Shown here: positions 1 through 64,000 of the stretch, one piece after another | Numbering within the stretch: the stretch's first letter is position 1 | How the letters are laid out: every line of letters starts with the position of its first letter | DNA from: Pontiella desulfatans | GTDB taxonomy: Bacteria; Verrucomicrobiota; Kiritimatiellia; Kiritimatiellales; Pontiellaceae | Assembly: GCF_900890425.1 (NCBI RefSeq) | Contig: NZ_CAAHFG010000001.1 | Location: 434,001-498,000 of the forward strand | Direction: 5' to 3' | DNA: 64,000 bases | The notes under the pieces: model-generated | What the model saw: only the letters and a program-made list of their open reading frames with translations | Told to the model about the DNA's origin: nothing | The model's database searches: none | Made by a program: the position numbers and the translations under genes

Positions 1-59
1 TTGGATATGCCCAGTGCCTTTGCGATATCGCTATAAGTAATTCTTTGCTTGCTGCCCAT
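1..59 (-). CDS. LacI-family transcriptional regulator, N-terminal fragment
   Basis: Only the first 19 codons lie in the window; the gene runs off the left edge. Reading leftwards from the ATG at 59 gives MGSKQRITYSDIAKALGIS, which matches the start of the LacI-type helix-turn-helix (consensus like TIKDIAKxxGVS). A purine-rich AAGAGAG lies just upstream of the ATG. LacI-family proteins bind palindromic operators and respond to sugars or oligosaccharides. This gene is divergent from the esterase/lyase genes to its right, so it is a plausible local regulator of the polysaccharide locus. The sensor domain is not visible, so the effector cannot be guessed. Confidence 0.8.
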   Translation of the reverse strand, partial: MGSKQRITYSDIAKALGIS

Positions 60-98
60 GCTCTCTTTCTGTGTTTGGAAAAGTCGTAAATTCGGGGT

Positions 99-138
99 TT
101 GTACTGGTAAAACAAAATAGGGCTGTCAAATTGCCGGG
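99..138 (+). promoter_or_regulatory. Shared upstream element, copy 1 (putative operator/promoter)
   Basis: A ~40-bp stretch starting TTGTACTGGTAAAACAAAA recurs with few mismatches at 4105-4143, upstream of the first sulfatase. Both copies precede genes of the polysaccharide locus. TGGTAAAAC resembles a LacI-family half-site, and TTGT...ACAA forms a weak inverted repeat. This copy lies between the divergent LacI-type gene and the esterase. Its role as an operator is inference. Confidence 0.5.
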
Positions 139-196
139 ACAAGTCTATTTCTAGGTCGCAGTAGGTTTTTGGTTTAACGGGTTAGGAGAGGTGAGG

Positions 197-1159
197 ATGT
201 TGATTATGGTGGGCAGGTTGTTCAGGTGTATCTTCGCGGTTCTGTTGTTGGGCGGCGTTTCCTCCGGATACGGGCAGAAGGCGGCCGAGCAGGACGTGCT
301 CGATGCCTTCGAGTATGAAAAGGGCATCGTATACAAAATGGCCGGTGGCCAAAAACTGGATATGGTCTATTTCAAACCGCGGAACCCCAAGGCGGGGGAA
401 CAGGTGCCCTGGATGCTTTTTGTGCATGGCGGCGGCTGGCGCGGAGGAAATAAATTCAATGTGCTCCGGTCGGCGTTCTCCGGGACCTTGCAGCAGTTGA
501 CGGAGAATGGCATTGCCTGTTTCACCATTGAATATCGGTTAACCAAGAACCATGTCACCGCGTTTGATTCGGTGGTGGACTGCAAGGATGCGGCGCGTTT
601 CCTGCTCAAGAATGCTTCCACCTATAATCTCGATCCGGAGCGCTACGGCGTGTGGGGCGGGTCGGCCGGCGGGCATCTCAGTTTAATGACGGCGCTGGGG
701 CGGAATGAAGATTTTCCAGGGGATGCGGCGCTGGCGGAATACCAACCCTCGTTCAAGTGTGTGGCCTCCTATTTCCCGCTCACCTCGCTGGTGAATCCGG
801 AGGTGCTGTCGGGATCGAAGTTCGAGGATCCGGAAGTGCTGCGCCATGTTTTGGATGGATTGTTTTCGGAAAAACCGCAACTGGCCCGCCTGCTCAGCCC
901 GACCGAATATCTCACCAAGGATTCCCCGCCAATCCTGCTGCTGCATGGTGAAAAGGATACAACGCTATCCATCAAAAACTCACGCTACATGATGGACGTC
1001 GCCCAGGAAAAAGGGGCGGATGTGCAGTTGCTGTCGGTTAAAAACGCCGGGCATAGTTTTGGCGGAAAAAATATTTCGCCCTCCATGGAGGAGATTAATG
1101 CGGCGGCGGCCCAATTCATTCTTTCGAAGCTGACCGGAATATCAGCGGGGTCTGAATGA
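197..1159 (+). CDS. Secreted alpha/beta-hydrolase, BD-FAE-like carbohydrate esterase
   Basis: About 320 residues with an N-terminal signal peptide (LFRCIFAVLLLGG). HGGGW near residue 77 forms the oxyanion-hole motif, WGGSAGG near 155 carries the nucleophile Ser, and Asp in HGEKD (~254) and His in NAGHS (~286) complete the triad. This is the layout of the BD-FAE/acetyl-xylan-esterase-like group. It probably removes acyl groups from polysaccharide outside the cytoplasm. The start is taken as ATG 197, which has AGGAG at 184-188 eight bases upstream; GTG at 191 is too close to it. The stop overlaps the next start (ATGATGA), suggesting translational coupling. The true substrate is unknown. Confidence 0.85.
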   Translation: MLIMVGRLFRCIFAVLLLGGVSSGYGQKAAEQDVLDAFEYEKGIVYKMAGGQKLDMVYFKPRNPKAGEQVPWMLFVHGGGWRGGNKFNVLRSAFSGTLQQLTENGIACFTIEYRLTKNHVTAFDSVVDCKDAARFLLKNASTYNLDPERYGVWGGSAGGHLSLMTALGRNEDFPGDAALAEYQPSFKCVASYFPLTSLVNPEVLSGSKFEDPEVLRHVLDGLFSEKPQLARLLSPTEYLTKDSPPILLLHGEKDTTLSIKNSRYMMDVAQEKGADVQLLSVKNAGHSFGGKNISPSMEEINAAAAQFILSKLTGISAGSE

Positions 1160-2547
1160 TGAATAAAGCAGGATTTGTTTTAGCGATCGGTTTGGGCATC
1201 GCGGTTGCCGATGCTTATGCGGCAAAGGTAAAAGGCATCACGTCGGTGGCGCAGCTGGCTCATTATGCGGGCCAGAGCGGGAATGCCATCAAGATGAAGC
1301 CGGGCGTCTATCGGATGGAGGACTATCTGACGCCGCAAGTGATCAGCAATACCGTTCCGCACGAGGTGATGGGGGCGGCCATGATTACGTTCAGCGGAAG
1401 CAATAACACCTTTGATCTCACCGGGGTAACCATCGAGGTGAACACCGAGCTGCTGAACGATTTCCGAACGACCGTCATGGAGTTTTTTGTGACCGGCAGC
1501 AACAACCGGATCACGGGCCTGACGGTTACCGATGTCGGGAATGCCCCGACGGCCAAGGGCGGACAGTCGTTTGTGGTGGATGGCCAACGAAATGCCATTA
1601 TGGAGGTGACGCTGAACATGAGCGGCTCTGCGCCCTATGGCTATGGCGATCTGCTGGGCAAGGGCGGCGGCAGCCTGGCCCGCCTGCAGAAGCACAGCGG
1701 CCTGCTGGTGACGGGGGAGGATATTGTGATCCGCGACTGCTCCATTTATTCCCGATCTTTTGGTCACCTCTTTTTTGTGCAGGGCGGACGGAAGGTCCGT
1801 TTCGAAAACTGCTATGCCGAGGCCGTAACCCGTACCACCGATGAAATGCTGGCGGAAACCTCGGGCCCGGCCTTTGACGCCAATTTTGCGGCGGTTTACA
1901 AAAATTATGACGGCGAAAAAATCATCTCGCCGGGCTACACGAAATCCCTCAGCGAATGCGGCTTCCGCAACTATGGATCCGGCGGTCCGGAACGGCGCTC
2001 CACCGGGGCGATTTCGCTGATCAATTGCCGGGCAAAAAACTGCCGCATCGGTTTTGCTATGACGAAGGTCGATGGCGATATTCTCATCAAGGACTGCGAG
2101 GCCACCGGTTGCGAGGCGGGGTATAATATTGAAGGCGTGACCATCGAAAACAGCCGGGGCGATGCGGTGAACGGGCCGTTGCTCTACCTCAATGCCGGCG
2201 AAGCTTCTACGGTGGATCTGGCGTTGATGCCGGCCACCAATAAAACAACGGTTCATGCCCTGGCGACGATTGCGGGCGAAGACCATTCCGTGACGTTGAA
2301 ACGCTGGCGAAACATGGCCCGCGGGGCGATGCTGCCCATTTGCATGGGGACCACCCGGCCCGCGGCCTGTAATCCGTTTTCGCCGCTGGGGACGAAGCCG
2401 GCGTCCGGCATCACCCTGAACAACGAAACCGGCATGCCGGTGGAAATCGGATCCACCGTCCGCTCAAGCACCATCACCAGCACCAGTGCGGTGACCGACC
2501 ACGGTTCAGGCAATACGGTTTCGACCACTCAGAATCCTTCCGGGTAA
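1156..2547 (+). CDS. Secreted right-handed parallel beta-helix protein, paralogue A
   Basis: 463 residues with a signal peptide (AGFVLAIGLGIAVADAYA). The body is rich in short N/C/V-containing rungs typical of a right-handed parallel beta-helix, the fold used by many polysaccharide lyases. It shares with proteins at 6018, 9746 and 27124 the block GSxPYGYxDxxGKG, then KHS, SFGH, a CY pair and TRTTDEML. Invariant Lys, His and Arg are plausible lyase catalytic residues, but no named family could be assigned from sequence alone. It overlaps the esterase stop by 4 bases. A second ATG at 1159 is an equally good start. Confidence 0.8.
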   Translation: MMNKAGFVLAIGLGIAVADAYAAKVKGITSVAQLAHYAGQSGNAIKMKPGVYRMEDYLTPQVISNTVPHEVMGAAMITFSGSNNTFDLTGVTIEVNTELLNDFRTTVMEFFVTGSNNRITGLTVTDVGNAPTAKGGQSFVVDGQRNAIMEVTLNMSGSAPYGYGDLLGKGGGSLARLQKHSGLLVTGEDIVIRDCSIYSRSFGHLFFVQGGRKVRFENCYAEAVTRTTDEMLAETSGPAFDANFAAVYKNYDGEKIISPGYTKSLSECGFRNYGSGGPERRSTGAISLINCRAKNCRIGFAMTKVDGDILIKDCEATGCEAGYNIEGVTIENSRGDAVNGPLLYLNAGEASTVDLALMPATNKTTVHALATIAGEDHSVTLKRWRNMARGAMLPICMGTTRPAACNPFSPLGTKPASGITLNNETGMPVEIGSTVRSSTITSTSAVTDHGSGNTVSTTQNPSG

Positions 2548-2660
2548 TACCATCATCCGTTCGTAATCGATCCGCATCCGCAAACGCAGCAGTATGCACT
2601 CAAGGCGCTCAAAACCTATGGCGCATTTGCCGAGGCCTGGCTGGATGAGCTCGAGGATCT

Positions 2661-2759
2661 GGCCGTGTAGCAGTTGAGCGTGTCGAAACCATGCAGATGC
2701 TGCAGGCGCTGAAGTAGCGCCTGCTCGATATCGTCTTCGCCGATGATGTTCGGTGGCAT
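2661..2759 (-). pseudogene. Remnant of type I restriction enzyme R subunit, N-terminus
   Basis: The minus strand from ATG 2759 reads MPPNIIGEDDIEQALLQRL, then QHLHGFDTLNCYTA, very like the start of HsdR proteins (EDDIEQALxxRLQxLxGFxxLNCYTA). Similarity ends abruptly after about 33 codons, where unrelated sequence begins. It has the same orientation as the HsdM C-terminal remnant at 3854-4111. Together they look like the two ends of a deleted type I R-M operon. The rest of the 2548-2853 gap holds no convincing gene; a + strand stretch at about 2560-2670 looks codon-like (AEAWLDELEDLA) but has no start. Confidence 0.65.
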
Positions 2760-2853
2760 GTTGAAGCGCATTAAACACAAAAGGGTCGGGCGGCGCAAAA
2801 AATAATTTCAAACCCTTTTGCCCGTTCCGCGGTTTTCATGCTAAGCCTCTTCC

Positions 2854-3777
2854 ATGGAAAAGGGCGCATACGATCCGGAAAAGCATCATCGACGATCGAT
2901 CCGGCTGAAGGGGCATGATTATGCGGGCGGCGGGCTTTATTTCATCACCCTCTGCGCGCATCGGGATGCCATCGCCGCCATGCAAGGCAAGCCCTTCGCA
3001 CCTATGAAAGCGCTCATTGCTGAGCGCATGGCCATTACCGCCGAAAAAAATCCTCAGATGGAATGGGGCGAAAGCATCATCATGCCCGATCATTTCCATG
3101 CGCTCATCCGCATCCGTAAAGGGGGCTCCCTCGATTTGGGGAATATCATTGGCGGATTCAAGGCTGGCGTTTCTCGGGAATGGCGCAGGGACGAGGCAGG
3201 CAAAGCGGGCAAGGCAGGCCTTGCCCGTACGGGCGGGATCGCTCCCGCCCTTCCCCGGGAAATGCGCATCTGGCACCGCAATTATTATGAAATGATTGTG
3301 CGCTCGGCGGAAGCGGAGGCGAAGATTGCAGAATATATCCGGATGAATCCCTGGCGGTGCGTGCAGGAGCTGGGCAGTGGCCTGCGCGGCATGGGCAACC
3401 CGGCGCTGTGGAATGCCGAAAAGATGGGCGTGCTCTGCAGCCGCAATGCGCCGCGCCCCAAAAGCATCCCGAAAGCGGCGGTCTACCTGGGCGGCTTCCA
3501 TTCGCCGATGGAAAAGGAAATCCTTGAAAAGCTGCTGGAGCACAAACGCCCCGTGATCTGGTGCCCGGCGTGGGGGCTGGAACGGGCCGCATTTGCACCG
3601 GGCGTGCGGGAAGCCCAGGAACAAAATCGGATGCTGATCCTCGAAATGCGCGATACGGCGGGCAATCTGGCGGCGGCCGAGGCGCGCAACCGCTTTGTGT
3701 TGGAACACGCCGACCAGCGATGGATCTCGTATGTGCAGCCGGGCGGCATGCTCGCCCACCTCCTGCGCGAAGGGTAG
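2854..3777 (+). CDS. REP-associated Y1 transposase (RAYT) with a DprA/LOG-like C-terminal extension
   Basis: 307 residues. The start RRSIRLKGHDYAGGGLYFIT, the HUH motif in MPDHFHALI (His80, His82) and the catalytic Tyr region WHRNYYE (Tyr144/145), followed by EYIRMNPWR, are diagnostic of the TnpA-REP/RAYT branch of Y1 single-strand transposases, which act on palindromic REP sequences. Typical RAYTs end soon after. Here residues ~190-307 form an extra domain with GGFHSPMEKE, a CPAWGLE loop and EARNRFVLEHAD, which resembles the Rossmann fold of DprA/LOG-like proteins (compare RNR in DprA). Two perfect hairpins lie in-frame at residues ~118-133. No signal peptide. Surrounded by type I R-M remnants. 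Confidence 0.85.
   Translation: MEKGAYDPEKHHRRSIRLKGHDYAGGGLYFITLCAHRDAIAAMQGKPFAPMKALIAERMAITAEKNPQMEWGESIIMPDHFHALIRIRKGGSLDLGNIIGGFKAGVSREWRRDEAGKAGKAGLARTGGIAPALPREMRIWHRNYYEMIVRSAEAEAKIAEYIRMNPWRCVQELGSGLRGMGNPALWNAEKMGVLCSRNAPRPKSIPKAAVYLGGFHSPMEKEILEKLLEHKRPVIWCPAWGLERAAFAPGVREAQEQNRMLILEMRDTAGNLAAAEARNRFVLEHADQRWISYVQPGGMLAHLLREG
3207..3250. repeat. Two adjacent perfect hairpins inside the RAYT gene
   Basis: GGGCAAGGC-AG-GCCTTGCCC (3207-3226) and GGGCGGGA-TCGC-TCCCGCCC (3231-3250) are separated by GTAC. Both are perfect palindromes with 9- and 8-bp arms, like a BIME. They encode in-frame residues between the HUH half and the Tyr half of the transposase, a normally variable loop. Confidence 0.8.
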
Positions 3778-3790
3778 GGCGGATTTTTTT

Positions 3791-3823
3791 AACCACGGAA
3801 CACCTAGTACAGAATACACGGAT
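3791..3823. repeat. Degenerate ACCACGGA-family repeat
   Basis: AACCACGGAACACCTAG...ACACGGAT resembles one arm of the dispersed ACCACGGA/ACCACAAAGGCAC repeats found at 28579, 29319, 30479 and 31868. This copy lacks a clear second arm. It sits in the gap between the RAYT gene and the HsdM remnant. Confidence 0.4.
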
Positions 3824-3853
3824 AGGGATCAGCTGGAATTTGCTTCCAGCTCT

Positions 3854-4111
3854 TCATTGCTCATTCACCAGGGCGCTGATGTTTGCTGAGATTGTTTTTT
3901 CCAGATCTGAGGCTTGCTTGTTCAGGTTGGCGAATTCCTCATTCATCCCAATCAACTCCTCCAAAAACTCCTCCTCGGTTTTGCCGTCTTCTTCGATGAC
4001 GACGCCGACGTAGCGGCCGGGGTTGAGGGAATAGTCCTGTTCGGCGACTTCGGCGGGGGTGGCAAGTTTGCAGAGGCCGTCGTAGGTTTCGCCGAGGGCT
4101 GCGGTTGTACA
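3854..4111 (-). pseudogene. Remnant of type I modification methylase M subunit, C-terminus
   Basis: The minus strand reads ...ALGETYDGLCKLATPAEVAE, then QDYSLNPGRYVGV, an acidic EEDGKTEEEF and a coiled-coil tail NLNKQASDLEKTIS, ending in a stop at 3854-3856. This is the well-known C-terminal end of HsdM (YSLNPGRYVGV followed by a helical tail). The catalytic NPPF part and the start are missing. The 5' junction coincides with the second copy of the shared upstream element (4105-4143), suggesting a rearrangement joined the sulfatase promoter to this relic. Confidence 0.75.
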
Positions 4112-4143
4112 GGTAAAACAAAACAGGGCTGTTCAATTCCGGG
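4105..4143 (+). promoter_or_regulatory. Shared upstream element, copy 2 (putative operator/promoter)
   Basis: Starts TTGTACAGGTAAAACAAAAC and aligns along its whole ~40 bp with 99-138. It lies about 115 bp upstream of the sulfatase start. The interval 4144-4257 holds no other gene. An operator for the LacI-type regulator at the left edge is a reasonable inference. Confidence 0.5.
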
Positions 4144-4257
4144 GGCAGGGGTTTTTATAGCCGCCAGCTTTGGCATGCGCTGGAAGACGATCACGGATCG
4201 CGGGTGCACGACCTGGCCGTTTGATCGGGACGGCTGTTTTTACCTGGAGGCGGAATG

Positions 4258-5865
4258 ATGAAAAATAGGGTTTTAGGGGCGGTAGTCGCGTTGTCGGCAT
4301 CGGTTGGTTTTGCGGAAAGTTCTCAACAGCAGCCGATGAACGTGGTGGTGATCACGACCGATCAGCAGCGCTCGGATGCGGTGGGCGCGTGGGGCCATGA
4401 GCACATGGTTACGCCCAACATGGATCGGCTGGTGCGCGAGGGGATCAGCTTTAAGCGGAGCTACGTTTGCGGGTCCACCTGCGTGTCGTCCCGCGCGGCG
4501 TTCTATACCGGGCAGTTTGCGCATAACACGGGTTGCTATGGGTTCCAGGAGTGGGCGCACAACCGCAGCTGGGTGGAGGAGATCCGCGATGCGGGCTACT
4601 ACACGGCGGCGATGGGCAAGGTGCACCATTATCCGGCCACCGCCATGATGGGCTACAACGAACGCCTCTATACGGAAAACTTTCCGGACCTGACGAAATC
4701 GTACGACGACTATGCGAACTATCTGAAGGCGGAAGGCCAGCCGAGTCCGTGCAAGATTCTGACGCAGGGCGGCGACTGGATGAACAAGCATGCGTCCAAC
4801 GCGTTTCCGCTCGAGGAAAAATACCATGTGGACCAGTTTGTCGGCCGCATGGCGACGCGCTGGATTAAGGACTATGAAAAGGAACAGCCGTTCTTCCTGC
4901 ACATCGGTTTCCAGGGGCCGCACGATCCGTATGATCCGCCGCAGCGTTTTCTGGACATGTATGCCGATAAGGAGGTGCCGCTGCCGCGTTTCGATGTGGG
5001 CGGCCTGGCCGCCCGTCCGCCGCAGTATGCGCGGTTTATGGAGGCATGCCGCAATCCGCTGATGTTTGATTCGGGGCCGCATTTTGGCGTCTGGGCCGTC
5101 GACCTGACGGGCATGGATGACGCTGCGTTCCGCCGGATGCGGAAACACTATTATGCCAAGATCACCGGCATCGACTACCAGGTCGGCAAGATTCTCGACA
5201 TGCTCGAAGCAAAGGGGCTGATGGACAACACCCTGATTATCTTCACCTCCGACCACGGCGACAACCTCGGCGATCACGAGCTGATTTATAAATGGCTGAT
5301 GACGGAGCAGTCGGTGCAGGTACCGATGGTGGTTCGCCTGCCGGGCGCGGCGCGCGCCGGCGAAGTGGACGACGGTCTGTTTACGCAGATGGATGTGGGG
5401 CCGACGGTTCTGACGGCGCTTGGCCTGGAGGTGCCGCAGCGGCTCGATGGTTCCAGCAATTGGAAACGCATCACCGAAAACGACCGCAGCGAGGTGCCGG
5501 ACATGGTGTTCTGCGAGGACAACTATCTGACGATGGTGCGCACCGACGACCGCAAGCTGATCTATTATGCAGGCCAGCCGGAAGAGGAATATTTCAACAT
5601 GGAGAAGGATCCGTGGGAGGAACATAACCTCGCGCAGCATCCGGATTACGCGCGGGAAATCCTCGAACTCAAAGCCGACATGCTCCAGTGGCTGACCGTT
5701 TCCCGCTACCTCGGGTCGCTCTCGCACATCAACCAGCCGTCCGGCAAGCGCGACAAATGGCCGGCGAACCATCCGGAGGATCCCTACATCCTGAGTTGTT
5801 CGCCGAAGACGCCGGAGTATCGGGCCGAGTGCGACCGGATCGCAGCGGAAGCGCGCAAGAAATAG
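4258..5865 (+). CDS. Exported formylglycine-dependent sulfatase with atypical CVSSR motif
   Basis: 535 residues with signal peptide (LGAVVALSASVGFA). VVVITTDQQRSD carries the metal-binding Asp; CVSSRAAFYTG (Cys75) is the position of the catalytic Cys converted to formylglycine; TSDHGDNLGDH supplies later metal ligands. Class S1 sulfatases hydrolyse sulfate esters. The usual motif is C-x-P/A-x-R; here the third position is Ser, so conversion by a formylglycine-generating enzyme may be less standard. ATG 4258 has GGAGG seven bases upstream; ATG 4255 is the alternative. It likely desulfates polysaccharide in the periplasm. No maturation enzyme is encoded in the window. Confidence 0.92.
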   Translation: MKNRVLGAVVALSASVGFAESSQQQPMNVVVITTDQQRSDAVGAWGHEHMVTPNMDRLVREGISFKRSYVCGSTCVSSRAAFYTGQFAHNTGCYGFQEWAHNRSWVEEIRDAGYYTAAMGKVHHYPATAMMGYNERLYTENFPDLTKSYDDYANYLKAEGQPSPCKILTQGGDWMNKHASNAFPLEEKYHVDQFVGRMATRWIKDYEKEQPFFLHIGFQGPHDPYDPPQRFLDMYADKEVPLPRFDVGGLAARPPQYARFMEACRNPLMFDSGPHFGVWAVDLTGMDDAAFRRMRKHYYAKITGIDYQVGKILDMLEAKGLMDNTLIIFTSDHGDNLGDHELIYKWLMTEQSVQVPMVVRLPGAARAGEVDDGLFTQMDVGPTVLTALGLEVPQRLDGSSNWKRITENDRSEVPDMVFCEDNYLTMVRTDDRKLIYYAGQPEEEYFNMEKDPWEEHNLAQHPDYAREILELKADMLQWLTVSRYLGSLSHINQPSGKRDKWPANHPEDPYILSCSPKTPEYRAECDRIAAEARKK

Positions 5866-5882
5866 TTCGCGCAACGCAAACG

Positions 5883-5918
5883 GGAGGGGTGCCTGCTGGC
5901 CGGACCGCAGGTGCGCCC
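5883..5918. repeat. Degenerate GGAGGGG-type palindromic repeat
   Basis: GGAGGGG...TGGCCGG...GTGCGCCC matches the order of blocks in the intact repeat at 24502-24549 but with poorer pairing. It lies just after the sulfatase stop, a usual place for REP-like elements. Confidence 0.45.
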
Positions 5919-6017
5919 ATGCGCCTGGTTTTTGCGTCCTGCCTCCTGGATTAACAAGGTAACCTTCATATGGGCTTAATTTTATCCGATAGCGTGTATA
6001 TCTAGGGATCCAAAAAA

Positions 6018-9000
6018 ATGAGGATCCGTCGGATGACACATATAGCGATCAGTAAGATTTGTTTTTTTTCCGTGCTGCTGCTCTTGGCGGTTTCTGCGCC
6101 GGCGGTGGATTTTGTCTGGGATAACAGCGAAGGGGACAACGATTTCGCCAATCCGTTAAACTGGGTTGGCGATGCCTTTCTTGCTTCCGAAACGGCCGTG
6201 GTGGATCTGGCGGGAATCAATAAAGCGGTGCTGGGCAGCGGTTCCCCTGCAAACATAGATGTGCTTCGAATCGGTTACAACGGATCGGATGGAGCGTTTG
6301 AACAGACGGGCGGTACGCTCACGGCTACCTCAAATCCCGGCGCGGTGAGCCGGGTCGGAAACGGCTCCGGGAAAACCGGTTCGTGGTTAATGACCGGCGG
6401 GACAGCCAACATCAACGCCATTCAACTGGGGCTAGGCAGCGGCACCGGCGATCTAACCCTTGCCGGCGGCACCATGGCCATTGCTCGCGGCTATAATGAC
6501 TACAGTCTTCATGTGGGGGCCGGGGGAACCGGAATGATTGAAATTGCAGGGGGTTCCCTGAATACCCGAACGGGCGTCATTATCGGAAACGGCAGCACCT
6601 TCAAGGTGACCGGCAGTGCGGCGGCAACCATTGGCATCGGCAGCCACGGGCTGCTGGATGGCCGATGGATGCAAGCCGCCGGCGGAGTGCTGTGCGTCGG
6701 CATTGATACGACACCCACCGGGGTCAGCAAAATTTTTGTTGATGAAATCGATGGAACAACCGGGGTTTCCTGGGATGGCAACGTGACGTTTGAGGCCGGC
6801 TCCCTGCTTGATGTCGGGTATCTGGCTGCAACCAATCCGGGCACCTTTACCGTGATGGAATGGGATGGCGTTGTAACCAATAACGGCCTCGCGTTTGCCC
6901 CTTCGGTGGATACCAACGTCTGGAGCTTTAATGTGGATGCGCTGAACAAGCGGTTGACCGTAACGGCAGCAGGCACCGCCCCGGGACGCACCGCCGTAAC
7001 GGTAAATAGCCTGGCCGGCTTGAAGCTGTATCTGAACGCAACGGATCATGATGTAACCATGGCGCCGGGTACCTACCGCATAACTCCTGCCGACGTGACC
7101 TCCGGACTGTTTCCTGATTCCCACCTGTTTGAATTCATCGGTTCGAGCAACGTGTATGATTTTACGGGGGTAACCTTTGAAATCGAAACGGATGTGTTTC
7201 AGTCGTTCGGCGGCATCGATGTCAAAGAAATTGCTGTTTTCGGAGAAGGTCAGGTGCTGAAAAACCTGACCTTGACGGATATCGGGAACACGCGGCCTTC
7301 AAAAACCGCGCTGGGTGTGCTGCTGGATGGTGTCGGCAACCGGGTCGAGGGGTTCAACGTGACGGTGCGCGGCTCACAGCCCTATGGCTATGGCGATATT
7401 TTCGGCAAGGGCAGCGGCTATGTGATCAAGCACTTCAAGCACTCCGCCATTCTGGTCCGGGGCGAGGATAACCATCTGTTGAACTGCAAGGTCTTCCATC
7501 GGGCGTATGGTCACGGCATTTTCTGCCAGGGTTCCATCAATGCCGTGATTGAGGGTTGCTATGTGGAGGGCGAGGTCCGGTCGTCGGATGATGTGCTGGC
7601 GGAGGCCGGTTCCGGGTCGTCGGCCGACAATGTGGATTTCCGGACCAACTGGGGCGAGGACGAAAACGGGGAGAATGGATATACGCTCCAGCCCGGCTGG
7701 ATGTTCAGCTGCCAGGAGGATGGCATCCGTTGTTACAACACCGGGGTGGGCCTGGAAGGAACCAACACGGTGAATACAGCCAATATCCAGGTCATCGACT
7801 GCACCGTGAATCAGATGCGTTCCGGGGTGACGATCGGATTCTGCAACAATACCAAGTATGTCGAAAACTGCGTGGTCCTTGGAGTGGAAGGGGGCTACTG
7901 GGTGGGAACCGAAGGGGAAATTGTTGAATGCGCCGGCAATGCCGTTTATGGAAAGCTGCTGGGGAATGCCTACCAGACCGACCGGGACAGCGTGGTGGAT
8001 CTGACCGTCCTGGATAATACGGGCCGATATGGAAATACGATTCTCGCCTATACCGGCGGTTCCCGCCACGACCTGACCTTCCGGAGCAGGGATGCCTATG
8101 TCGATCCCAACCTGCGCATCATGATTGCGGGCATCCGTACGGGCATTCGCGAGTATGTCGTGAATCCGACTTACAACGATTTTTCCACCACCGACGTCGA
8201 GTTATACAACCACACGCAGTATCCGGTGGAAATGAATACGAAGAGCACGGGAACCAGCGGCCGGACGGATGGAAGTGTCGTGGATTACGGCACCGGGAAC
8301 AGCCTCGCTCAGATTCCGGTAACCACCGCGGGCGGTTACGGGGTGGTTCAGACCATCCAGGCGGAAGAATTTTCAACGCAGAGCGGCGCGTCGATTCAGA
8401 CCCGGGGGGATGGCATCCGCCATATGGGCGCCGCAAATGACGGCGACTGGATCTGCTTCGAGGACTTTTTCATGGGTTCGGGCCCCAACCGGTTTGAGGC
8501 GTTTGTGATGGGCGGTGCCGCTGCCGGAAGTATTGAACTGCGGCTCGATGGGGCGGCAGGAACACTCATCGGAACCTGCCCGGTGGCTGCCGGTTCAGGA
8601 GCATGGGTCGCCGAAACCATCACGCTGAATGAGCCGCGCGGCAAGCGTGATCTCTATCTGGTCTTCAAAGGAACCGCCGGGGCACTGCCCGGACTGGATC
8701 GCTTCCGTTTCTACGTCGAGTTTCCCGGCAGGAAAGCGGCCAAGGGGCTGGTGGGTCATTGGAAATTTGACGAGACCGCCGGAACGGTTGCATCCGACTC
8801 CTCGGGCTACGGACACCACGGCACCATGGCGAATGCCGCGTGGGTGAGCGGGAAGAAGGGCGGCGCGCTCGATTTCGGAGCAGGAGCTTCGACCGTTTCC
8901 ATTCCGTCGAATGCGTTTGATTCGGTTCAGGAAGAAATCACCATCGCCTGCTGGGCTTTCGGCGATGCCGCCCAGCCAACGGCGGACTCCCTGTTCTATG

Positions 9001-9746
9001 CGGTAGACGGCAGTACCCGGGTGCTGAACATTCATCTTCCCTACAGTGATTCAACGGTCTATTGGGATGCCGGAAACGACGGGGGCTATGACCGGATCTC
9101 CACGAATGCGGCTAGCGCCGATTACGAGGGATCATGGGCGCACTGGGTTTTCACCAAGAATTCGAAAACGGGGAACATGCGCATCTACCGCAACGGCGAA
9201 ATGTGGCACCATGCAGCGTTCCTGCAGAAAGAGATGCGGGGTATCACGGCCGCGTCTATCGGCAGCCAGATCGGGGGGGCAGCCAACTATAAAGGCATGA
9301 TCGACGACGTGCGGCTTTACGATGTTGAGCTCATGGAGCACGAAGTTACTCAGCTGTACGGTTCCTATGCCTATACTGATGCGGGCACACCGCACAGCTG
9401 GCTGGATGCCCACGCGCTGGTGACCGGCGGAGACTATGCCGCGGCCGATGCGCAGGATGCCGACAGCGATGGTTTGCTGAACGGCAGGGAATATTGGGCA
9501 GGAACCGATCCGACCAACGCCGCATCGGTATTCCGCATCACCGATGCCGAATCCGTAGGCAATCAATTGTTCTTTGACTGGTCGGCCGTCACAGGAAAAA
9601 CCTATGATGTGTGGTTTAAAACGAATCTTATGGAAACGGCATGGGTGTTGAGCGACAGCGGAATCCTCGGCATTGAGCCGGAATGTACGAGCACGGTGCT
9701 GACGGATCATGCCACGGGATTTATTCAGGTAGAGGTGGAGCGATAA
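6018..9746 (+). CDS. Large secreted multidomain beta-helix protein, paralogue B, with CBM6- and LamG-like modules
   Basis: 1,242 residues. Signal peptide (CFFSVLLLLAVSAPAVD), then an N-terminal Gly/Thr-rich autotransporter-like repeat region (~25-320). A beta-helix catalytic-type domain (~330-770) contains GSQPYGYGDIFGKG, KHS and AYGHGIFCQG. A CBM6-like module follows (~775-900; IQAEEF, GDWICFEDF). A LamG/concanavalin-like module (~905-1110) starts GLVGHWKFDETAG and contains SSGYGHHG. A Ca-type linker DADSDGLLNGREYW and a C-terminal beta domain end the protein. The modular design fits a surface or secreted enzyme that binds its glycan. Catalysis is inferred from paralogy only. Its stop overlaps the next start (TAATG). 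Confidence 0.82.
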   Translation: MRIRRMTHIAISKICFFSVLLLLAVSAPAVDFVWDNSEGDNDFANPLNWVGDAFLASETAVVDLAGINKAVLGSGSPANIDVLRIGYNGSDGAFEQTGGTLTATSNPGAVSRVGNGSGKTGSWLMTGGTANINAIQLGLGSGTGDLTLAGGTMAIARGYNDYSLHVGAGGTGMIEIAGGSLNTRTGVIIGNGSTFKVTGSAAATIGIGSHGLLDGRWMQAAGGVLCVGIDTTPTGVSKIFVDEIDGTTGVSWDGNVTFEAGSLLDVGYLAATNPGTFTVMEWDGVVTNNGLAFAPSVDTNVWSFNVDALNKRLTVTAAGTAPGRTAVTVNSLAGLKLYLNATDHDVTMAPGTYRITPADVTSGLFPDSHLFEFIGSSNVYDFTGVTFEIETDVFQSFGGIDVKEIAVFGEGQVLKNLTLTDIGNTRPSKTALGVLLDGVGNRVEGFNVTVRGSQPYGYGDIFGKGSGYVIKHFKHSAILVRGEDNHLLNCKVFHRAYGHGIFCQGSINAVIEGCYVEGEVRSSDDVLAEAGSGSSADNVDFRTNWGEDENGENGYTLQPGWMFSCQEDGIRCYNTGVGLEGTNTVNTANIQVIDCTVNQMRSGVTIGFCNNTKYVENCVVLGVEGGYWVGTEGEIVECAGNAVYGKLLGNAYQTDRDSVVDLTVLDNTGRYGNTILAYTGGSRHDLTFRSRDAYVDPNLRIMIAGIRTGIREYVVNPTYNDFSTTDVELYNHTQYPVEMNTKSTGTSGRTDGSVVDYGTGNSLAQIPVTTAGGYGVVQTIQAEEFSTQSGASIQTRGDGIRHMGAANDGDWICFEDFFMGSGPNRFEAFVMGGAAAGSIELRLDGAAGTLIGTCPVAAGSGAWVAETITLNEPRGKRDLYLVFKGTAGALPGLDRFRFYVEFPGRKAAKGLVGHWKFDETAGTVASDSSGYGHHGTMANAAWVSGKKGGALDFGAGASTVSIPSNAFDSVQEEITIACWAFGDAAQPTADSLFYAVDGSTRVLNIHLPYSDSTVYWDAGNDGGYDRISTNAASADYEGSWAHWVFTKNSKTGNMRIYRNGEMWHHAAFLQKEMRGITAASIGSQIGGAANYKGMIDDVRLYDVELMEHEVTQLYGSYAYTDAGTPHSWLDAHALVTGGDYAAADAQDADSDGLLNGREYWAGTDPTNAASVFRITDAESVGNQLFFDWSAVTGKTYDVWFKTNLMETAWVLSDSGILGIEPECTSTVLTDHATGFIQVEVER

Positions 9747-11365
9747 TGTACAAGGGCATTGTTTTAAGTGTTTTGACGGTTGGCGTATTGCTGGCAGGGT
9801 GTAAGGAGAAGAGTCAAGACGAGGACCTTCAACCGGTTAGACCCAAACCCGAACCGGCTGTTAAGGAAAAACTGCCCGAGCTCAAGCCGACGGTGAAGGC
9901 CGAACCGGTTGTCGTCCTGAAGCCGGAGGAGCAACCGGGGTTTGGTTTCCAATTCGCTGAAAATCCCCTTATGGAGGTGGTCGCCCACGAACCGCCGGAA
10001 CCCGATCCGGTCACCGATGATTTCGAGGTTCGCCCCGGCTATGTCGTCATTGATTCGCTGGATCAGTTCCGGCAGGCCATCAAGCTGAGCGGCAAAAAGA
10101 TCCGCTTGAAGCCGGGCGTCTACCGCGCGGAAAAGACCGACCCGCCGATGGAATTCACGGCGCTGCACGACGATGAGAAGGGGGAGCGCCAAACCGTTCA
10201 GCAGGATCATATCTTCGCCGTCACCGGATCGAACAACTATTTCGATCTGCGCGGCGTCGTGATCGAAACACCGGTCTCCTTGCAAAGCACGCTTTCCCGC
10301 AAGGTCCATGTGGCGGACTCCTGGCATATCAACGGGGCGAACAATACCTTCATCGGCGGCTATTTCCGCAACGTGCTCGACAAGCCCTATCCCGATTTTT
10401 TCGTGACCGAATGCGAGTTTGAAATCTGTGGCGACGGCAATACGTTCTATGACTGCACGTTTGTGATCAAGGGCTCCATCCCCTACGGCTACACCGATTT
10501 CTACGGGAAGGGTAGCGGTTCTCACGGCCGCCTGAACAAGCACTCCTTCATGAGCATCCTGAATGCGAACGACACGACGCTGATCGGTTGCAAGGTCTAT
10601 CAGCAATCGTTCGGGCACTGTCTCCATTTCCATAACGTGGACGGGGTCACGGTGAAGGATTGCTATTTCACCGGAGCCTTGCGGCCGACGAACGATATTT
10701 TCAAGGAAAAGGTGGGGCGCGCCGTCGATTATAACTTCGAGATGATGTACCGCAAGCAGCAGCCCATTCCGCGCGATTGGATGATCCCGCTCACGGAGGA
10801 CGGCATCCGGGCATACAACAATGTCCGGAACATTACCGTGACCGACACCACCGTCGAGCGCCTGCGCGGTTGCTTCCAGCTGCTCTGCCCGGAGGGGGAC
10901 ATCGTGCTCGAAAATGTCACGGTGCTCGAGTGTGGCGATTTTGCCTATGACCTGAGCGTGGGCGACAACGGAAAGGTGGTGATGAAAAACTGCAAGTCCG
11001 ATGTCGCCTACAACCCGGTCTTCAACCTCACCCGCGGTGCGCAGCCGACCGACGCGTTTTTTGAACTGACCGTGCTCGATCCGCCGGAAGGGGCCATCGT
11101 CACCGAGCGTTCCAGCCTCGGCATCATCTGTGGCGAAGATTGCGAATTCATTTTCCACGATGGCACCACCCGTCCGCTGCCGGCCTCGGCCAACCGGCTC
11201 CAGTGCGGCGGGAAGCGCGGACTGAAGGATTCCAAAATCACGAACCACACCACCGCCACGCTGGTGCTCGCATCGAATGTGGAAAACTGCTATATCAAAT
11301 CGGTTGGCCCCGTGGAGGACAACGGGCGGCGGAACCGGATTGTGCAGATTAAGCCCCCGAAATAG
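9746..11365 (+). CDS. Beta-helix lipoprotein, paralogue C
   Basis: 539 residues. Start chosen at ATG 9746 (TAATG overlap with the upstream stop, AGGTGGAG before it). It begins MYKGIVLSVLTVGVLLAGCK, a lipoprotein signal with lipobox LAGC, so the mature protein is lipid-anchored. A Pro/Glu-rich spacer follows (~25-90), then the same helix family: RLKPGVYR, GSNNYFDLRGV, GSIPYGYTDFYGKG, KHS, SFGHCLHF, DGIRAYNN. Relative to its paralogues it has Thr instead of Gly in PYGYTD. Probably a membrane-tethered glycan lyase or binding protein acting with paralogues A, B and D. Confidence 0.82.
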   Translation: MYKGIVLSVLTVGVLLAGCKEKSQDEDLQPVRPKPEPAVKEKLPELKPTVKAEPVVVLKPEEQPGFGFQFAENPLMEVVAHEPPEPDPVTDDFEVRPGYVVIDSLDQFRQAIKLSGKKIRLKPGVYRAEKTDPPMEFTALHDDEKGERQTVQQDHIFAVTGSNNYFDLRGVVIETPVSLQSTLSRKVHVADSWHINGANNTFIGGYFRNVLDKPYPDFFVTECEFEICGDGNTFYDCTFVIKGSIPYGYTDFYGKGSGSHGRLNKHSFMSILNANDTTLIGCKVYQQSFGHCLHFHNVDGVTVKDCYFTGALRPTNDIFKEKVGRAVDYNFEMMYRKQQPIPRDWMIPLTEDGIRAYNNVRNITVTDTTVERLRGCFQLLCPEGDIVLENVTVLECGDFAYDLSVGDNGKVVMKNCKSDVAYNPVFNLTRGAQPTDAFFELTVLDPPEGAIVTERSSLGIICGEDCEFIFHDGTTRPLPASANRLQCGGKRGLKDSKITNHTTATLVLASNVENCYIKSVGPVEDNGRRNRIVQIKPPK

Positions 11366-11368
11366 TAG

Positions 11369-11440
11369 CTCGCATATCCGATGCGAGTTGACCGACGGCA
11401 GGGATGCTTTGCGAGCGACAACGCGGATCGGATATCCGCG
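11369..11440. repeat. BIME-like pair of inverted REP palindromes
   Basis: Two 19-bp hairpins, CTCGCAT-ATCCG-ATGCGAG (11369-11387) and CGCGGAT-CGGAT-ATCCGCG (11422-11440), both have 7-bp arms and 5-nt loops. The second is an inverted relative of the first (core ATATCCGAT), so the loops are complementary. They fill the gap before the sulfatase at 11464. Confidence 0.75.
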
Positions 11441-11463
11441 CCACGAACAGGATGGGAAAGAAA

Positions 11464-13212
11464 ATGAAAAGAGTCGTATTCAGTTTGTTGTTGGTTGCAA
11501 TAGGCAACGCGTTTGCCGGTGGAAAACCAATACCTACCGAACAAGCCCGGCCCAATGTGGTTTTTGTTTTAACCGACGACCAGGGCTATGGCGATCTCGG
11601 GTGCCACGGCAACCCGATCCTGAAGACGCCGGAACTCGATGCCTTCCACGAACAATCCGTGCGCTTTACCGATTTCCACGTCAGCCCGCTCTGCACCCCG
11701 ACGCGCGGCGCGCTGATGACCGGGCGCGACCCCGGGCGCAACGGGGCCTACCGCACCAGCGCCGGCCGCTCGATCCTGCACACCAACGAGCGCACGCTGG
11801 GCAACCTTTTTGCGGACAACGGCTATGCCACAGGCATGTTCGGCAAGTGGCATCTGGGCGACAGCGCCCCGCACCGTCCGCAGGACTATGGCTTCCAGGA
11901 TGTGGTCTGGCACCGCTGCGGCGGTATCGGGCAGGTTTCCGACTATTGGGGCAATGACTATTTCGACGACACCTACGAACGCAACGGCACGCTCGAAAAG
12001 TTCGAAGGCTACTGCACCGACGTCTGGTTCCGCGAGGGCATCCGCTTCATCGAGGAAAACAAGGACAAGCCTTTTTTCCTCTACCTCCCGCTCAACGCCC
12101 CGCACACGCCCATCATCGTGGGCGAGGAGTGGTCTGCGCCCTATAAGGACAAGGTCGACCGCGAAATCCTGGCCGACTACTACGGCATGATTGCCAACAT
12201 CGACCACAACTTCGGGCTGTTGCGCCAACGGCTGAAGGCGCTGAAGCTGGAAGAGAACACCATCCTGATCTTCATGACCGACAACGGAACCTATGTGGGT
12301 GCGAAATTCGCGAACAACGATTCGGAGCCCGTGGAAGGCTTCAATGCGGGGATGCGCGGCCGAAAGGCATCGATCTTCGACGGCGGCCACCGCGTCCCGT
12401 TCTTTATCCGCTGGCCGGCCGGCGGGCTCGACGGCGGGCGTGAAATCGATACGCTCGCCGTGCAGTTCGATCTCTTTCCAACGCTGGCCGAGCTGTGCGG
12501 AATCAAGGTTCCGGCGGATCGCGAAATGGACGGCCTTTCGCTGGCCCCGTTGCTTAAAGGCGAAAGCAAAACCGTGGACCGCGACCACGTGGTGCTTCAG
12601 TTCCACGGCGGTGCCGCCTTCCCGGAAGACCGGCTCAAGCGCGAGTTTTCCTACATCCTGACCGAGCGCTGGCGCTTGCTGCACGGGCGCGAACTCTACG
12701 ACATGGAAGCCGACCCGAAGCAGCGCAACGATGTCGCCGCCGAGCACCCGGAGGTGGTGAAGCAGCTGTGGGCGCACTATGAACCCTATTGGCAGTCGGT
12801 CGTTCAAGGCATGACTCCGGTACGCCTCGATCTCGGCAACCCGACCGAAAACCCGGTCGAGCTCTGCTCGCAGGATTGGTACATGCCGCAGGGCAATCCG
12901 CCCTGGAACTTCCGGCTCATCGGCCAGCTGCCGCGCGTCACCGCGCCGTGGATGGTCAAAGTGAAAAAGGCCGGACGCTACCGCTTCACGCTGCGCCAAT
13001 ATCCCAAGCTCGCCGGCAAGCCGGTCGAGCAAACCGTGCGGGCAAAGATCGAGATCGCCGGGCGGTCAAAGGACGTGAGCGTGGAGCCCGGTTCCATGGG
13101 CATTGTGATCGAGCTGGAGCTCCCGGCCGGCGAGACCGAGCTCATGACCTATCTCTACAATGAAACAGGCGAAGCCGGCGGCGCCTACTTCACCGAAGTC
13201 GAGGCGCTGTAG
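11464..13212 (+). CDS. Exported arylsulfatase (S1 family), CTPTR type
   Basis: 582 residues from ATG 11464. Signal peptide MKRVVFSLLLVAIGNAFA. NVVFVLTDDQGYGDLGCHGN holds the metal-binding Asp pair; LCTPTRGALMTGRDPGRNG contains the canonical C-x-P-x-R motif with Cys77 as the formylglycine precursor; FGKWHLGD and FMTDNGT are further family signatures. About 100 residues after the usual sulfatase core form a C-terminal beta domain. The longer reading frame from 11404 is rejected because its first residues are encoded by the repeat at 11422-11440. Three bases separate its stop from the next gene, so the two are probably co-translated. Confidence 0.93.
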   Translation: MKRVVFSLLLVAIGNAFAGGKPIPTEQARPNVVFVLTDDQGYGDLGCHGNPILKTPELDAFHEQSVRFTDFHVSPLCTPTRGALMTGRDPGRNGAYRTSAGRSILHTNERTLGNLFADNGYATGMFGKWHLGDSAPHRPQDYGFQDVVWHRCGGIGQVSDYWGNDYFDDTYERNGTLEKFEGYCTDVWFREGIRFIEENKDKPFFLYLPLNAPHTPIIVGEEWSAPYKDKVDREILADYYGMIANIDHNFGLLRQRLKALKLEENTILIFMTDNGTYVGAKFANNDSEPVEGFNAGMRGRKASIFDGGHRVPFFIRWPAGGLDGGREIDTLAVQFDLFPTLAELCGIKVPADREMDGLSLAPLLKGESKTVDRDHVVLQFHGGAAFPEDRLKREFSYILTERWRLLHGRELYDMEADPKQRNDVAAEHPEVVKQLWAHYEPYWQSVVQGMTPVRLDLGNPTENPVELCSQDWYMPQGNPPWNFRLIGQLPRVTAPWMVKVKKAGRYRFTLRQYPKLAGKPVEQTVRAKIEIAGRSKDVSVEPGSMGIVIELELPAGETELMTYLYNETGEAGGAYFTEVEAL

Positions 13213-13215
13213 GGC

Positions 13216-16200
13216 ATGATGAACCGAATGCTTTTGATGGTGCCGCTCTTGTGGGTGGGTTTTGCGGAGGCAAAACCGATCGGCGATTTCCGGACGATGG
13301 AAAACTGGACGGGGCTTGGGGCATCCACACTTAAAACGCCTTGCGGGGAATTTGCAGCATTACTGCCCCCGGGAACGGCGACGTTTACCTATACAGAGCC
13401 CAAAACCTTTCTGAGCGGCGAAACGGTCGATTTTTCCGACATGCTCGACGAGGTATGCGTCGAAGACTGGTACGACTACCGCTACCTTGAATGCTGGGTC
13501 TGGTTGCCGCACGCCGATCCGGTGGAGCTGGAGTGCTCGGTTTTGCCGCTGGCGGTTGGTCGGCCAGATTATGTGAAGTCGCTTGCCGCGAAGGTGACCG
13601 TGCAGGGCGAAGGCTGGCAGAAAGTGGTCTTTTCGCTTAGCGACTTCGACTATGTTCGCCACCAGGGTGCCCACTGGAAACATATCCAGGGATTGAAAAT
13701 TTCGACTTCAGGAATTTCCTATCCGGTGGTGATCGGTCAGCCTCGCCTGAAAAAAAGTCGCATGGTCGCTCTCGATACGCCGATAAAATCGAAGTCCGCG
13801 AAAGCGGGTGAAACGGCAGTTTATGAACTGCAGCTGGAAAACGAGAGCTCCACTGCTCGGAATGTATCGCTCGTTCTTGAGCATACGGGCTGGGAAGCCT
13901 GCCCGGCTACGCTGTCGGAAAATGAGCTGATCCTCCAGCCGTGGGAAACTAAAAAGGTCACGCTTTCAGTTCAGATGAATGACCTCGTTGCGCCGGGCGG
14001 CCGGGAGCTGCGCAAGGTGACCGTCGTCCCGGATGGTCGTGGCGACCTGAAGGAAGAGCTGGCACTCATCACGGTGCGGGAATTGCCGCACCCGTACCTG
14101 CTGCACACCGAGGCCGGCTGGGAAAAGGTAAAGCAAAAGGCCGCAACGGTGGAGTGGGCAAAGGCCGCGCGGCAGGACTATATCGATAAGGCCAAAAAAT
14201 GGCGCGTTCCCGCCGCCCGCACCAAAGGCGATTACAGTTTCAAGAATACGGATGGGAAGGATGTGGCCGATTGCGCGATCGCGTGGAAGCTCAGCGGCGA
14301 CGAGAAGCTGGCGCAAAAGGTCGTCCAATTCCTGCGGGCGTTCAGCGATCCTGAAACCGGCTATCCCACGACCATCCGCAACAGCGGCGCACTCGTGCAC
14401 CGCGGCATGTTTTTCCTGCATATGGCGCGCGCCTACGATTTGCTCTACAACCATCCGTCGTTTACGGAGCAGGATCACGCCAACATCGAAAGCGCCATGC
14501 GCCTCTACAACCGATGGGTGGATTACCAGATCCTGACCGGCGATGGAAACAACCACCAGGACGGTCTCGTGGCCGGTGCGCTGATGAACGGCTTGGCCCT
14601 GCAGGACTTCGCCGAGGTGGAACGCTTTCTCCACGGCACCGGCGGCCTGCTGGATCTGATCGGGCAGGGGGTGCTCGACGACGGCCACTATTTCGAAGGT
14701 ACGGCCAACTATAATATTCTGGCCGGAAACCTCTTTAACTCGGTGGCGGTTGCGCTGGAGCCCTGGGGACTGAACCTCAAGGACTGGAAGATTCCGGCCA
14801 AGTATGGCAAGCACATCATGGTTTCGCCATGGGCGCTCTCCGGCGAATTCCTGGGCATGTCGTTCGAACGGCAGGGCCCGAGCACAAGAACCTACCGCCA
14901 GCTGAAGGATATCTGGGATGCCGTGCTGCCCATGGCCGACTGGCGCGGCGTCGTGTTTGCCTCCAACGATTCGGGGGGCATCGACCTGACGACCGGCCAC
15001 AGCGAAGCCGGGTTCGGATTCGAGATGGCCTACCATCTCTGGCCGGATCCCGCCTATGTGCCGCTGCTTAAAAAAATGAAGAAGCGCGATCTGCTCTACG
15101 GTGCGGTCGAGCTTCCCGATGTGGACGGCGGGCTGGGATCGGCTTCGTATGTAAACGACAACGCCGGCTTTGCCGTGCTGCGCTCGAAGGCCGAAGAGCC
15201 GCGCGAGCGCTACCAGGTGGTGCAACGGTATGGAACGCACGGCGGCTACCACGGCCATTTCGATAAAACGAGCCTCGTTTCCCTCTCGCGCTTCGGTCGT
15301 TCGCACTACAACACCGAAGCCTCGTGGTTCGGCTATTGGTCGTTCATGTTCAAGATGTGGGTGCAGACCTCCGACGCGCATAACATGACCGTGGTCGACC
15401 ACCGCATGCAGAAACCCGCCGAAACCCGCCGCATCCTCTTCCACTCCGGCGACCTCATGCAGGTCTCCGCCACCGAGATCGAGACCGAATGGATCGATCC
15501 GCCCTACGGCGGGCAGACGCCGTACGCGCTGAAAATGCCGGAAGAAAAAACCTGGGATGAAGCGCGCTGGCTGCCGACGCCCGAAAACCCGCGCCCGCAG
15601 GGCAGCACCGGAACGCCGTCGGAGCCCATCCTCCAGCGCCGCCTGATCATCACCACCGACGATTATGTGGTGATGGCCGACGATCTCAAGGGCACGCAAA
15701 CGCACGACTTCGACAACCTCTTCAACTGCAAGGGGCTCGTCGAACTCGCCGCCGAAAAGAAAACCTTCGTCAAGCACACCGCGCAGTGCGATCCCGATCC
15801 CTACGGCAGTGCGCAGTTCATCACCGACTGCAACTGGTATGAAACCGCCGGAACGGTGAAGGCCGGATTCGTTCTCGACGGGGCGAAGGGCGAAATGGGC
15901 GGCCGCCATTCCTGCTCCGAACCGGGGGTCATGAACGTGGACTACTATTCGCTCTGGCCGAAAAAGGCCGGGCTGATGGTGGGCAACTATGCCGAGAGCC
16001 TCGATGTGGCACGGCACCTCTACTATAAAGTCAGCGCCGATGGAACCGTGCTGGCCGAAGGCAAGCTCGCTCCGTGGATTCTCGGTAGCGCCGAAATCGA
16101 TGTCGATGTCCGCGGAATGCAAACGCTCGAAATCGAAACGCGGATCGAAAAAGCCAAAGCGCCGAAAACCATCTTTCTCGGCAGTCCCAAACTGCTGGAC

Positions 16201-16701
16201 GCAGCAGGGGAGGAAATTCCGTTTGAAGTGCAGGCCGAAAACGTGGCGGAAGCTTCCGGCAAAAACCTCGACTATGCCGGCGGCACGGTTTCGATCTTCG
16301 GCGAACACCATTCCAGATCCATCGCCGCCGAACCCGCCGACCGTAAAAAGCCGGGCATGCTCAAGATCGATCTCAAGGGCGCGGCGCGTTTCAAGGCCAC
16401 GCTCGGCGGCGACTATCCGGTTGGTGGCGACGATATCCATCGTAAAATCATCGCCACCCGCAGCACCGGAAAAGAAGCACGCTTCCTCAGTGCCGTCGAG
16501 CTGCACGAAGACAACCCGGTCATCAAATCGATCCAGGCCGTCGGCAACGACGAAGTTGTGGTTCTGCGTAGGGATGGTAGTGTTGACCGGTTTAAAATCG
16601 CGGGTCTCGGTGGCCGCGGGGTTTCCGTTGAAATGACGGTGGAGCTCGACGGCAAGGTGATCGCGGCGGAAACGGCCGAAGCAATGAAACGTGTCCCCTA
16701 A
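13216..16701 (+). CDS. Secreted heparinase II/III-like polysaccharide lyase
   Basis: 1,161 residues with signal peptide (MLLMVPLLWVGFAEA). Residues ~30-180 are a beta-sandwich likely to bind glycan, then an NEW1-like Ig segment (~185-290). An (alpha/alpha) toroid (~300-620) contains GNNHQDGLVAGALMNG and GHYFEGTANYN. A C-terminal anti-parallel beta domain contains the hallmark GGYHGHFDKTSLV (His and Tyr region) and HYNTEASWFGYW. These lyases cleave uronic-acid-containing chains by beta-elimination. The exact PL family cannot be fixed by eye. Placed directly after a sulfatase, it is probably secreted with it against a sulfated, uronate-containing polymer. Confidence 0.85.
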   Translation: MMNRMLLMVPLLWVGFAEAKPIGDFRTMENWTGLGASTLKTPCGEFAALLPPGTATFTYTEPKTFLSGETVDFSDMLDEVCVEDWYDYRYLECWVWLPHADPVELECSVLPLAVGRPDYVKSLAAKVTVQGEGWQKVVFSLSDFDYVRHQGAHWKHIQGLKISTSGISYPVVIGQPRLKKSRMVALDTPIKSKSAKAGETAVYELQLENESSTARNVSLVLEHTGWEACPATLSENELILQPWETKKVTLSVQMNDLVAPGGRELRKVTVVPDGRGDLKEELALITVRELPHPYLLHTEAGWEKVKQKAATVEWAKAARQDYIDKAKKWRVPAARTKGDYSFKNTDGKDVADCAIAWKLSGDEKLAQKVVQFLRAFSDPETGYPTTIRNSGALVHRGMFFLHMARAYDLLYNHPSFTEQDHANIESAMRLYNRWVDYQILTGDGNNHQDGLVAGALMNGLALQDFAEVERFLHGTGGLLDLIGQGVLDDGHYFEGTANYNILAGNLFNSVAVALEPWGLNLKDWKIPAKYGKHIMVSPWALSGEFLGMSFERQGPSTRTYRQLKDIWDAVLPMADWRGVVFASNDSGGIDLTTGHSEAGFGFEMAYHLWPDPAYVPLLKKMKKRDLLYGAVELPDVDGGLGSASYVNDNAGFAVLRSKAEEPRERYQVVQRYGTHGGYHGHFDKTSLVSLSRFGRSHYNTEASWFGYWSFMFKMWVQTSDAHNMTVVDHRMQKPAETRRILFHSGDLMQVSATEIETEWIDPPYGGQTPYALKMPEEKTWDEARWLPTPENPRPQGSTGTPSEPILQRRLIITTDDYVVMADDLKGTQTHDFDNLFNCKGLVELAAEKKTFVKHTAQCDPDPYGSAQFITDCNWYETAGTVKAGFVLDGAKGEMGGRHSCSEPGVMNVDYYSLWPKKAGLMVGNYAESLDVARHLYYKVSADGTVLAEGKLAPWILGSAEIDVDVRGMQTLEIETRIEKAKAPKTIFLGSPKLLDAAGEEIPFEVQAENVAEASGKNLDYAGGTVSIFGEHHSRSIAAEPADRKKPGMLKIDLKGAARFKATLGGDYPVGGDDIHRKIIATRSTGKEARFLSAVELHEDNPVIKSIQAVGNDEVVVLRRDGSVDRFKIAGLGGRGVSVEMTVELDGKVIAAETAEAMKRVP

Positions 16702-16762
16702 ATGCCGGATAGGAATATAGGGAAGCTATGCGAAGCTTTAGAGTCATGAAATAGGAGAAGGT

Positions 16763-19624
16763 ATGAAGAATAAAACAATGTGTTTGATGGTGGGTTTAGT
16801 GGCCTGTGGGTCGGTTGACGCAATGGACATCCATGTGGCCCCGAATGGTTCGGATCGCAATCCTGGAACGGCGGACGCGCCCGTTGCTTCGCTGGCAAAA
16901 GCGCGCGACCTGGCGCGGAGCCACAACGATGCCACGGTGCATGTGGCCGACGGCGTCTACTATCTGCCGGAAACGCTCGTCTTCACGCCGGAGGATTCGG
17001 GCGTGGTCTTTAAGGCGATGAACGAAGGCGGCGCGGTGTTGAGCGGAGGATCGCGGCTGGATCTGAAGTGGGCGCCCTTCAAAAATGGAATCTTCAAGGC
17101 CAAGACGCCCAAGGGGCTGGAGATCGACCAGCTCTTCATCAACGGCAGGAACCAGCGCATGGCCCGCTACCCGAACTATGATGCCAACCAACCCACCGCC
17201 GCCTACCAGGGCTACGCGGCCGATGCCTTTTCCAAGGAGCGCGCCGCAGGCTGGGCCGATCCGGCGGGCGGCTACATCCACGCCATGCACAAGAACCGGT
17301 GGGGCGGCTACCACTACCGGATCACCGGCAAGGATGCCAAGGGCGAAGTGGTGTATGAAGGCGGCTGGCAAAACAACCGCAAGATGGGGATGCACAAGGA
17401 TTACCGCATGGTGGAAAATATTTTCGAGGAGCTCGATGCGCCCGGCGAATGGTTCCACAACGCGAAGAGCGGCACCCTCTACTACATGCCCGAAGCCGGA
17501 GCCGATCTGGAAGGTGCGCAGGTCGAGGTCGTGCGCCTTCGCCATTTGGTTGAGTTCAAGGGCAGTGCGAAGAAGCCGGTCAGGCGCGTCACGCTCCAGG
17601 GCTTCACGGTGCGCCACGCGGCGCGCACGTTCATGGACTGCAAGGAGCAGATGCTTCGTTCCGACTGGGCGATTTATCGCGGCGGTGCGTTCATGCTCAC
17701 CGGCACCGAAGAGGTGTCCATTCTCGATTGCGAATTCGACCAGGTTGGCGGCAACGCCGTTTTCGTGAACAACTATAACCGCCGCACGCTGGTCAAGGGC
17801 TGCCACATCCACGACGCCGGGGCGAGCGGGGTCTGCTTTGTCGGCGATCCCGATGCCGTACGCGATCCGCTCTTCGAATACCGCGAGAAAAACGACCTCG
17901 ACAAGATCGACCGCACGGTCGGCCCCAAGACCGACAACTATCCGGCCGAAAGCACGGTCGAAGACTGCCTCATCCATGGCATTGGCCGCGTGGAGCGCCA
18001 GCCCGCCGGGGTGCAGATTGAAATGGCGATGAAGATCACGGTGCGCGACTGTTCGGTCTACGACACCGCGCGCGCCGGTCTCAACATTGGCGACGGTTGC
18101 TGGGGCGGCCATTTGATCGAGGGTTGCGACGTGTTCGATACCGTTCTTGAAACGCACGACCACGGCTCGTTCAATTCCTGGGGGCGCGACCGTTTCTGGC
18201 ATAGCAACCGTGCGGAATCGCAGCGGGTGATCGACCAGGAACCCAACCTGCCGTTCCTCGACGCGATGCACACCACCGTCATCCGCAACAGCCGCTGGCG
18301 CTGCGACCACGGCTGGGACATCGACCTCGACGACGGCTCCTCCAACTACGATATCTACAACAACCTCATGCTCAACGGCGGCCTGAAGTTCCGCGAGGGG
18401 TTCCGCCGTCGCGCCTGGAACAACGTGATGGTGAACAATGGCTTCCACCCGCACGTCTGGTACAACAACAGCGGCGACGAATTCTTCGCCAACATCGTCA
18501 TGCGCGCGCCGCTCGGCGTGAACGTACCGAAGGAAGGCGCCAGCGGAAAACGGATCGATGGCAACCTCTTCTTTACCGGTTTCCCCGAAGAGAAGGATTA
18601 TTTCACCGCTTCCGGCTGGGATGTGAACTCCCTCTCCGGCGACGCGTTGTTTGTTGATCCGGCCGGCGGCGACTTCTCGGTCAAAGACGGTTCGCCCGCG
18701 CTGGAAATCGGCTTCAAGAACTTCCCGATGGATTCGTTTGGCGTGAAAAAGGCAACGCTCAAGGCGATCGCAAAAACGCCCGTCATTCCGGAGCTGGTAT
18801 TCGAGCGCACCAAGTTGCGCATGAAGCCGACAACGATGAAAAAGGTGGCCTTGGGTTCGTATTGGCTGGGCGCCCGTTTGCACGATCTTTCCGGCGAGGA
18901 ATTTTCAGCCTACGGGGCCGGCAAGGAGGATGGCGGCGTGGTGTTGGCTTCGGTTCCCGAAGGTTCCCCGGCGGCGAAGGCCGGACTCCGGAAGGATGAC
19001 CTGGTTCAGGGGCTCAACGGACGGAAAGTCGGGAATATCGCCGATCTATTGACGGTCTACACGGCGTTGTCGGATGCGGCGCTCCAGGTTCAGGTGTTGC
19101 GCAATCAGCAAAGTGAGGCGATTGCGGTGGGCGGTGCTCCTTTTGTGGACGTGGTGGCCGAAGGCAAGCCGGTGCCGTCCGCCAAGAAGGTCGTTGCCAA
19201 TCAAAAGACCAACAACGATCCGCTGCCGATCCTGGTCGATGGCCAGCTGAACCAAGGCTATGGCCCGGTCTTCGGCAACGGCATCAGCGACGGTGCATAC
19301 AAAATGGATCTGGGCAAAGCCGTGCCGGTTTCGGCCATCACCAGCTGGAGCTGCAACCAGGGGGGGAGCCGTGGCGCACAGAAGGTCACCCTCTATGCGA
19401 GTGCGTCGCAGCAGGATCCAGGATGGGATCTGGGCGATGCCTCGAAGTTTGTGCCGCTGGGCTCGTTCGATACGACGAAAATGGAAAAGAGCGAATTTTC
19501 AGGCGTCGCGTTCCGCGCCGGTCAAAACGGAACCTTCGGTTCGTTCCGCTGGATCGTCTGGCAGGTTTCCCCGGTCACCTCGCGGGGCGAAAACTCCGCC
19601 TTCCAGGAGCTGGTCGTCGAGTAG
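16763..19624 (+). CDS. Secreted GH141-like beta-helix protein with PDZ and C-terminal discoidin-like domain
   Basis: 953 residues. Signal peptide (CLMVGLVACGSVDA). DIHVAPNGSDRNPGT and SLAKARDLAR, then INGRNQRMARYPNYD, are typical of the GH141/right-handed beta-helix group (fucosidase or xylanase members are known). The helix runs to ~690. A PDZ-like domain follows at ~700-800 (SPAAKAGLRKDDLVQGLNGR), then an F5/8-like beta domain to the end. A PDZ domain on a glycan-active protein suggests substrate or partner docking. A GGAGAAGGT ribosome site precedes the ATG. The stop is 7 bases from the next gene. The activity assignment is tentative. Confidence 0.82.
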   Translation: MKNKTMCLMVGLVACGSVDAMDIHVAPNGSDRNPGTADAPVASLAKARDLARSHNDATVHVADGVYYLPETLVFTPEDSGVVFKAMNEGGAVLSGGSRLDLKWAPFKNGIFKAKTPKGLEIDQLFINGRNQRMARYPNYDANQPTAAYQGYAADAFSKERAAGWADPAGGYIHAMHKNRWGGYHYRITGKDAKGEVVYEGGWQNNRKMGMHKDYRMVENIFEELDAPGEWFHNAKSGTLYYMPEAGADLEGAQVEVVRLRHLVEFKGSAKKPVRRVTLQGFTVRHAARTFMDCKEQMLRSDWAIYRGGAFMLTGTEEVSILDCEFDQVGGNAVFVNNYNRRTLVKGCHIHDAGASGVCFVGDPDAVRDPLFEYREKNDLDKIDRTVGPKTDNYPAESTVEDCLIHGIGRVERQPAGVQIEMAMKITVRDCSVYDTARAGLNIGDGCWGGHLIEGCDVFDTVLETHDHGSFNSWGRDRFWHSNRAESQRVIDQEPNLPFLDAMHTTVIRNSRWRCDHGWDIDLDDGSSNYDIYNNLMLNGGLKFREGFRRRAWNNVMVNNGFHPHVWYNNSGDEFFANIVMRAPLGVNVPKEGASGKRIDGNLFFTGFPEEKDYFTASGWDVNSLSGDALFVDPAGGDFSVKDGSPALEIGFKNFPMDSFGVKKATLKAIAKTPVIPELVFERTKLRMKPTTMKKVALGSYWLGARLHDLSGEEFSAYGAGKEDGGVVLASVPEGSPAAKAGLRKDDLVQGLNGRKVGNIADLLTVYTALSDAALQVQVLRNQQSEAIAVGGAPFVDVVAEGKPVPSAKKVVANQKTNNDPLPILVDGQLNQGYGPVFGNGISDGAYKMDLGKAVPVSAITSWSCNQGGSRGAQKVTLYASASQQDPGWDLGDASKFVPLGSFDTTKMEKSEFSGVAFRAGQNGTFGSFRWIVWQVSPVTSRGENSAFQELVVE

Positions 19625-19631
19625 GGGTTTC

Positions 19632-21083
19632 ATGGATCGAAGGCTGTACAACATAGTGGTGGTCAACCCCGACCAGATGCGGTGGGACTACATGACGCCG
19701 AACGGGCACCCGTTCATCGGCACGTCCAACCTGTCGCGCCTGGCGGCAATGGGCACCAACTTCGAGCGGGCCTTTGTTTCCTGCCCGATGTGCGGGCCGA
19801 GCCGGGTGTCGGTCGTCACCGGGCAATATCCCTCGGAACATGGATGCCGCAACTATGGCGGCCGCATGCATCCGGAGCACCCCAACCTGTTCCACAACCT
19901 GAAGGCGGCCGGCTACCACCGCGCGCTCTTCGGCAAGGACCACATCATGGCCGAAGATGCCATTGGCGTGCTCTACGACGAGGGCGAGGATATCTGCATC
20001 GGCAACATGGACGACCATCCGGACTATGCCCGCAGCTGGAGCGCCGGCGTACTCGATCCATCCAGCCCTTCGAACCTGACGGAGCGGCTCACCTCGGCCG
20101 GGCTGGATTACATCGACCGGCGTTGCCAAACCGGCGAACCGTTTTTCCTGACGCTCAACTACCAGGATCCGCATCCCTACTTCGCCTGCCCGGAACCGTA
20201 TGCCTCGATGTTTTCTCCGGATCAGTTTGATTTGCCATCCAACTTCCGCCGCGGGCCGGTGGCGGGCGAGCCGCGGCGCATGACGCTTTGGCGCGAAAAC
20301 TCCCGCTCCGGCGAAGCGACCGAGGAGGACTTCAAGAAGGCGATGGCGATGTATTGCGGGCAGATCCGCTATGTCGACGACCAACTCGGCCGTGTGCTCG
20401 ATAAGCTGGAGGAGCGGGGCATCCTCGACGAAACCATCGTCCTGTTTTGGAGCGACCACGGCGAGTTCCTCGGCGACTATGGCGTCACGCACAAGATGGC
20501 GGCCTTCTACGATTCGCTGGTGCGCGTTCCGCTGGTGTTGTGGGATCCGTCGGGAACCATTCCGAAGGGGCGTCAGGCAAACCTGGTTGAGGCGTTGGAT
20601 GTTTTCGCCACGGTGCTGGACCTTTGTGGCGTCCCCCAGCCGGAGGGCAGTCGCGCCTATTCGCTGCTGAGTGCAAACCATGAACCGCGCGCGGATGTTT
20701 TTGCCGAGGGCGGAATCCAGATGGCTCCATTGGAGGAGCCCATCAGGAAGGCCAACCTGCGCGCGCCGCACGGCCCCACCCATTTCGGGGCCGGTGCCAT
20801 GCTGCGCACCGACCGCTGGAAGTTGTGTACGCATAGCTTCGATGGCTGGGAGCTGTACGACCTGGAAAACGATCCCTCCGATTCGTGCAACCTGTATGAT
20901 AAACCCGAACTTGCCCCGGTTGCACGGGAGCTGACGCAACGGCTGATGGCAAGAATGATGAACCACGGGCAGGCGCCAGAGCATCTGCACCGGCCGGAAG
21001 TGGCCGGACTCGATGAAGCGGGCATGCCGCTTTGGAAAACAAGCCACGCCCACATTGAACTAAAAGACGCACTGCGCCCTTAA
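19632..21083 (+). CDS. Sulfatase without signal peptide (cytoplasmic), CGPSR type
   Basis: 483 residues. NIVVVNPDQMRWDYM provides the metal Asp. MCGPSRVSVVTGQYPSEHG is the formylglycine motif (Cys54). LFGKDH and FWSDHGEFLGDYG are later active-site blocks. The start is ATG 19632, directly after the upstream stop with AGGGG before it; the longer frame overlaps the upstream gene and is rejected. The N-terminus is hydrophilic with no signal peptide, unlike the two other sulfatases here. It therefore probably works on imported oligosaccharides together with the GH95 enzyme 9 bases downstream. Confidence 0.92.
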   Translation: MDRRLYNIVVVNPDQMRWDYMTPNGHPFIGTSNLSRLAAMGTNFERAFVSCPMCGPSRVSVVTGQYPSEHGCRNYGGRMHPEHPNLFHNLKAAGYHRALFGKDHIMAEDAIGVLYDEGEDICIGNMDDHPDYARSWSAGVLDPSSPSNLTERLTSAGLDYIDRRCQTGEPFFLTLNYQDPHPYFACPEPYASMFSPDQFDLPSNFRRGPVAGEPRRMTLWRENSRSGEATEEDFKKAMAMYCGQIRYVDDQLGRVLDKLEERGILDETIVLFWSDHGEFLGDYGVTHKMAAFYDSLVRVPLVLWDPSGTIPKGRQANLVEALDVFATVLDLCGVPQPEGSRAYSLLSANHEPRADVFAEGGIQMAPLEEPIRKANLRAPHGPTHFGAGAMLRTDRWKLCTHSFDGWELYDLENDPSDSCNLYDKPELAPVARELTQRLMARMMNHGQAPEHLHRPEVAGLDEAGMPLWKTSHAHIELKDALRP

Positions 21084-21092
21084 GGTTTTTTT

Positions 21093-23450
21093 ATGAAGAA
21101 CAAACTGACGATGAATTTTCCCGCCGGGTGGCAGGGGGATATGTGGAAGGAGGCGCTGCCTTCCGGGAATGGAACGATCGGTGCGGCGGCGTATGGCGCG
21201 GTGCATGAGGAAACCGTGCTGCTGACGCATGACGACCTGTGGCACGAGGTGGTGACGAACGAGCTGCCGGACGTGAGCCACACCCTGCCGGAAATCCGCG
21301 AGCTGCTGGCGAAGGGCGATGCCTATGCCGCCGACCCCATTCTTTCCAATGCGCTGAAGGAAGCGGGCTATACCGCCGACATCGGCGCACCGCTTCCGCT
21401 GGGCGACCTGAAAATCAAGATCCCGGTCAGCCACGGCTTTACCAACTACCGCCGCGAGCTGGACATGGCGACCGGCGAGGTATTGGTTTCGTGGAGGGAC
21501 AACGGGGTGGACTATTGCCGCAAGCTGTTTGTTTCCCGCGCCGACGATTGCGTCGTGATGGAGGTCGCGAGCGCTGGCGGTGCCCTGGAGGTTGACATTG
21601 CGCTGGATCTACACGACCGCCTCGATGCCCACATTTGCGACCAGCCCGATCCGAAGCTTCCTGGAAAACGGGAAGTGAAAACGGATGAGCCCGGCTGGAT
21701 CTTCTATGCGGCGCAAAACGACGATGGCACCGACTTTGGCGCTGTCGCTCGCGTCTTTCAAACGGAAAGCCAGCACGTAGTGCAGGCTGTACCGGTAGAG
21801 CCGCCACTATGTGGTGGCTCCCCGCAAGCCAAGCAACCGGGGCGGTGTGACGGGGTGCTGGTCATTCTAAAAATGTTTGTGAAGGGCGAGCGTGAAAAGG
21901 ATTGGGCGCGGCTTAAATCCGACGTTGCTGGATTGAATGCGGACTACGCATCGTTGTTGGCTCCGCATGCGGAACTGCACGGCGAAATCTTCAACCGGTT
22001 GACGCTCGATCTTGGCGCGACCGGGCATGGGCGTTCCAATGAAGAATTGCTGATGGCGGCCTATCAGGGTGCGGTGCCGACGGAGATGGTGGAAAAGATG
22101 TGGGCCTATGGGCGCTACCTGCTGATTTCGAGTTCGCGCGAGGGGAGCCATCCGTGTCCGTTGCAGGGCAAGTGGTGCGGTTCGTACCGCGGCTATTGGA
22201 CGTTCAACATGGCCAACGAAAACCTGCAGATGAACTATTGGCAGGCGATGTCCGGCAACATGCCGGAGGTGGCGCTGCCGGTCTTCGACTATGTCGAGCG
22301 CATGATGGACGACTTCCGCGAAAACGCCCGCAAGCTGTATGGTTGCCGGGGCATCCTGATGTCGTGCATCACCACGCCGCCGTCGGGGTTGTTCAAGGAC
22401 ATCCAACCGCACATCCTGCACTGGACGGGCGCGGCGGCATGGATTGGCCAGCATTTTTACGACTATTACCTGCACACCAACGACGAGGTGTTTCTGACGG
22501 AGCGCTGCATTCCCTACCTGCGCGAGGTGGCGCAGTTCTACGAGGATTTCTTTACGATCAATGAAGATGGGTTTTATCTGAGTTCGCCGTCCAACTCGCC
22601 GGAAAACCATCCGGGCAACTATGCCGAGGGCGCGGCCGACATGCTTTCGATGGAAACCACGATGAATGCCACGATGGACTTTGCACTGGCCAAGGAGGTG
22701 CTGATGCATCTGGTCGAAAGCGGCGACGACGTGGAACGCTGGCAGGCGATGCTCGACCGGATTCCGCCCTACCAAATCAATGGGGACGGCGCGGTTTGCG
22801 AATGGATGCATCCGTTTTTCGACGACAACTATCGCCATCGCCACCAATCGCACATCTACCCGGTCTTTCCGGGGTTGGAGGTCACGCGCGAGTCCGACCC
22901 GCAGCTGTTCCAGGGATTTGAGATCGCAATTCGCAAGCGGCTCGAAATCGGCATCGGCTCGCAGACCGGGTGGTCGCTGGCGCATATGGCGAACGTCTAT
23001 GCGCGCATGGGCGAGGGCGACGATGCGCTCAACTGCCTGGGCCTGCTCTCTCGCGCCTGCGTGATGAATAATTTCTACACGACGCACAACGACTGGCGCA
23101 ACAGCGGCATCGGGGTGCCGATGCATCTGGCGCCGTACCAGATCGACGCCAACTTTGGGTGGACGGCCGCCGTTCAGGAAATGTTGCTGTTTTCCGTGCC
23201 CGGAAGAATCAGGGTGCTCCCCGCGCTTCCGAAGGAATGGAGCCAGGGTTCGGTGAAGCGGTTGCTCGCGCGCGGCGGTGTTGAGGTTTCGATCCGGTGG
23301 AACCTCGACGCAAACCGGATCGAGGTGCTGCTTTGTTCGAGGACCGACCAGACGGTCGAGCTGGCTGCGCCCTATGGGGACGGGCGGAAAAGGGTGATAG
23401 AGCTGAAGAAAAACGTAGGGGTCAACCAACTGATGGAGTGGGGCGTTTGA
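21093..23450 (+). CDS. GH95-family glycoside hydrolase (alpha-L-fucosidase/galactosidase type), cytoplasmic
   Basis: 785 residues, close to GH95 size. The N-terminal beta domain begins [19 protein letters not shown]. The (alpha/alpha)6 barrel has [13 protein letters not shown] (the Asn pair used with an Asp as base), [29 protein letters not shown] and [17 protein letters not shown]95 members invert alpha-1,2-fucosyl or related galactosyl bonds. There is no signal peptide, so it acts inside the cell. Residues ~235-250 ([14 protein letters not shown]) are unlike the family and are encoded by a palindrome. Its stop originally overlapped the next gene's ATG (TGATG at 23448-23452), now separated by an IS630 element. 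Confidence 0.88.
21798..21820. repeat. In-frame palindrome within the GH95 gene
   Basis: GAGCCGCCAC-TAT-GTGGTGGCTC pairs over 10 bp with one G-T mismatch, followed by CCCCG...CGGGG. It encodes the odd low-similarity segment around residues 235-250, suggesting a tolerated repeat insertion. Confidence 0.55.
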
Positions 23451-23473
23451 TGAAGAAGGATTTCTAGAGCAAT

Positions 23474-24040
23474 TTAATTTAAACTGTAGCCGCATGAGGC
23501 AAACCAACCTTGAGCATCCGCCGCACTAACGCACCCTAAGGCAGCGCCGATCGCATCAAACAGAGATTCCAGGGAGCGCGCTTTTTCCCCGCGAAGCAAT
23601 TGCTTTACTTTGCTCCACATCTTTTCGATGGGATTGAGATCAGGACTGTAGGGCGGAAGGAACCAAACCTCTGCCCCAGCTTCTTCGATCAACTGTAACG
23701 AAGCCTTGTCCTTATGAGCCGAGAGGTTATCAAGCACAACGATATCGCCCACTCGAAGAGTCGGAGCTAGAACCTGTTCGACATAGGCACGGAATACATC
23801 GCCGCTTGTGGCGGCATCAATCGCCATGCAGGCTGTTTCTCCGTTGAAACGAATGGAGGAGATCATGGTGGTGGTACACCAATGGCCATGCGGGGCGTGA
23901 TCGTAAGCCCGCTCATTTTTCGGCGAGCGTCCGTACAGCCGAGTCATATTGGTCTTGGCTCCAGCCTCATCAATAAAGACCAACCGAGCAATGTCAAGTT
24001 GCCCTTGCATGGCCATCCACTCAGCCCGTGCGAGTTTCAC
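23474..24040 (-). CDS. IS630 transposase, C-terminal catalytic part (orfB)
   Basis: 188 residues in this frame, but real coding extends upstream to the poly-A tract at ~24071-24078 (KKTLHASEQGREDV precedes the first Met). LVFIDEAGAKTNM and VVLDNLSAHK carry the first two Asp residues, and PPYSPDLNPIEKMWSKVK carries the Glu of the DDE triad. It probably has no own start and is expressed by frameshifting or slippage from orfA. Confidence 0.88.
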   Translation of the reverse strand: MKLARAEWMAMQGQLDIARLVFIDEAGAKTNMTRLYGRSPKNERAYDHAPHGHWCTTTMISSIRFNGETACMAIDAATSGDVFRAYVEQVLAPTLRVGDIVVLDNLSAHKDKASLQLIEEAGAEVWFLPPYSPDLNPIEKMWSKVKQLLRGEKARSLESLFDAIGAALGCVSAADAQGWFASCGYSLN

Positions 24041-24410
24041 GTCTTCGCGCCCTTGCTCGCTGGCGTGAAGCGTTTTTTTTAAAGCTCATCCCCATGTCCT
24101 TGAGTACATAGTGAATGGCAGGCAGCGTGCAATCGAGCTCCAGTTGCTCTCGGATCTCCCACAACGTGATATCAGGTTGCCGATCAATCAGCGTTTTCAT
24201 CTGCTTCCGGTGCTCTTGGGTGAAGTAGGGTTTTCTTCCTGAATGGCTGTGAAGCGGGGCGATATCGCCGGTTCGCTTCCGTTGCGAGAGGAGCTTCTTT
24301 ACCATACCAAGCGATACCTTGTATCGGTCAGCAATGTCCTGCCGGGTTCCTTCTCCGGCATCGTAGGTGGCCAGAATTCTCTGGCGTAGATCCAGTGATA
24401 GAGTGCTCAT
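24021..24410 (-). CDS. IS630 transposase, N-terminal DNA-binding part (orfA)
   Basis: About 129 residues from ATG 24410 (MSTLSLDLRQRILATYDAGE). Contains the helix-turn-helix TRQDIADRYKVSLGMVKKLL that binds the inverted repeats, then a second HTH region (LWEIREQLEL). At codon FKK there is a run of eight A residues (T8 on the + strand at 24073-24080). Past it, this frame turns into a basic, non-homologous tail, while orfB continues the true sequence. A +1 shift, or transcription slippage losing one A, would fuse the two. Confidence 0.85.
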   Translation of the reverse strand: MSTLSLDLRQRILATYDAGEGTRQDIADRYKVSLGMVKKLLSQRKRTGDIAPLHSHSGRKPYFTQEHRKQMKTLIDRQPDITLWEIREQLELDCTLPAIHYVLKDMGMSFKKNASRQRARARRRETRTG

Positions 24411-24469
24411 GCAAAGAACTCTACACAATGACTCATCTAATGGCTATAGAATTATTTAAAATGCTCTAT

Positions 24470-27130
24470 ATGTTAAAAACGGTGGCCATGGCTTGTGCCT
24501 TTGGAGGGGCAGACGCTGTCTGGCCGGGCGCACGGCGTGCGCCCCTCCAGTTGAGCGGTCGCAGTCTGGTTTTCTGCATTATTGCGGTATTGGGTTTTCT
24601 CGGCAGCCCCAGCAGGGCTTCGGCGGAGATGGTCGACCACGTGGTGCTGGGGAATCCGGCTTCGGAGATGGCGCATGGAATGGAGGCGGAGCTGAGCGAG
24701 GTATTCGACGGTGCGCTGGGGCTGAAGGCGCGGCGGTTGCTGGCCAAGGGCGAGTGGCGCGGCGGCAGGTTTACGGTGACGATGAAGGTCGATCCGGAAA
24801 AGCCCAACTATTTCACGGCCAAGTTCTGGGGTGGGGATACCTGCAGCGAAGATCAATATGAATCGCGCCTTTGTCTCTATGTGAATGGTAAGCAGCTGGG
24901 TACGCGCCATCTGGGTACCATCGATATGCTGGATATCATGAAATACGATCTGGCGCGCTATCCGGGTCGTTTCCTTTACACCACCCGGCCGCTGCCCATC
25001 CACATGACCCAGGGCAAGACCGAGATCGAGCTTACGGTCGAGGGGCAGGGGGGGATCAACGGCTATGCGGCCAAGATCGCGGATTACCAGAAAATGATGA
25101 AGGAGCCGTCGCGTGGGATCTACCGCGCCTATGTTCATACGAATCCCTGTTTCGAACCCGTTGAAGGTGAAATCCAGGGGGCACCTCCGGCGAATATTCC
25201 TGTGCGCCAGGCGCCGGGCGCCGAGGTGATTGAAAAGCTGAAGAAGGAGCTGAACGACCGCTCGGATGGCGAAATGGCGCGGGGTGGCAAAAAGCATGAG
25301 TACAATATCCAGTATCTTGGCCATGCCTACAACACGCCGTGGAACACCGCCTATAAAAATAGGAAGGCGCTGGAACGGATGGTGGAAGCCATCGATGCCC
25401 ACTATCTGGAGTTCCGCGAGAAGGACGGAAAGATTGAAGGGGTGCGTTGGATCTTTAAAGGGCCCATCGGCGATGCGATCCGATTGACGCATAAAGACCT
25501 GGAACCCTGGCTGGATGAAGACGTGCCGGGAACCAGCACGCCGCGCAGAAAGGCCTGGGCAGAGATGATGGTTGCCTCGCGGAACCATAACTGTTCGGCA
25601 ACGGGCGAGGGCCGCCGCGCCTATACCAACCAGTGCATGATCAAGGACCAGAATACCTACTACTGTAATCTGGCAGTCCGGCTGATCTATCCCTCGAAGG
25701 CCTGGCCGGAAGAGATCGCGCGGTTGATGCTGTACGAAGCCATGGGGCTGGAACCGTTCAGCGGTAGCTGGGACGAAAATGCGCGGCCGGACTGGAGTCA
25801 GGGAAAAAACAAGATGTTGCTCACGGAGGCGGGGCTGACGAAGGAGCTTGGGTATGTGGGCGCATACGGCGAAATTATTTCGGATTCCGGTTTCGCGATT
25901 TATGAAGCAACCAAATCCTCGCCGGAGGGCGCAGACGAGCGTCTCAGGGAACAGCTGATCAAAATGATCCGGGCCCGCGCGCCGTTCCGTTATCCGCTGG
26001 TGGATAAGGACGGGTATCGCAGCATGAACCAGGAGGCGCTCATCGGCTGGCGCGACTGGAAATATCCGGGCAACGTGATCTACGACCAAACCAACGGTCG
26101 CGACGGCGGTGCCTTCGAGGTTGCGGTCTCCACCGGGGACAAGGTGCTGTTGGGTTATGGCCAGCAAATGCTGGAGGATAACCAATACTTTGCGGCGGTG
26201 AAGGAGCGGATGGAGAGCCGGCACACCAATTCCAAGACCTATTTGCTGAATGTGCCGGAGCTGTATGAATATGTTGCTTCGCTTCCGGAACAGCCCTATC
26301 GCCTGCCGATGACGGACGGCCAACCCGACTTTGTGTTTGCCGATCCGGGCGACGGGGTGCTGGCGTTCAAGGATCGGGGAACTTTCTTTTATGCCTCGCT
26401 CTACTGGCGAGCGCGCCACTCCGTCAACAACCTGGCGCGGGTGCACTATATGACGCCATATATCGAACGCGATGCCATCGTGAATATTGAAACGGTTTTC
26501 GAGGACAGCGGCGAAGTCTACACCTTCCCCGAGCGCACCAACATGGAATTCAGCCGCGGCCGGGAAGAGCGCTGGTATACAAACCAAGGCATATACCAAG
26601 CCATGGCCGGGGTTAAGGAACCGATTGCCAAGGTGACGGGCGACGATTCCTATGAGGTCGGCCAGGAACATATCCTGGCCGGCAAGGGGCAGCTCTACAC
26701 CATGAACTACGATCCCTATTTCATCGCGATGAACTGCGACGCTTCCCAGACCTTCCGCGTTGAGATTCCGGCGGAATTTGTCGGGGCGAAGGAACTCGTT
26801 TCCGGCCAGGTGGCCACCGGCCGGAGCGCGAACCTGAAACCAGGGATAACCATCATCCTCTGTCGCAACTGGAATACCGAGCCGGCGGTGCCTGCCGTTG
26901 AAAACGTGGCACCCGCAGCCCCGGTGGTTCCTCCCGCTGTGCAGGCCGCGGAACCCGTTCAACCGAAAGCCGCGCCGAAACCGGAACCCGTTGCTCCGGT
27001 TCAAAAGGCTGTCGAGGAACCGCAAGGCGGGTTGACGGATCGCAACATACTCTTCATGGGCGTTGGCGGTCTGCTCGTGGTGGTGGTATTGGCCGGCTTG
27101 ATGCGCCGGAAAGATAGGAGGACATGGTGA
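24470..27130 (+). CDS. Large exported protein with C-terminal membrane anchor, 5' end disrupted by IS630
   Basis: 886 residues from ATG 24470. Not recognised as a known enzyme family. Signal-type hydrophobic segment VFCIIAVLGFLGSPSRASA lies ~50 residues in. The body (about 80-790) mixes a beta domain (GRFTVTMKVDPEKPNYFTAK) with a long alpha-rich part that could be a toroid. A Pro/Ala-rich linker (~790-845) precedes one membrane helix and RRKDRR, a C-terminal anchor. The original start was ATG 23450, overlapping the GH95 stop; the IS630 element separates it. Codons 11-27 are encoded by a palindromic repeat. Whether it is still made well is unclear. Context suggests a role in the same polysaccharide pathway. 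Confidence 0.7.
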   Translation: MLKTVAMACAFGGADAVWPGARRAPLQLSGRSLVFCIIAVLGFLGSPSRASAEMVDHVVLGNPASEMAHGMEAELSEVFDGALGLKARRLLAKGEWRGGRFTVTMKVDPEKPNYFTAKFWGGDTCSEDQYESRLCLYVNGKQLGTRHLGTIDMLDIMKYDLARYPGRFLYTTRPLPIHMTQGKTEIELTVEGQGGINGYAAKIADYQKMMKEPSRGIYRAYVHTNPCFEPVEGEIQGAPPANIPVRQAPGAEVIEKLKKELNDRSDGEMARGGKKHEYNIQYLGHAYNTPWNTAYKNRKALERMVEAIDAHYLEFREKDGKIEGVRWIFKGPIGDAIRLTHKDLEPWLDEDVPGTSTPRRKAWAEMMVASRNHNCSATGEGRRAYTNQCMIKDQNTYYCNLAVRLIYPSKAWPEEIARLMLYEAMGLEPFSGSWDENARPDWSQGKNKMLLTEAGLTKELGYVGAYGEIISDSGFAIYEATKSSPEGADERLREQLIKMIRARAPFRYPLVDKDGYRSMNQEALIGWRDWKYPGNVIYDQTNGRDGGAFEVAVSTGDKVLLGYGQQMLEDNQYFAAVKERMESRHTNSKTYLLNVPELYEYVASLPEQPYRLPMTDGQPDFVFADPGDGVLAFKDRGTFFYASLYWRARHSVNNLARVHYMTPYIERDAIVNIETVFEDSGEVYTFPERTNMEFSRGREERWYTNQGIYQAMAGVKEPIAKVTGDDSYEVGQEHILAGKGQLYTMNYDPYFIAMNCDASQTFRVEIPAEFVGAKELVSGQVATGRSANLKPGITIILCRNWNTEPAVPAVENVAPAAPVVPPAVQAAEPVQPKAAPKPEPVAPVQKAVEEPQGGLTDRNILFMGVGGLLVVVVLAGLMRRKDRRTW
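24502..24549. repeat. GGAGGGG-type palindromic repeat, in-frame in the anchored-protein gene
   Basis: Outer arms TGGAGGGGC / GCCCCTCCA enclose two inner hairpins, CAGAC-GCT-GTCTG and GCGCAC-GGC-GTGCGC, giving a three-way structure. It adds about 16 codons (GGADAVWPGARRAPLQ) ahead of the signal-peptide core. Relatives at 5883, 28980 and 29194. Confidence 0.75.
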
Positions 27131-28476
27131 AGACTGGTTTTGGATATTCGATGGTTGGTGTGGTTGCCGCACTGCTTGCTTCATCCGGCATGGCGGCTTC
27201 GCATACGGTTTCAAGCCTGGGCGCATTGATGGAATTCGCGAGCCGGAGCGGGAACGAAATCACGATGGCGCCGGGGACGTATTCGGCGAAGGACTACCTG
27301 ACGCCCGAAATGCTGGCGGCGGTCGGCAAGGGGGTGGATCGTGGCAACGGCAGCCGGCCGCCCGTGCCGGTGCTGGTCTTCAGCGGCAACGACAATGTCT
27401 TCAATCTCGATGGCGTGGTGCTGGAAGTCGATACGTCCATCTATGACCACCTTCCAACGTTTGGATACCACCGCTTCCTCTTTGTTTCCGGAAACGGAAA
27501 CCGGATCAAGGGATTGACGATGCGCTATGTCGGCCCGCAGCAGGGAACCAACGGCAACGCGCTATCGTTGTGGGGCGACCATAATACGCTCGAAGGGGTA
27601 ACGCTGTTCATGCACGGCTCCTCGCCCTATGGCTATGGCGACCTGCTAGGCAAAGGAAAGAACCCGGGCATGGCCCCGTTGGGCAAGCAGAGCGGATTGA
27701 TGATCGGTGGCGACCACTGCACGCTCGAACGCTGCAAGGTGATCAGCCGCGCGTTCGGCCACTGTTTCTACATCCAGGGCGCGCGCAATACGCTGGTGCA
27801 GGATTGCTATGCCGAAGGCATCACCCGCGCCACCAGCGACATGCTGCGCGATACCACCGGGATGGCCGCGGATTTTGAATTTAGATCCGTATACGAAAAC
27901 CGCGATGGTCGTTATCTCATCACGCCCGGCTACCGGAAAAGCCTGACCGAGGACGGCTTCCGCACCTACAGCAAGGGCGGACCGCGAAACCAAACCACCG
28001 GCAAAACCACCCTGATCAACTGCACGGCCATCAACACGCGTGCCGGTTTCGAGATTGTTGGCCCGGCGGATGGGGAAAAAACCGAGCTCATCGGCTGTAC
28101 GGCACTGGGAACCGAGCGGGGTTATCTGCTGATCAACGGGAACATTGTCACCCGCCGCTGCCGGGGCAACACCGTGCATGGGCCGTTGCTCTATCTCTGG
28201 CGCGGAAGCAATGCCGATGTGGAGCTGGAATGGACGGGCGAGGGATCGGACTACACCGTGCACGCGCTCGCGACCATTTCCGGAAGCAATCATCGCGTCA
28301 AGCTGACGCGTTGGGCGGCGGAAGGCGTTGCGCCCCGTCTGCCGATCCTGCTCGGATACGGCATGCCCATGCACGCCGAGATGGCAACGCCGATCCTTCC
28401 GGAAGAAGCCACGAACATTACGCTCATCAACCACGTCGGCATGCCGGTCGTCCGCAGCGAAAAGGCGCTCCCTTGA
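27124..28476 (+). CDS. Secreted right-handed parallel beta-helix protein, paralogue D
   Basis: 450 residues with signal peptide (GVVAALLASSGMAA). Closest in layout to paralogue A: TMAPGTYSAKDYLTPEM, FSGNDNVFNLDGVVLEVD, GSSPYGYGDLLGKG, KQS (instead of KHS), AFGHCFYIQG, TRATSDML, LTEDGFRTY. The ATG overlaps the upstream stop (ATGGTGA) and has AGGAGG before it, so it is translated with the anchored protein. Last gene of the + strand locus; a repeat-rich gap follows. Polysaccharide-lyase function is inferred from fold and neighbours only. Confidence 0.82.
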   Translation: MVKTGFGYSMVGVVAALLASSGMAASHTVSSLGALMEFASRSGNEITMAPGTYSAKDYLTPEMLAAVGKGVDRGNGSRPPVPVLVFSGNDNVFNLDGVVLEVDTSIYDHLPTFGYHRFLFVSGNGNRIKGLTMRYVGPQQGTNGNALSLWGDHNTLEGVTLFMHGSSPYGYGDLLGKGKNPGMAPLGKQSGLMIGGDHCTLERCKVISRAFGHCFYIQGARNTLVQDCYAEGITRATSDMLRDTTGMAADFEFRSVYENRDGRYLITPGYRKSLTEDGFRTYSKGGPRNQTTGKTTLINCTAINTRAGFEIVGPADGEKTELIGCTALGTERGYLLINGNIVTRRCRGNTVHGPLLYLWRGSNADVELEWTGEGSDYTVHALATISGSNHRVKLTRWAAEGVAPRLPILLGYGMPMHAEMATPILPEEATNITLINHVGMPVVRSEKALP

Positions 28477-28578
28477 ACGGATGATGGAGGGAGAGGCATT
28501 CAGCCCCCCGCTCCCCATTCGGTTTCCCATTCATTGCGAAGCCCAGGCATAATACCAAATCAAACGGATTCGTCTTTT

Positions 28579-28648
28579 ACCACGGAGGCACGGAGCAACA
28601 GAGGAGCGGGATTGCCTTGGTTCTCTGTGTTTCGGTGTCCTCTGTGGT
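28579..28648. repeat. ACCACGGA-family inverted repeat
   Basis: Left arm ACCACGGAGGCACGGAG (28579-28595) and right arm CGGTGTCCTCTGTGGT (28633-28648) pair imperfectly. Same family as 29319, 30479 and 31868. Confidence 0.6.
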
Positions 28649-28763
28649 GGGACCATTCAAGTTAAGTTCCTATAAGACCCCGCTGCTTACAGCGATTTGT
28701 GGAGGGACGCCGGCCTCGGCGACTTCCGAACGCAAGACTCGGGGGCCCGATCCGCTCTAGATA

Positions 28764-28783
28764 CCCCGCAGCTTGCTGCGGGG
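28764..28783. repeat. Perfect tetraloop hairpin
   Basis: CCCCGCAG-CTTG-CTGCGGGG, an 8-bp perfect stem with a 4-nt loop in non-coding DNA. No T-tract follows on either strand, so a repeat is more likely than a terminator. Confidence 0.6.
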
Positions 28784-28845
28784 AGTTTGGAGTAGGTGTG
28801 CAGGCGATTCCGGAATGCCCGGGTTCCTGGAGACAAGGGGGAACT

Positions 28846-28927
28846 ATCATACTTATGCAAGTAAGATAATGCCTTGTATCCATATATACGTGCCTATTTC
28901 GATATATCACACTTATGCAAGTATGAT
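28846..28927. repeat. Pair of 22-bp palindromes exactly 60 bp apart
   Basis: Copies at 28846-28867 and 28906-28927 fit arms ATCATACTT and AAGTATGAT around ATGC, each with one mismatch in a different arm. They are AT-rich, unlike the neighbouring GC-rich repeats. They look like paired binding sites or ends of a lost element. Confidence 0.6.
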
Positions 28928-28979
28928 GTTCTCTGTCCGCAAGAGCATTGAACATATGAGATGCCGTACGCTTGTTTCG

Positions 28980-29008
28980 TGGAGGGGCGGACGGCGTGCG
29001 CCCCACCA
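28980..29008. repeat. Short GGAGGGG-type palindrome
   Basis: TGGAGGGGCG...GCGCCCCACCA with inner GACGGCGT. It matches the two ends of the longer copy at 24502-24549 but lacks its left inner hairpin. Confidence 0.6.
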
Positions 29009-29193
29009 GCAAGGCATCTATTGCTCCGGCGATAAAATATTGTGAATTCTCAGCAGGGAGGTTTGGCCACACAATTGAGAAGCAATTGCGCGCATGGAAC
29101 TCAGAACCATATGGAGAATTCCTTGTTATCTTTGCGTTCTCTTGTGGCAAATAAATCCCGATATTTAGCCGCCACATCTATAGATCGTTGTTT

Positions 29194-29264
29194 TTGGAGG
29201 GCGAGGCTCTGTCCGAGATGGAACCGAACCTCGGCAGCGGCTCGGACAGAGCCTCGCCCTCCAA
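29194..29264. repeat. 24-bp perfect inverted repeat, GGAGGGCGAGG type
   Basis: Left arm 29194-29217 (TTGGAGGGCGAGGCTCTGTC...) and right arm 29241-29264 (...GAGCCTCGCCCTCCAA) are perfect reverse complements over 24 bp, with a 23-nt loop. By its GGAGGG end it belongs with the other GGAGGGG repeats. Very strong potential hairpin. Confidence 0.85.
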
Positions 29265-29318
29265 TTTTGAGCAATCGTATGAGTCAAACCTACGATGTTT
29301 TATCCCGGAAACGTCAAT

Positions 29319-29441
29319 GAACCACGGATAAACACAGAACCCAAAACAGGATATGCATAACCGATATCTAACCCTCGGGAGCGTGGGACAAATTTCGTAT
29401 CTTCTTGAATATCAGCGTCCATTTGTGTTCATCCGTGGTTC
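29319..29441. repeat. ACCACGGA-family inverted repeat, wide-spaced
   Basis: Left arm GAACCACGGATAAACACAGA (29319-29338); right arm, reverse-complemented, GAACCACGGATGAACACAAA (29441 down to 29420). The arms are about 80 bp apart. Confidence 0.65.
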
Positions 29442-29596
29442 CATTCCCGAATTAAGGTTTAACCATAACCCCGCTGAACAGCAACGTACTGCGGAGAAGC
29501 GAATGACCCTGGGTGGTGGGGCCGGCAAGGGGGTTTTGGGTTGAATTAATTTCCAATCCAAGGACAATAGGCGGCCTTTGAATCAATGGAAGCAAC

Positions 29597-30478
29597 ATGG
29601 AACGTTCACCGAATATAGCGATCTTGGGATTAGGCCTCATGGGGGCCTCGTTGGCGCTTGGCCTTAAAAAGCGGGGCTATGCGGGGAAAATCCTGGGGTA
29701 TGCGCGGCGTGCGGAAACCCGCGAACAGGCCATGGAGGGCGGGGTGGCGGACGCGGTCTTTGCCGATCCCGCCGATGCCGTGCGCGATGCCGACATCGTG
29801 GTGGTCTGCGTCCCGATCTGGACGATTGCCTCGTTGGCGGAGCAGATTGTTGCGGCGTTAAAGCCCGGCGCGGTGGTGACCGATGTCGGCAGCACCAAGT
29901 CCGAGCTGCTGAAGACGATGGCGCCGCTCTTCAAGGATTCCGCCGCCCATTTTGTGGGTTCCCATCCCATCGCCGGTTCCGAAAAAACGGGGATCGATGC
30001 CGGAAACCCCGATTTGTACGAGGGCCGGTTGACCGTCGTCTGTCCGTCGGAAGAGACCCCGGCCGAGGCCAAGCGGGCGGTTCGCTCCCTCTGGGAAAGG
30101 GCCGGTTCGGAAGTGGTGGAAATGTCGCCGGAGGAGCACGACGCCCTGTTGGCCTCGACCAGCCACCTGCCGCATATGGTGGCCGCCGCGCTGGCGCGCT
30201 CCGTGGCCGATGGCGATCCGGCGAAAAAGGCCGACTTTTGTGGCACCGGGTTCAAGGATACCACCCGGGTGGCCTCCGGATCGGCCGATATGTGGGTGGA
30301 CATCATCGATACCAACCGCGCGGCGCTTGAAACCGAGCTTGATCGCTTTCATGAAGAGTTGCAGGGGTTGATCAGCATCCTGCGCAGCGGCAATGGCGAC
30401 GATATCCGCAAATGGCTCGAAGACGCACGCGATGATCGCAACGAAATTCTTAAACTGAACAAATTTTTAAAAAGGTAA
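29597..30478 (+). CDS. tyrA: Prephenate (or arogenate) dehydrogenase
   Basis: 293 residues. Rossmann start IAILGLGLMGASLALGL binds NAD(P). TDVGSTKSELL, GSHPIAGSEKTGI and TSHLPHMVAAALA are the conserved active-site blocks of TyrA. It catalyses oxidative decarboxylation of prephenate or arogenate in tyrosine synthesis. It heads tyrA-aroA-cmk-plsC, a familiar bacterial gene order. Cytoplasmic. There is no fused chorismate mutase or ACT domain. A 82-bp gap with a repeat separates it from aroA. Confidence 0.95.
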   Translation: MERSPNIAILGLGLMGASLALGLKKRGYAGKILGYARRAETREQAMEGGVADAVFADPADAVRDADIVVVCVPIWTIASLAEQIVAALKPGAVVTDVGSTKSELLKTMAPLFKDSAAHFVGSHPIAGSEKTGIDAGNPDLYEGRLTVVCPSEETPAEAKRAVRSLWERAGSEVVEMSPEEHDALLASTSHLPHMVAAALARSVADGDPAKKADFCGTGFKDTTRVASGSADMWVDIIDTNRAALETELDRFHEELQGLISILRSGNGDDIRKWLEDARDDRNEILKLNKFLKR

Positions 30479-30552
30479 TTCACCACGAAGTCCGGAAGAA
30501 CACGAAGGAAAGCTTCCTTATCTTCGAGTTCTTCAGCGAAGCGGGTGGTGAA
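30479..30552. repeat. ACCACGAA-family inverted repeat between tyrA and aroA
   Basis: TTCACCAC (30479-30486) pairs with GTGGTGAA (30545-30552); the inner CGAAG/CTTCG blocks also pair partly. It starts in the tyrA stop region and ends just before aroA, so it fills the intergenic space. Confidence 0.6.
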
Positions 30553-30560
30553 AAAAAACT

Positions 30561-31865
30561 ATGAGCAGTAAAAAAATATTTCCGGCAAAGCTGGGCGGAA
30601 CGGTCACCGTTCCGGGCGACAAAAGTATTTCGCAACGCGTGGCCATGCTGGCCTCGTTGGCGGAAGGCACGTCGAGGGTGGTGGGCTATCTCAATGGCGA
30701 GGATGCCCGCAGCACGCTTTCCGCCATGGAGCAGATGGGGGCCAAGGCCGAATTCAAGGACGATGCCCTATACATCACCGGTGTGGCCGGCGAGCTCCGG
30801 CAACCCGAGGAGCCGCTCGATATGGGCAACTCCGGGACGGGCACGCGCCTGCTGGCCGGCATTGTGGCCGGTTCCGGAATCGAAGCCGCGATGGTGGGCG
30901 ATGCCTCGCTCTCGTCGCGTCCGATGGGCCGCATCCGCCAACCGCTCGAACTGATGGGGGCCCGCATTGGCCTAACCGGCAAGAAGGGCACGCTGCCCAT
31001 GATGATTGCCGGTGGCAACCTGCAGGGCATCGGCTACCTGCTGCCGATGGCTTCGGCGCAGGTGAAATCGTGCGTGCTGCTCGCGGGCCTCTTTGCCGAA
31101 GGAAAAACAACGGTCATCGAACCGCGCCCGACGCGCGACCACACCGAAAAACTGTTCCAGGCGCTGGACATTCCCATTCAGATCAATGGGCTGGAGATTT
31201 CGATTGAAGGATTTGGGAAGCAGGGGCCGCGTTACAAGGCGCGCGACTTTTTTGTGCCGGGCGATTTTTCCTCGGCGGCATTCTGGATTGTTGCGGTAGC
31301 CGCGCGTCCGGGGGCGGAACTGCTGATTGAAAACGTGGGCCTCAATCCGCGTCGCACGGCGCTCCTCGATGTGATGAAGCGCATGGGCGCGGATATCGAA
31401 GTGAGCGTGACGGAAGAGAAGGGCGATCCTTATGGAACCATCAGGGTGCGCGGTGCGCAACTGAAGGGGACGGTGGTCGAGGGCGACGAAATCCCGAACC
31501 TGATCGATGAATTGCCGATCATTGCGGTGGCCGGTGCGCTGGCCGAAGGCCAAACGGATATTCGCGATGCCGCCGAGCTGCGCGTGAAGGAATCCGACCG
31601 GATTGCGGAAATGGTGAAAAACCTGCAGCTCTTCGGTATCGAAGTGGACGAAAAGGAGGACGGCATGGTGGTCACCGGGCCGGCAAGGCTGAAAACCCCC
31701 GACGCGGTGATCGATAGCCACGGCGACCATCGCATTGCGATGTCGGTGGCGATTTTGAACAGCTTCAGCGACGGGGCAATAACGATTGAGAATGTGGGTT
31801 GCGTGGATACCTCCTATCCAGAGTTCTGGCAGCATATGGAGCAGCTCGGCGGAACGGTGGAATAA
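30561..31865 (+). CDS. aroA: 5-enolpyruvylshikimate-3-phosphate synthase
   Basis: 434 residues, the usual length. GDKSISQRVAMLASLAEG near the start, LDMGNSGTGTRLLAG (PEP/shikimate site) and SLSSRPMGRI, plus ELRVKESDRIAEM near the C-terminus, are EPSP synthase signatures. It transfers enolpyruvyl from PEP to shikimate-3-phosphate. Cytoplasmic, sixth step of the shikimate pathway. GDHRIAMSVAIL closes the fold. Neighbour tyrA works later in the same pathway. Confidence 0.96.
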   Translation: MSSKKIFPAKLGGTVTVPGDKSISQRVAMLASLAEGTSRVVGYLNGEDARSTLSAMEQMGAKAEFKDDALYITGVAGELRQPEEPLDMGNSGTGTRLLAGIVAGSGIEAAMVGDASLSSRPMGRIRQPLELMGARIGLTGKKGTLPMMIAGGNLQGIGYLLPMASAQVKSCVLLAGLFAEGKTTVIEPRPTRDHTEKLFQALDIPIQINGLEISIEGFGKQGPRYKARDFFVPGDFSSAAFWIVAVAARPGAELLIENVGLNPRRTALLDVMKRMGADIEVSVTEEKGDPYGTIRVRGAQLKGTVVEGDEIPNLIDELPIIAVAGALAEGQTDIRDAAELRVKESDRIAEMVKNLQLFGIEVDEKEDGMVVTGPARLKTPDAVIDSHGDHRIAMSVAILNSFSDGAITIENVGCVDTSYPEFWQHMEQLGGTVE

Positions 31866-31867
31866 TT

Positions 31868-31920
31868 AAACCACAAAGGCACGAAGGACACTAAGCGGTT
31901 CGGGCTTTGTTGCCTTTGTG
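31868..31920. repeat. ACCACAAAGGCAC-family inverted repeat between aroA and cmk
   Basis: CACAAAGGCA (31872-31881) and TGCCTTTGTG (31911-31920) are a perfect 10-bp inverted pair, within the longer family sequence AACCACAAAGGCACGAAGG. A short GCGAGCTTGCGAGC follows at about 31928. Confidence 0.7.
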
Positions 31921-31972
31921 TCTTTAGCGAGCTTGCGAGCGAGTGTTTAAAATAGATTTGAATGGAGAGAAA

Positions 31973-32635
31973 ATGGTTAAGGCAATAGCAATCGACGGGC
32001 CGTCGGCCTCGGGGAAGTCTACGGTTTCAAAGGGCGTGGCCGCCGAGTTGGGGTTCATCTATGTGGATTCCGGCGCGCTCTACCGCGGCGTGACCTGGCA
32101 GGCGATCCGCAAGGGTGTGGATGCAAAGGATTCGGCTGAAGTGATCGACTGCATGCTCAATGCCGAGTGGGATTTCTTTGTCCAGGACGGGGCGGCGGTC
32201 TTTTCCATCGACGGCGATGTTCCGGTGCAGGAGCTTCGTGGCAAGGATGTGCGTGAATCGGTGGCCGATGTCGCCTCGATTCCCGAAGTCCGCAAGTTTG
32301 TGGTCGAGAGCCTGCAGTCGCTCGAAAACTTTGGTTCGCTGGTGATGGAGGGGCGCGACATTGGAACGGTCGTGTTCCCGGACTCGCCCTACAAGTTTTA
32401 TCTGGACGCCGACCCGGAGGAGCGCGCCATGCGCCGCTACCGCGAACTCGTCGCGGCCGGCGAGGACGAAAAGGCGCACGAGGTGATGGAGAGTTTGAAG
32501 AAGCGCGACAAGATCGATTCCACCCGCAAGACCGATCCGCTGGTGGTGGCGCCGGGCGCGCAGGTGATCGATAGCACCTCCATGACGCTCGAAGAAGTGG
32601 TTCAGACGGTGGTTGATGCCGTAAAGGGGGAGTGA
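31973..32635 (+). CDS. cmk: Cytidylate kinase
   Basis: 220 residues. AIDGPSASGKSTVSKGVA is the Walker A loop; VDSGALYRGVTW and EGRDIGTVVFPDSPYKFYLDA are CMP-kinase signatures. It phosphorylates CMP/dCMP with ATP. Start ATG 31973 has GGAGAG at 31964-31969; the upstream GTG at 31943 is less likely. The stop overlaps the plsC start (TGATG). Confidence 0.95.
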   Translation: MVKAIAIDGPSASGKSTVSKGVAAELGFIYVDSGALYRGVTWQAIRKGVDAKDSAEVIDCMLNAEWDFFVQDGAAVFSIDGDVPVQELRGKDVRESVADVASIPEVRKFVVESLQSLENFGSLVMEGRDIGTVVFPDSPYKFYLDADPEERAMRRYRELVAAGEDEKAHEVMESLKKRDKIDSTRKTDPLVVAPGAQVIDSTSMTLEEVVQTVVDAVKGE

Positions 32636-33297
32636 TGTCTACTGACTTGGTTAAGTATGAAAGCATGAAGGATAGTCCGGTCTACCGTTGGTCGACCCGT
32701 CTGTTTAAGCTGTTTCTTTTGGTTTGGCACCGTCTGGGGATCCGGGGGGCGGAAAATATTCCGAAAACGGGCGGGGTCATGATTGCCTCGAACCATGCCA
32801 GCTATCTGGATCCGCCCGTGGTCGGGGTGGGCTACCGCTACCGCCCGGTGCATTTCATGGCGCGCAACACGCTGTGGAAGCCCGGCTTTGGCAAGTGGTG
32901 GATGGATTCGGTCGGCTGCATTCCCGTTTCGCGTGGAACCGGCGATATGAAGGCGCTCAAAACCACGGTGCGGATGCTCAAGGAGGGCAAGGTGGTTTCC
33001 ATGTTCCCCGAAGGAACCCGCACCGAGGATGGCGAGTTGCAGGAGGCCAAGGGCGGCATTGGGTTCATCATCGAAAAGTCCGGCTGCGTGGTGGTGCCGG
33101 CCTATATCGACGGGTCCTACAAAGCCCATGCAAAAGGCGCCAAATTCATCAAGCCCACCAAAGTCACGATCACCTACGGTAAACCGATCACCCAGGAGGA
33201 TTTCCAGGCCTTGGGATCCGGGCGCGAGGCCTACGACAAGCACGCCGCGCTCATTATGGAACGCATTGCAGAGCTCAAGCGCGAAAGTGAAAAATGA
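32635..33297 (+). CDS. plsC: 1-acyl-sn-glycerol-3-phosphate acyltransferase
   Basis: 220 residues. NHASYLDP is the HX4D catalytic motif; FPEGTR binds glycerol phosphate; a hydrophobic segment near the N-terminus (FKLFLLVW) fits membrane association. It makes phosphatidate from lysophosphatidate. ATG 32635 overlaps the cmk stop; GTG 32632 is the alternative. Position after cmk is common in bacteria. Confidence 0.93.
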   Translation: MSTDLVKYESMKDSPVYRWSTRLFKLFLLVWHRLGIRGAENIPKTGGVMIASNHASYLDPPVVGVGYRYRPVHFMARNTLWKPGFGKWWMDSVGCIPVSRGTGDMKALKTTVRMLKEGKVVSMFPEGTRTEDGELQEAKGGIGFIIEKSGCVVVPAYIDGSYKAHAKGAKFIKPTKVTITYGKPITQEDFQALGSGREAYDKHAALIMERIAELKRESEK

Positions 33298-33373
33298 CGA
33301 TTGAATCGTGATGTTTGTCGCGCCGATCAGGCGCATAGCCCTTGGTCACGCCTCACGCAACAAATCCATTGAC

Positions 33374-33390
33374 TTGACCAAGTTGGTCAA
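33374..33390. promoter_or_regulatory. Perfect 17-bp palindromic operator of the toxin-antitoxin operon
   Basis: TTGACCAA-G-TTGGTCAA, a perfect inverted repeat 24 bp upstream of the antitoxin ATG. Phd/YefM antitoxins autoregulate through such palindromes. Its TTGACC could also serve as a -35 box. Confidence 0.75.
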
Positions 33391-33414
33391 CCATCATGCT
33401 CGCGGAGGTTGGCC

Positions 33415-33663
33415 ATGAAGAAAAGACTCAATATCTACGAAGCCAAAACCAATTTTTCCGAGATTGTCCGGCAGGTCTGCGAAACCGGCGAACCCTATAC
33501 CGTCTGCAAAAACAACAAGCCGGTGGTGGATATCGTGGTGCATCAGGAGGTGCCGGCAGGCTTCGACCCCTTGAAGCAGGATCCGAAACTGAAGGGATCG
33601 GCCAAATACCTTTCCGACCCACTTGAATCGACCGAAGAGCTTTGGCCGGAGGAATATCGCTAA
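33415..33663 (+). CDS. Phd/YefM-family antitoxin
   Basis: 82 residues. MKKRLNIYEAKTNFSEIVRQ is the Phd/YefM N-terminal DNA-binding fold (NIYEAKTNFSE), followed by TGEPYTVCKNNKPVVDIV. The C-terminal tail (SDPLESTEELWPEEY) should bind and neutralise the toxin. ATG 33415 has GGAGG six bases upstream. TAATG overlap with the toxin start implies coupled translation. Confidence 0.9.
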   Translation: MKKRLNIYEAKTNFSEIVRQVCETGEPYTVCKNNKPVVDIVVHQEVPAGFDPLKQDPKLKGSAKYLSDPLESTEELWPEEYR

Positions 33664-34048
33664 TGCTACTGCTCGACACCCACGCCCTAATCTGGCTGGC
33701 AACGGATCTACCTCAACTGACCGAAACCGCAAAGTCGGCCATCCGGTACCATGCCCAGGAGTTGCATGTGTCCGCGATTAGTGCATTGGAGATCAGCCTG
33801 CTCACGAAATGCGAAAAACTGGATTGGGGCAAGCGACCGCTTTCCCGCTTCGAGCGCGCTTTGGAACATCATTGTGTGAAAACGGTTCCCATTGATGCCG
33901 GGATTGCATGGCAATCCGGTCAGCTCCCTCATATCCACCGCGATCCGTTCGACCGGATCATCATTGCCTCGGCCATGGCGCATGGCATGACGATCCTCAC
34001 CAAGGATCGCACCATTCCAACCTACCCCAAGGTCAAGGTGGTGTGGGA

Positions 34049-34052
<4 letters not shown>
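33663..34052 (+). CDS. PIN-domain ribonuclease toxin (VapC-like)
   Basis: 129 residues. LLLDTHALIWLA gives the first PIN Asp, SALEISLL the Glu, and HRDPFDRIIIASAMAHG the later Asp pair; all acidic metal ligands are present, so it should be active. PIN toxins cleave RNA. Start ATG 33663 overlaps the antitoxin stop. Its stop overlaps the recQ start (ATGA), so recQ may be expressed from the toxin-antitoxin promoter. Confidence 0.9.
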
Positions 34053-36205
<2,153 letters not shown>

Positions 36206-36360
36206 ATCCAGATTCCGGCGGCAAGGCCATCCTTCGCGCCGATACAGGGTTGCCATTCAATTCGCCGCTCGCTATAACATCACGCTTCATTTGGTACGAG
36301 CGTTTTGGGGCGGGAATCTCCCACTGGACCCAGATTGGTTTTTTGCGCGTACCGTTGAAT

Positions 36361-36448
36361 GCCCGGATGGTGAAATTGGTAGACACAAGGGACTTAAACT
36401 CCCTCGGCCATTGCGGCTGTGCCGGTTCAAGTCCGGCTCCGGGCACCA
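36361..36448 (+). tRNA. tRNA-Leu (anticodon TAA)
   Basis: Acceptor GCCCGGA pairs with TCCGGGC (36438-36444); discriminator A and an encoded CCA follow. Anticodon arm GGGA-CTTAAAC-TCCC gives anticodon TAA. A long variable arm (CGGCCATTGCGGCTG region) marks a class II tRNA. T-arm GCCGG-TTCAAGT-CCGGC. Confidence 0.93.
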
Positions 36449-36452
36449 CCTT

Positions 36453-36489
36453 AAAACCCTGCTATTATTGACCAATTGTGGGGTTTTTT
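36453..36489 (+). terminator. Rho-independent terminator after tRNA-Leu
   Basis: AAAACCC pairs with GGGTTTT across a loop of about 21 nt and runs into TTTTTT. Confidence 0.6.
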
Positions 36490-36641
36490 GGTTTTGGGCG
36501 AGAGTTGGCGCGTCGTCCTGTTTCGTGGCTTTTCTGCCATTTTAAGGACGCAGATTCCACTTAAGTATGTAGTCCTGAAATCGGGTTAAGCGCAACCCGG
36601 TGATGATCTCTATACGAGACGATTCGGGGAACGGGAGGGAT

Positions 36642-37481
36642 CTAGAAAATCGGAACCTGTGGCGCAGCGTAAGCTTTCAGCGTTTCCATTTCCGACTCCG
36701 TGAGCTTGTGGAGTTTCGGATACAGATCCATCATCATTCTAAGCAACACCTCTTCGCCGGGGGATACAGCCAGTGATACTCCCTGCGATAGCGTCCAGCA
36801 CATGGCCAGTTCGGCCAGTCCAGGATCGTCGATCGGCTCGTACCAGCACTTTTTGTATTTCAACGGTGCCTGGCCTTCCGGACGCTTGTTGCTCGATAGC
36901 GTCTTGAGGGCAATAATGCCGCAGTTCCGCTTCTTGGCTTCCTTCAGAACCTTGGATTCAAACTGCTTCTGGTAATGCAGAACGAAGCTGACAGGCAGCA
37001 TGACCGTGTCGAAATCATATTCATTCAGTGCAGCCAAGGCGGCCGCTTCGGAGTGGGCTGAAAAACCGACATGCTTGATTATGCCGGCCTTCCTTGCTTC
37101 AAGGATCGTTTCCATCGCACCGCCCTTTGCAAAGGCCGCCTTCACATCCTCTTCTACGTCGGTAATGGCATGGAGCTGGAACACGTCGAAATAATCCGTC
37201 TTCAGGTGTTCCAGCGACTGGTCGAGTGTCTCGCGGGCCCCTTTGGCGTCTCTTCGGTGCGTCTTGCAGGCCAGGTGGATATCTTTGCGGAACGGCTCCA
37301 GTGCAGGGCCGAGCTTTTCCTCGGCATTGCCATATGATGGTGCGACATCGAAATAGTTGATGCCGAACTCAATGGCATCTGCAACAGCCCTTGAAGCCTG
37401 CTTCGGTTCGGAATCCATGACTACGATTCCTCCAAAACCAATGGGCATGACATTGAGGCCGGTTTTTCCAAGCAGGTTCAT
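36642..37481 (-). CDS. Aldo/keto reductase, copy 1
   Basis: 279 residues. GKTGLNVMPIGFGG starts the barrel; NYFDVAPSYGNAEEKLG carries catalytic Asp and Tyr, LACKTH the Lys, and VFQLHAI the His. NADPH-dependent carbonyl reduction or sugar oxidation is usual for the family; the substrate is unknown. No signal peptide. GGAG lies upstream of the ATG. It is about 90% identical to the gene at 58974-59813, and the promoters are also conserved, so the two are a recent duplication. Confidence 0.92.
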   Translation of the reverse strand: MNLLGKTGLNVMPIGFGGIVVMDSEPKQASRAVADAIEFGINYFDVAPSYGNAEEKLGPALEPFRKDIHLACKTHRRDAKGARETLDQSLEHLKTDYFDVFQLHAITDVEEDVKAAFAKGGAMETILEARKAGIIKHVGFSAHSEAAALAALNEYDFDTVMLPVSFVLHYQKQFESKVLKEAKKRNCGIIALKTLSSNKRPEGQAPLKYKKCWYEPIDDPGLAELAMCWTLSQGVSLAVSPGEEVLLRMMMDLYPKLHKLTESEMETLKAYAAPQVPIF

Positions 37482-37515
37482 ACGTCTCCTTCGGTTGGGT
37501 TGAGGATTTGGCTAT

Positions 37516-37543
37516 TGTATACGGTGTGCTGCAAGGCTTGCAA
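37516..37543 (-). promoter_or_regulatory. Sigma-70-like promoter of aldo/keto reductase copy 1
   Basis: On the minus strand TTGCAA, 16 bp, TATACA (followed by AT). The same boxes and flanks recur upstream of copy 2 (59843-59871), which supports function. Confidence 0.65.
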
Positions 37544-37610
37544 GGGGAAGGTTGCTTGGAGGGCGGTGTGATGTAGGCTTAGGTCTTGGAATGGTGTTCT
37601 GCAACAGCAA

Positions 37611-37637
37611 GGAGGGGCCGATGTTTGCGGCCCCTCC
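37611..37637 (-). terminator. Hairpin after GEVED gene 1
   Basis: GGAGGGGCCG-ATGTTTG-CGGCCCCTCC, a perfect 10-bp stem 24 bp past the stop codon of the GEVED gene. No strong T-run follows, and the GGAGGGG arm also resembles the repeat family, so it may be either. Confidence 0.5.
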
Positions 37638-37660
37638 CTGCATTCGGTTCCGGATTGCGA

Positions 37661-40600
37661 CTATGGCGTATAAGGCGCCCTGACGCGGTAGAACTTGCTG
37701 GTTTCCGCCGACATGTTGTCGGTCAGCGAATTGGCCGGGCCGATTACGGGATTGCCTGGGACATACATCCACGGGCCGGTCACTAGGTTGGTGGTTGATT
37801 CCAGCTCATAGGTGATGCCGCTCTGCACCGTCCATTCCACGGTTGAGGTGGTGCAGGAGGCGTTGAACGTCAGGTTCGTGATTTTCAGCGGAACGGTTGG
37901 TGCGGGCTGGAAGAGTTCAACGAGATAGTCCTCCACCTCGCCGTCGGTCGCCAGACCGGTTGGCGCAAGTCCGCCGCCCGACGAAATTCGGAAGCGCGCG
38001 AACACGGGGCCGATTGCCAGGGGAGGTGCGGGAATCGTGAAAGTAAGTCCTGCATTCAGCCCCGGTAACAGCGGGTGCGAAGTGCCTCCCCATAGGTGGT
38101 CGCCCACGAACGAGAAGTCGTTGCCATAGTCGATCCATGCATCGAGCTGTCCGCCGGCGCTGCCGGCCATGACGTCGATGGAGCCGCTGCTTCCGGCGAT
38201 GAGCAGGTTGTTGAACACTACGCCATCCTCGTCGTCCAACCCGTTCATGTCGTCCATGTCCGCCGCAGAGGGCTGTCCATCCGGTTCCCAATCGATGGCC
38301 GAACCAAGTACGATGCCGGGCACGATGGCATGGCGCGCGCCGTTGGGCAGCACGGTCTCGGGGAAGATGTCCGCATCGCCGAAGTCGAGGCCGTTGGTGT
38401 CGACGGCTTGGATGTCGAGCGCGTGGTCTTCCACTTCGCCGTCCATCGCCAGCCCGGTATAGGTGGAGATACCGCCGCTGGTGAAGCGGAAGCGCGAGGT
38501 GATCGGATAGACCGTGGCGGCGGAGGCCGGCACCGTGAAGCCGAGGCTGTTGATGCCCGGATGCAGGTTTTGGCCACTGAAGATCTGCTCGTTCAGATCA
38601 TCCCAATCGCCGTCGTTGTTGAAGTCCACCCACGCATCGAGCACGCCGTTGGTGGAGGCGTCCACGTCCACGCCCACATAGCCGCCGGCAAAGATCATGG
38701 TGGTAAAGAACACCCCATCCTCGTCGTCGGGGGATGGCCCGACAATGTCGTCGCCGTCGACCGCGATGGCCGGTTGCCCATCCGCCTCGGCATCGATCTG
38801 CCCGCCGAGGAAGTGGACTCCATCGATTACGTGGTGGGCACCGTTGTTGAGCAGGATGGTCGGGTAGACCGGAGTAATCCAGTTGTCGAAGGCGTCGCCC
38901 CAGTCGATGTCCATCGGTTCCTCGACGTGGACGAGGTAGTCTTCCACCTCTCCGTCATAGGCGAGGCCGGTTATGCCAATACCTTTGTAGGTGGAGAGGC
39001 GCAGGCGTAGGTGGAGCGCCCCGGGCAACGCCGTGGTCGGTACGGGGAAGCTGAGATTGTTTACACCCGAGCCGCTGGCGCCGAAGGTGACGAGCTCGTC
39101 GGCGAAGATTTGTTCGCCGGCATCCAGCCAGTCGCCGTCGTTGTTGAAGTCCGCCCAGCCCTGCAGCCAGGCATAGCCGCTGGCCGGAATTCCAACGCCC
39201 ACGGTCAGATCCATCTTCGCCCAGGTTCCCGGGATGATGGGGGTGGTGAAGACGATGCTTTCCTCATCGTCGGAGCCGTCCGTATCGTCACCGTCGCTTG
39301 CGGCGGTGGGTTGGCCATCAGGATCGGCGTCAACCTTGGCACCCATGCGCAGGGCAATGGCGGGGCCGCCGTAGATGATGTGTCGCGCGCCGTTCATGGC
39401 GAGCCAGGTTGGGTAGCCCGGATCGGGCGCGTCGCCAAAGTCGAGTTCCGGTTCGAGCTCGATATCGACTTCATAGTCTTCCACCTCGCCATTCTGCGCG
39501 CCGCCAGTGGGCGGAAGCGGGCCGTTGGTGTTGTAGCGGAAGCGCATGAAGTTTTGCCCCGGCGGGACACTCAGCGGAATGTTGATGGAGAGCGGGTTGA
39601 GGCCTGCCGAAACGTAGGCGCTATAGACCAGGTCGTTCGGGCCGAGCCAGTCGCCGTTGTTGTCGGCGTCGAGCCAGACATCGAGCCAGCCGGCCTGCGA
39701 AACCGTCACATCGATCAGCGCCGGTTGCCCCGGGAAGAGCGGGGTGTTGAAGACCACGCCGTCCTCGTCGTCCGCTGCGGGGCCGGCCAGGTCGTCGCCC
39801 GTTGCGGTGGCATTGGGTTGACCGTCGGTTTCCGCATCGATCAGGGTTCCCATGAATACACCGGGAACAATGAGATGGTTGGCGCCAGAGCTTGCGGCCA
39901 GCGTCGGGTAGGGCTGGTCGGGGGCGTCGCCCCAGTCGTAGGTTTCCTCCGGTTCCACTTCATCGTTGATGATGAAGGCGAGGTCGAGGGAGTTGCTGTA
40001 GATCGGGTCGATCAGCTCGCCCCATTGTTGATGGAATTCAACCGGCAGGTCTGCCCAGACCGCATCGTCGTTCCAGTGCGGCGAGCGCGAGGTTTTCCAG
40101 CCCCAGTAGCCTTCCGTTCCTTCGAGATCGACCGAAATGTCGAGCCAGTAGATGTTGCTTTCCACCTGAACAAAGGCATCCGCCTCCGGAATGGTGATGT
40201 CGTAGCGGAAATAATGGTTGTGGTCGTTCGTGTTCCAGTTGCCGGTGTTGGGATCGTACCAGCCCTGCCACGAGGGTTCCTCCGTCGTCACCGTGATTTC
40301 CCAACCCGCCGGGAGCATGAAGGGATCGACATCGATTTCCCATTCCGCCGGCACGACCGGACGGCTGTAGGGGATTTCCGGTAGATCGACCGGGATATCC
40401 TTATGGAAGCTGAAATGGAATTTCGAGATGCCGTTGAACTTGTGGAAGTTGGTTGGAATATAGCCGTTGTATTGGAACGAACCCCAGAAGGTGATCTTGG
40501 TGATCGGGCCGTTGGAGGTGCAGAGGAAATCGTCGGCCAAAACCTTGTGGAACTGATCGTCGGGATTACCGTCGAGATAGCTCGCGCGCACGTCCCAGCC

Positions 40601-41767
40601 GTGGGGGTCGGGATATTGCGGCCAGTGCATCTTGTGGTCTTCCTCGGTGGTCTCAATCCAGACTTCGTAGTCCTCCACCTCGCCGTCCGGTGCCGTCCCG
40701 TTGGGGGCGAGCCCGCCATTGAGGCTGAAGCGGAAGCGGGCGAAGGTTTTGCCTGCGGTGGCACCGCCCGGAATGGTTACGGAAAGCGCATTGGCTCCTG
40801 CGCCTAGCGGTGTGCTACTGAAGATTTTTTCGGCCGCATTCCATACGCCATCCTGGTTGTAGTCGATCCAGGCATCGAGGTAGCCGGCTGTCGAGGCGGT
40901 CGCGGTGAGCGTTGCGGTCTGGTTTTGCACGAGCAACGACGTGAAAGCAATGCCGTCTTCGTCGCCCGGAGGGTAGGGGCTGCCGGGATAGGCTTGGTTG
41001 ATGTCGTCGCCGAGTGCCTTCGCATGCGGTTGTCCGTCGAGATCGATGTCGACGACGGCTCCGAGATAGACGCTGGCATTGATCAGGTGGTTGGCACCGT
41101 TGTTGGCAGCGAGGGTTGGATATTTCGGGCTTGAAGCCGAATCGGGGGCATCGCCCCAGTCATAGAAGTCTTCCAGTTCCTGGGTGATCTGGATGAAATA
41201 ATCCTCCACCTCGCCATCGGGTGCCGGGCCGACGTGTTGAAGCGCCACTCCGCTGGCATTGAAGCGGAAACGGGCGTAGGTATAGCCGGGACTCGCCCAG
41301 ACGGGTACGTTGAAATTCAGTGTGTTGGCACCGGCGATCAGCGGCTGCGTCGTGAAGATTTGGTCGCCAACCGTCGTCCAGTCGTTATTGCCTGAAAAGT
41401 CGATCCAGGCGTCGAGATCGCCGTTGACCGATGCCGTCACCGTGATCTGGGCAACCTGCCCGGGAATCAGCGGTGTATCCCAGGAAACGCCATCCTCATC
41501 GTCGAACGGTGGTGGATAGGCAATGTCGTTGTCGTCGCCGATGGCGTTGATATGGGGTTGCCCGTCGGGCTCGGTATCGACGGGAGCCAAACCGAGGAAA
41601 ATGTGCTGGGAACCAATGGAAACCAAGTGCCGCGCGCCATTGTTGGCGAGCAGTGTCGGGAATCCCGGGTCGGGGGCATCCCCGAAGTCGAATTCCTCCT
41701 GGGCAACGGCGCTACCCGCCAGAATCAGAGCCAGCAAGGTGCCGGCAATTGCTGCTTTTGCTTTCAT
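37661..41767 (-). CDS. Giant secreted protein with six GEVED domains
   Basis: 1,368 residues. Start ATG 41767 (MKAKAAIAGTLLALILAGSAVAQ, a signal peptide) has GGAG upstream; longer in-frame sequence is rejected. Six repeats of ~150-180 residues, each beginning D[FW]GDA, containing a DGQP and DDEDGV core and ending GEVEDY or close variants. Two lie at ~25-370 and four at ~620-1285. Between them (~375-615) sits a WGS/ADDF-containing domain resembling DUF7901. A C-terminal module (~1290-1368) ends KFYRVRAP. Acidic Asp-rich repeats suggest calcium binding and a surface or matrix role. Function unknown. Confidence 0.85.
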   Translation of the reverse strand: MKAKAAIAGTLLALILAGSAVAQEEFDFGDAPDPGFPTLLANNGARHLVSIGSQHIFLGLAPVDTEPDGQPHINAIGDDNDIAYPPPFDDEDGVSWDTPLIPGQVAQITVTASVNGDLDAWIDFSGNNDWTTVGDQIFTTQPLIAGANTLNFNVPVWASPGYTYARFRFNASGVALQHVGPAPDGEVEDYFIQITQELEDFYDWGDAPDSASSPKYPTLAANNGANHLINASVYLGAVVDIDLDGQPHAKALGDDINQAYPGSPYPPGDEDGIAFTSLLVQNQTATLTATASTAGYLDAWIDYNQDGVWNAAEKIFSSTPLGAGANALSVTIPGGATAGKTFARFRFSLNGGLAPNGTAPDGEVEDYEVWIETTEEDHKMHWPQYPDPHGWDVRASYLDGNPDDQFHKVLADDFLCTSNGPITKITFWGSFQYNGYIPTNFHKFNGISKFHFSFHKDIPVDLPEIPYSRPVVPAEWEIDVDPFMLPAGWEITVTTEEPSWQGWYDPNTGNWNTNDHNHYFRYDITIPEADAFVQVESNIYWLDISVDLEGTEGYWGWKTSRSPHWNDDAVWADLPVEFHQQWGELIDPIYSNSLDLAFIINDEVEPEETYDWGDAPDQPYPTLAASSGANHLIVPGVFMGTLIDAETDGQPNATATGDDLAGPAADDEDGVVFNTPLFPGQPALIDVTVSQAGWLDVWLDADNNGDWLGPNDLVYSAYVSAGLNPLSINIPLSVPPGQNFMRFRYNTNGPLPPTGGAQNGEVEDYEVDIELEPELDFGDAPDPGYPTWLAMNGARHIIYGGPAIALRMGAKVDADPDGQPTAASDGDDTDGSDDEESIVFTTPIIPGTWAKMDLTVGVGIPASGYAWLQGWADFNNDGDWLDAGEQIFADELVTFGASGSGVNNLSFPVPTTALPGALHLRLRLSTYKGIGITGLAYDGEVEDYLVHVEEPMDIDWGDAFDNWITPVYPTILLNNGAHHVIDGVHFLGGQIDAEADGQPAIAVDGDDIVGPSPDDEDGVFFTTMIFAGGYVGVDVDASTNGVLDAWVDFNNDGDWDDLNEQIFSGQNLHPGINSLGFTVPASAATVYPITSRFRFTSGGISTYTGLAMDGEVEDHALDIQAVDTNGLDFGDADIFPETVLPNGARHAIVPGIVLGSAIDWEPDGQPSAADMDDMNGLDDEDGVVFNNLLIAGSSGSIDVMAGSAGGQLDAWIDYGNDFSFVGDHLWGGTSHPLLPGLNAGLTFTIPAPPLAIGPVFARFRISSGGGLAPTGLATDGEVEDYLVELFQPAPTVPLKITNLTFNASCTTSTVEWTVQSGITYELESTTNLVTGPWMYVPGNPVIGPANSLTDNMSAETSKFYRVRAPYTP

Positions 41768-42032
41768 GGTTCCATCTCCTTTTCTTCCATTATGCCGAGG
41801 GAACACCCTTCCTCCCGAAGGGCTTGGATTCCTGTAGGCAAAGCGGGGTGCGCGGGATGGTTGAAGGCGGCGATTGCCGATCGTGAACCGAGCTGGTCGT
41901 TCATGTTCATCCCCTTGGTTTGGCAACCGGCATGACCGCCAGCTGGCGAATGTAATTAATAGTCGGGAATCTCTTTTTCGTAAAGAACAAATCCCTATTA
42001 AGGTGCAAGTCTTTACTTTGAGGGAAGGATCT
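41768..42032 (-). other. Upstream region of GEVED gene 1
   Basis: No gene seen. Minus-strand GACTTGCACCTT (42011-42000) is repeated with one change upstream of the second GEVED gene (46894-46883), so it may be a common regulatory site. Confidence 0.4.
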
Positions 42033-42072
42033 AAAGAAAAACCGGGGACTGGATCTCTTTTCCAGTCCCCGG
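42033..42072 (-). terminator. Strong intrinsic terminator after GEVED gene 2
   Basis: Read on the minus strand, CCGGGGACTGGA pairs perfectly with TCCAGTCCCCGG (12 bp, 7-nt loop), followed by TTTTTCTTT. Two more GC hairpins (42074-42092 and about 42097-42120) stand between it and the stop codon. Confidence 0.85.
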
Positions 42073-42122
42073 AGGGCGGTGGGAAGCCGCCCATCTGAAG
42101 CGCCTTGCCTACGGCGCTTAAA

Positions 42123-45100
42123 CTATGGCGTCCACGGCACGGTGACGCGGTAGAACTTGACGCGTTCGGCCGATATGTTGTTGGTCTGCCAGTTGACCGG
42201 GCCGATGACTGGACTGCCGGTTGGAATCCAAGGGCTGACCAGCAGGTTGGTCTTTGTTTCCAACTGGTATTGAATGCCGTTTTCAACTGTCCATTCGTTG
42301 GTCGAAACCGTTAAGCCTGTATTGAACGTCAGCTTGGTAATGACCAGGTTGGTCGGTGCAGGCTGGAAGAGCTTCACTCCGTAGTCTTCCACTTCGCCGT
42401 CATTCGCCGGGCCGGATGGTGCCAGGCCGCCTGCCGTGGAGATACGGAAGCGGGCCATACTCGGGCCGAGCGCCTGCGCCGGCAGTCCCGGAACCGCGAA
42501 CGTCAAGCTATTAGCCCCCGGATTCAACCATTGCGATGAACCTAGCCACAAGTGCTCGCCGGCGAAGGAACCATCGTTGTTGAAGTCGATCCACGCGTCG
42601 AGATTTCCGCCCGAAACGCCGGCAACCGCAATGATGGTGGCGTTCGATCCGGCCACGATTTTTCCGCCGAAGCTTATGCCGTCTTCGTCGTCGAGGCCCG
42701 TGGTGTCATCCAAGGTTGCCGCCGAGGGCTGGCCATCGGGTTCGGGGTCGATCACCGCTCCCAGCATAACGCCGGCCACGATGGTGTGGCGGGCTCCTGT
42801 CGGAAGCAGGGTTGGGTATGAATTCGGCGCATCGCCGAAGTCCCGTCCGGGATCGGCGTTTTTGATAAGGAATTCATAGTCCTCGACCTCGCCATCCATG
42901 CACAATCCAGTATAGGAGACGCTGGCAGGATACGCGCTTGGAGCTCCACTGAGGCGGAAGCGGCTGTAGCCGGGGCCCCAGCTGGCAGTGAGCGGAACCG
43001 GGAAGAACAGGGAGTTGGTGCCCATGGCGAGTGGTTGGCCGCTGAAGATTTGATCTCCGGCCTGTGCCCAGCTACCGTCCGCGTTGAAGTCCACCCACGC
43101 GTCCAGCATGCCGGGTTGCGATGCAATCACATTCACCGAAGCATAGCCTCCGGGCATGAGCAGCGGGCAGGTCAGAATCACGCCATCCTCGTCGCCGGGG
43201 GGATAGGGGATGCCGGGATACAGCAAGTTGGCATCATCGCCGTCCGCATTGATGCTTGGCTGTCCATCCTGTTCAGGATCAACTGCTTTGCCAAGGAACA
43301 ATGGGGAGCCGAGGAGATGATGCGCCCCGTTGTTGGCTGCGAGGGTGGGGTAGCCGGTGGGGGCATCGCCCCAGTCGATATCCGAATCCGGGTAGACCTC
43401 CTCCATGTAGTCCTCGACCTCGCCGTCGGGGGCCGTGCCGCTGAAGGGCAGTCCGCGGACGCTACTGTAGCGGAAGCGGATGCCGGCAGGAACGGAGGCT
43501 CCGGTTCCGTTTGGCGGAACCACGAACGACAGCAAATTGTTTCCAGGTGCCAGCGATACGTTCATGAGCACCTGTTCGCCGGGGTCGCCCCAGAAACCGT
43601 TGCCGTTGGCATCGACCCAGCACTGGAGGAAGCCGGCCGGGCCGCTGGCCACGACATTGACCTGGGCCACTGCACCGGGAATGAGCGGCGTCAGGAAGGT
43701 GACGCCGTCCTCGTCGTCGCCTAGCGAGGGGTAGAGGGCGTCAAGGTCGTCGCCATCGGCCCCGGGTGTGGGCTGGCCGTCCGGTTCGGGATCGACAAAC
43801 GCGCCGAGGGTCGGGTTCAGTCCGCCGCCGAGGATATAGTGGTTTGCGCCACCGCTGCCGGAGAGCGTTGGGTAGGGGGTGTCGGGCGCATCGCCCCAGT
43901 CGATTGGGTCTTCAATGATGAACTGGTAGTCCTCGACCTCGCCGTCGGGCGCGTAGCCGATCGGCGACAGACCCCCGGTGGTGCTGAGCCGGAACCGGGC
44001 ATAGCTGGTTCCGGGAACCGCGGTGTTTGGAACCGGGAAGCTCAAGCTGTTGGCGCCGGGATTCAGGACATGGGAGCTGAATATCTGGTCGCCGGCTGTC
44101 CAGGTTCCGGAGCCGTCGAGATCCATCCAGGCATCCAGCATCGCCGCGGCGGCCCCGTTCATGGTCACCTGCAGCGTTGCGTTGAGTCCGGGGACGATGG
44201 CGGAGGTGAAGACCACGCCGTCCTCGTCGCCCGCAGGGTAGGGAACGCCGGGATAGAGGATGTTTATGTCATCCCCATCGGCGGGTGGTGTCGGCTGCCC
44301 GTCCGGCTCGCCGTCAATCTGGTTGCCCAGCATAAAGCCGGGGATGATGGCGTGGTTGGCGCCGGTGTTGGCGGCCAGGGTGTTGAAGCCCACCGCGCCG
44401 GCGGCGTCGGGTGCATCGCCCCAGTCGTAGTTTTCCATCTGTTCCTCGGGGCCGCAGAAGAGGGCGAAGGCGAGGTCGAAGGAGTTGTCTTCCCACTGGT
44501 GGTAGGGGTGGCCGGGCGGGTAGTGCAGGTCAAACCAGTCGTAGCCGTTGTAGAGTTCGAGGTTGGGCGACCAGGCTGCGTCGTCGTTCCATTGGTGGTC
44601 TGGCGGCGTGGTTTTCCAGCCGAAGCGGGCCTCTTCCATCTCATCGATCGGATGGGCCTGTACATCCAGCCAGTAGATGATCGGGCGATCGACCGTGCCG
44701 GTCTGCACGAAAGCGTCGGCGAGATCGACCGGGAAGGTGTATTGCCAGCACGTCCAGTCCGCGTTGGGTATGTAGGTGCCGGAGGGCGGGTCGTACCAGC
44801 CTTCCTGCATGCCGTCGAAGGTGATCGGTTCGGCGGAAAACTCGCTCGGGTTAAACGTCCTCACCCATAGGTTCGATCCGGGGATGCTCCAGGGGCGCGC
44901 CGTTCCGGCGGGCAGGTCGGCGTGGAAGCTCAGGGTGAAGCTGACGTTGCTCGGGTTGGCGATGCCGTCGATCATGGGCAACTCATCTCCCAGCCAGGAA
45001 CCCCAGACGATGATGTTGGTGATGGCGCAATGGTTGGTGCACAGGAAGTCATCCGCCAGCAGGATGGGCGGATCGCCTTGCAGGCGGCACGCCACATCGA

Positions 45101-46778
45101 AGCCGTTGCTCGAAAGGTCGGGCGGCTGGAACCACTTGGCGTCGGGGTATGGATCGGGGTCGGGGTCGCCGCCGTCGATGACGAAGGCGAGGTCGAGCGA
45201 TTCCCCGGTGAGGGGATCGCGCAGTTCCTTCCATTGGGCCAGGTTGGTGACGGGTAGGTCGGCCCAGACACCATCGTCGTTGAAGTGCTCGGAACCGGAG
45301 GTTTTCCATCCCCACAGGGCTTCCGATTCGCCCAGCATCACGGAAATGTCGAGCCAGTAGATTTCGCCTTCAGTTTGCACGAAGGCGTCGTCGACCGGGA
45401 TGGTGACGTCGTAGCGGAAGTATTGTGAATGGTTGTTTTCCTCGAAGGTGTCGTGGTTGGGATCGTACCAGCCTTGCGAGGAGGGTGCTTCCGCAGTGAC
45501 CTCAATGGCCCAGCCGGCAGGCAGGTTGAAGGGATCGAGATCGAATTCCCATTCCGATGGAATCACCGGCATGCTGTAGGGCACCCATGGCGGATCGGCG
45601 GGGATGTCTTTGTGCAGGCTGAGGTGGAAGTTGGTGATGCCTCCGTATTCGTGGGAGGGGTTGAAGCCGTCGAACTCGAAGGAACCCCAAAAGGTGATCT
45701 TGGTGATCGGCCCGTTGGCGGAGCATTGGAAATCGTCGGCCAGCACTTTTTGCAGCTGGTCGGGGCCCCATTCGTGATAGCTTGCGCGCACGTCCCAGCC
45801 ATTGGGGTCGGGGAGCTGCGGCCAGTGCATCTTGTGGGTCGGTTCATAGGGTGGTGGCTCGTCGTGGAAGACGGAAACATCGGAGCTGCGGGCCGGCGGC
45901 TCGGGGTAGGGGGTGTAGGTGCTGTCGTCTCCGAGCAGATCGATCCACGTGCTGATCTTGAGCGAGGTGGTACGGTTGGCGAAAAGGTCGATTCCATCCG
46001 ATTGCGATGCGTATAAGAGGTCGTAGCGCGGGTCGGTCGGATCCATGGGCGGGTCGACGGTGAAGTCCAGCGTTCTGCAAGTCGAATTATAAACGGGAAT
46101 GTCTCCGAAATCCCAGGTCGGCACATAGTAGTTTCCGACCTCCTGATTGGCAGGGGGATCTGCCGGGCTCCAACAATACCAGGCCAACTCGTCCTCATTG
46201 TCGGCGATGATCCAGCTTGGATACGGTGGCTGGTTGTACGGGCCGGTAAATGCATTTGGCAGCAGGCCGGTATCGGCGATGGCAAAGTCCGCCGTCAGCT
46301 TGGTATCGACCAGCGTGCCGGCATAAAATTCATCTTCCGCCATGGGTTGGCGGCTCTCGCCGTGGCTGTTGTCGGATGCCGAAGCATCCCCGAAGGTCGA
46401 AAGCGTATCGTTGTATATGCATGCATCGATCTTGAAACCGATGATGGGATCGCCGTAGCCGCCGCTGGCGCCGGTGGCATACTGGATTCCACCTGGAGGA
46501 ACGATCCCCTCGATGGCGTAGGTCTCGGCGTTGCCTCCTCCATACTCCAGCAGGTTGTCGTGGAACTCGTACGGGCGGTATTCCTCGTCGCCGGTTGCGA
46601 GATCGAGGAACCACTGGCCGTTGGTCGCTGCCGGATCCTGCATCGGGCCGGTGAGGATGCCGGTGGATTGAACCGGCGGTTTGGTGATGGGCAGCGATGG
46701 CGCTGCCTGCAGCGAGACGGCTGCAATGGATAGGGCTGCAATGAGCAGCGCGGTGGTGCGGAATACTTGAGCCTTCAT
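42123..46778 (-). CDS. Giant secreted protein with four GEVED domains
   Basis: 1,551 residues. Start ATG 46778 (MKAQVFRTTALLIAALSIAA, signal peptide) with GGAGG eight bases upstream. A unique N-terminal domain (~25-310; Gly/Tyr/Asp-rich, YGDPIIGFKIDACIYND) precedes two DUF7901-like modules (~315-540 with KVLADDFQC and ITFWGSF; ~545-780 with LLADDFLCTN and IIVWGSW). Four GEVED repeats follow (~785-1470), then the same C-terminal module as its neighbour (ends KFYRVTVPWTP). The tandem genes clearly arose by duplication and domain shuffling. Likely extracellular or cell-surface; no enzymatic motif seen. Confidence 0.85.
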   Translation of the reverse strand: MKAQVFRTTALLIAALSIAAVSLQAAPSLPITKPPVQSTGILTGPMQDPAATNGQWFLDLATGDEEYRPYEFHDNLLEYGGGNAETYAIEGIVPPGGIQYATGASGGYGDPIIGFKIDACIYNDTLSTFGDASASDNSHGESRQPMAEDEFYAGTLVDTKLTADFAIADTGLLPNAFTGPYNQPPYPSWIIADNEDELAWYCWSPADPPANQEVGNYYVPTWDFGDIPVYNSTCRTLDFTVDPPMDPTDPRYDLLYASQSDGIDLFANRTTSLKISTWIDLLGDDSTYTPYPEPPARSSDVSVFHDEPPPYEPTHKMHWPQLPDPNGWDVRASYHEWGPDQLQKVLADDFQCSANGPITKITFWGSFEFDGFNPSHEYGGITNFHLSLHKDIPADPPWVPYSMPVIPSEWEFDLDPFNLPAGWAIEVTAEAPSSQGWYDPNHDTFEENNHSQYFRYDVTIPVDDAFVQTEGEIYWLDISVMLGESEALWGWKTSGSEHFNDDGVWADLPVTNLAQWKELRDPLTGESLDLAFVIDGGDPDPDPYPDAKWFQPPDLSSNGFDVACRLQGDPPILLADDFLCTNHCAITNIIVWGSWLGDELPMIDGIANPSNVSFTLSFHADLPAGTARPWSIPGSNLWVRTFNPSEFSAEPITFDGMQEGWYDPPSGTYIPNADWTCWQYTFPVDLADAFVQTGTVDRPIIYWLDVQAHPIDEMEEARFGWKTTPPDHQWNDDAAWSPNLELYNGYDWFDLHYPPGHPYHQWEDNSFDLAFALFCGPEEQMENYDWGDAPDAAGAVGFNTLAANTGANHAIIPGFMLGNQIDGEPDGQPTPPADGDDINILYPGVPYPAGDEDGVVFTSAIVPGLNATLQVTMNGAAAAMLDAWMDLDGSGTWTAGDQIFSSHVLNPGANSLSFPVPNTAVPGTSYARFRLSTTGGLSPIGYAPDGEVEDYQFIIEDPIDWGDAPDTPYPTLSGSGGANHYILGGGLNPTLGAFVDPEPDGQPTPGADGDDLDALYPSLGDDEDGVTFLTPLIPGAVAQVNVVASGPAGFLQCWVDANGNGFWGDPGEQVLMNVSLAPGNNLLSFVVPPNGTGASVPAGIRFRYSSVRGLPFSGTAPDGEVEDYMEEVYPDSDIDWGDAPTGYPTLAANNGAHHLLGSPLFLGKAVDPEQDGQPSINADGDDANLLYPGIPYPPGDEDGVILTCPLLMPGGYASVNVIASQPGMLDAWVDFNADGSWAQAGDQIFSGQPLAMGTNSLFFPVPLTASWGPGYSRFRLSGAPSAYPASVSYTGLCMDGEVEDYEFLIKNADPGRDFGDAPNSYPTLLPTGARHTIVAGVMLGAVIDPEPDGQPSAATLDDTTGLDDEDGISFGGKIVAGSNATIIAVAGVSGGNLDAWIDFNNDGSFAGEHLWLGSSQWLNPGANSLTFAVPGLPAQALGPSMARFRISTAGGLAPSGPANDGEVEDYGVKLFQPAPTNLVITKLTFNTGLTVSTNEWTVENGIQYQLETKTNLLVSPWIPTGSPVIGPVNWQTNNISAERVKFYRVTVPWTP

Positions 46779-46982
46779 AGGTCTTTCCTCCCCAGCCCAA
46801 TCACGGGCTTTTCTAGAATTTAACCGTTGTGTCTCTCCTTGGTTCCGACAAGGCGGTTTTAACGCCGTTGGCGAGGGGTGTAAAGGTGCAAATCCATAAA
46901 ACACCAATAGGTATGTAGGGGTATCATTAAATGCATGTTTTTCAATAGGTTCGGTAAATGCGGGTCTCATTCCGGTGTTTTG
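46779..46982. other. Divergent intergenic region between GEVED gene 2 and beta-helix gene
   Basis: No gene seen. Holds the AAGGTGCAAATC site (46883-46894) shared with the region before GEVED gene 1, and a weak hairpin GGCG-GTTTTAA-CGCC. Confidence 0.4.
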
Positions 46983-47010
46983 TTGACAGCCCGCCCGAAA
47001 GGCTTATCCT
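46983..47010 (+). promoter_or_regulatory. Sigma-70-like promoter of the secreted beta-helix gene
   Basis: TTGACA (46983-46988), 16-bp spacer, TATCCT (47005-47010). This would give a 5' leader of ~150 nt before ATG 47171. Confidence 0.6.
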
Positions 47011-47170
47011 GCCGGATGTTCACCTACCGGGAGGCGGTTGGAATGCAGATAATTCTCCATTCATCCAGGCGGTGCCGGAACGAGGCATTCCGCTTCGTTT
47101 TCCTCCCTCCGAACCCCGCTTTCCATTCCTTGGAAATTTCACCCATCAACCCTTCACGGAGGAGAGTTCC

Positions 47171-49153
47171 ATGAAAAATAAAATCGCTACCATCGCGCTT
47201 CTGTTCTGGAGCGCCGCCGCATTTGCGGCCACGTACTATGTGGACATCAACAACGCAATACCGGTCGCCCCCTATACCAACTGGGCGATGGCGGCGATGA
47301 ACATCCAGGACGCCGTCGATGAGGCATCTGCCGGGGAAACCGTATTCGTGACCAACGGCACCTACCTGCTGGATGCGGAGGTTTCGGTGCCCGGCGGGAT
47401 CCGGCTGGAGAGCATGGGCGGTTTAGAGGATACGCTCGTGGTAGCCGTCAACAGCAACCGTTGCTTTAGCCTCGGAGCCGGGGCTTTCCTCGGCGGCTTC
47501 ACCATCACCAATGGATACAGTTCGGGGAACGCTGGAGGAATCTACTGTGCCGACGATTCCGTCATGATCACCAACTGCGTTATAACGGGAAATTCGGCGG
47601 GAGCCGACGGGGGTGGACTATATAACGGCGACGCATACGATTGCCGCTTTATCGATAATTCAGCAAACCGCGGTGCGGGCTTCTTTGACGGCTCGGCAAC
47701 CGCGTGCCTTTTCTCCGGTAATATTGCGGCTTATGAAGGGGGCGGGATCTATTCCGGCTCTGCCAGCGCGTGTGTCTTTACCAACAATACCTCTCTTGGC
47801 AGCGGTGGCGGAACCTTCAATGCCTCTGCCAACAATTGCACCTACATTAACAATAAGGCTACAAGCAAAGGTGGTGGGTTCAGTATCTTTTCCAACACAG
47901 CGATACCCAGCAATTGCGTCTTCATCGGCAACACGGCAGACCTGGGAGGGGGAGTCTATGAGGCCGGTTCGGTAATCGATTGCGTTTTTTCGAACAACGT
48001 TGCTGTGAGATCCGGCGGAGCGGTGTACGCTGGTGTCGCTGTAATCAACTGCTCATTTTCCGGCAACATCGCCTCGAACAACAGTGGCGGCGCGATCGTG
48101 GCTACTTATGCATACGATTGTTTCTTCACTAACAACTGGGCAAACGAACACGGCGGCGCGATATACCAGGACGGTGCGTCCAACTGCACCTTCATCGGTA
48201 ACCATGCCAACGGAACCGGGGGAGCCAAATCTTGGTATAATCACGTTATGCGGGATTGCGTTTTCATTTCCAACTCCACTGCGGGCGATGGAGGTGCGGT
48301 GCGCGATGGGCAGCTATACAACTGCATCTTCTATGGAAACTCCGCGAGTGACGGCGGCGCGGTGTCGGAAGCGGATCTCTACAACTGCGTTGTGTTCAAC
48401 AACACCGCTTATTCTGTCGGTGGCGGGGCGGAAAGAAGCTCGGCCTACAACTCCATCATCTGGTCGAACTCCGCGCCGACGGGGAGCGACCTCTATGCAA
48501 CCGACCCAGTTCGGTGTTGCCTGTCCGACAGCGTGACCTATCCGCCGTCAGGGGCAAATGTTGACTGTATATACACCGATCCGCAGTTTGTGGATGCCCC
48601 CACCGCCGACTTCCATCTCCTGGCCACCTCGCCCTGCATCGATGCCGGAAGCAATGCCCTCACCCAGGCTTCATCCGACTTCGACGGCATTCCGCGCCCG
48701 CTCGACGGCGACACCAACGGCACCGCCACCATCGACATCGGGGCCTATGAATTCCTCATCGCCACCGCCGACTCCGACGGCGACACCATGCCCGACGGCT
48801 GGGAAACCGACCACGGCCTCAATGCCGCCGTGGCCGACGCTTCCGGCAACCCCGACGCCGACCCGCACGATAATCTCAGGGAATACTACGCCGACACCGA
48901 CCCGTTCGACTCCGGTGACTTCCTGCGGATCACCGACTTCGAGGTCGATGGCGACACGAACACCGTGTTCTGGATGTGCCGACCCACACGCCGCTACACG
49001 TTGCAATTCACCGCGGAGCTGACCAACGGATGGACGAGCGCCGGGTCGAGCTTCGTGCCGCCGTTCAGCGGCGAGATCGGCGAAATGGTCGTCGGTGTGG
49101 TCGGCACCAACCGCTTCTACCGCGTGCAGGCCGAGCTGCCGCTCAGCCCGTAG
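47171..49153 (+). CDS. Secreted polymorphic-outer-membrane-like beta-helix protein with C-terminal FYRV module
   Basis: 660 residues from ATG 47171 (GGAGGAG upstream; the frame open from 46958 has no start support). Signal peptide MKNKIATIALLFWSAAAFA. About 15 rungs of the form GGGxY..S..xCxFxxNxA (GGGLYNGDAYDCRFIDNSA and similar) form a right-handed beta-helix like the GG[AGL]-FxxN repeats of chlamydial Pmp/adhesin-type proteins. Then TDPQFVDAPTADFHL and SPCIDAGS (choice-of-anchor Q-like), an Asp-rich DSDGDTMPDGWE linker, and a C-terminal domain ending NRFYRVQ. Probably surface adhesin or structural rather than enzyme. Confidence 0.82.
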   Translation: MKNKIATIALLFWSAAAFAATYYVDINNAIPVAPYTNWAMAAMNIQDAVDEASAGETVFVTNGTYLLDAEVSVPGGIRLESMGGLEDTLVVAVNSNRCFSLGAGAFLGGFTITNGYSSGNAGGIYCADDSVMITNCVITGNSAGADGGGLYNGDAYDCRFIDNSANRGAGFFDGSATACLFSGNIAAYEGGGIYSGSASACVFTNNTSLGSGGGTFNASANNCTYINNKATSKGGGFSIFSNTAIPSNCVFIGNTADLGGGVYEAGSVIDCVFSNNVAVRSGGAVYAGVAVINCSFSGNIASNNSGGAIVATYAYDCFFTNNWANEHGGAIYQDGASNCTFIGNHANGTGGAKSWYNHVMRDCVFISNSTAGDGGAVRDGQLYNCIFYGNSASDGGAVSEADLYNCVVFNNTAYSVGGGAERSSAYNSIIWSNSAPTGSDLYATDPVRCCLSDSVTYPPSGANVDCIYTDPQFVDAPTADFHLLATSPCIDAGSNALTQASSDFDGIPRPLDGDTNGTATIDIGAYEFLIATADSDGDTMPDGWETDHGLNAAVADASGNPDADPHDNLREYYADTDPFDSGDFLRITDFEVDGDTNTVFWMCRPTRRYTLQFTAELTNGWTSAGSSFVPPFSGEIGEMVVGVVGTNRFYRVQAELPLSP

Positions 49154-49183
49154 AGAGGTCGAGATTGGAATTTCTATCCACAA

Positions 49184-49210
49184 AAAAAGCGCCCTTTTCG
49201 GGGCGCTTTT
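49184..49210. terminator. Bidirectional terminator
   Basis: AAAAAGCGCCC-TTTTCG-GGGCGCTTTT: perfect GC stem with A-run before and T-run after, between convergent genes ending at 49153 and 49239. Confidence 0.88.
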
Positions 49211-49238
49211 GCTGTTGCCGGGATCCTGGGACTGCGGA

Positions 49239-49610
49239 CTAGATGATGAGGTCGTTCTTGCCGCCGCGGAGCTGGTCGGGGGTGATGATCTGGTTGGCTT
49301 GCTCCTGCTGCATGCGGATCATGTCTTCCTGCAGCTGTTTGATGGCGGCGTTGATGGCTTCCGGGAATTTGGCCACGGCTTCCTCCAGGTTGGAGGCATC
49401 GATCTCGCCGGAGATCGGAAGCGCGCCGCCGGGGGTCATGATATTCGTAGTGGCGGACCAGGATGCTTCGCGGGCTTCGTCTTCGGTGCCATCGAGCTTG
49501 ATCGGGATCAGCTTGCGGATCGACCCCACCTGAAGGTCGGTATAGTTTTCCTCTTTCCAGAGGTTCGCGCCGTCGATCTGGATGTTTTCAAGGGATTGTT
49601 CTTCTGCCAT
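49239..49610 (-). CDS. Small conserved cytosolic protein of unknown function
   Basis: 123 residues from ATG 49610 (AGGAAAGG upstream); the longer start at 49652 is less likely. No signal peptide. NLWKEENYTDLQVGSIRKL, DGTEDEAREASW, TPGGALPISGEIDASNLEEA and a C-terminal amphipathic helix (INAAIKQLQEDMIRMQQEQ). The first part looks like a small beta barrel and the tail like a coiled coil. I do not recognise a function. It ends at a shared terminator with the convergent gene. Confidence 0.72.
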   Translation of the reverse strand: MAEEQSLENIQIDGANLWKEENYTDLQVGSIRKLIPIKLDGTEDEAREASWSATTNIMTPGGALPISGEIDASNLEEAVAKFPEAINAAIKQLQEDMIRMQQEQANQIITPDQLRGGKNDLII

Positions 49611-49714
49611 GTTTTCCTTTCCTGTGAAGTGCATCACAGAGATTTTGTTCAAAATTCAAAGCGCGCACTCTGTCGGGTTTTGGGGGGCAGGGCAAGGTTT
49701 TGGTGCAGATAAGA

Positions 49715-51060
49715 TTAACGGATCTGAACGGTGCCGAGTGTGATCCATCCAGCCAAATCCTGATCCTGCGACCGGTTGGCGAAGCGCACCGGCGCGGCGC
49801 CCGGCAGCGGGTTGGGAACGCGGAGCAGGATTTTGTGGCTTCCGGGGCTGCATGCTGAAACATCGATCCCGAGTTGGATCCCTTTGGGGGGCGCACCCGG
49901 CAGAATGTGTAACAGGGTTTCGTTTGTCTTTTGGGGAGCGGCCTCGGTCTGCTCGTTGGAAAGCAGGGCCAACTCGATCGGCCAGGCATGGTAGAACGGA
50001 GCCACGCCGCGGTTTTCGATCTGGAAAGAAATCGTAAGCCGCCCGGCGTCCTCATGGTATTCCGCTTGGGGAATATGAAATTCATAGCCCATCTTGCGTA
50101 CGCATTCGATGCCCCGCGCCTTCCGGGCGTGGGTCCATGTTTTACGGTTGAACATGCCGCTGTCCATCAGCCAGGTAACGTGCGTTTGCTCCACGCACGC
50201 GGAAAAATCCTGAATGCGTGTGTCGGCGGGGCTGGCATCGAACACCTGCCCCCAGGCCTCCGGGCGGATTTCGCCACCGATGGAAACCGTTTCCATTTAT
50301 CCAACGCACCGGCACGTTTCATTTGCGGCATGAAATGCCAGGGCTTCCCATCGGTCCCGGTTGATAGCGTCGACCAGGCAAAGCTGTCGTCGTGGTAGCC
50401 CAGCTTGCTGTCAACATTGCTGACCTGGTGCGCGTCGGCCACGCCGGCCGGGTAGCGCAGGAGGATCGGGGTTGTTTTGAATGCAGCTTCGTACGCGGAA
50501 ATTACTTCGGCCTGGAGCTCCTTATCCGCCCACCATTCGTTTTGCGGATAATTATGCCATTCCCCCCATTTCCCGAGGAGCCCGGCGGTGATGAAGCCGA
50601 TGCGCGGGTCGCCATCATAGTGGGCGCCCAGCTCGGCAATAAAATCGATGATGCACTTCCGCAGGTTTCCATTGGAGTAGTCGGGAGTAAGTTGGGTTTT
50701 AGCGCCCTGTTTCCATTCATGCTGGATGAGCCCTTGGTCCAAAAGGTATTGCGGGACTCCTGGCGCCCCGTTTGGATATTCGGAATAAAAGCGGAAGACC
50801 GTTTGGTGCCCGCGCGAAGCGACATCGTTCAGCAGCTTTTCCAGCCGGCTCCAGTCATATTCCTTTTCCCCGACCACCACCGAGGAGAGTGGCAGATAGG
50901 AAAACTCCATGCTATGGGGGAAGAGCCCTTTTCCCTGCCCGACATACGGCACCAAACCTTTCAGCGGATTGTCTGCCGGGGCCGGGGCATATTCGAGCTT
51001 AACCGGACTGCCCACAGCCAAACCGACGCTGAAGAAGATGCCAATCAATGTTTTCAACAT
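49715..51060 (-). pseudogene. Secreted DUF4832-type protein broken by a frameshift
   Basis: N-terminal part from ATG 51060 (signal peptide MLKTLIGIFFSVGLAVG) reads NPLKGLVPYVG, EYDWSRLEKLLNDVASRGHQ, FRFYSEYP and GKWGEWHNYP, typical of DUF4874/DUF4832 TIM-barrel-like proteins. At ~50293 the sense jumps frame: LDKW continues as ETVSIGGEIRPEAWGQVF in the other frame, ending at 49715. A single missing G (TGG GAA to TGGAA) explains it. The second half (QIENRGVAPFYHAWPIEL) is the C-terminal beta domain. Either a young pseudogene or a base error in the sequence. Probably glycan-related. Confidence 0.82.
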
Positions 51061-51122
51061 CTGGAAAGTATAGGGGTGCCAGAAAAAAAGACCGCACAAA
51101 AATCGGCGGTCTTTTTGGGAAA

Positions 51123-51155
51123 TGGTGCGCCCAACAGGAGTCGAACCTGTATCTA
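51123..51155 (-). other. tRNA 3'-end fragment, putative attachment site
   Basis: The minus strand reads ACAGG-TTCGACT-CCTGT (T-arm), TGGGCGC (acceptor 3' side), A, CCA. No D-arm, anticodon arm or matching GCGCCCR 5' end lies upstream, so only the tRNA end remains, perhaps from tRNA-Arg. Such fragments mark integration sites of genomic islands, and base composition changes just to the right. Confidence 0.6.
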
Positions 51156-51617
51156 TGGCTTGTGCCTCAAATTGGGCACCAAATCGTTATATTTCCTAAT
51201 AAATTCAAGTAGTTTTGGGTTTTCGAGCGGGCTCGATCTCCATCGCTACGTATTTCAGTTTTAAGTGCTTTTCCGGGGGAATATGGGGTAGCTTTAGGGG
51301 CGTGTCAACAAGCTCTGATTAGCTTTTGTTGAAGTGGGCTAAAAAAAACGGGGGGATTTCCAGTTGAGAGGTCATTTGAGTCTATTTTGGAAGCGTAAAT
51401 CGGCTTTTACCGCTCCTCGTCCCCCACATCAACCCCATCTCAAACAAGACCCCCGAATTGACATGGGGAGCCCATGTTTACCGGTGTTTTAGGGTCATTT
51501 GGGCCGGTTTGCCCCATGTCCCCGGTGAAAGGGTGGTTAAATTAGATTTCTTTCTGCGTTTTAGCTCTGGAGGTTGAGCTACAGAAGGAAATCCGATATT
51601 TTTTCCATAATCATATC
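51156..51617. other. Left margin of the AT-rich island, no gene seen
   Basis: No supported gene. A 7-bp hairpin ACATGGG-GAG-CCCATGT lies at 51461-51477. A short minus frame ending near 51205 (KLKYVAMEIEPARKPKTT) could be an integrase scrap but is too short to call. Confidence 0.4.
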
Positions 51618-54600
51618 ATGGAGTATATCCAGACTGGGGGAATTGTGGACGGATGGCATGTTACTACGAACGATATCAGGCATTGGACTGAGACTAATAA
51701 GCGACGGGCTGAAGAGATTCTTCCTCTGTTGGTCGATAAGTTAATTCGGGCATCATGTAAGCCCAAAAACGTATCATTTCCTTCTGGGGATGATATTGCG
51801 ATTGGTGGTTGGGATGGAATTTTAGAGGTTGAAGAAGGTAATGAATTTGTTCCTTCTGGGCATTCTGGTTGGGAGTTCGGGACAAACGCATCTGTAAAAG
51901 GGAAAGCTGATGGTGATTATGCTAAGCGGCTGGCGGAGCCAGCCCCCCTTGATCCAAAGCGGTCTACGTTTGTATTCGTAACATCCCGGTTGTGGACTCG
52001 GTGTGATAAATGGGTATCTAGCAAGAAGTCGGCAAAAGAGTGGGGTAATGTCATTGGGCTTAACGCTGAGAAGCTAAGCTCGTGGTTGTTGCAGTGCCCG
52101 GCTGTTCATCGTTGGTTTGCCGAGTTGATTGGAAAGCGAACATCGGATACCAGAGATGTGGGTCAGGCCTGGGAGGCACATTCTTCCAGGACGGAGACAA
52201 AGCTAACGCCTGAGTTCTTTCTATATGGAAGAGATTCTCAGGTGAATTGCCTGTCAGGAAAGATGCGACAACAGAATAATGTGATTCGGGTTGCTTCCGA
52301 GTCTGCTGACGAGGCTTATGGATTTGTTCTTTCCACAATACTTCAGGATGAAAATGCGTCTGCTCGGAGTCTAATCGTTAGAAATCAAGATGGCTGGGAT
52401 GCGATGGCACCATCACCGAACCCGTTGATTTTAATCCCATACGGCTTTATTCCCAATGAGATTGGGGCGGCAACGAATTCCGGGCATACCGTGGTGATTG
52501 TGGCGACCACTAAAAGTCATCCCCCGGCTGAGATTATTCTAGGTCGGCTACAGAGGATGGAAAAGACTAAGGCGTTCGCAGCTTTGGGATTCGATGAAGC
52601 GACCTCTCATGAACTATATCGGAAGACAAAGGGGTATTTTGAGCCATTGCTTAGGCATCCTCTTATGAAGCCAATAGATTATGTTGGGCCGGAGTGGCCG
52701 CAACAGATATCTGCAGATGCCTTGTTTGCAATCCTGTTTGCATCGGAATGGAACAAAGATAATGAAAATGACCGTAATGCATTAGAGTCATTGTCGGGAA
52801 TGACCTATGGAGACTTTGAAAAAATTGTCTTGGAGGTTTCAAAGGCTGACGACCCTCCCGTTCGCCTGATAGGTAGCATATGGCAAGTGATCTCTAAGAT
52901 GGATTTTTTTCTGCGGATCGCACATCTAGCATCACAGACGATACTGGGTAGGTTTGTGGAGGTTATGAATCAAATTCTTTCAGATGAAGACCCTGGTTAT
53001 GATCTGCCGGAGGAAGAACGGCATTTAGCATCATTTAGTAATGAGACACCTCAGTATTCAAACAATCTTAAGGAAGCTGTTGCAGACACTGCGGCACTTC
53101 TTGCCGCTCATATCGATGACCATGAAGATGTGTTGGGAGCGACTAATCCATCTTCCATAATCCACTATGCTGTAAGGTCATTGTTTGAGAGTAATCAAAC
53201 AACAAAGCATTGGTACTCACTGGGTAGTTGTACTCAGCTACTGGCAGAGGCGGCCCCTGAAGAGTATTTAACGGCGGTAGAGAATGCATCAACAGGAGAA
53301 CCTCCGGCCCTCTTGGGGTTGTTTGAAGCAGAAGGGGCAGGCGTTTTTGGTGGTTGCTATCATTCCAATTTGCTTTGGGGACTGGAAGGGATCTCATGGA
53401 ATAAGCAGTATTTGTCTAGAGTCGCACAATGCTTAGCTAAGCTCTCGCAGATTGATCCAGGGGGAAGCTACTCTAACAGACCATTTAGCTCCCTTTGCGA
53501 CATGTTTCTCGGATGGATAAATAACACGAATGCTACTCATGATGAGCGACTTGAGATTGTTGACAAAGTTTTAATTCCGCAGTTCCCTGACGTTGCATGG
53601 AAGTTGATGGTTGAGTTACTTGTTGATAAGCATAGCACTACATCAGGGATTCACGAACCTGAGTATCGTGATTGGGCGCAGGCGATTGAACAATCAACCA
53701 CAGTTCCTGCTTATTACGGCTATGTATATGCAATGGTTGATCTGCTGATACGGGAGTTCAACAATCATATTAATCGAGACATCGTGACTCTAATATCGGA
53801 GTTTGATTCCTATAAGCCTGATCAAAGGGATGCGATTGTTGACAAATTCATGGCTGTTGATGTCGAATCTCTCGACCCCGAACTCCGTCATGAAATACGA
53901 AATAAGTTTAGAGAAACCATATCCCGTCACAGGGAGTTCTCTGATGTTAAATGGGCTTGGCCCGAAGCTCTGCTCGTTCGATTAGAGGCCGTCCATGATC
54001 ATTTTAAATTTCAAGATTTAGTGGAGGATAATGTTTATCTTTTTGATAAAAGGCACGCTCCACTAATTGATGCAGTTAGCAAAAAGGACGTTTCTTACGA
54101 TGAGCGAGATGCTTTGGTCAGAGGTAAGCGACGAGAAGTAATTGAAGCTATTTATATGGAATACGACATGCCTGGCATAACTCAGTTAGCAGACACCTGT
54201 GCTGATCCTTATTTAGTTGGCGAAGCGTTATATGATTCTAGTATGGGCCAGGATGTATCTGAAATGATGTTTGAATGGGTGGAGGGGGATGGGGTCACGA
54301 GTCAGGTGGCCAAATCATTTATCTCTTCGTGGGCATGTAGGTCTACAGGAGAGCTTTTGGAATTATTTGATTCCCGATCTGAGTGGGATTCGGTCATGAA
54401 GGCCACAATACTTCTTAACTTCCTTCTAACTGAAGACACGCTAGAGCGGATAGAGCAGCTTGATGAGGCTGGCCAGAGAGAGTATTGGAGTAAAGCGTTG
54501 CGCTACTATGTTCGGGGGGATAAGGCTCCATCAATTAATATTGTAGCTCGCCGATTGCTCGAAAATGATAGGCCGTTGGCAGCAATCGATACAATTGCAA

Positions 54601-55418
54601 TGGCTAAACATGCTCGCAACCCTGAGCAAGGGATAGATTGTGAATTAGCTTCCGAAATTCTTTTGTCTATAATAAGGAATCCTGCTGACATTGAAGACGT
54701 TCCTTTCGCTTCCGTTCAATACCATATCCAAGAAGTAATTCAGGTGCTGCAAGGCGTCGGCTCAATCGATGATCAAATGATGATCGAAATTGAATGGAAT
54801 TATCTTCGGATGTTCCGGTTTGATCGCTTCACACCAATATATCTATTCAAGAAAGTTGCTGCTGACCCAGCGTTTTTTGCACAATTGGTGAGCTGGATTT
54901 ATAAAAAGGAAGAGCTAGCTGAGGCCGAACAGGAGCAGAGGAAGCTGCTGGCAGAAAAATCATTCACACTGCTTGATAAAATTAATCTATGGGAAGCGGG
55001 GGATGAGCAGGTGGTAAGTAGAGAGGGGCTTTCAAGATGGGTGGAGCAAGTTCGTTTAACGCTTCTTGAAGAGAATTTAACAGGAATAGGCGATGATCGT
55101 ATTGGGCATTGTTTGTCACACTGTCCTGAAGGAGCGGATGGTATATGGCCTCACGAAAATGTCCGACACGTAATCGAAGCAATTAAAAGCAAAGAACTTG
55201 ATGTTGCGGTTCAGGTCGGTAGAAGCAACTCACGGGGAGCGACTAGCAGAGCAATGTTTGAGGGTGGTGATCAGGAACGGAACCTAGCTGACAAATATCA
55301 GGAGGAGGCCGAGAAGCTGCAACTGGTCTTTCCTCGAACCGCTACGATTCTTAGGTCGCTGGCATCGAGTTATGACTGGGATGCAAAGCGGCATGACCAG
55401 AATGTGGAACTTTACTAG
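51618..55418 (+). CDS. Large island-borne protein: nuclease-like N-terminus, degenerate P-loop region and helical repeats (candidate defence protein)
   Basis: 1,266 residues, no signal peptide or membrane helix. Residues ~40-175 contain GGWDGILEV (Asp66), GHSGWEFGT (Glu86), KADGDYAKR and TFVFVTSRLW, a pattern like a divergent PD-(D/E)XK nuclease or sensor domain. ~185-345 resembles a STAND-type NTPase without a clear Walker A (LIVRNQDGW, NPLILIPYG, HTVVIVATT). The remaining ~900 residues look all-helical, as in ligand-sensing solenoids. AT-rich codon use unlike the flanking genes. Followed after 18 bp by a second gene. Architecture and context suggest anti-phage defence; no named system is claimed. 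Confidence 0.7.
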   Translation: MEYIQTGGIVDGWHVTTNDIRHWTETNKRRAEEILPLLVDKLIRASCKPKNVSFPSGDDIAIGGWDGILEVEEGNEFVPSGHSGWEFGTNASVKGKADGDYAKRLAEPAPLDPKRSTFVFVTSRLWTRCDKWVSSKKSAKEWGNVIGLNAEKLSSWLLQCPAVHRWFAELIGKRTSDTRDVGQAWEAHSSRTETKLTPEFFLYGRDSQVNCLSGKMRQQNNVIRVASESADEAYGFVLSTILQDENASARSLIVRNQDGWDAMAPSPNPLILIPYGFIPNEIGAATNSGHTVVIVATTKSHPPAEIILGRLQRMEKTKAFAALGFDEATSHELYRKTKGYFEPLLRHPLMKPIDYVGPEWPQQISADALFAILFASEWNKDNENDRNALESLSGMTYGDFEKIVLEVSKADDPPVRLIGSIWQVISKMDFFLRIAHLASQTILGRFVEVMNQILSDEDPGYDLPEEERHLASFSNETPQYSNNLKEAVADTAALLAAHIDDHEDVLGATNPSSIIHYAVRSLFESNQTTKHWYSLGSCTQLLAEAAPEEYLTAVENASTGEPPALLGLFEAEGAGVFGGCYHSNLLWGLEGISWNKQYLSRVAQCLAKLSQIDPGGSYSNRPFSSLCDMFLGWINNTNATHDERLEIVDKVLIPQFPDVAWKLMVELLVDKHSTTSGIHEPEYRDWAQAIEQSTTVPAYYGYVYAMVDLLIREFNNHINRDIVTLISEFDSYKPDQRDAIVDKFMAVDVESLDPELRHEIRNKFRETISRHREFSDVKWAWPEALLVRLEAVHDHFKFQDLVEDNVYLFDKRHAPLIDAVSKKDVSYDERDALVRGKRREVIEAIYMEYDMPGITQLADTCADPYLVGEALYDSSMGQDVSEMMFEWVEGDGVTSQVAKSFISSWACRSTGELLELFDSRSEWDSVMKATILLNFLLTEDTLERIEQLDEAGQREYWSKALRYYVRGDKAPSINIVARRLLENDRPLAAIDTIAMAKHARNPEQGIDCELASEILLSIIRNPADIEDVPFASVQYHIQEVIQVLQGVGSIDDQMMIEIEWNYLRMFRFDRFTPIYLFKKVAADPAFFAQLVSWIYKKEELAEAEQEQRKLLAEKSFTLLDKINLWEAGDEQVVSREGLSRWVEQVRLTLLEENLTGIGDDRIGHCLSHCPEGADGIWPHENVRHVIEAIKSKELDVAVQVGRSNSRGATSRAMFEGGDQERNLADKYQEEAEKLQLVFPRTATILRSLASSYDWDAKRHDQNVELY

Positions 55419-55436
55419 TTGTTGGAGTGGCTTTGA

Positions 55437-56351
55437 ATGAATGAGCTTATTGAATTGAACGAAGAGGCTTTCGAAAAGGTGCTAAGGGATAATGTAACCC
55501 TATTGGGTCGAGCCTGTAGTGGTAAATATATTCATAATGCAGAGATAGGCCGGCGTTTCGCTTTAAATGCGAATAATGAGGGGTGCAGTCTGGAGGTTTC
55601 TGAAGCTGGCAAGGGAGAAAAGGTTGTCGATAGCTGTGAGTATATCTCATGTGAGCTATCTTTCTTTGAAAGAAATCGGCTTACCATGGAGGCCAATTTT
55701 AGGGAGAGATGTTTGAAGAAGGTTCCTGAGGATAAATTTGATAAATACATAACAATAATGTCGGGCGTTTGGGTGAAGGGAGCATCTGCAACTAGATCAC
55801 GTGAGGTTAAATCTTTATATGACTCGGTTGTTGAGTTTCTGAAGACTCGTGAGGACAATCCGTGTGAGTATATTCGCAAGCCATATAGAACCACTGGCGA
55901 GCCACTATTTACCGTGGGTGAGCTGACCCATTTACTCATCACGAACTCTGAACTAATAAATTTATATTTCTCTAACTTCGCTGAGCATTGTCGTGAACAG
56001 GGGTATGATATATCAACAAGTGAGTTCTGGTTGCATAGGGGTGTTCATCTAAAAGATCCATTTGAAAATGGGAGTCAGTACGTAGAAAATCGCTTCCTGA
56101 CTTCTTATACTATCTCTGTTTCTATCATGGAGAAATTCGCACAGATTATTCCTGATAAGAAAGTCGCCCTAATTAGTGGCCAGTTATACGATCTAAAAGA
56201 TCAAGTATTCGCCTTTGCGCCATTTATCCCCGGTATGCCTATAACGCAGATGGAGGTTGTTCTGATGCCATCAACGAAAGTTATAACTATGGATTTAGTC
56301 CACGAGGACGGTAAACTGTATGATTATGAACTCAGCGTCCCTCGACGATAG
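55437..56351 (+). CDS. Uncharacterised partner of the large island protein
   Basis: 304 residues, soluble, no recognised domain. ATG 55437, 18 bp after the upstream stop, with GGAG about 10 bases before; probably one operon. Contains VGELTHLLITNSELINLYFSN and SEFWLHRGVHLKDP; the C-terminal half is beta-rich (KVALISGQLYDLKDQVFAF). Same AT-rich composition as the gene before it. As a fixed partner it could be an effector, inhibitor or adaptor. No function is proposed from sequence. Confidence 0.65.
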   Translation: MNELIELNEEAFEKVLRDNVTLLGRACSGKYIHNAEIGRRFALNANNEGCSLEVSEAGKGEKVVDSCEYISCELSFFERNRLTMEANFRERCLKKVPEDKFDKYITIMSGVWVKGASATRSREVKSLYDSVVEFLKTREDNPCEYIRKPYRTTGEPLFTVGELTHLLITNSELINLYFSNFAEHCREQGYDISTSEFWLHRGVHLKDPFENGSQYVENRFLTSYTISVSIMEKFAQIIPDKKVALISGQLYDLKDQVFAFAPFIPGMPITQMEVVLMPSTKVITMDLVHEDGKLYDYELSVPRR

Positions 56352-56371
56352 AATCTTACTATGATGATGAC

Positions 56372-56533
56372 ATGTCAACCAACCCCTACAGATTCAACAG
56401 GGAGCCGATGTGTCGAGAGTACCTGAAAGCTATGACCTTCCAGTTTGAAGCACCGTTCCAAAAACCAGACCTACCAAGTATCAACCAATCATCATTCTTA
56501 ACCACCCCAAAACGCTGCGAGAATGGCCTGTGC
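56372..56533 (+). pseudogene. Truncated paralogue of the gene at 56734
   Basis: ATG 56372 reads MSTNPYRFNREPMCREYLKA for 53 codons, matching MDNPYKFNWEPIYREYLPEL at the start of the next gene, then loses similarity and stops. It is a decayed tandem copy or a domain swap cassette. The rest of 56534-56733 holds nothing else supported. Confidence 0.6.
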
Positions 56534-56733
56534 TGACTCCCGGTTAATTCAGCAATATGACGACCAGGGCCGCAAGCCTGAGGGCTCAGATTGGCTTATT
56601 CCGGGGTGTTGATTTTTGAGTTTCCGGGGCTCTATTCCCTGGATGCCTCCGGCATGAGTCACAGCAGTCTGCAAATCAAATGTACTTGGGTCGGTTGATC
56701 CAGTAATATGCTTCTTCAATTTCAAGGAGCACT

Positions 56734-57366
56734 ATGGACAATCCCTACAAATTCAACTGGGAACCGATCTATCGGGAATACCTGCCGGAGCTGGCCAGTC
56801 AGTTTGTTCTGGATTACGAATCAGTTCGTGACTTTGGAGCGAGTAGGCCGACGAAGCAGTTCTCCTGTGTGGCTCCGAAGTACAAGGTGGATTCAGAACG
56901 CTATGACAATGAATTCTGGGAAGAGATGGTAATTCGATATTGCAATGGCGGTAGAGAGTTCGGTGATGAGCTGTCAGAGATGGGCAAACGTATGGGGTAC
57001 AGGACGCCTTGGCCGGGGGCATTAGAGGGGCAGATCTACCAAGAGCCTGTTCTGGAGTACCATGTGATGGATGGAGTTCCCTATGTGAAGCACCTACTGG
57101 ATATGGCTAGTGATGAAGATCGCCGACACTGGATCTCTCTAAACGAAAAAGACAGTGCTATTTCTATCTCCCCAGCACAGATATTTGCACACCGCCTGAT
57201 TTTTGAGGAGTATGAAGCCATCATCGATAATCGCTGTGATACTGCAAATGCTCTGTATCAACTTATGGACTACTCTAGGCGATGCTCATTAGAGGAGCAT
57301 CTGCCGGATAGGCTAGTGATGCTCTTCTCTAGCTACTTTCCGGATTGCTTGTCTAAGAAACCATGA
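56734..57366 (+). CDS. Uncharacterised soluble protein, island gene
   Basis: 210 residues, ATG 56734 with AGGAG upstream. Acidic and aromatic-rich (EPIYREYLPELASQFVLDYE, EFWEEMVIRYCNGG). No signal peptide and no known motif. The neighbouring fragment shares only its first ~20 residues, as seen with variable-domain cassettes such as immunity-protein arrays. No own partner toxin is visible. Confidence 0.65.
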   Translation: MDNPYKFNWEPIYREYLPELASQFVLDYESVRDFGASRPTKQFSCVAPKYKVDSERYDNEFWEEMVIRYCNGGREFGDELSEMGKRMGYRTPWPGALEGQIYQEPVLEYHVMDGVPYVKHLLDMASDEDRRHWISLNEKDSAISISPAQIFAHRLIFEEYEAIIDNRCDTANALYQLMDYSRRCSLEEHLPDRLVMLFSSYFPDCLSKKP

Positions 57367-57619
57367 TTTAGGGCTCTAAACTTGTTCTTCATCTCAAGGA
57401 CGTTGACAAAGTCCTCGGCGGTTGACGCATTCGCCCACAGGTAACCCACCGCCACCGACTCCGGGCACTCTCAGATGATCAACGACCTCTGTCGGATGCT
57501 GGTGCGGCTGTGGGTGATCCTTGCAGCCCTTACCTCTAAGCCCGTAATTGATTCTTATTGGAATTTAATAGTCAGAGCGATAATCTTCAACAATCGCATG
57601 TGTGTACGAGGATTACGTG

Positions 57620-57994
57620 ATGACTGACAAGGAACTGGTTCAAAATCTGATTAACCTTTGGTATGCGGAACGGGCATGGGCCGAGGAAGTGCTCAAGCGT
57701 TCATACAAGGTGGATGAACCTTTTGAGGTGCTCAACCTTGACCTGGATGATGTGCAGGAAATCCCCGGAACCAACTGGCACTGTCGGCCTCATGGCGTGG
57801 GGGTTGATATCTTCAGGACAGACGGTACCGACGGCATAGACTTTGATTTCGACAGACCGGAACCTGATTCCTGGAGACTGATGATCTTTCTTCGGAGACA
57901 GTATGAAGCGGGAAATTTAAATAAGAACCAGTATCGTGAACTCTATGAAAGCGATGATCATCTTGAGCTTCAGGTTAAGGGGCTGGGATTGTAA
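57620..57994 (+). CDS. DUF6896-like small protein
   Basis: 124 residues from ATG 57620 (GAGG eight bases upstream; GTG 57602 is the alternative). Contains WHCRPHGVGVDIFRTDGTD, then DFDFDRPEPDSWRLMIFLR, a pattern of the DUF6896 family, which I recall as an immunity-type or accessory family. No signal peptide. 20 bp ahead of the pRiA4b gene. Confidence 0.6.
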   Translation: MTDKELVQNLINLWYAERAWAEEVLKRSYKVDEPFEVLNLDLDDVQEIPGTNWHCRPHGVGVDIFRTDGTDGIDFDFDRPEPDSWRLMIFLRRQYEAGNLNKNQYRELYESDDHLELQVKGLGL

Positions 57995-58014
57995 AAAAGA
58001 TTGGAGCGTAAACC

Positions 58015-58581
58015 ATGGCAGCAACTAATTCGGTAGAGCTGAAGATCGAACTTGAGTTTATCGAGCCCTTAATCTGGCGACGTGTGGCGGTGCCTGATAG
58101 CTGCTCACTCGGAGACCTCCATTCAGTGATTCAGACCGCTATGGGATGGAGAGATTGCCACCTGCATTGCTTTGACATCGACGGCACCAAATACACCTTC
58201 CCGAATCAACTGCCTGAGATGGACATGGAAGATGAAGGTACGGTTCATCTGTCTGATTTGATCAAGTCGGGAATAAAACGCTTCCTGTATGAGTATGACT
58301 TTGGCGATGACTGGCGACACTGGATCACCATCGAAAAGGTTTCTCCCGTGGACTCAAACTCTACTCTTCCCGATTGCCTTGATGGTGCACGTGCCTGTCC
58401 GCCTGAAGACTGCGGCAGTATTCCGGGATACGAGGATCTGGTTATGGCCTTCAATGATGAAAGCCCCGATGAGGATCAGGACGCCCTGCTTGAATGGCTG
58501 GAGTCTATGGAGCCGGGCTGGAATCCCGATGTATTTGATCGGGGGAGGGTCAACAAAGAGTTGCAGGAAAGCTGGAGGTAA
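58015..58581 (+). CDS. Plasmid pRiA4b ORF-3 family protein
   Basis: 188 residues. VELKIELEFIEPLIWRRVAV, SLGDLHSVIQTAMGW, HLHCFDIDGTKY, YEYDFGDDWRHWITIEK, CPPEDCGSIPGYEDL are the signatures of the PRiA4 ORF3-like family (PF07929), common on plasmids and in mobile or defence-rich regions. Biochemical role unknown. GGAG precedes ATG 58015. Six bases before the next gene. Confidence 0.88.
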   Translation: MAATNSVELKIELEFIEPLIWRRVAVPDSCSLGDLHSVIQTAMGWRDCHLHCFDIDGTKYTFPNQLPEMDMEDEGTVHLSDLIKSGIKRFLYEYDFGDDWRHWITIEKVSPVDSNSTLPDCLDGARACPPEDCGSIPGYEDLVMAFNDESPDEDQDALLEWLESMEPGWNPDVFDRGRVNKELQESWR

Positions 58582-58586
58582 AGGTG

Positions 58587-58946
58587 ATGAAAATGAATAA
58601 ACACATCGTATTGATAACCGTTCTGTTTGCATGCGTTTCGCTTACGTGTGCAGAAACTGTAACCCGCCTTTTGTATTTTAGCCTGAAGCACGATTCAGGC
58701 TCCCATGAAGAAAAAGTGTTCTTCGAGAAAATAGTCATTTTGAAGGAAATCCCGGTTGTTAAGGGGTTTGAACTGTTGAAAGTTCGTTCGGGTAAAATGG
58801 ACTATGAGTATTGTTTGCGGTTGGTGTTCGATGATCAGGCTGGAGCCGATATATATTCGAATCATCCGATTCACAACCAGTACGTGAAAGATGAATGGAA
58901 ACCAAATGTGGAGAAGGGAATGCTAGTTGACCTTCTCGAATTCTAA
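58587..58946 (+). CDS. Exported Dabb-family (stress-responsive A/B barrel) protein
   Basis: 119 residues from ATG 58587 (GGAGG eight bases upstream). Signal peptide (IVLITVLFACVSLTCAE). The rest, RLLYFSLKHDSG, FEKIVILKEIPVVKGFELLKV, LRLVFDDQAGADIYSNHPIH, YVKDEWKP, fits the Dabb dimeric alpha/beta barrel. Family members bind small molecules or act in stress; periplasmic here. Function otherwise unknown. Confidence 0.78.
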   Translation: MKMNKHIVLITVLFACVSLTCAETVTRLLYFSLKHDSGSHEEKVFFEKIVILKEIPVVKGFELLKVRSGKMDYEYCLRLVFDDQAGADIYSNHPIHNQYVKDEWKPNVEKGMLVDLLEF

Positions 58947-58973
58947 AGAGCCTCTAAACGGATCAGATCGATC

Positions 58974-59813
58974 CTAGAATATGGGAACCTGTGACGCAGC
59001 GTAAGCTTTCAGCGTTTCTATTTCTGATTCACTGAGTTTATGCAGCTTTGGATACAGCTCCATCATCATTTTCAGCAGTACCTCTTCGCCGGGGGATACC
59101 GCCAGTGATACTCCCTGCGATAGGGTCCAGCACATGGCCAGTTCAGCTATTTCGGGATCGTCGATTGGCTCGTACCAGCATTTCTTATATTTGATGGGTG
59201 TCTGGCCATCCGGACGTTTGTTGCTCGACAGTGTCTTTAGGGCAATAATACCGCAGTTCCGTTTCTTAGCTTCCTCCAGAACCTTGGATTCAAACTGCTT
59301 TTGGTAGTGCAGAACAAAGCTGACCGGCAGCATCACCGTATCAAAATCATATTCATTCAATGCAGCCAGGGCGGCCGCTTCCGAGTGAGCTGAAAACCCC
59401 ACATGTTTGATAATGCCGGCCTTTTTTGCATCAAGGATTGTTTCCATAGCACCGCCCTTTGCAAAGACCGCCTTCACATCCTCTTCTACGTCGGTAATTG
59501 CATGGAGCTGGAACACGTCGAAATAATCCGTCTTCAGGTATTCCAGTGACTGGTCGAGTGTCTCACGGGCTCCTTTGGCGTCTCTTAGGTGCGTCTTGCA
59601 GGCCAGGTGAATATCTTTACGGAATGGCTCAAGTGCGGGGCCTAGTTTTTCCTCGGCATTGCCGTAAGAGGGGGCAACATCAAAATAGTTGATGCCGAAT
59701 TCAACGGCGTCTGCAACTATCCTTGAAGCTTGCTCTGGTTCGTAATCCATTACTACGATTCCTCCAAAGCCGATGGGGGAGACATTGAGGCCGGTTTTTC
59801 CAAGTACGTTCAT
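58974..59813 (-). CDS. Aldo/keto reductase, copy 2
   Basis: 279 residues from ATG 59813 (MNVLGKTGLNVSPIGFGG); a longer in-frame start overlaps its promoter and is rejected. Same catalytic set as copy 1 (YFDVAPSYG, ACKTH, FQLHAI) and about 90% identical to it, including the final QVPIF. Differences are spread out and mostly conservative, so both copies appear under selection. Sits beside other aldo/keto reductases and a lactonase-like gene, suggesting sugar oxidation or reduction. Confidence 0.92.
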   Translation of the reverse strand: MNVLGKTGLNVSPIGFGGIVVMDYEPEQASRIVADAVEFGINYFDVAPSYGNAEEKLGPALEPFRKDIHLACKTHLRDAKGARETLDQSLEYLKTDYFDVFQLHAITDVEEDVKAVFAKGGAMETILDAKKAGIIKHVGFSAHSEAAALAALNEYDFDTVMLPVSFVLHYQKQFESKVLEEAKKRNCGIIALKTLSSNKRPDGQTPIKYKKCWYEPIDDPEIAELAMCWTLSQGVSLAVSPGEEVLLKMMMELYPKLHKLSESEIETLKAYAASQVPIF

Positions 59814-59842
59814 AGGTGTCCTTAAAGCTGAGAGTTGGTTGT

Positions 59843-59871
59843 CGTATACGGTGCGACGCACAGGTTTGCAA
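59843..59871 (-). promoter_or_regulatory. Sigma-70-like promoter of aldo/keto reductase copy 2
   Basis: On the minus strand TTGCAA, 17 bp, TATACG, in the same context as 37516-37543. Confidence 0.6.
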
Positions 59872-59988
59872 GCGGAAGGTTTGATCTGACCGTTCAAATA
59901 AACATGTATGTCCAATTTTTATTTTACGGAAACATGTTTATCCCTATTTCCCTTTAACCTTTTCCTTGAACGGATTATCGTTTCCTTC

Positions 59989-61020
59989 ATGAAACGAAGA
60001 GACGTACTTCAGAATCTGGTTGTTGCAGGGACCGTTCTCGCCCCGCCAGTGGCTTTTTCAGGCGGTTCCACCTCGGATCGATTAGGTCCTGTTCTTCCTC
60101 AAAGAACCCTGGGTAAGTGTAAAGAAAAAGTAACCAGCCTGGGTTTAGGCGGCTTTCATGTCGGTTGGCCGGAAGATGAAGCTCAGGTGCAGGCTGTCAT
60201 CGAAAAGGCTTTGGAAGTTGGAATCCGTTTCTTCGATAATGCTGAAAGTTATGGAAAAGGACGTAGCGAAGAGCGATATGGAAAGTATCTTATCCCGAAG
60301 TATCGTGATGATATTTTTCTAATGACAAAAACCCAGGCAAAAGATGCCGCTACTGCCCGCCTGCATCTGGAGGGATCGCTTAAGCGGATGAAAACCGATG
60401 TCATTGATCTGTGGCAGATTCACTCGCTGAAGACTCCTGAAGATGCCGACGACCGGTTGACCAAAGGCGTGCTGGACGAGGCACTCAAGGCGCAACAGGA
60501 AGGTAAGGTGAAGCATATTGGATTTACCGGCCATGCATCGCCCTATGCCCATATCCGGATGGCCGAGCACAAAGAAGTGCTTGCCGCCTGTTCTGCCTGC
60601 CAGTTCCCGATCAACCCGGTTGATGCTGCGGCAAAGCACAGCTTTATCCAGACCACGTTGCCGAAGATGGCCGAACACAATGTCGGAGTGCTGGCCATGA
60701 AGACGCTGGCCGATGGCAGATTCTTTGCTCACAAGGAGATGAACGGAAAAGTAAGGTGGACTTCGAAAGACCCGGTCATCCCTAATACCTTATCTATAGA
60801 CGAATGCATCATGTTCGCCCTGTCGCTTCCAATCAGCGTGCTGATTACCGGAGCCGAAAAACCGGAATTTGTGGAAGAGAAGGCAGAGATCGTAAGAAGA
60901 TTTTCAGAGTTGTCATCCGATCAGAGGAAGGTACTTGTTGATAAAGTCGGGGGCTTTGCCGAGCAGGGTAAGGTGGAATACTATAAAAACAAAGACCTGC
61001 GCTTACCTAAGGGATCATAG
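59989..61020 (+). CDS. Tat-exported aldo/keto reductase
   Basis: 343 residues from ATG 59989 (MKRRDVLQNLVVAGTVLAPP), a twin-arginine signal; upstream in-frame sequence is not supported. Barrel with SLGLGGFHVGW, RFFDNAESYGKGRSEE (Asp, Tyr), LMTKTQ (Lys) and LWQIHSL (His). Tat export implies the cofactor is bound before transport. GFTGHASPYAH and VLAMKTLADGRFF are typical of this periplasmic branch. A 10-bp gap to the lactonase-like gene suggests an operon. Confidence 0.9.
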   Translation: MKRRDVLQNLVVAGTVLAPPVAFSGGSTSDRLGPVLPQRTLGKCKEKVTSLGLGGFHVGWPEDEAQVQAVIEKALEVGIRFFDNAESYGKGRSEERYGKYLIPKYRDDIFLMTKTQAKDAATARLHLEGSLKRMKTDVIDLWQIHSLKTPEDADDRLTKGVLDEALKAQQEGKVKHIGFTGHASPYAHIRMAEHKEVLAACSACQFPINPVDAAAKHSFIQTTLPKMAEHNVGVLAMKTLADGRFFAHKEMNGKVRWTSKDPVIPNTLSIDECIMFALSLPISVLITGAEKPEFVEEKAEIVRRFSELSSDQRKVLVDKVGGFAEQGKVEYYKNKDLRLPKGS

Positions 61021-61030
61021 GAGAACCATC

Positions 61031-61894
61031 ATGTTGAAAATCACCCTAGGAATAACCATGCTGCTGTCGTCAACCTTGGTTGAGGCGGCTCCTTCATACA
61101 CCTTAAGTAGGCAATGGGCTTCTGAGCCCGTACTGGAAGTTCCGGAATGTGTTCTGTTCCGTCCAGCCGATAATCTCTTCTATGTATCCAACGTATCGGG
61201 AAAGCCGGCAGAGAAAAACGGTGCCGGGTTTGTTTCAAAGATGGATTTGGAGGGAAGGGTTGTTGAACTGAAATGGGCTTCGGGGTTGAACGCCCCAAAG
61301 GGCATGATTATTCATGGAGACAGTCTTTACGTTTCTGATATCGATGAGCTGGTCCAGGTTGACCTCAACAGCGGTGAGATCTTAAAGCGATATCCCGCTA
61401 CAGGGGCCGTATTCCTAAATGACGTGGCGGCTGATGCAGCAGGCAATATTTATGTGGGCGATTCCTCGGCAGAGAATGGCAGGATCTACCGGCTGAGTGC
61501 CGGTAAACTTGAGACCTGGTTGAAGTCTTCCAAAATGGAACGCCCGAACGGGCTTCATATGCATGAGGGCCGGTTGCTGGCCGGTGATGCCAGAAACGGG
61601 CACCTCATCGCAATCGATCCAAAAACAAAAGCGATATCACCAATCGCTGTCACGGACTCCGGTATTGACGGTCTTAAACCGGATGGTTATGGGAATTTCT
61701 TTACTTCCAACTGGAAAGGCCGGACGACATTGATTACGGCTGAAGGGAAGACTGTAATACTGATGGATACAACTGAATCCAATATCAACTCAGCCGACTT
61801 TGAATACCTCGCTGACAAAAAGATGCTCGTGATTCCCACATTTTTTGACAACCGGGTTGTCGCATTTACCGTTGTGAACTCGCAGTCCAACTAA
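61031..61894 (+). CDS. Exported SMP-30/gluconolactonase-like beta-propeller
   Basis: 287 residues from ATG 61031 (GGAG upstream). Signal peptide (LGITMLLSSTLVEAA). ECVLFRPADNLFYVSNVSG, LNAPKGMIIHGDSLYVSDID, LNDVAADAAGNIYVGDSS, RPNGLHMHEGRLLAGD follow the NHL/SMP-30 pattern, with acidic and Asn residues at metal-site positions. May hydrolyse sugar lactones made by the preceding exported reductase, acting as dehydrogenase. Inference from pairing; a binding role is possible. Confidence 0.82.
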   Translation: MLKITLGITMLLSSTLVEAAPSYTLSRQWASEPVLEVPECVLFRPADNLFYVSNVSGKPAEKNGAGFVSKMDLEGRVVELKWASGLNAPKGMIIHGDSLYVSDIDELVQVDLNSGEILKRYPATGAVFLNDVAADAAGNIYVGDSSAENGRIYRLSAGKLETWLKSSKMERPNGLHMHEGRLLAGDARNGHLIAIDPKTKAISPIAVTDSGIDGLKPDGYGNFFTSNWKGRTTLITAEGKTVILMDTTESNINSADFEYLADKKMLVIPTFFDNRVVAFTVVNSQSN

Positions 61895-61911
61895 TATTCA
61901 AAGGAGACACT

Positions 61912-62778
61912 ATGCGTTTAGTTAAATTGGGATTCCTAACCCTCACCCTGTTTCTCGCTCTCCATTCCTTTGCGAATCAGGTAGAAATCGTTGATGCCAA
62001 AGCAACCAAAGGCAGTGAAGGCTGGACTGTTGCCGTTACCTTGAACCATGCAGATGTCGACCGGCAGCACTTTGCCGACATGTGGAGGGTCGTATCTGAA
62101 GATGGGCAGATTATAGGAACACGTGAACTCGGACATCCACACAAAGACCAACCGTTTACCAGGGACTTGAAGAATGTAACGATCCCGGATTCCATGTCCT
62201 CCGTGTATATTGAGGCTCATGACAATGTCCATGGTTGGACCAAGGAGAAGTTCAAGGTTGATCTGAAGAAAGGACTTCAGGTCGGGGATTCTGTGCCGGA
62301 TTTTAAAGCGGTCGATCAGGACGGTGGCTCATGGATGCTGAAAGATCATGTAGGGGGAAAGTATCTCATTATCTATTTCTATCCGGCCGCAATGACAGGC
62401 GGTTGTACCAAGCAGGCATGCAGCTATAGGGACTTTGTCAGCAAAGGCTCGAATGAGGGTGTTGAGATCGTCGGTATCAGCGGAGACTCACCTCAAAGTC
62501 TTAAATATTTTCAACAAGCAGAAGGACTTAATTTTACCCTGCTGTCTGACCCCGATGGAAAGATTGCGGAAGCCTTTGGTGTGCCTGTTCGCACCGGGGA
62601 AAAGAGTCTCAAGCGGACCGTCAGCGGTGATGAGGTTGAGCTTAGTAGAACAGCAACCGCTTCCCGGTGGACTTTCGTCGTTGATCCCCAGGGGAAGGTC
62701 GTCTATCGAGATGACAAGGTTAAGGCTGTTCAGGATTTGAGCAACGTTATGGCATTCCTGGAAAAGGCGAAGAAATAG
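61912..62778 (+). CDS. Exported BCP-type peroxiredoxin with extra N-terminal domain
   Basis: 288 residues. AAGGAGA precedes ATG 61912. Signal peptide (GFLTLTLFLALHSFA). Residues ~20-120 are a beta domain (WTVAVTLNHADVDRQHFADMW). ~125-288 is thioredoxin-like: VGDSVPDFKAVDQDG, YFYPAAMTGGCTKQACSYRD with peroxidatic Cys and a second Cys five residues on, as in BCP/PrxQ. Reduces peroxides in the periplasm. Follows the lactonase gene by 17 bp. Confidence 0.88.
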   Translation: MRLVKLGFLTLTLFLALHSFANQVEIVDAKATKGSEGWTVAVTLNHADVDRQHFADMWRVVSEDGQIIGTRELGHPHKDQPFTRDLKNVTIPDSMSSVYIEAHDNVHGWTKEKFKVDLKKGLQVGDSVPDFKAVDQDGGSWMLKDHVGGKYLIIYFYPAAMTGGCTKQACSYRDFVSKGSNEGVEIVGISGDSPQSLKYFQQAEGLNFTLLSDPDGKIAEAFGVPVRTGEKSLKRTVSGDEVELSRTATASRWTFVVDPQGKVVYRDDKVKAVQDLSNVMAFLEKAKK

Positions 62779-62788
62779 CTCCTGCCTA

Positions 62789-63193
62789 TTACCAGTCAAC
62801 AATACATTGTCCTCCGGTTAGCTGAAGGCTCTTGGCCGTGTACTCGTGGAATTCAATCCTGACTCCATTAGGATCAGTGGTCCATGCCTGCCATGAGTGA
62901 TCAGCTCCCAGAGACTTATCGCCCGCCTCGTACCCATGATTACGAAGAAGGGCGATCGTTTCATCGATATTATCAACCTGCATGGCGATATGGTTGATGT
63001 TTCCCACGTCCCCTGGGTTGCCTTTAAAGACCTCAATGAAACTGTTCTCCCCAAGATGAATGTAATAGCCAAAGAGTTCGCCGTCTTTAATGAACTCGAA
63101 TCCCCGCTCAAGGTTAAGTCCATTCAAATAGAAGCGGGCAGTGGCATCAAGATCATTGGAATGAATGCAGATGTGAGCAAGTTGAATAATCAT
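62789..63193 (-). CDS. VOC-superfamily (glyoxalase-like) protein
   Basis: 134 residues. QLAHICIHSNDLDATARFYL starts the first beta-alpha-beta-beta-beta unit (His ligand), INHIAMQVDNIDETIALL the second, with SFIEVF and VRIEFHEY giving Glu ligands. Metal-dependent lyase, isomerase or resistance roles occur in this superfamily; substrate unknown. AAGGATAT precedes the ATG. Confidence 0.88.
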   Translation of the reverse strand: MIIQLAHICIHSNDLDATARFYLNGLNLERGFEFIKDGELFGYYIHLGENSFIEVFKGNPGDVGNINHIAMQVDNIDETIALLRNHGYEAGDKSLGADHSWQAWTTDPNGVRIEFHEYTAKSLQLTGGQCIVDW

Positions 63194-63270
63194 AGGTATA
63201 TCCTTTCGGGATCAAGGTAGAAGCCGCTGAATGTGCAAAAATATACTCCACAAGTGAAAGATGCAGATGC

Positions 63271-64000
63271 TCACACGTTGTTACCCGACCATCCTTTGGG
63301 CCACTTGCTTAGTCCCTTGTAGAACATCAGATGCTCGTGATGGGGCTTTACCTTGTCCTCTATCGCCACCATCTCCTCTTCGCTAAGCGGTTTGAACTCC
63401 TGTGCAATTCTGATGTTCTCTTCCAGCTCAGCTATGTTGTCCAGTCCCACAATGATCGTGCTGACCGGAAGGGTTAGTGTGTAGCTCATGGCCTCTTTCA
63501 TTGTGATAATGCCGCCATTTGAAAAGATGCGGTCACGGGCCGGAATCTTCATGCCGATAATGCCCATGTTCTTTTCTACTGCCGTGGGGATCAGTTTTTC
63601 GATGAAGGGATTGTAGTGTTTGTCAGCGGCATTGAGAGCCATCAGCGCACAGTCGAATGGAAACCGCTCGATGATGGTGCGCATAGGATCTGGATCGGCA
63701 TGTCCCGTAATGCCGAGATGGGTTACGATCTTTTCATCACGGGCTTTCTGTAAGGCCTTCAGCACACCATCGTCGGCAAATATCTGATCAATGTTTTCTT
63801 TTCCTCCTCCTTTGATGTTATGGATCTGCCACAGGTCGATGTGGTCGGTCTGGAGATTCTTCAATGACTTCTCCAGCAACCGCATGGAGCCATCGTAGGT
63901 TCGGTCGTGAGTTTTCGTGGCCAAATAGACCTCGTTACGCCGGGTTTTCATAACTTCACCCACATGACGTTCGCTGGTTCCCTGCATCTCAGGAGTTTTC
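63271..64000 (-). CDS. Aldo/keto reductase, 5' end cut by window edge
   Basis: The frame stays open to the right edge (KTPEMQGTS...), so the N-terminal part with catalytic Asp and Tyr is outside. Visible: VYLATKTHDRTYDG (Lys), DLWQIHNIKG (His), THLGITGHADP, VSTIIVGLDN, and a C-terminal tail KPHHEHLMFYKGL. Related in layout to the Tat-exported reductase at 59989, so probably another member of the same cluster. Confidence 0.88.
   Translation of the reverse strand, partial: KTPEMQGTSERHVGEVMKTRRNEVYLATKTHDRTYDGSMRLLEKSLKNLQTDHIDLWQIHNIKGGGKENIDQIFADDGVLKALQKARDEKIVTHLGITGHADPDPMRTIIERFPFDCALMALNAADKHYNPFIEKLIPTAVEKNMGIIGMKIPARDRIFSNGGIITMKEAMSYTLTLPVSTIIVGLDNIAELEENIRIAQEFKPLSEEEMVAIEDKVKPHHEHLMFYKGLSKWPKGWSGNNV

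Follow-up and report, generated by a model that had tools for sequence, protein, structure and literature searches.

In-frame REP-type hairpins in the coding sequence of a RAYT fused to a DprA-like domain in Pontiella desulfatans and its relatives

The window analyzed here is a stretch of 64,000 nucleotides of the Pontiella desulfatans genome, and the gene of interest within it encodes a RAYT core followed by a DprA-like domain (Table 1). The N-terminal 154 residues correspond to the Y1/RAYT core by both profile and structure matches. NCBIfam NF047646 (REP_Tyr_transpos) was matched at E 8.3e-16, with a score of 58.2 bits that lies below the curated cut-off of 80, and the Pfam Y1_Tnp match had an E of 0.004. 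No relative of the protein was found in the PDB by sequence. An AlphaFold model was available with a pLDDT of 89, and the top Foldseek match of the core was the RAYT-REP complex 4er8 (E 2.7e-07); comparison of the core with IS608 TnpA (2vju) gave a VIA Z of 12.6. We assign the gene to the RAYTs on the HUH and Tyr motifs, which lie in a Y1 transposase fold and are kept in 51 homologues, and on the GTAG-tagged REPs that are present in low copy in the genome and inside the paralog L004.

Table 1. Positions of the features of the RAYT-DprA-like gene, numbered along the window.
Feature	Position	Strand	Remarks
ORF, 307 aa: RAYT (HUH-Tyr) core and C-terminal DprA-like domain	2854..3777	+	
HUH-Tyr nuclease core, residues 25-154	2926..3315	+	structure matches
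HUH motif H80-F81-H82	3091..3099	+	H80 and H82 invariant in 51 homologues
Hairpin 1	3206-3227	+	CGGGCAAGGC-AG-GCCTTGCCCG; stem 10, loop 2; encodes GKAGLAR
Loop, about residues 120-139, landing site	3214..3270	+	predicted disordered
GTAC between, and common to, both hairpins	3227-3230		
Hairpin 2	3231-3250	+	GGGCGGGA-TCGC-TCCCGCCC; stem 8, loop 4; encodes GGIAPAL
Y144-Y145, catalytic tyrosine motif RNYYE	3283..3288	+	nearly invariant in 51 homologues
C-terminal DprA/SLOG-like domain, residues 169-307	3358..3774	+	structural comparison

The C-terminal domain has a SLOG/Rossmann fold by structural comparison. Residues 169-307 gave a VIA Z of 13.8 against the E. coli protein ShosA (8zva) and of 11.3 against two DprA structures (4ljr and 3uqz), with 134-137 residues aligned at 2.4-2.8 Å. 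The domain shares the fold of these proteins but differs from them in being fused to a RAYT. Membership of DprA by sequence was considered and rejected, as the C-terminal part has no significant match to any Pfam family, PF02481 included, and the only match of PF02481 in the window's genome is a separate DprA. A dN/dS of ~0.21 in comparison with L052, the closest homologue, shows purifying selection on the gene.

The 8.66-Mb genome holds two further intact RAYT homologues and two decayed ones. L007 (G000:C1:4037738-4037902) is a decayed RAYT-DprA gene with stop codons in which two REP-type hairpins are kept at the site of residues 66-73, and L008 (G000:C1:3616784-3616891) is a decayed RAYT-DprA copy that has apparently been internally deleted. 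At another locus, L026/L009 (G000:C2:338273-338665), a RAYT-like domain apparently continues one open frame from a CobQ sequence, which we take by eye to be cobyric-acid-synthase-like; the palindromes GGGACGGGTTCCACCCCGTCCC and GGGCAAGGTGGAACTTGCCC are found there, near the junction and in the RAYT loop, respectively.

The original prediction had placed two perfect palindromes separated by GTAC between the HUH and Tyr motifs, and sequence inspection found it exact in coordinates, frame and stems. Both hairpins (3207-3226 and 3231-3250) are perfect and in frame, at about residues 118-132 of the protein. The 20-nt core of hairpin 1 is GGGCAAGGCAGGCCTTGCCC, with an outer pair that extends the stem to 3206-3227, and the full 20 nt of hairpin 2 are GGGCGGGATCGCTCCCGCCC. 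When the peptide was kept fixed and local codon usage was applied, two stems of at least 8 were found in 0.015% of 20,000 synonymous redraws and one stem of at least 10 in 0.4%, so the window hairpins exceed chance. Folding of the hairpin region as single-stranded DNA gave a z of -3.3, with 0 of 200 shuffles equally good, and folding as RNA gave a z of -2.6 against shuffles. A reading as a terminator was rejected, as no T-run comes after the window hairpins. A comparison of the 5′ flank of the ORF with its 3′ flank gave no terminal inverted or direct repeats of at least 9 nt.

Intact REPs of this hairpin family have the form GTAG-hairpin-GTAC, with GTAC as the tag on one side. GTAG at the 5′ foot of the stem is absent outside both window hairpins, which have GTAC on their shared side instead; GTAG is present at this site in several relatives. 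In published assays, a change of GTAG to GTAC still allowed binding by the S. maltophilia RAYT but abolished cleavage, and the same change shifted the cut site of the Marinomonas RAYT (PMC8266576). Because they carry GTAC in place of the canonical GTAG, the window hairpins may be bound but poorly cut. Nicking of the gene by its own enzyme, as suggested in the original prediction, is a hypothesis.

The stem of hairpin 2 has one further copy in the 8.66-Mb genome, an intergenic GTAG-tagged REP between two genes that we take by eye to be nqrE- and nqrF-like, and hairpin 1 has no other copy there. The paralogous RAYT L004 contains an internal GTAG-tagged REP that is identical to an intergenic copy at 24/24 nt. 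Other parts of the genome have four or more additional palindromes of the GGGCGAC or GGGCGGG type with a GTAG tag. The pattern searches did not find a large genome-wide REP population: GTAS-tagged candidates were no commoner than the reversed control, and about 10 palindromes were true GTAG/GTAC ones, two in the window gene, one in L004, one in L031 and the rest mostly intergenic. The L031 copy (G000:C1:2726145) is GTAG-tagged and in frame in an ORF of 766 aa, presumably, by eye, similar to a type I restriction R subunit. The reading of the window pair as a REP-like double hairpin in frame in a RAYT gene was right. Neither of the observations that the original prediction had named as refuting it was made: the genome has related palindromes at other loci, and related transposases have palindromes at the equivalent position.

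For the relatives, REP-type cores were defined as GGGC...GCCC with at least 6 of 7 outer pairs and were mapped in 51 aligned genes, the window's included. Such cores are carried by 46 of the 51 genes, 90 cores in total, at six sites that correspond to window residues 48, 66-73, 91, 122-131, 198-207 and 246-251. Coil accounts for 40% of the residues in the window's model and for 77 of the 90 cores. The window's own landing loop sits between helix αC (95-119) and strand β4 (140-148) of the model, with pLDDT below 50 at residues 121-127; some relatives use the β3-αC site for a hairpin. The tags were in the sense orientation (GTAG 5′ and/or GTAC 3′) for 47 cores, reversed for 13 and undecided for 30.

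Homologue alignment had been proposed as a check on whether the loop is always palindromic. The palindromic loop is kept in L052 and L110, but L053, L054, L056, L057, L058 and L061 have an ordinary loop with no REP hairpin at the window's site. L052 has the same hairpin 1 as the window gene and L110 a compensated variant, hairpin 2 is at the same place in both, and the hairpin-GTAC-hairpin arrangement is kept in all three genes with compensating stem changes. In-frame tandem growth of a stem arm was also seen in αC-β4 loops, for L044 (ACLAP) and L052 (GKAGLE) in repeat units of 15-18 nt and for L110 (RGE) in 9-nt units.

The phases of the 90 cores are distributed 50/34/6, and a single hairpin sequence can be translated in each of them, as RGDTHVAR, as GATCVSP and rarely in the third, so the peptide is not the shared thing. 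Selection of the peptide itself (GKAGLAR, RGDTHVAR), with the palindrome as a by-product of codon choice, would fit the similar loop peptides of the window gene, L052 and L110. It is extremely improbable, being disfavored by a phase use that yields unrelated peptides from one hairpin and by the rarity of two stems among synonymous recodings of the window peptide.

Exact GGGCGACN4-8GTCGCCC palindromes were counted in 43 genomes of the order, mostly draft MAGs. RAYT homologues cover 26 kb of the 126.6 Mb (0.02%), for an expectation of 0.015 palindromes, and 26 of the 70 detected lie inside them, an enrichment of ~1,800-fold in which related genes are not independent and the number of events is overstated. 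The 23 genomes with a RAYT homologue hold 63 of the 70, and in the single-contig genome G029 all three copies are in RAYT. The hairpin-1 type, GGGCRAGG, has 7 copies in the 43 genomes, 5 of them in RAYT intervals. Around the named loci, the density of cores falls from 2.13/kb inside the ORF to 0.32/kb in the nearest 300 bp and to 0.06/kb beyond. By these counts, the hairpin family is denser in the RAYT ORF than anywhere else in these genomes. Separately, the reversed control CCCGCTGN4-8CAGCGGG is frequent in G031, G034 and G012 (8-14 copies), possibly as another palindromic repeat family.

On a quick tree built without the loop columns (15 open forks; decayed hairpins scored as absent), the minimum numbers of presence changes at the six sites were 9, 4, 7, 7, 8 and 6, and the phase at the window's site changed at least four times. 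These presence changes indicate that hairpins entered or left the same few loops repeatedly. A single ancestral insertion was also considered and is disfavored by this tree, subject to its open forks and its scoring of decayed hairpins. The original suggestion of a tolerated landing event is borne out and can be strengthened, with landings that recur across relatives, at few loop sites and in different phases.

Among gene pairs in which only ~40-55% of synonymous third positions agree, the identity of the hairpins at the window's site often reaches 90-100%; synonymous sites are near saturation, and at this site the hairpins stay perfect with paired stem changes. For 23 distinct hairpins, two-sided changes were found in 23 cells against 6.9 in shuffles, a count inflated by the picking of cores for pairing, and the covariation score was 0.381, inflated by the same choice, where slid structures scored no higher than 0.134. 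The covariation is compatible with a constraint that acts on the hairpin and also with fresh REPs taking the place of older ones.

One alternative is that the hairpins are neutral ancient passengers, from chance REP landings in permissive loops long ago that were inherited and tolerated. The disordered loop in which they lie and the double hairpin common to the window gene, L052 and L110 are compatible with such an origin, and in-frame REPs and RPEs are known in many unrelated genes (PMC3733652). Neutral inheritance is nevertheless quite unlikely in view of the repeated gain or loss on the tree, the two phases at one site, the strong enrichment in one gene family and the far better conservation of the hairpins than of synonymous sites.

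The perfect stems kept with two-sided changes, the strong RNA and DNA folding and the presence of hairpins in 46/51 genes could also reflect a selected regulatory element, hairpins in the RAYT gene or mRNA that are bound by the RAYT, or that slow translation, and so limit its own expression. A conserved element would be expected at one site, whereas the six sites are scattered from the N- to the C-terminal end, the phases differ and some homologues have no hairpins; we regard this alternative as unlikely.

Several known systems resemble the one described here. Rickettsia palindromic elements (RPE) likewise insert in frame as palindromes and give proteins extra loops, but they are not known to be tied to a RAYT gene. 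Intragenic REPs in general, including GTAG-tagged palindromes of which some are in frame in genes, were described by Di Nocera et al. 2013 (PMC3733652); the intragenic copies in that work are a minority spread over many genes, whereas here they are concentrated in the RAYT itself. The original prediction started from the view that RAYTs act on palindromes outside their gene, which is true normally, but in-frame REPs between HuH and Y in RAYT genes were reported in 2018 for TnpAREP/RAYT subclass 2.4, equivalent to Bertels group 4 (Quentin et al. 2018, PMC6006769).

The window gene shares with subclass 2.4 the in-frame REPs between HuH and Y. In subclass 2.4, however, the insertion is at β3-αC and there is no C-terminal extension, whereas the window protein has its insertion between αC and β4, its relatives use five further sites, and a 139-residue DprA-like domain is present. 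On account of these two differences from subclass 2.4, we class the window gene as a variant in which a RAYT is fused to a DprA-like domain and in-gene REPs occur at multiple sites. The Bacteroidales/Bacteroidia loci L126, L127, L130, L135, L136 and L137 have near-identical double-foot REPs (GTAGGGGCAGGTTT.AAACCTGCCCCTAC) that lie in frame in the stretch from HUH to Tyr; the GTAG...CTAC double-foot REPs of L126, L127 and L135-L137 reproduce the subclass 2.4 pattern. The principle of in-gene REPs is not new, but the form found here is: the DprA-like fusion, the multi-site recurrent hairpins, the ORF as their main home and the stems that are kept. A search of the open-access literature gave no previous account of a RAYT-DprA fusion, a negative result that does not prove its absence.

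The probable explanation is that an inverted pair of REP-type hairpins settled in frame in the disordered αC-β4 surface loop of a RAYT fused to a DprA-like domain, and that the permissive loops of a RAYT gene repeatedly receive its own REPs, by landing or by copying, and retain them in frame. Sequence comparison points firmly to repeated entry of REP hairpins into the RAYT ORF in this lineage, at six loop sites and in frame, and their gathering looks like recurring self-landing and not a one-off accident. The enzyme would act on single-stranded DNA near the place of its production, or would recombine REP copies between RAYT paralogues, and we infer that its substrate hairpins would thereby be deposited in its own gene. 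In-frame landings would survive because the loops tolerate insertions and each of the three frames of the common GGGCGAC hairpin is free of stop codons. Perfect stems would persist if re-insertion or conversion keeps renewing the copies, or if the hairpin has a use, whether as resident substrate or as autoregulatory site.

The ORF is about 7 times denser in cores than its 300-bp flanks, so local landing with a frame filter would be insufficient, since the flanks should then hold more. A target preference, conversion among RAYT paralogues, or selection for some benefit is needed in addition to proximity.

More tentatively, the coding sequence of the RAYT-DprA fusion could be the principal reservoir of its REP family, with an enzyme that preferentially seeds and refreshes its own gene or the paralogues, gene and substrate traveling together and little or no intergenic REP population. 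The single-contig genome with all its GGGCGAC palindromes in RAYT points to this possibility, which we consider less likely than not.

The lineage bears on the spread of REPs and on the cellular role of RAYTs, and the presence of a DprA-like partner domain suggests that RAYTs are linked to the handling of incoming or replicating single-stranded DNA. With gene and substrate in one ORF, the fusion would be a compact system for testing RAYT-driven insertion, and a lineage in which hairpins land mainly in the RAYT gene, at repeatable sites, would provide a natural record of such insertion with a readable history.

What the first reader, a model, noticed from the sequence alone, without database searches (positions are those of the whole stretch)
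37661..49153. Shared C-terminal module ending FYRV in secreted proteins
Both GEVED proteins and the beta-helix protein at 47171 end with a ~75-residue domain (TNL...W...FYRV). The same type of end, more diverged, occurs in the protein at 6018. A common C-terminus on unrelated bodies suggests a sorting or attachment signal.
Basis: partly seen in the sequence, partly recalled or inferred. Interest (0 to 1): 0.5.

Follow-up and report, generated by a model that had tools for sequence, protein, structure and literature searches.

The report
Candidate C-terminal tail on secreted proteins
A small folded domain sits at the very end of well over a hundred diverse exported proteins in this marine bacterium, in the place where a known sorting tag (PEP-CTERM) sits on others, so it is a good candidate for an undescribed sorting or attachment tail, although its function is not yet tested.

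Summary
A ~75-residue domain ends four window proteins (37661, 42123, 47171, 6018); a profile built without these copies finds all four (E 5e-20 to 8e-8; best of 651 decoys 0.87). It is a large family: at least 150 copies in this 8.66 Mb genome, more through the class and in other Verrucomicrobiota. 130 of 150 copies end 0-15 residues before the stop, and in 117 of those 130 the stop is 6-9 residues after the F of FYRV. Carriers are diverse and mostly have signal-peptide-like starts. No Pfam or NCBIfam model fits. AlphaFold predicts a six-stranded FN3-like sandwich (pLDDT 88.7), apparently lacking strand G, so that an amphipathic strand F ends the chain. It shares a slot with PEP-CTERM: some homologous bodies carry one tail or the other, and some genes of the two kinds are same-strand neighbours, more than shifts predict in two genomes. 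Eleven of 150 copies are plainly internal, so an obligatory C-terminal signal is not supported. Best reading: an exchangeable attachment or sorting tail that works like, but does not belong to, type IX C-terminal domains. Partner and export role are untested.

The parts
37664..37891 (-). C-terminal module of GEVED protein (P0001), 76 aa, directly before the stop
37661..41767 (-). GEVED x6 + DUF7901 secreted protein (carrier), no TSP3-like linker before the module
42126..42350 (-). C-terminal module of second GEVED protein (P0004), 75 aa, directly before the stop
42123..46778 (-). DUF7901 x2 + GEVED x4 secreted protein (carrier)
48770..48919 (+). Asp-rich TSP3/EF-hand-like linker before the module of the beta-helix protein
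   Evidence: motif read by eye; no Pfam TSP3_bac hit on this protein
48920..49150 (+). C-terminal module of beta-helix protein (P0003), 77 aa, the most diverged of the four
47171..49153 (+). beta-helix / Chlam_PMP-repeat / choice-of-anchor Q secreted protein (carrier)
9456..9527 (+). TSP3-like linker before the module of the CBM6/LamG protein
   Evidence: (TSP3_bac E 0.17, below cut-off)
9528..9743 (+). C-terminal module of CBM6/LamG/beta-helix protein (P0002), 72 aa, closest to the family consensus; modelled with pLDDT 88.7 together with its linker
6018..9746 (+). CBM6 + Laminin_G_3 + beta-helix secreted protein (carrier)

Best explanation
The module is an exchangeable C-terminal tail: a ~75-residue FN3-like beta-sandwich, probably without the last strand (G), on Sec-exported, mostly large proteins. 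Most likely the carrier is exported by its signal peptide and the tail folds outside the inner membrane. The exposed edge of its last strand (F, the FYRVEVE strand) is then recognised by an envelope or matrix partner, probably by beta-strand pairing, and that partner moves the protein to the cell surface or holds it there or in the exopolymer. Shown: the position, a predicted fold, signal-peptide-like starts on most carriers, body diversity, taxon spread, and use of the same slot as PEP-CTERM on some bodies. Inferred: the missing strand, the partner, strand pairing, and whether the step is translocation or attachment.
For: 130 of 150 own-genome copies end 0-15 aa before the stop, and in 117 of these 130 the stop is 6-9 aa after the conserved F. 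19 of 20 copies, one each from 20 other genomes, end within 15 aa of a stop. Control: 0 of 13 ordinary fn3 (PF00041) hits of the same genome do so; 7 of the 13 lie inside module carriers, which leaves 0 of 6 as the independent part. The last strand alternates: hydrophobic at +1 (100% of 129), +3 (99% of 125), +5 (91% of 112), +7 (93% of 27) after the F, polar at +2 (98%), +4 (78%) and +6 (92% of 87). Signal-peptide-like start in 83 of 109 complete ORFs of 600 aa or more, against 1, 0 and 0 of 109 in three interior windows. Bodies belong to many families. Tail swap: 20 of 89 PEP-CTERM bodies have a homologue among 126 module-protein bodies; in three of ten pairs printed the homology runs up to the two different tails. 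Neighbours: 23 of 93 PEP-CTERM genes lie within 1 kb of a module gene, all 23 on the same strand (shift mean 4.9, maximum 13 in 500 shifts); in G021 10 of 64, all same strand (mean 2.7, none of 1000 shifts reaches 10). Fold: six strands, pLDDT 88.7; single-domain FN3 chains of 87-99 residues align up to their residue 74-82 while the model is used to its last residue; the one PDB sequence hit below E 0.1, the Fn3-like 3mpc (E 0.002), is matched up to residue 75 of 103.
Against: Eleven of 150 copies are plainly internal; two more lie ahead of a further 93 residues; tandem copies exist, as for ordinary FN3 domains. Exported enzymes without the module are common: two window sulfatases with signal-peptide-like starts; if the genome is that of strain F1, most of its 495 reported sulfatases (PMC6388578, passages) probably lack it, since 12 of 139 scanned carriers had a Sulfatase hit. 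The PEP-CTERM neighbours could reflect tandem duplication and clustering of polysaccharide genes; I ran no control with other secreted genes, and in G021 the count without regard to strand (10 within 1 kb) is reached by 18 of 1000 shifts. Across 35 genomes the two counts correlate (partial rank r 0.50 given size; no tree correction, capped counts and mixed thresholds), yet G044 has 11 modules and no PEP-CTERM hit and G051 has 17 PEP-CTERM and no module, so they are not one system. No partner was found. Foldseek gave no hit at E <= 0.001, and Z about 7 may mean only a common sandwich. The model of the GEVED copy is poor (pLDDT 58.9).
Confidence: 0.5

Rival explanations
1. It is an ordinary mobile FN3-like accessory domain (spacer, stabiliser or adhesive knob) that is usually appended at the C-terminus by domain shuffling and carries no sorting information.
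For: Internal and tandem copies; FN3-like fold; carriers rich in other beta-sandwich domains; exported proteins without it.
Against: Ordinary fn3 hits of the same genome are not C-terminal (0 of 13, or 0 of 6 outside module carriers); the stop position is nearly fixed; it shares a slot with PEP-CTERM on some bodies.
Confidence: 0.3
2. It binds polysaccharide (a CBM-like domain) and tethers enzymes to algal polymer or to the cell's own sulfated exopolymer.
For: Many carriers match polysaccharide-active families or CBMs; the genus Pontiella makes sulfated exopolymers (PMC7356697, title and passages); a CBM56 appears low among the fold hits (rank 43).
Against: The conserved residues (W, Y, L, W/F, F, Y) look like FN3 core positions (inference); I identified no conserved exposed aromatic patch, but had no coordinates to test it; many carriers match no enzyme family in the lists shown.
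Confidence: 0.15
3. It is a diverged type IX secretion C-terminal domain used by a T9SS.
For: Similar size, beta-sandwich, extreme C-terminus and many diverse carriers (PMC4804311, passages).
Against: Por_Secre_tail PF18962: 0 matches in the genome, while the control search rang in Bacteroides; no T9SS model among the Pfam hits of 30 modules; SprA_N 0 of 6 genomes (control silent, so weak); six strands predicted against seven.
Confidence: 0.02

Closest known systems
Type IX secretion C-terminal domain (Por_Secre_tail, Bacteroidota)
   Same: ~75-residue beta-sandwich at the extreme C-terminus of many diverse, large, Sec-exported proteins; there the export signal lies in the last 22 residues (PMC4804311, passages)
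   Different: No sequence match; FN3-like with six predicted strands, not seven-stranded Ig-like; internal and tandem copies occur; no T9SS gene found (one family, silent control)
PEP-CTERM / exosortase
   Same: C-terminal tail repeated on many diverse exported proteins of one genome; same slot on some homologous bodies; usually in the same genomes
   Different: The module has no PEP motif, no transmembrane helix and no basic end; it is a folded domain; carriers are large (median 970 aa of 118 complete ones) against PEP-CTERM proteins (median 276 aa of 93)
Fibronectin type III domain (PF00041; PDB 3mpc Fn3-like protein)
   Same: Strand order and core W and Y positions (by alignment); structure Z about 7, sequence E 0.002 to 3mpc
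   Different: Probably lacks strand G and ends at strand F; not recognised by the fn3 model; usually C-terminal, whereas the genome's fn3 hits are not
Chaperone-usher pilin subunits (recalled, not tested)
   Same: Incomplete Ig-like sandwich without strand G and an amphipathic C-terminal strand F
   Different: No donor-strand extension, chaperone or usher was looked for; carriers are multidomain proteins, not pilins

Membership tests
Type IX secretion CTD (Por_Secre_tail) | match to PF18962 | tested here: not met
   0 matches in the own genome, control rang in Bacteroides ihuae (below the cut-off); not among the hits of 30 modules
Type IX secretion CTD (Por_Secre_tail) | strictly C-terminal position | tested here: not met
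   130 of 150 end 0-15 aa before the stop, but 11 are plainly internal
Type IX secretion CTD (Por_Secre_tail) | SprA translocon present | tested here: inconclusive
   0 of 6 genomes; no control genome rang
Type IX secretion CTD (Por_Secre_tail) | cleavage by PorU and surface attachment | not testable with these tools
   needs proteomics
PEP-CTERM / exosortase | PEP motif, transmembrane helix and basic cluster in the tail | tested here: not met
   sequences; tail composition
PEP-CTERM / exosortase | exosortase in the genome | tested here: met
   1 in the own genome, 34 of 35 genomes
Fibronectin type III (PF00041) | match to the fn3 profile | tested here: not met
   PF00041 matched none of 30 modules at E <= 1; fn3_SORL1 matched 1 of 30 at E 0.072
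Fibronectin type III (PF00041) | FN3 sandwich fold | tested here: inconclusive
   confident model, FN3 domains on top with Z about 7, Foldseek E above 0.001; 3mpc E 0.002
Chaperone-usher pilin-like incomplete Ig fold | missing strand G completed by a donor strand | not testable with these tools
   missing strand inferred from where alignments end; no donor tested

The most novel reading that the evidence does not exclude
Kiritimatiellia and related Verrucomicrobiota use a C-terminal secretion or surface-attachment system of their own, functionally parallel to type IX secretion. Its signal is an incomplete FN3 domain whose missing strand is supplied by an unidentified envelope receptor, and it serves large proteins while PEP-CTERM/exosortase serves mostly small ones.
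Probability: 0.25. Interest if true: 0.82.

Novelty: new variant of a known kind. Interest (0 to 1): 0.58.

Why it matters
How these polysaccharide degraders place their many large exported proteins is not explained in the Pontiella papers whose passages I saw. A C-terminal tail with at least 150 copies in one genome and no fitting Pfam or NCBIfam model is a direct handle: it gives a profile, a list of carriers, a contrast set (PEP-CTERM relatives of the same bodies), and a testable prediction of an exposed edge strand bound by a partner. If it proves to be only an accessory domain, it still deserves a family model, since genome searches show it in many genomes.

Tried and rejected
Type IX CTD was rejected as a family, but absence of the machinery is not shown (silent control). 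Absence of a family among the fold hits is not used as evidence.

A first, lenient signal-peptide rule (123 of 144) was dropped because it rang on 7 of 11 presumed cytosolic window proteins when any Met was allowed. The stricter rule rings on 1 of those 11 and on 1, 0 and 0 of 109 interior windows; it misses some starts that look like signal peptides by eye.

The neighbouring PEP-CTERM proteins were considered as one receptor family for the module; the 18 read have diverse bodies, so I dropped the idea. A second structure job on the GEVED copy gave a poor model (pLDDT 58.9) and is not used. The viral structure library gave nothing of use. Exosortase is in 34 of 35 genomes, so it cannot discriminate.

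Limits and dropped rows: only 150 of 396 candidates were scored in the own genome, so 150 is a floor; PEP-CTERM likewise (150 of 200 scored). Of the 20 copies not counted as ending 0-15 aa before the stop, two have a stop well inside the match and look broken. Of 146 distinct carrier ORFs, 139 went to Pfam; the short ones and those with a stop in the match were left out. Of 93 PEP-CTERM hits, one was not fetched and three without the motif in their last 50 residues were dropped, leaving 89. In one search I printed 10 of the 20 homologous pairs. Of the 36 rival fn3 comparisons none was made beyond the 13 hits. Class denominators are not printed. ORFs run from stop to stop. For G021, contig lengths of C1-C3 were taken from the P. 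sulfatireligans records by size and C4 was estimated.
Full report
What is there. Four window proteins end in the same ~75-residue module: 37661-41767 (-; six GEVED, one DUF7901), 42123-46778 (-; two DUF7901, four GEVED), 47171-49153 (+; beta-helix, choice-of-anchor Q) and 6018-9746 (+; beta-helix, CBM6, Laminin_G_3). Pfam and NCBIfam place nothing on the module in these proteins; 30 modules scanned alone gave only scattered single hits (Pfam best E 0.036, NCBIfam best E 0.0012, each family in 1 of 30). A profile from 26 other copies, with the window rows left out, recovers the four at E 5e-20, 7e-15, 2e-11 and 8e-8; the best of 651 decoys is 0.87.

How common. A four-row profile gave 139 hits at E <= 1 in the window's genome. 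A 30-row profile gave 150 of 150 scored, from 396 candidates, so 150 is a floor. Of 58 genomes (own and relatives), 56 have hits at E <= 0.001. Of 288 genomes across the phylum, 118 have hits; by my count of the listing 77 are in the window's class and 41 in other classes. A search of named genomes returned 34 loci, 29 of them labelled Pontiella, Pontiellaceae or Kiritimatiellales. The window's genome is probably that of Pontiella desulfatans F1: 8.66 Mb and 55.9% GC in the stretches fetched, against 8.6 Mbp and 56.0% in PMC7356697 (passages seen). This is inference.

Where it sits. I fetched all 150 own-genome copies with flanks. 130 end 0-15 residues before the stop; 2 have a stop well inside the match and look broken. 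The other 18 are four first copies of tandem pairs, two copies in one protein ahead of a further 93 residues, one fragment, and eleven plainly internal copies, some ahead of what reads like a sulfatase or an esterase (those labels are read by eye from the residues after the module). In 117 of the 130 the stop is 6-9 residues after the conserved F. Control: of 13 ordinary fn3 hits of the same genome none ends within 15 residues of a stop; 7 of the 13 lie in module carriers, so the independent part is 0 of 6. I also took the top copy from each of 20 other genomes of my choice: 19 of 20 end within 15 residues of the stop.

On what. 139 of 146 distinct carrier ORFs were scanned in three sets (only the top 25 families of each set are shown). 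Families include Sulfatase (12 carriers, in the two sets where it is listed), SASA esterase (5), S8 peptidase (3), polysaccharide lyase 8 (2), beta-helix, CBM96, CBM6, LamG, PKD, cadherin-like and bacterial Ig domains. A strict signal-peptide rule rings in 83 of 109 complete ORFs of 600 aa or more, against 1, 0 and 0 of 109 in three interior windows and 1 of 11 presumed cytosolic window proteins. In 85 of 142 copies with at least 75 residues upstream a D-x-[DN]-x-D motif lies in those 75 residues; this resembles the bacterial TSP3 linker, but Pfam's TSP3_bac itself reaches E 0.001 in only 12 of 139 carriers. The two GEVED proteins lack such a linker.

Fold. With 33 rows, AlphaFold gives pLDDT 88.7 and six strands for the 6018 copy with its linker. 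Foldseek has no hit at E 0.001; FN3 and Ig-like sandwiches dominate the list. VIA-align puts FN3 domains on top: Z 7.2, rmsd 2.6, 67 aligned for 4lpv; Z 7.2, rmsd 2.3, 64 aligned for 5g56. Z of this size may mean only a common arrangement. In the single-domain FN3 chains of the list (87-99 residues) the aligned part ends at residue 74-82, while the model is used to its last residue. The one PDB sequence hit below E 0.1, the Fn3-like 3mpc (E 0.002), is matched up to residue 75 of 103. I infer that strand G is missing and that FYRVEVE is strand F at the end of the chain. After the F its residues alternate: hydrophobic at +1, +3, +5 and +7 in 100, 99, 91 and 93%, polar at +2, +4 and +6 in 98, 78 and 92%. 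I had no coordinates, so the open edge is inference. A model of the GEVED copy was poor (pLDDT 58.9).

The slot. The genome also has at least 93 PEP-CTERM tails, none of them inside the window, and one exosortase. PEP-CTERM proteins are small (median 276 aa, 85 of 93 under 500) and module proteins large (median 970 aa, 11 of 118 complete C-terminal carriers of 150 aa or more under 500; stop-to-stop lengths). Of 89 PEP-CTERM bodies, 20 have a homologue among 126 module-protein bodies. Of ten pairs printed, three show homology running up to the two different tails: C1:989525/C1:993152 (neighbours, 65% identity), C1:1435274/C1:1439558 (neighbours, 38%) and C1:1972809/C2:509607 (46%); in the other seven the module protein goes on with further domains. 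Twenty-three of 93 PEP-CTERM genes are within 1 kb of a module gene, all on the same strand; circular shifts give a mean of 4.9 and at most 13 in 500. In the sister genome G021: 10 of 64, all same strand, mean 2.7, none of 1000 shifts as high; without regard to strand 18 of 1000 shifts reach 10. This may partly reflect tandem duplication and clustering of polysaccharide genes, and I ran no control with other secreted genes. Across 35 genomes the two counts correlate (partial rank r 0.50 given size; no tree correction, capped counts), but each tail occurs without hits of the other (G044, G051).

Mechanism. A folded ~75-residue sandwich with an almost fixed distance from its last strand to the stop, repeated on diverse exported proteins and on some bodies exchanged for a known sorting tag, works most like the type IX C-terminal domain, a seven-stranded Ig-like sandwich whose targeting signal lies in its last 22 residues (PMC4804311, passages). 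It is not a member: no sequence match and internal copies exist. [quoted passage not shown] the module has none of these parts. I therefore favour an attachment or sorting tail recognised through its exposed C-terminal strand (0.5), ahead of a plain FN3-like accessory domain (0.3) and a sugar-binding domain (0.15). Two window sulfatases with signal-peptide-like starts (4255, 11404) lack the module, and a third (19260) has no signal-peptide-like start at its listed start, so the tail marks a subset of the exported proteins.

What is in print. Ten searches listed no paper on such a tail that I could recognise from titles and abstract starts. Word searches in three Pontiella papers found no occurrence of C-terminal, exosortase or secretion (secret- in the first) in PMC6388578, PMC10880615 and PMC7356697, and none of PEP-CTERM in the last two; passages only. 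The library holds open-licence papers only. My recollection that similar C-termini are widespread in Verrucomicrobia is recalled, not sourced, though the 41 genomes with hits outside the class agree.

Noticed in passing
G046 (class relative) PEP-CTERM hits: In this genome with only six module hits, 6 of the 11 PEP-CTERM frames listed (19 in all) are large (759 to 2174 aa), unlike in the window's genome, where 85 of 93 are under 500; this would fit the two tails substituting for each other.
   Followed up: no
window 4255-23450: Polysaccharide-degradation cluster around the 6018 protein: three sulfatases, an alginate-lyase-like, a PDZ/beta-helix and a GH95 protein, several with signal-peptide-like starts, none with the module apart from 6018 itself.
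   Followed up: partly
window 24395-27130: 911-aa frame without Pfam hits that ends in a hydrophobic stretch followed by MRRKDRRTW, looking like a C-terminal membrane anchor with a basic end.
   Followed up: no
window 51618-55418: 1266-aa protein without any Pfam match at E 0.001.
   Followed up: no
window 37661-46778: The two GEVED proteins are adjacent, same-strand relatives with different numbers of GEVED and DUF7901 units; their modules are 59% identical.
   Followed up: partly
own genome C1:3257601, C3:838725, C1:3685574: Module copies in very short frames or with a stop inside the match, apparently remnants of broken genes.
   Followed up: no
own genome C1:4161565-4162116: Two tandem modules followed by a further 93 residues; the only tandem pair among those listed that does not reach the stop codon.
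   Followed up: no
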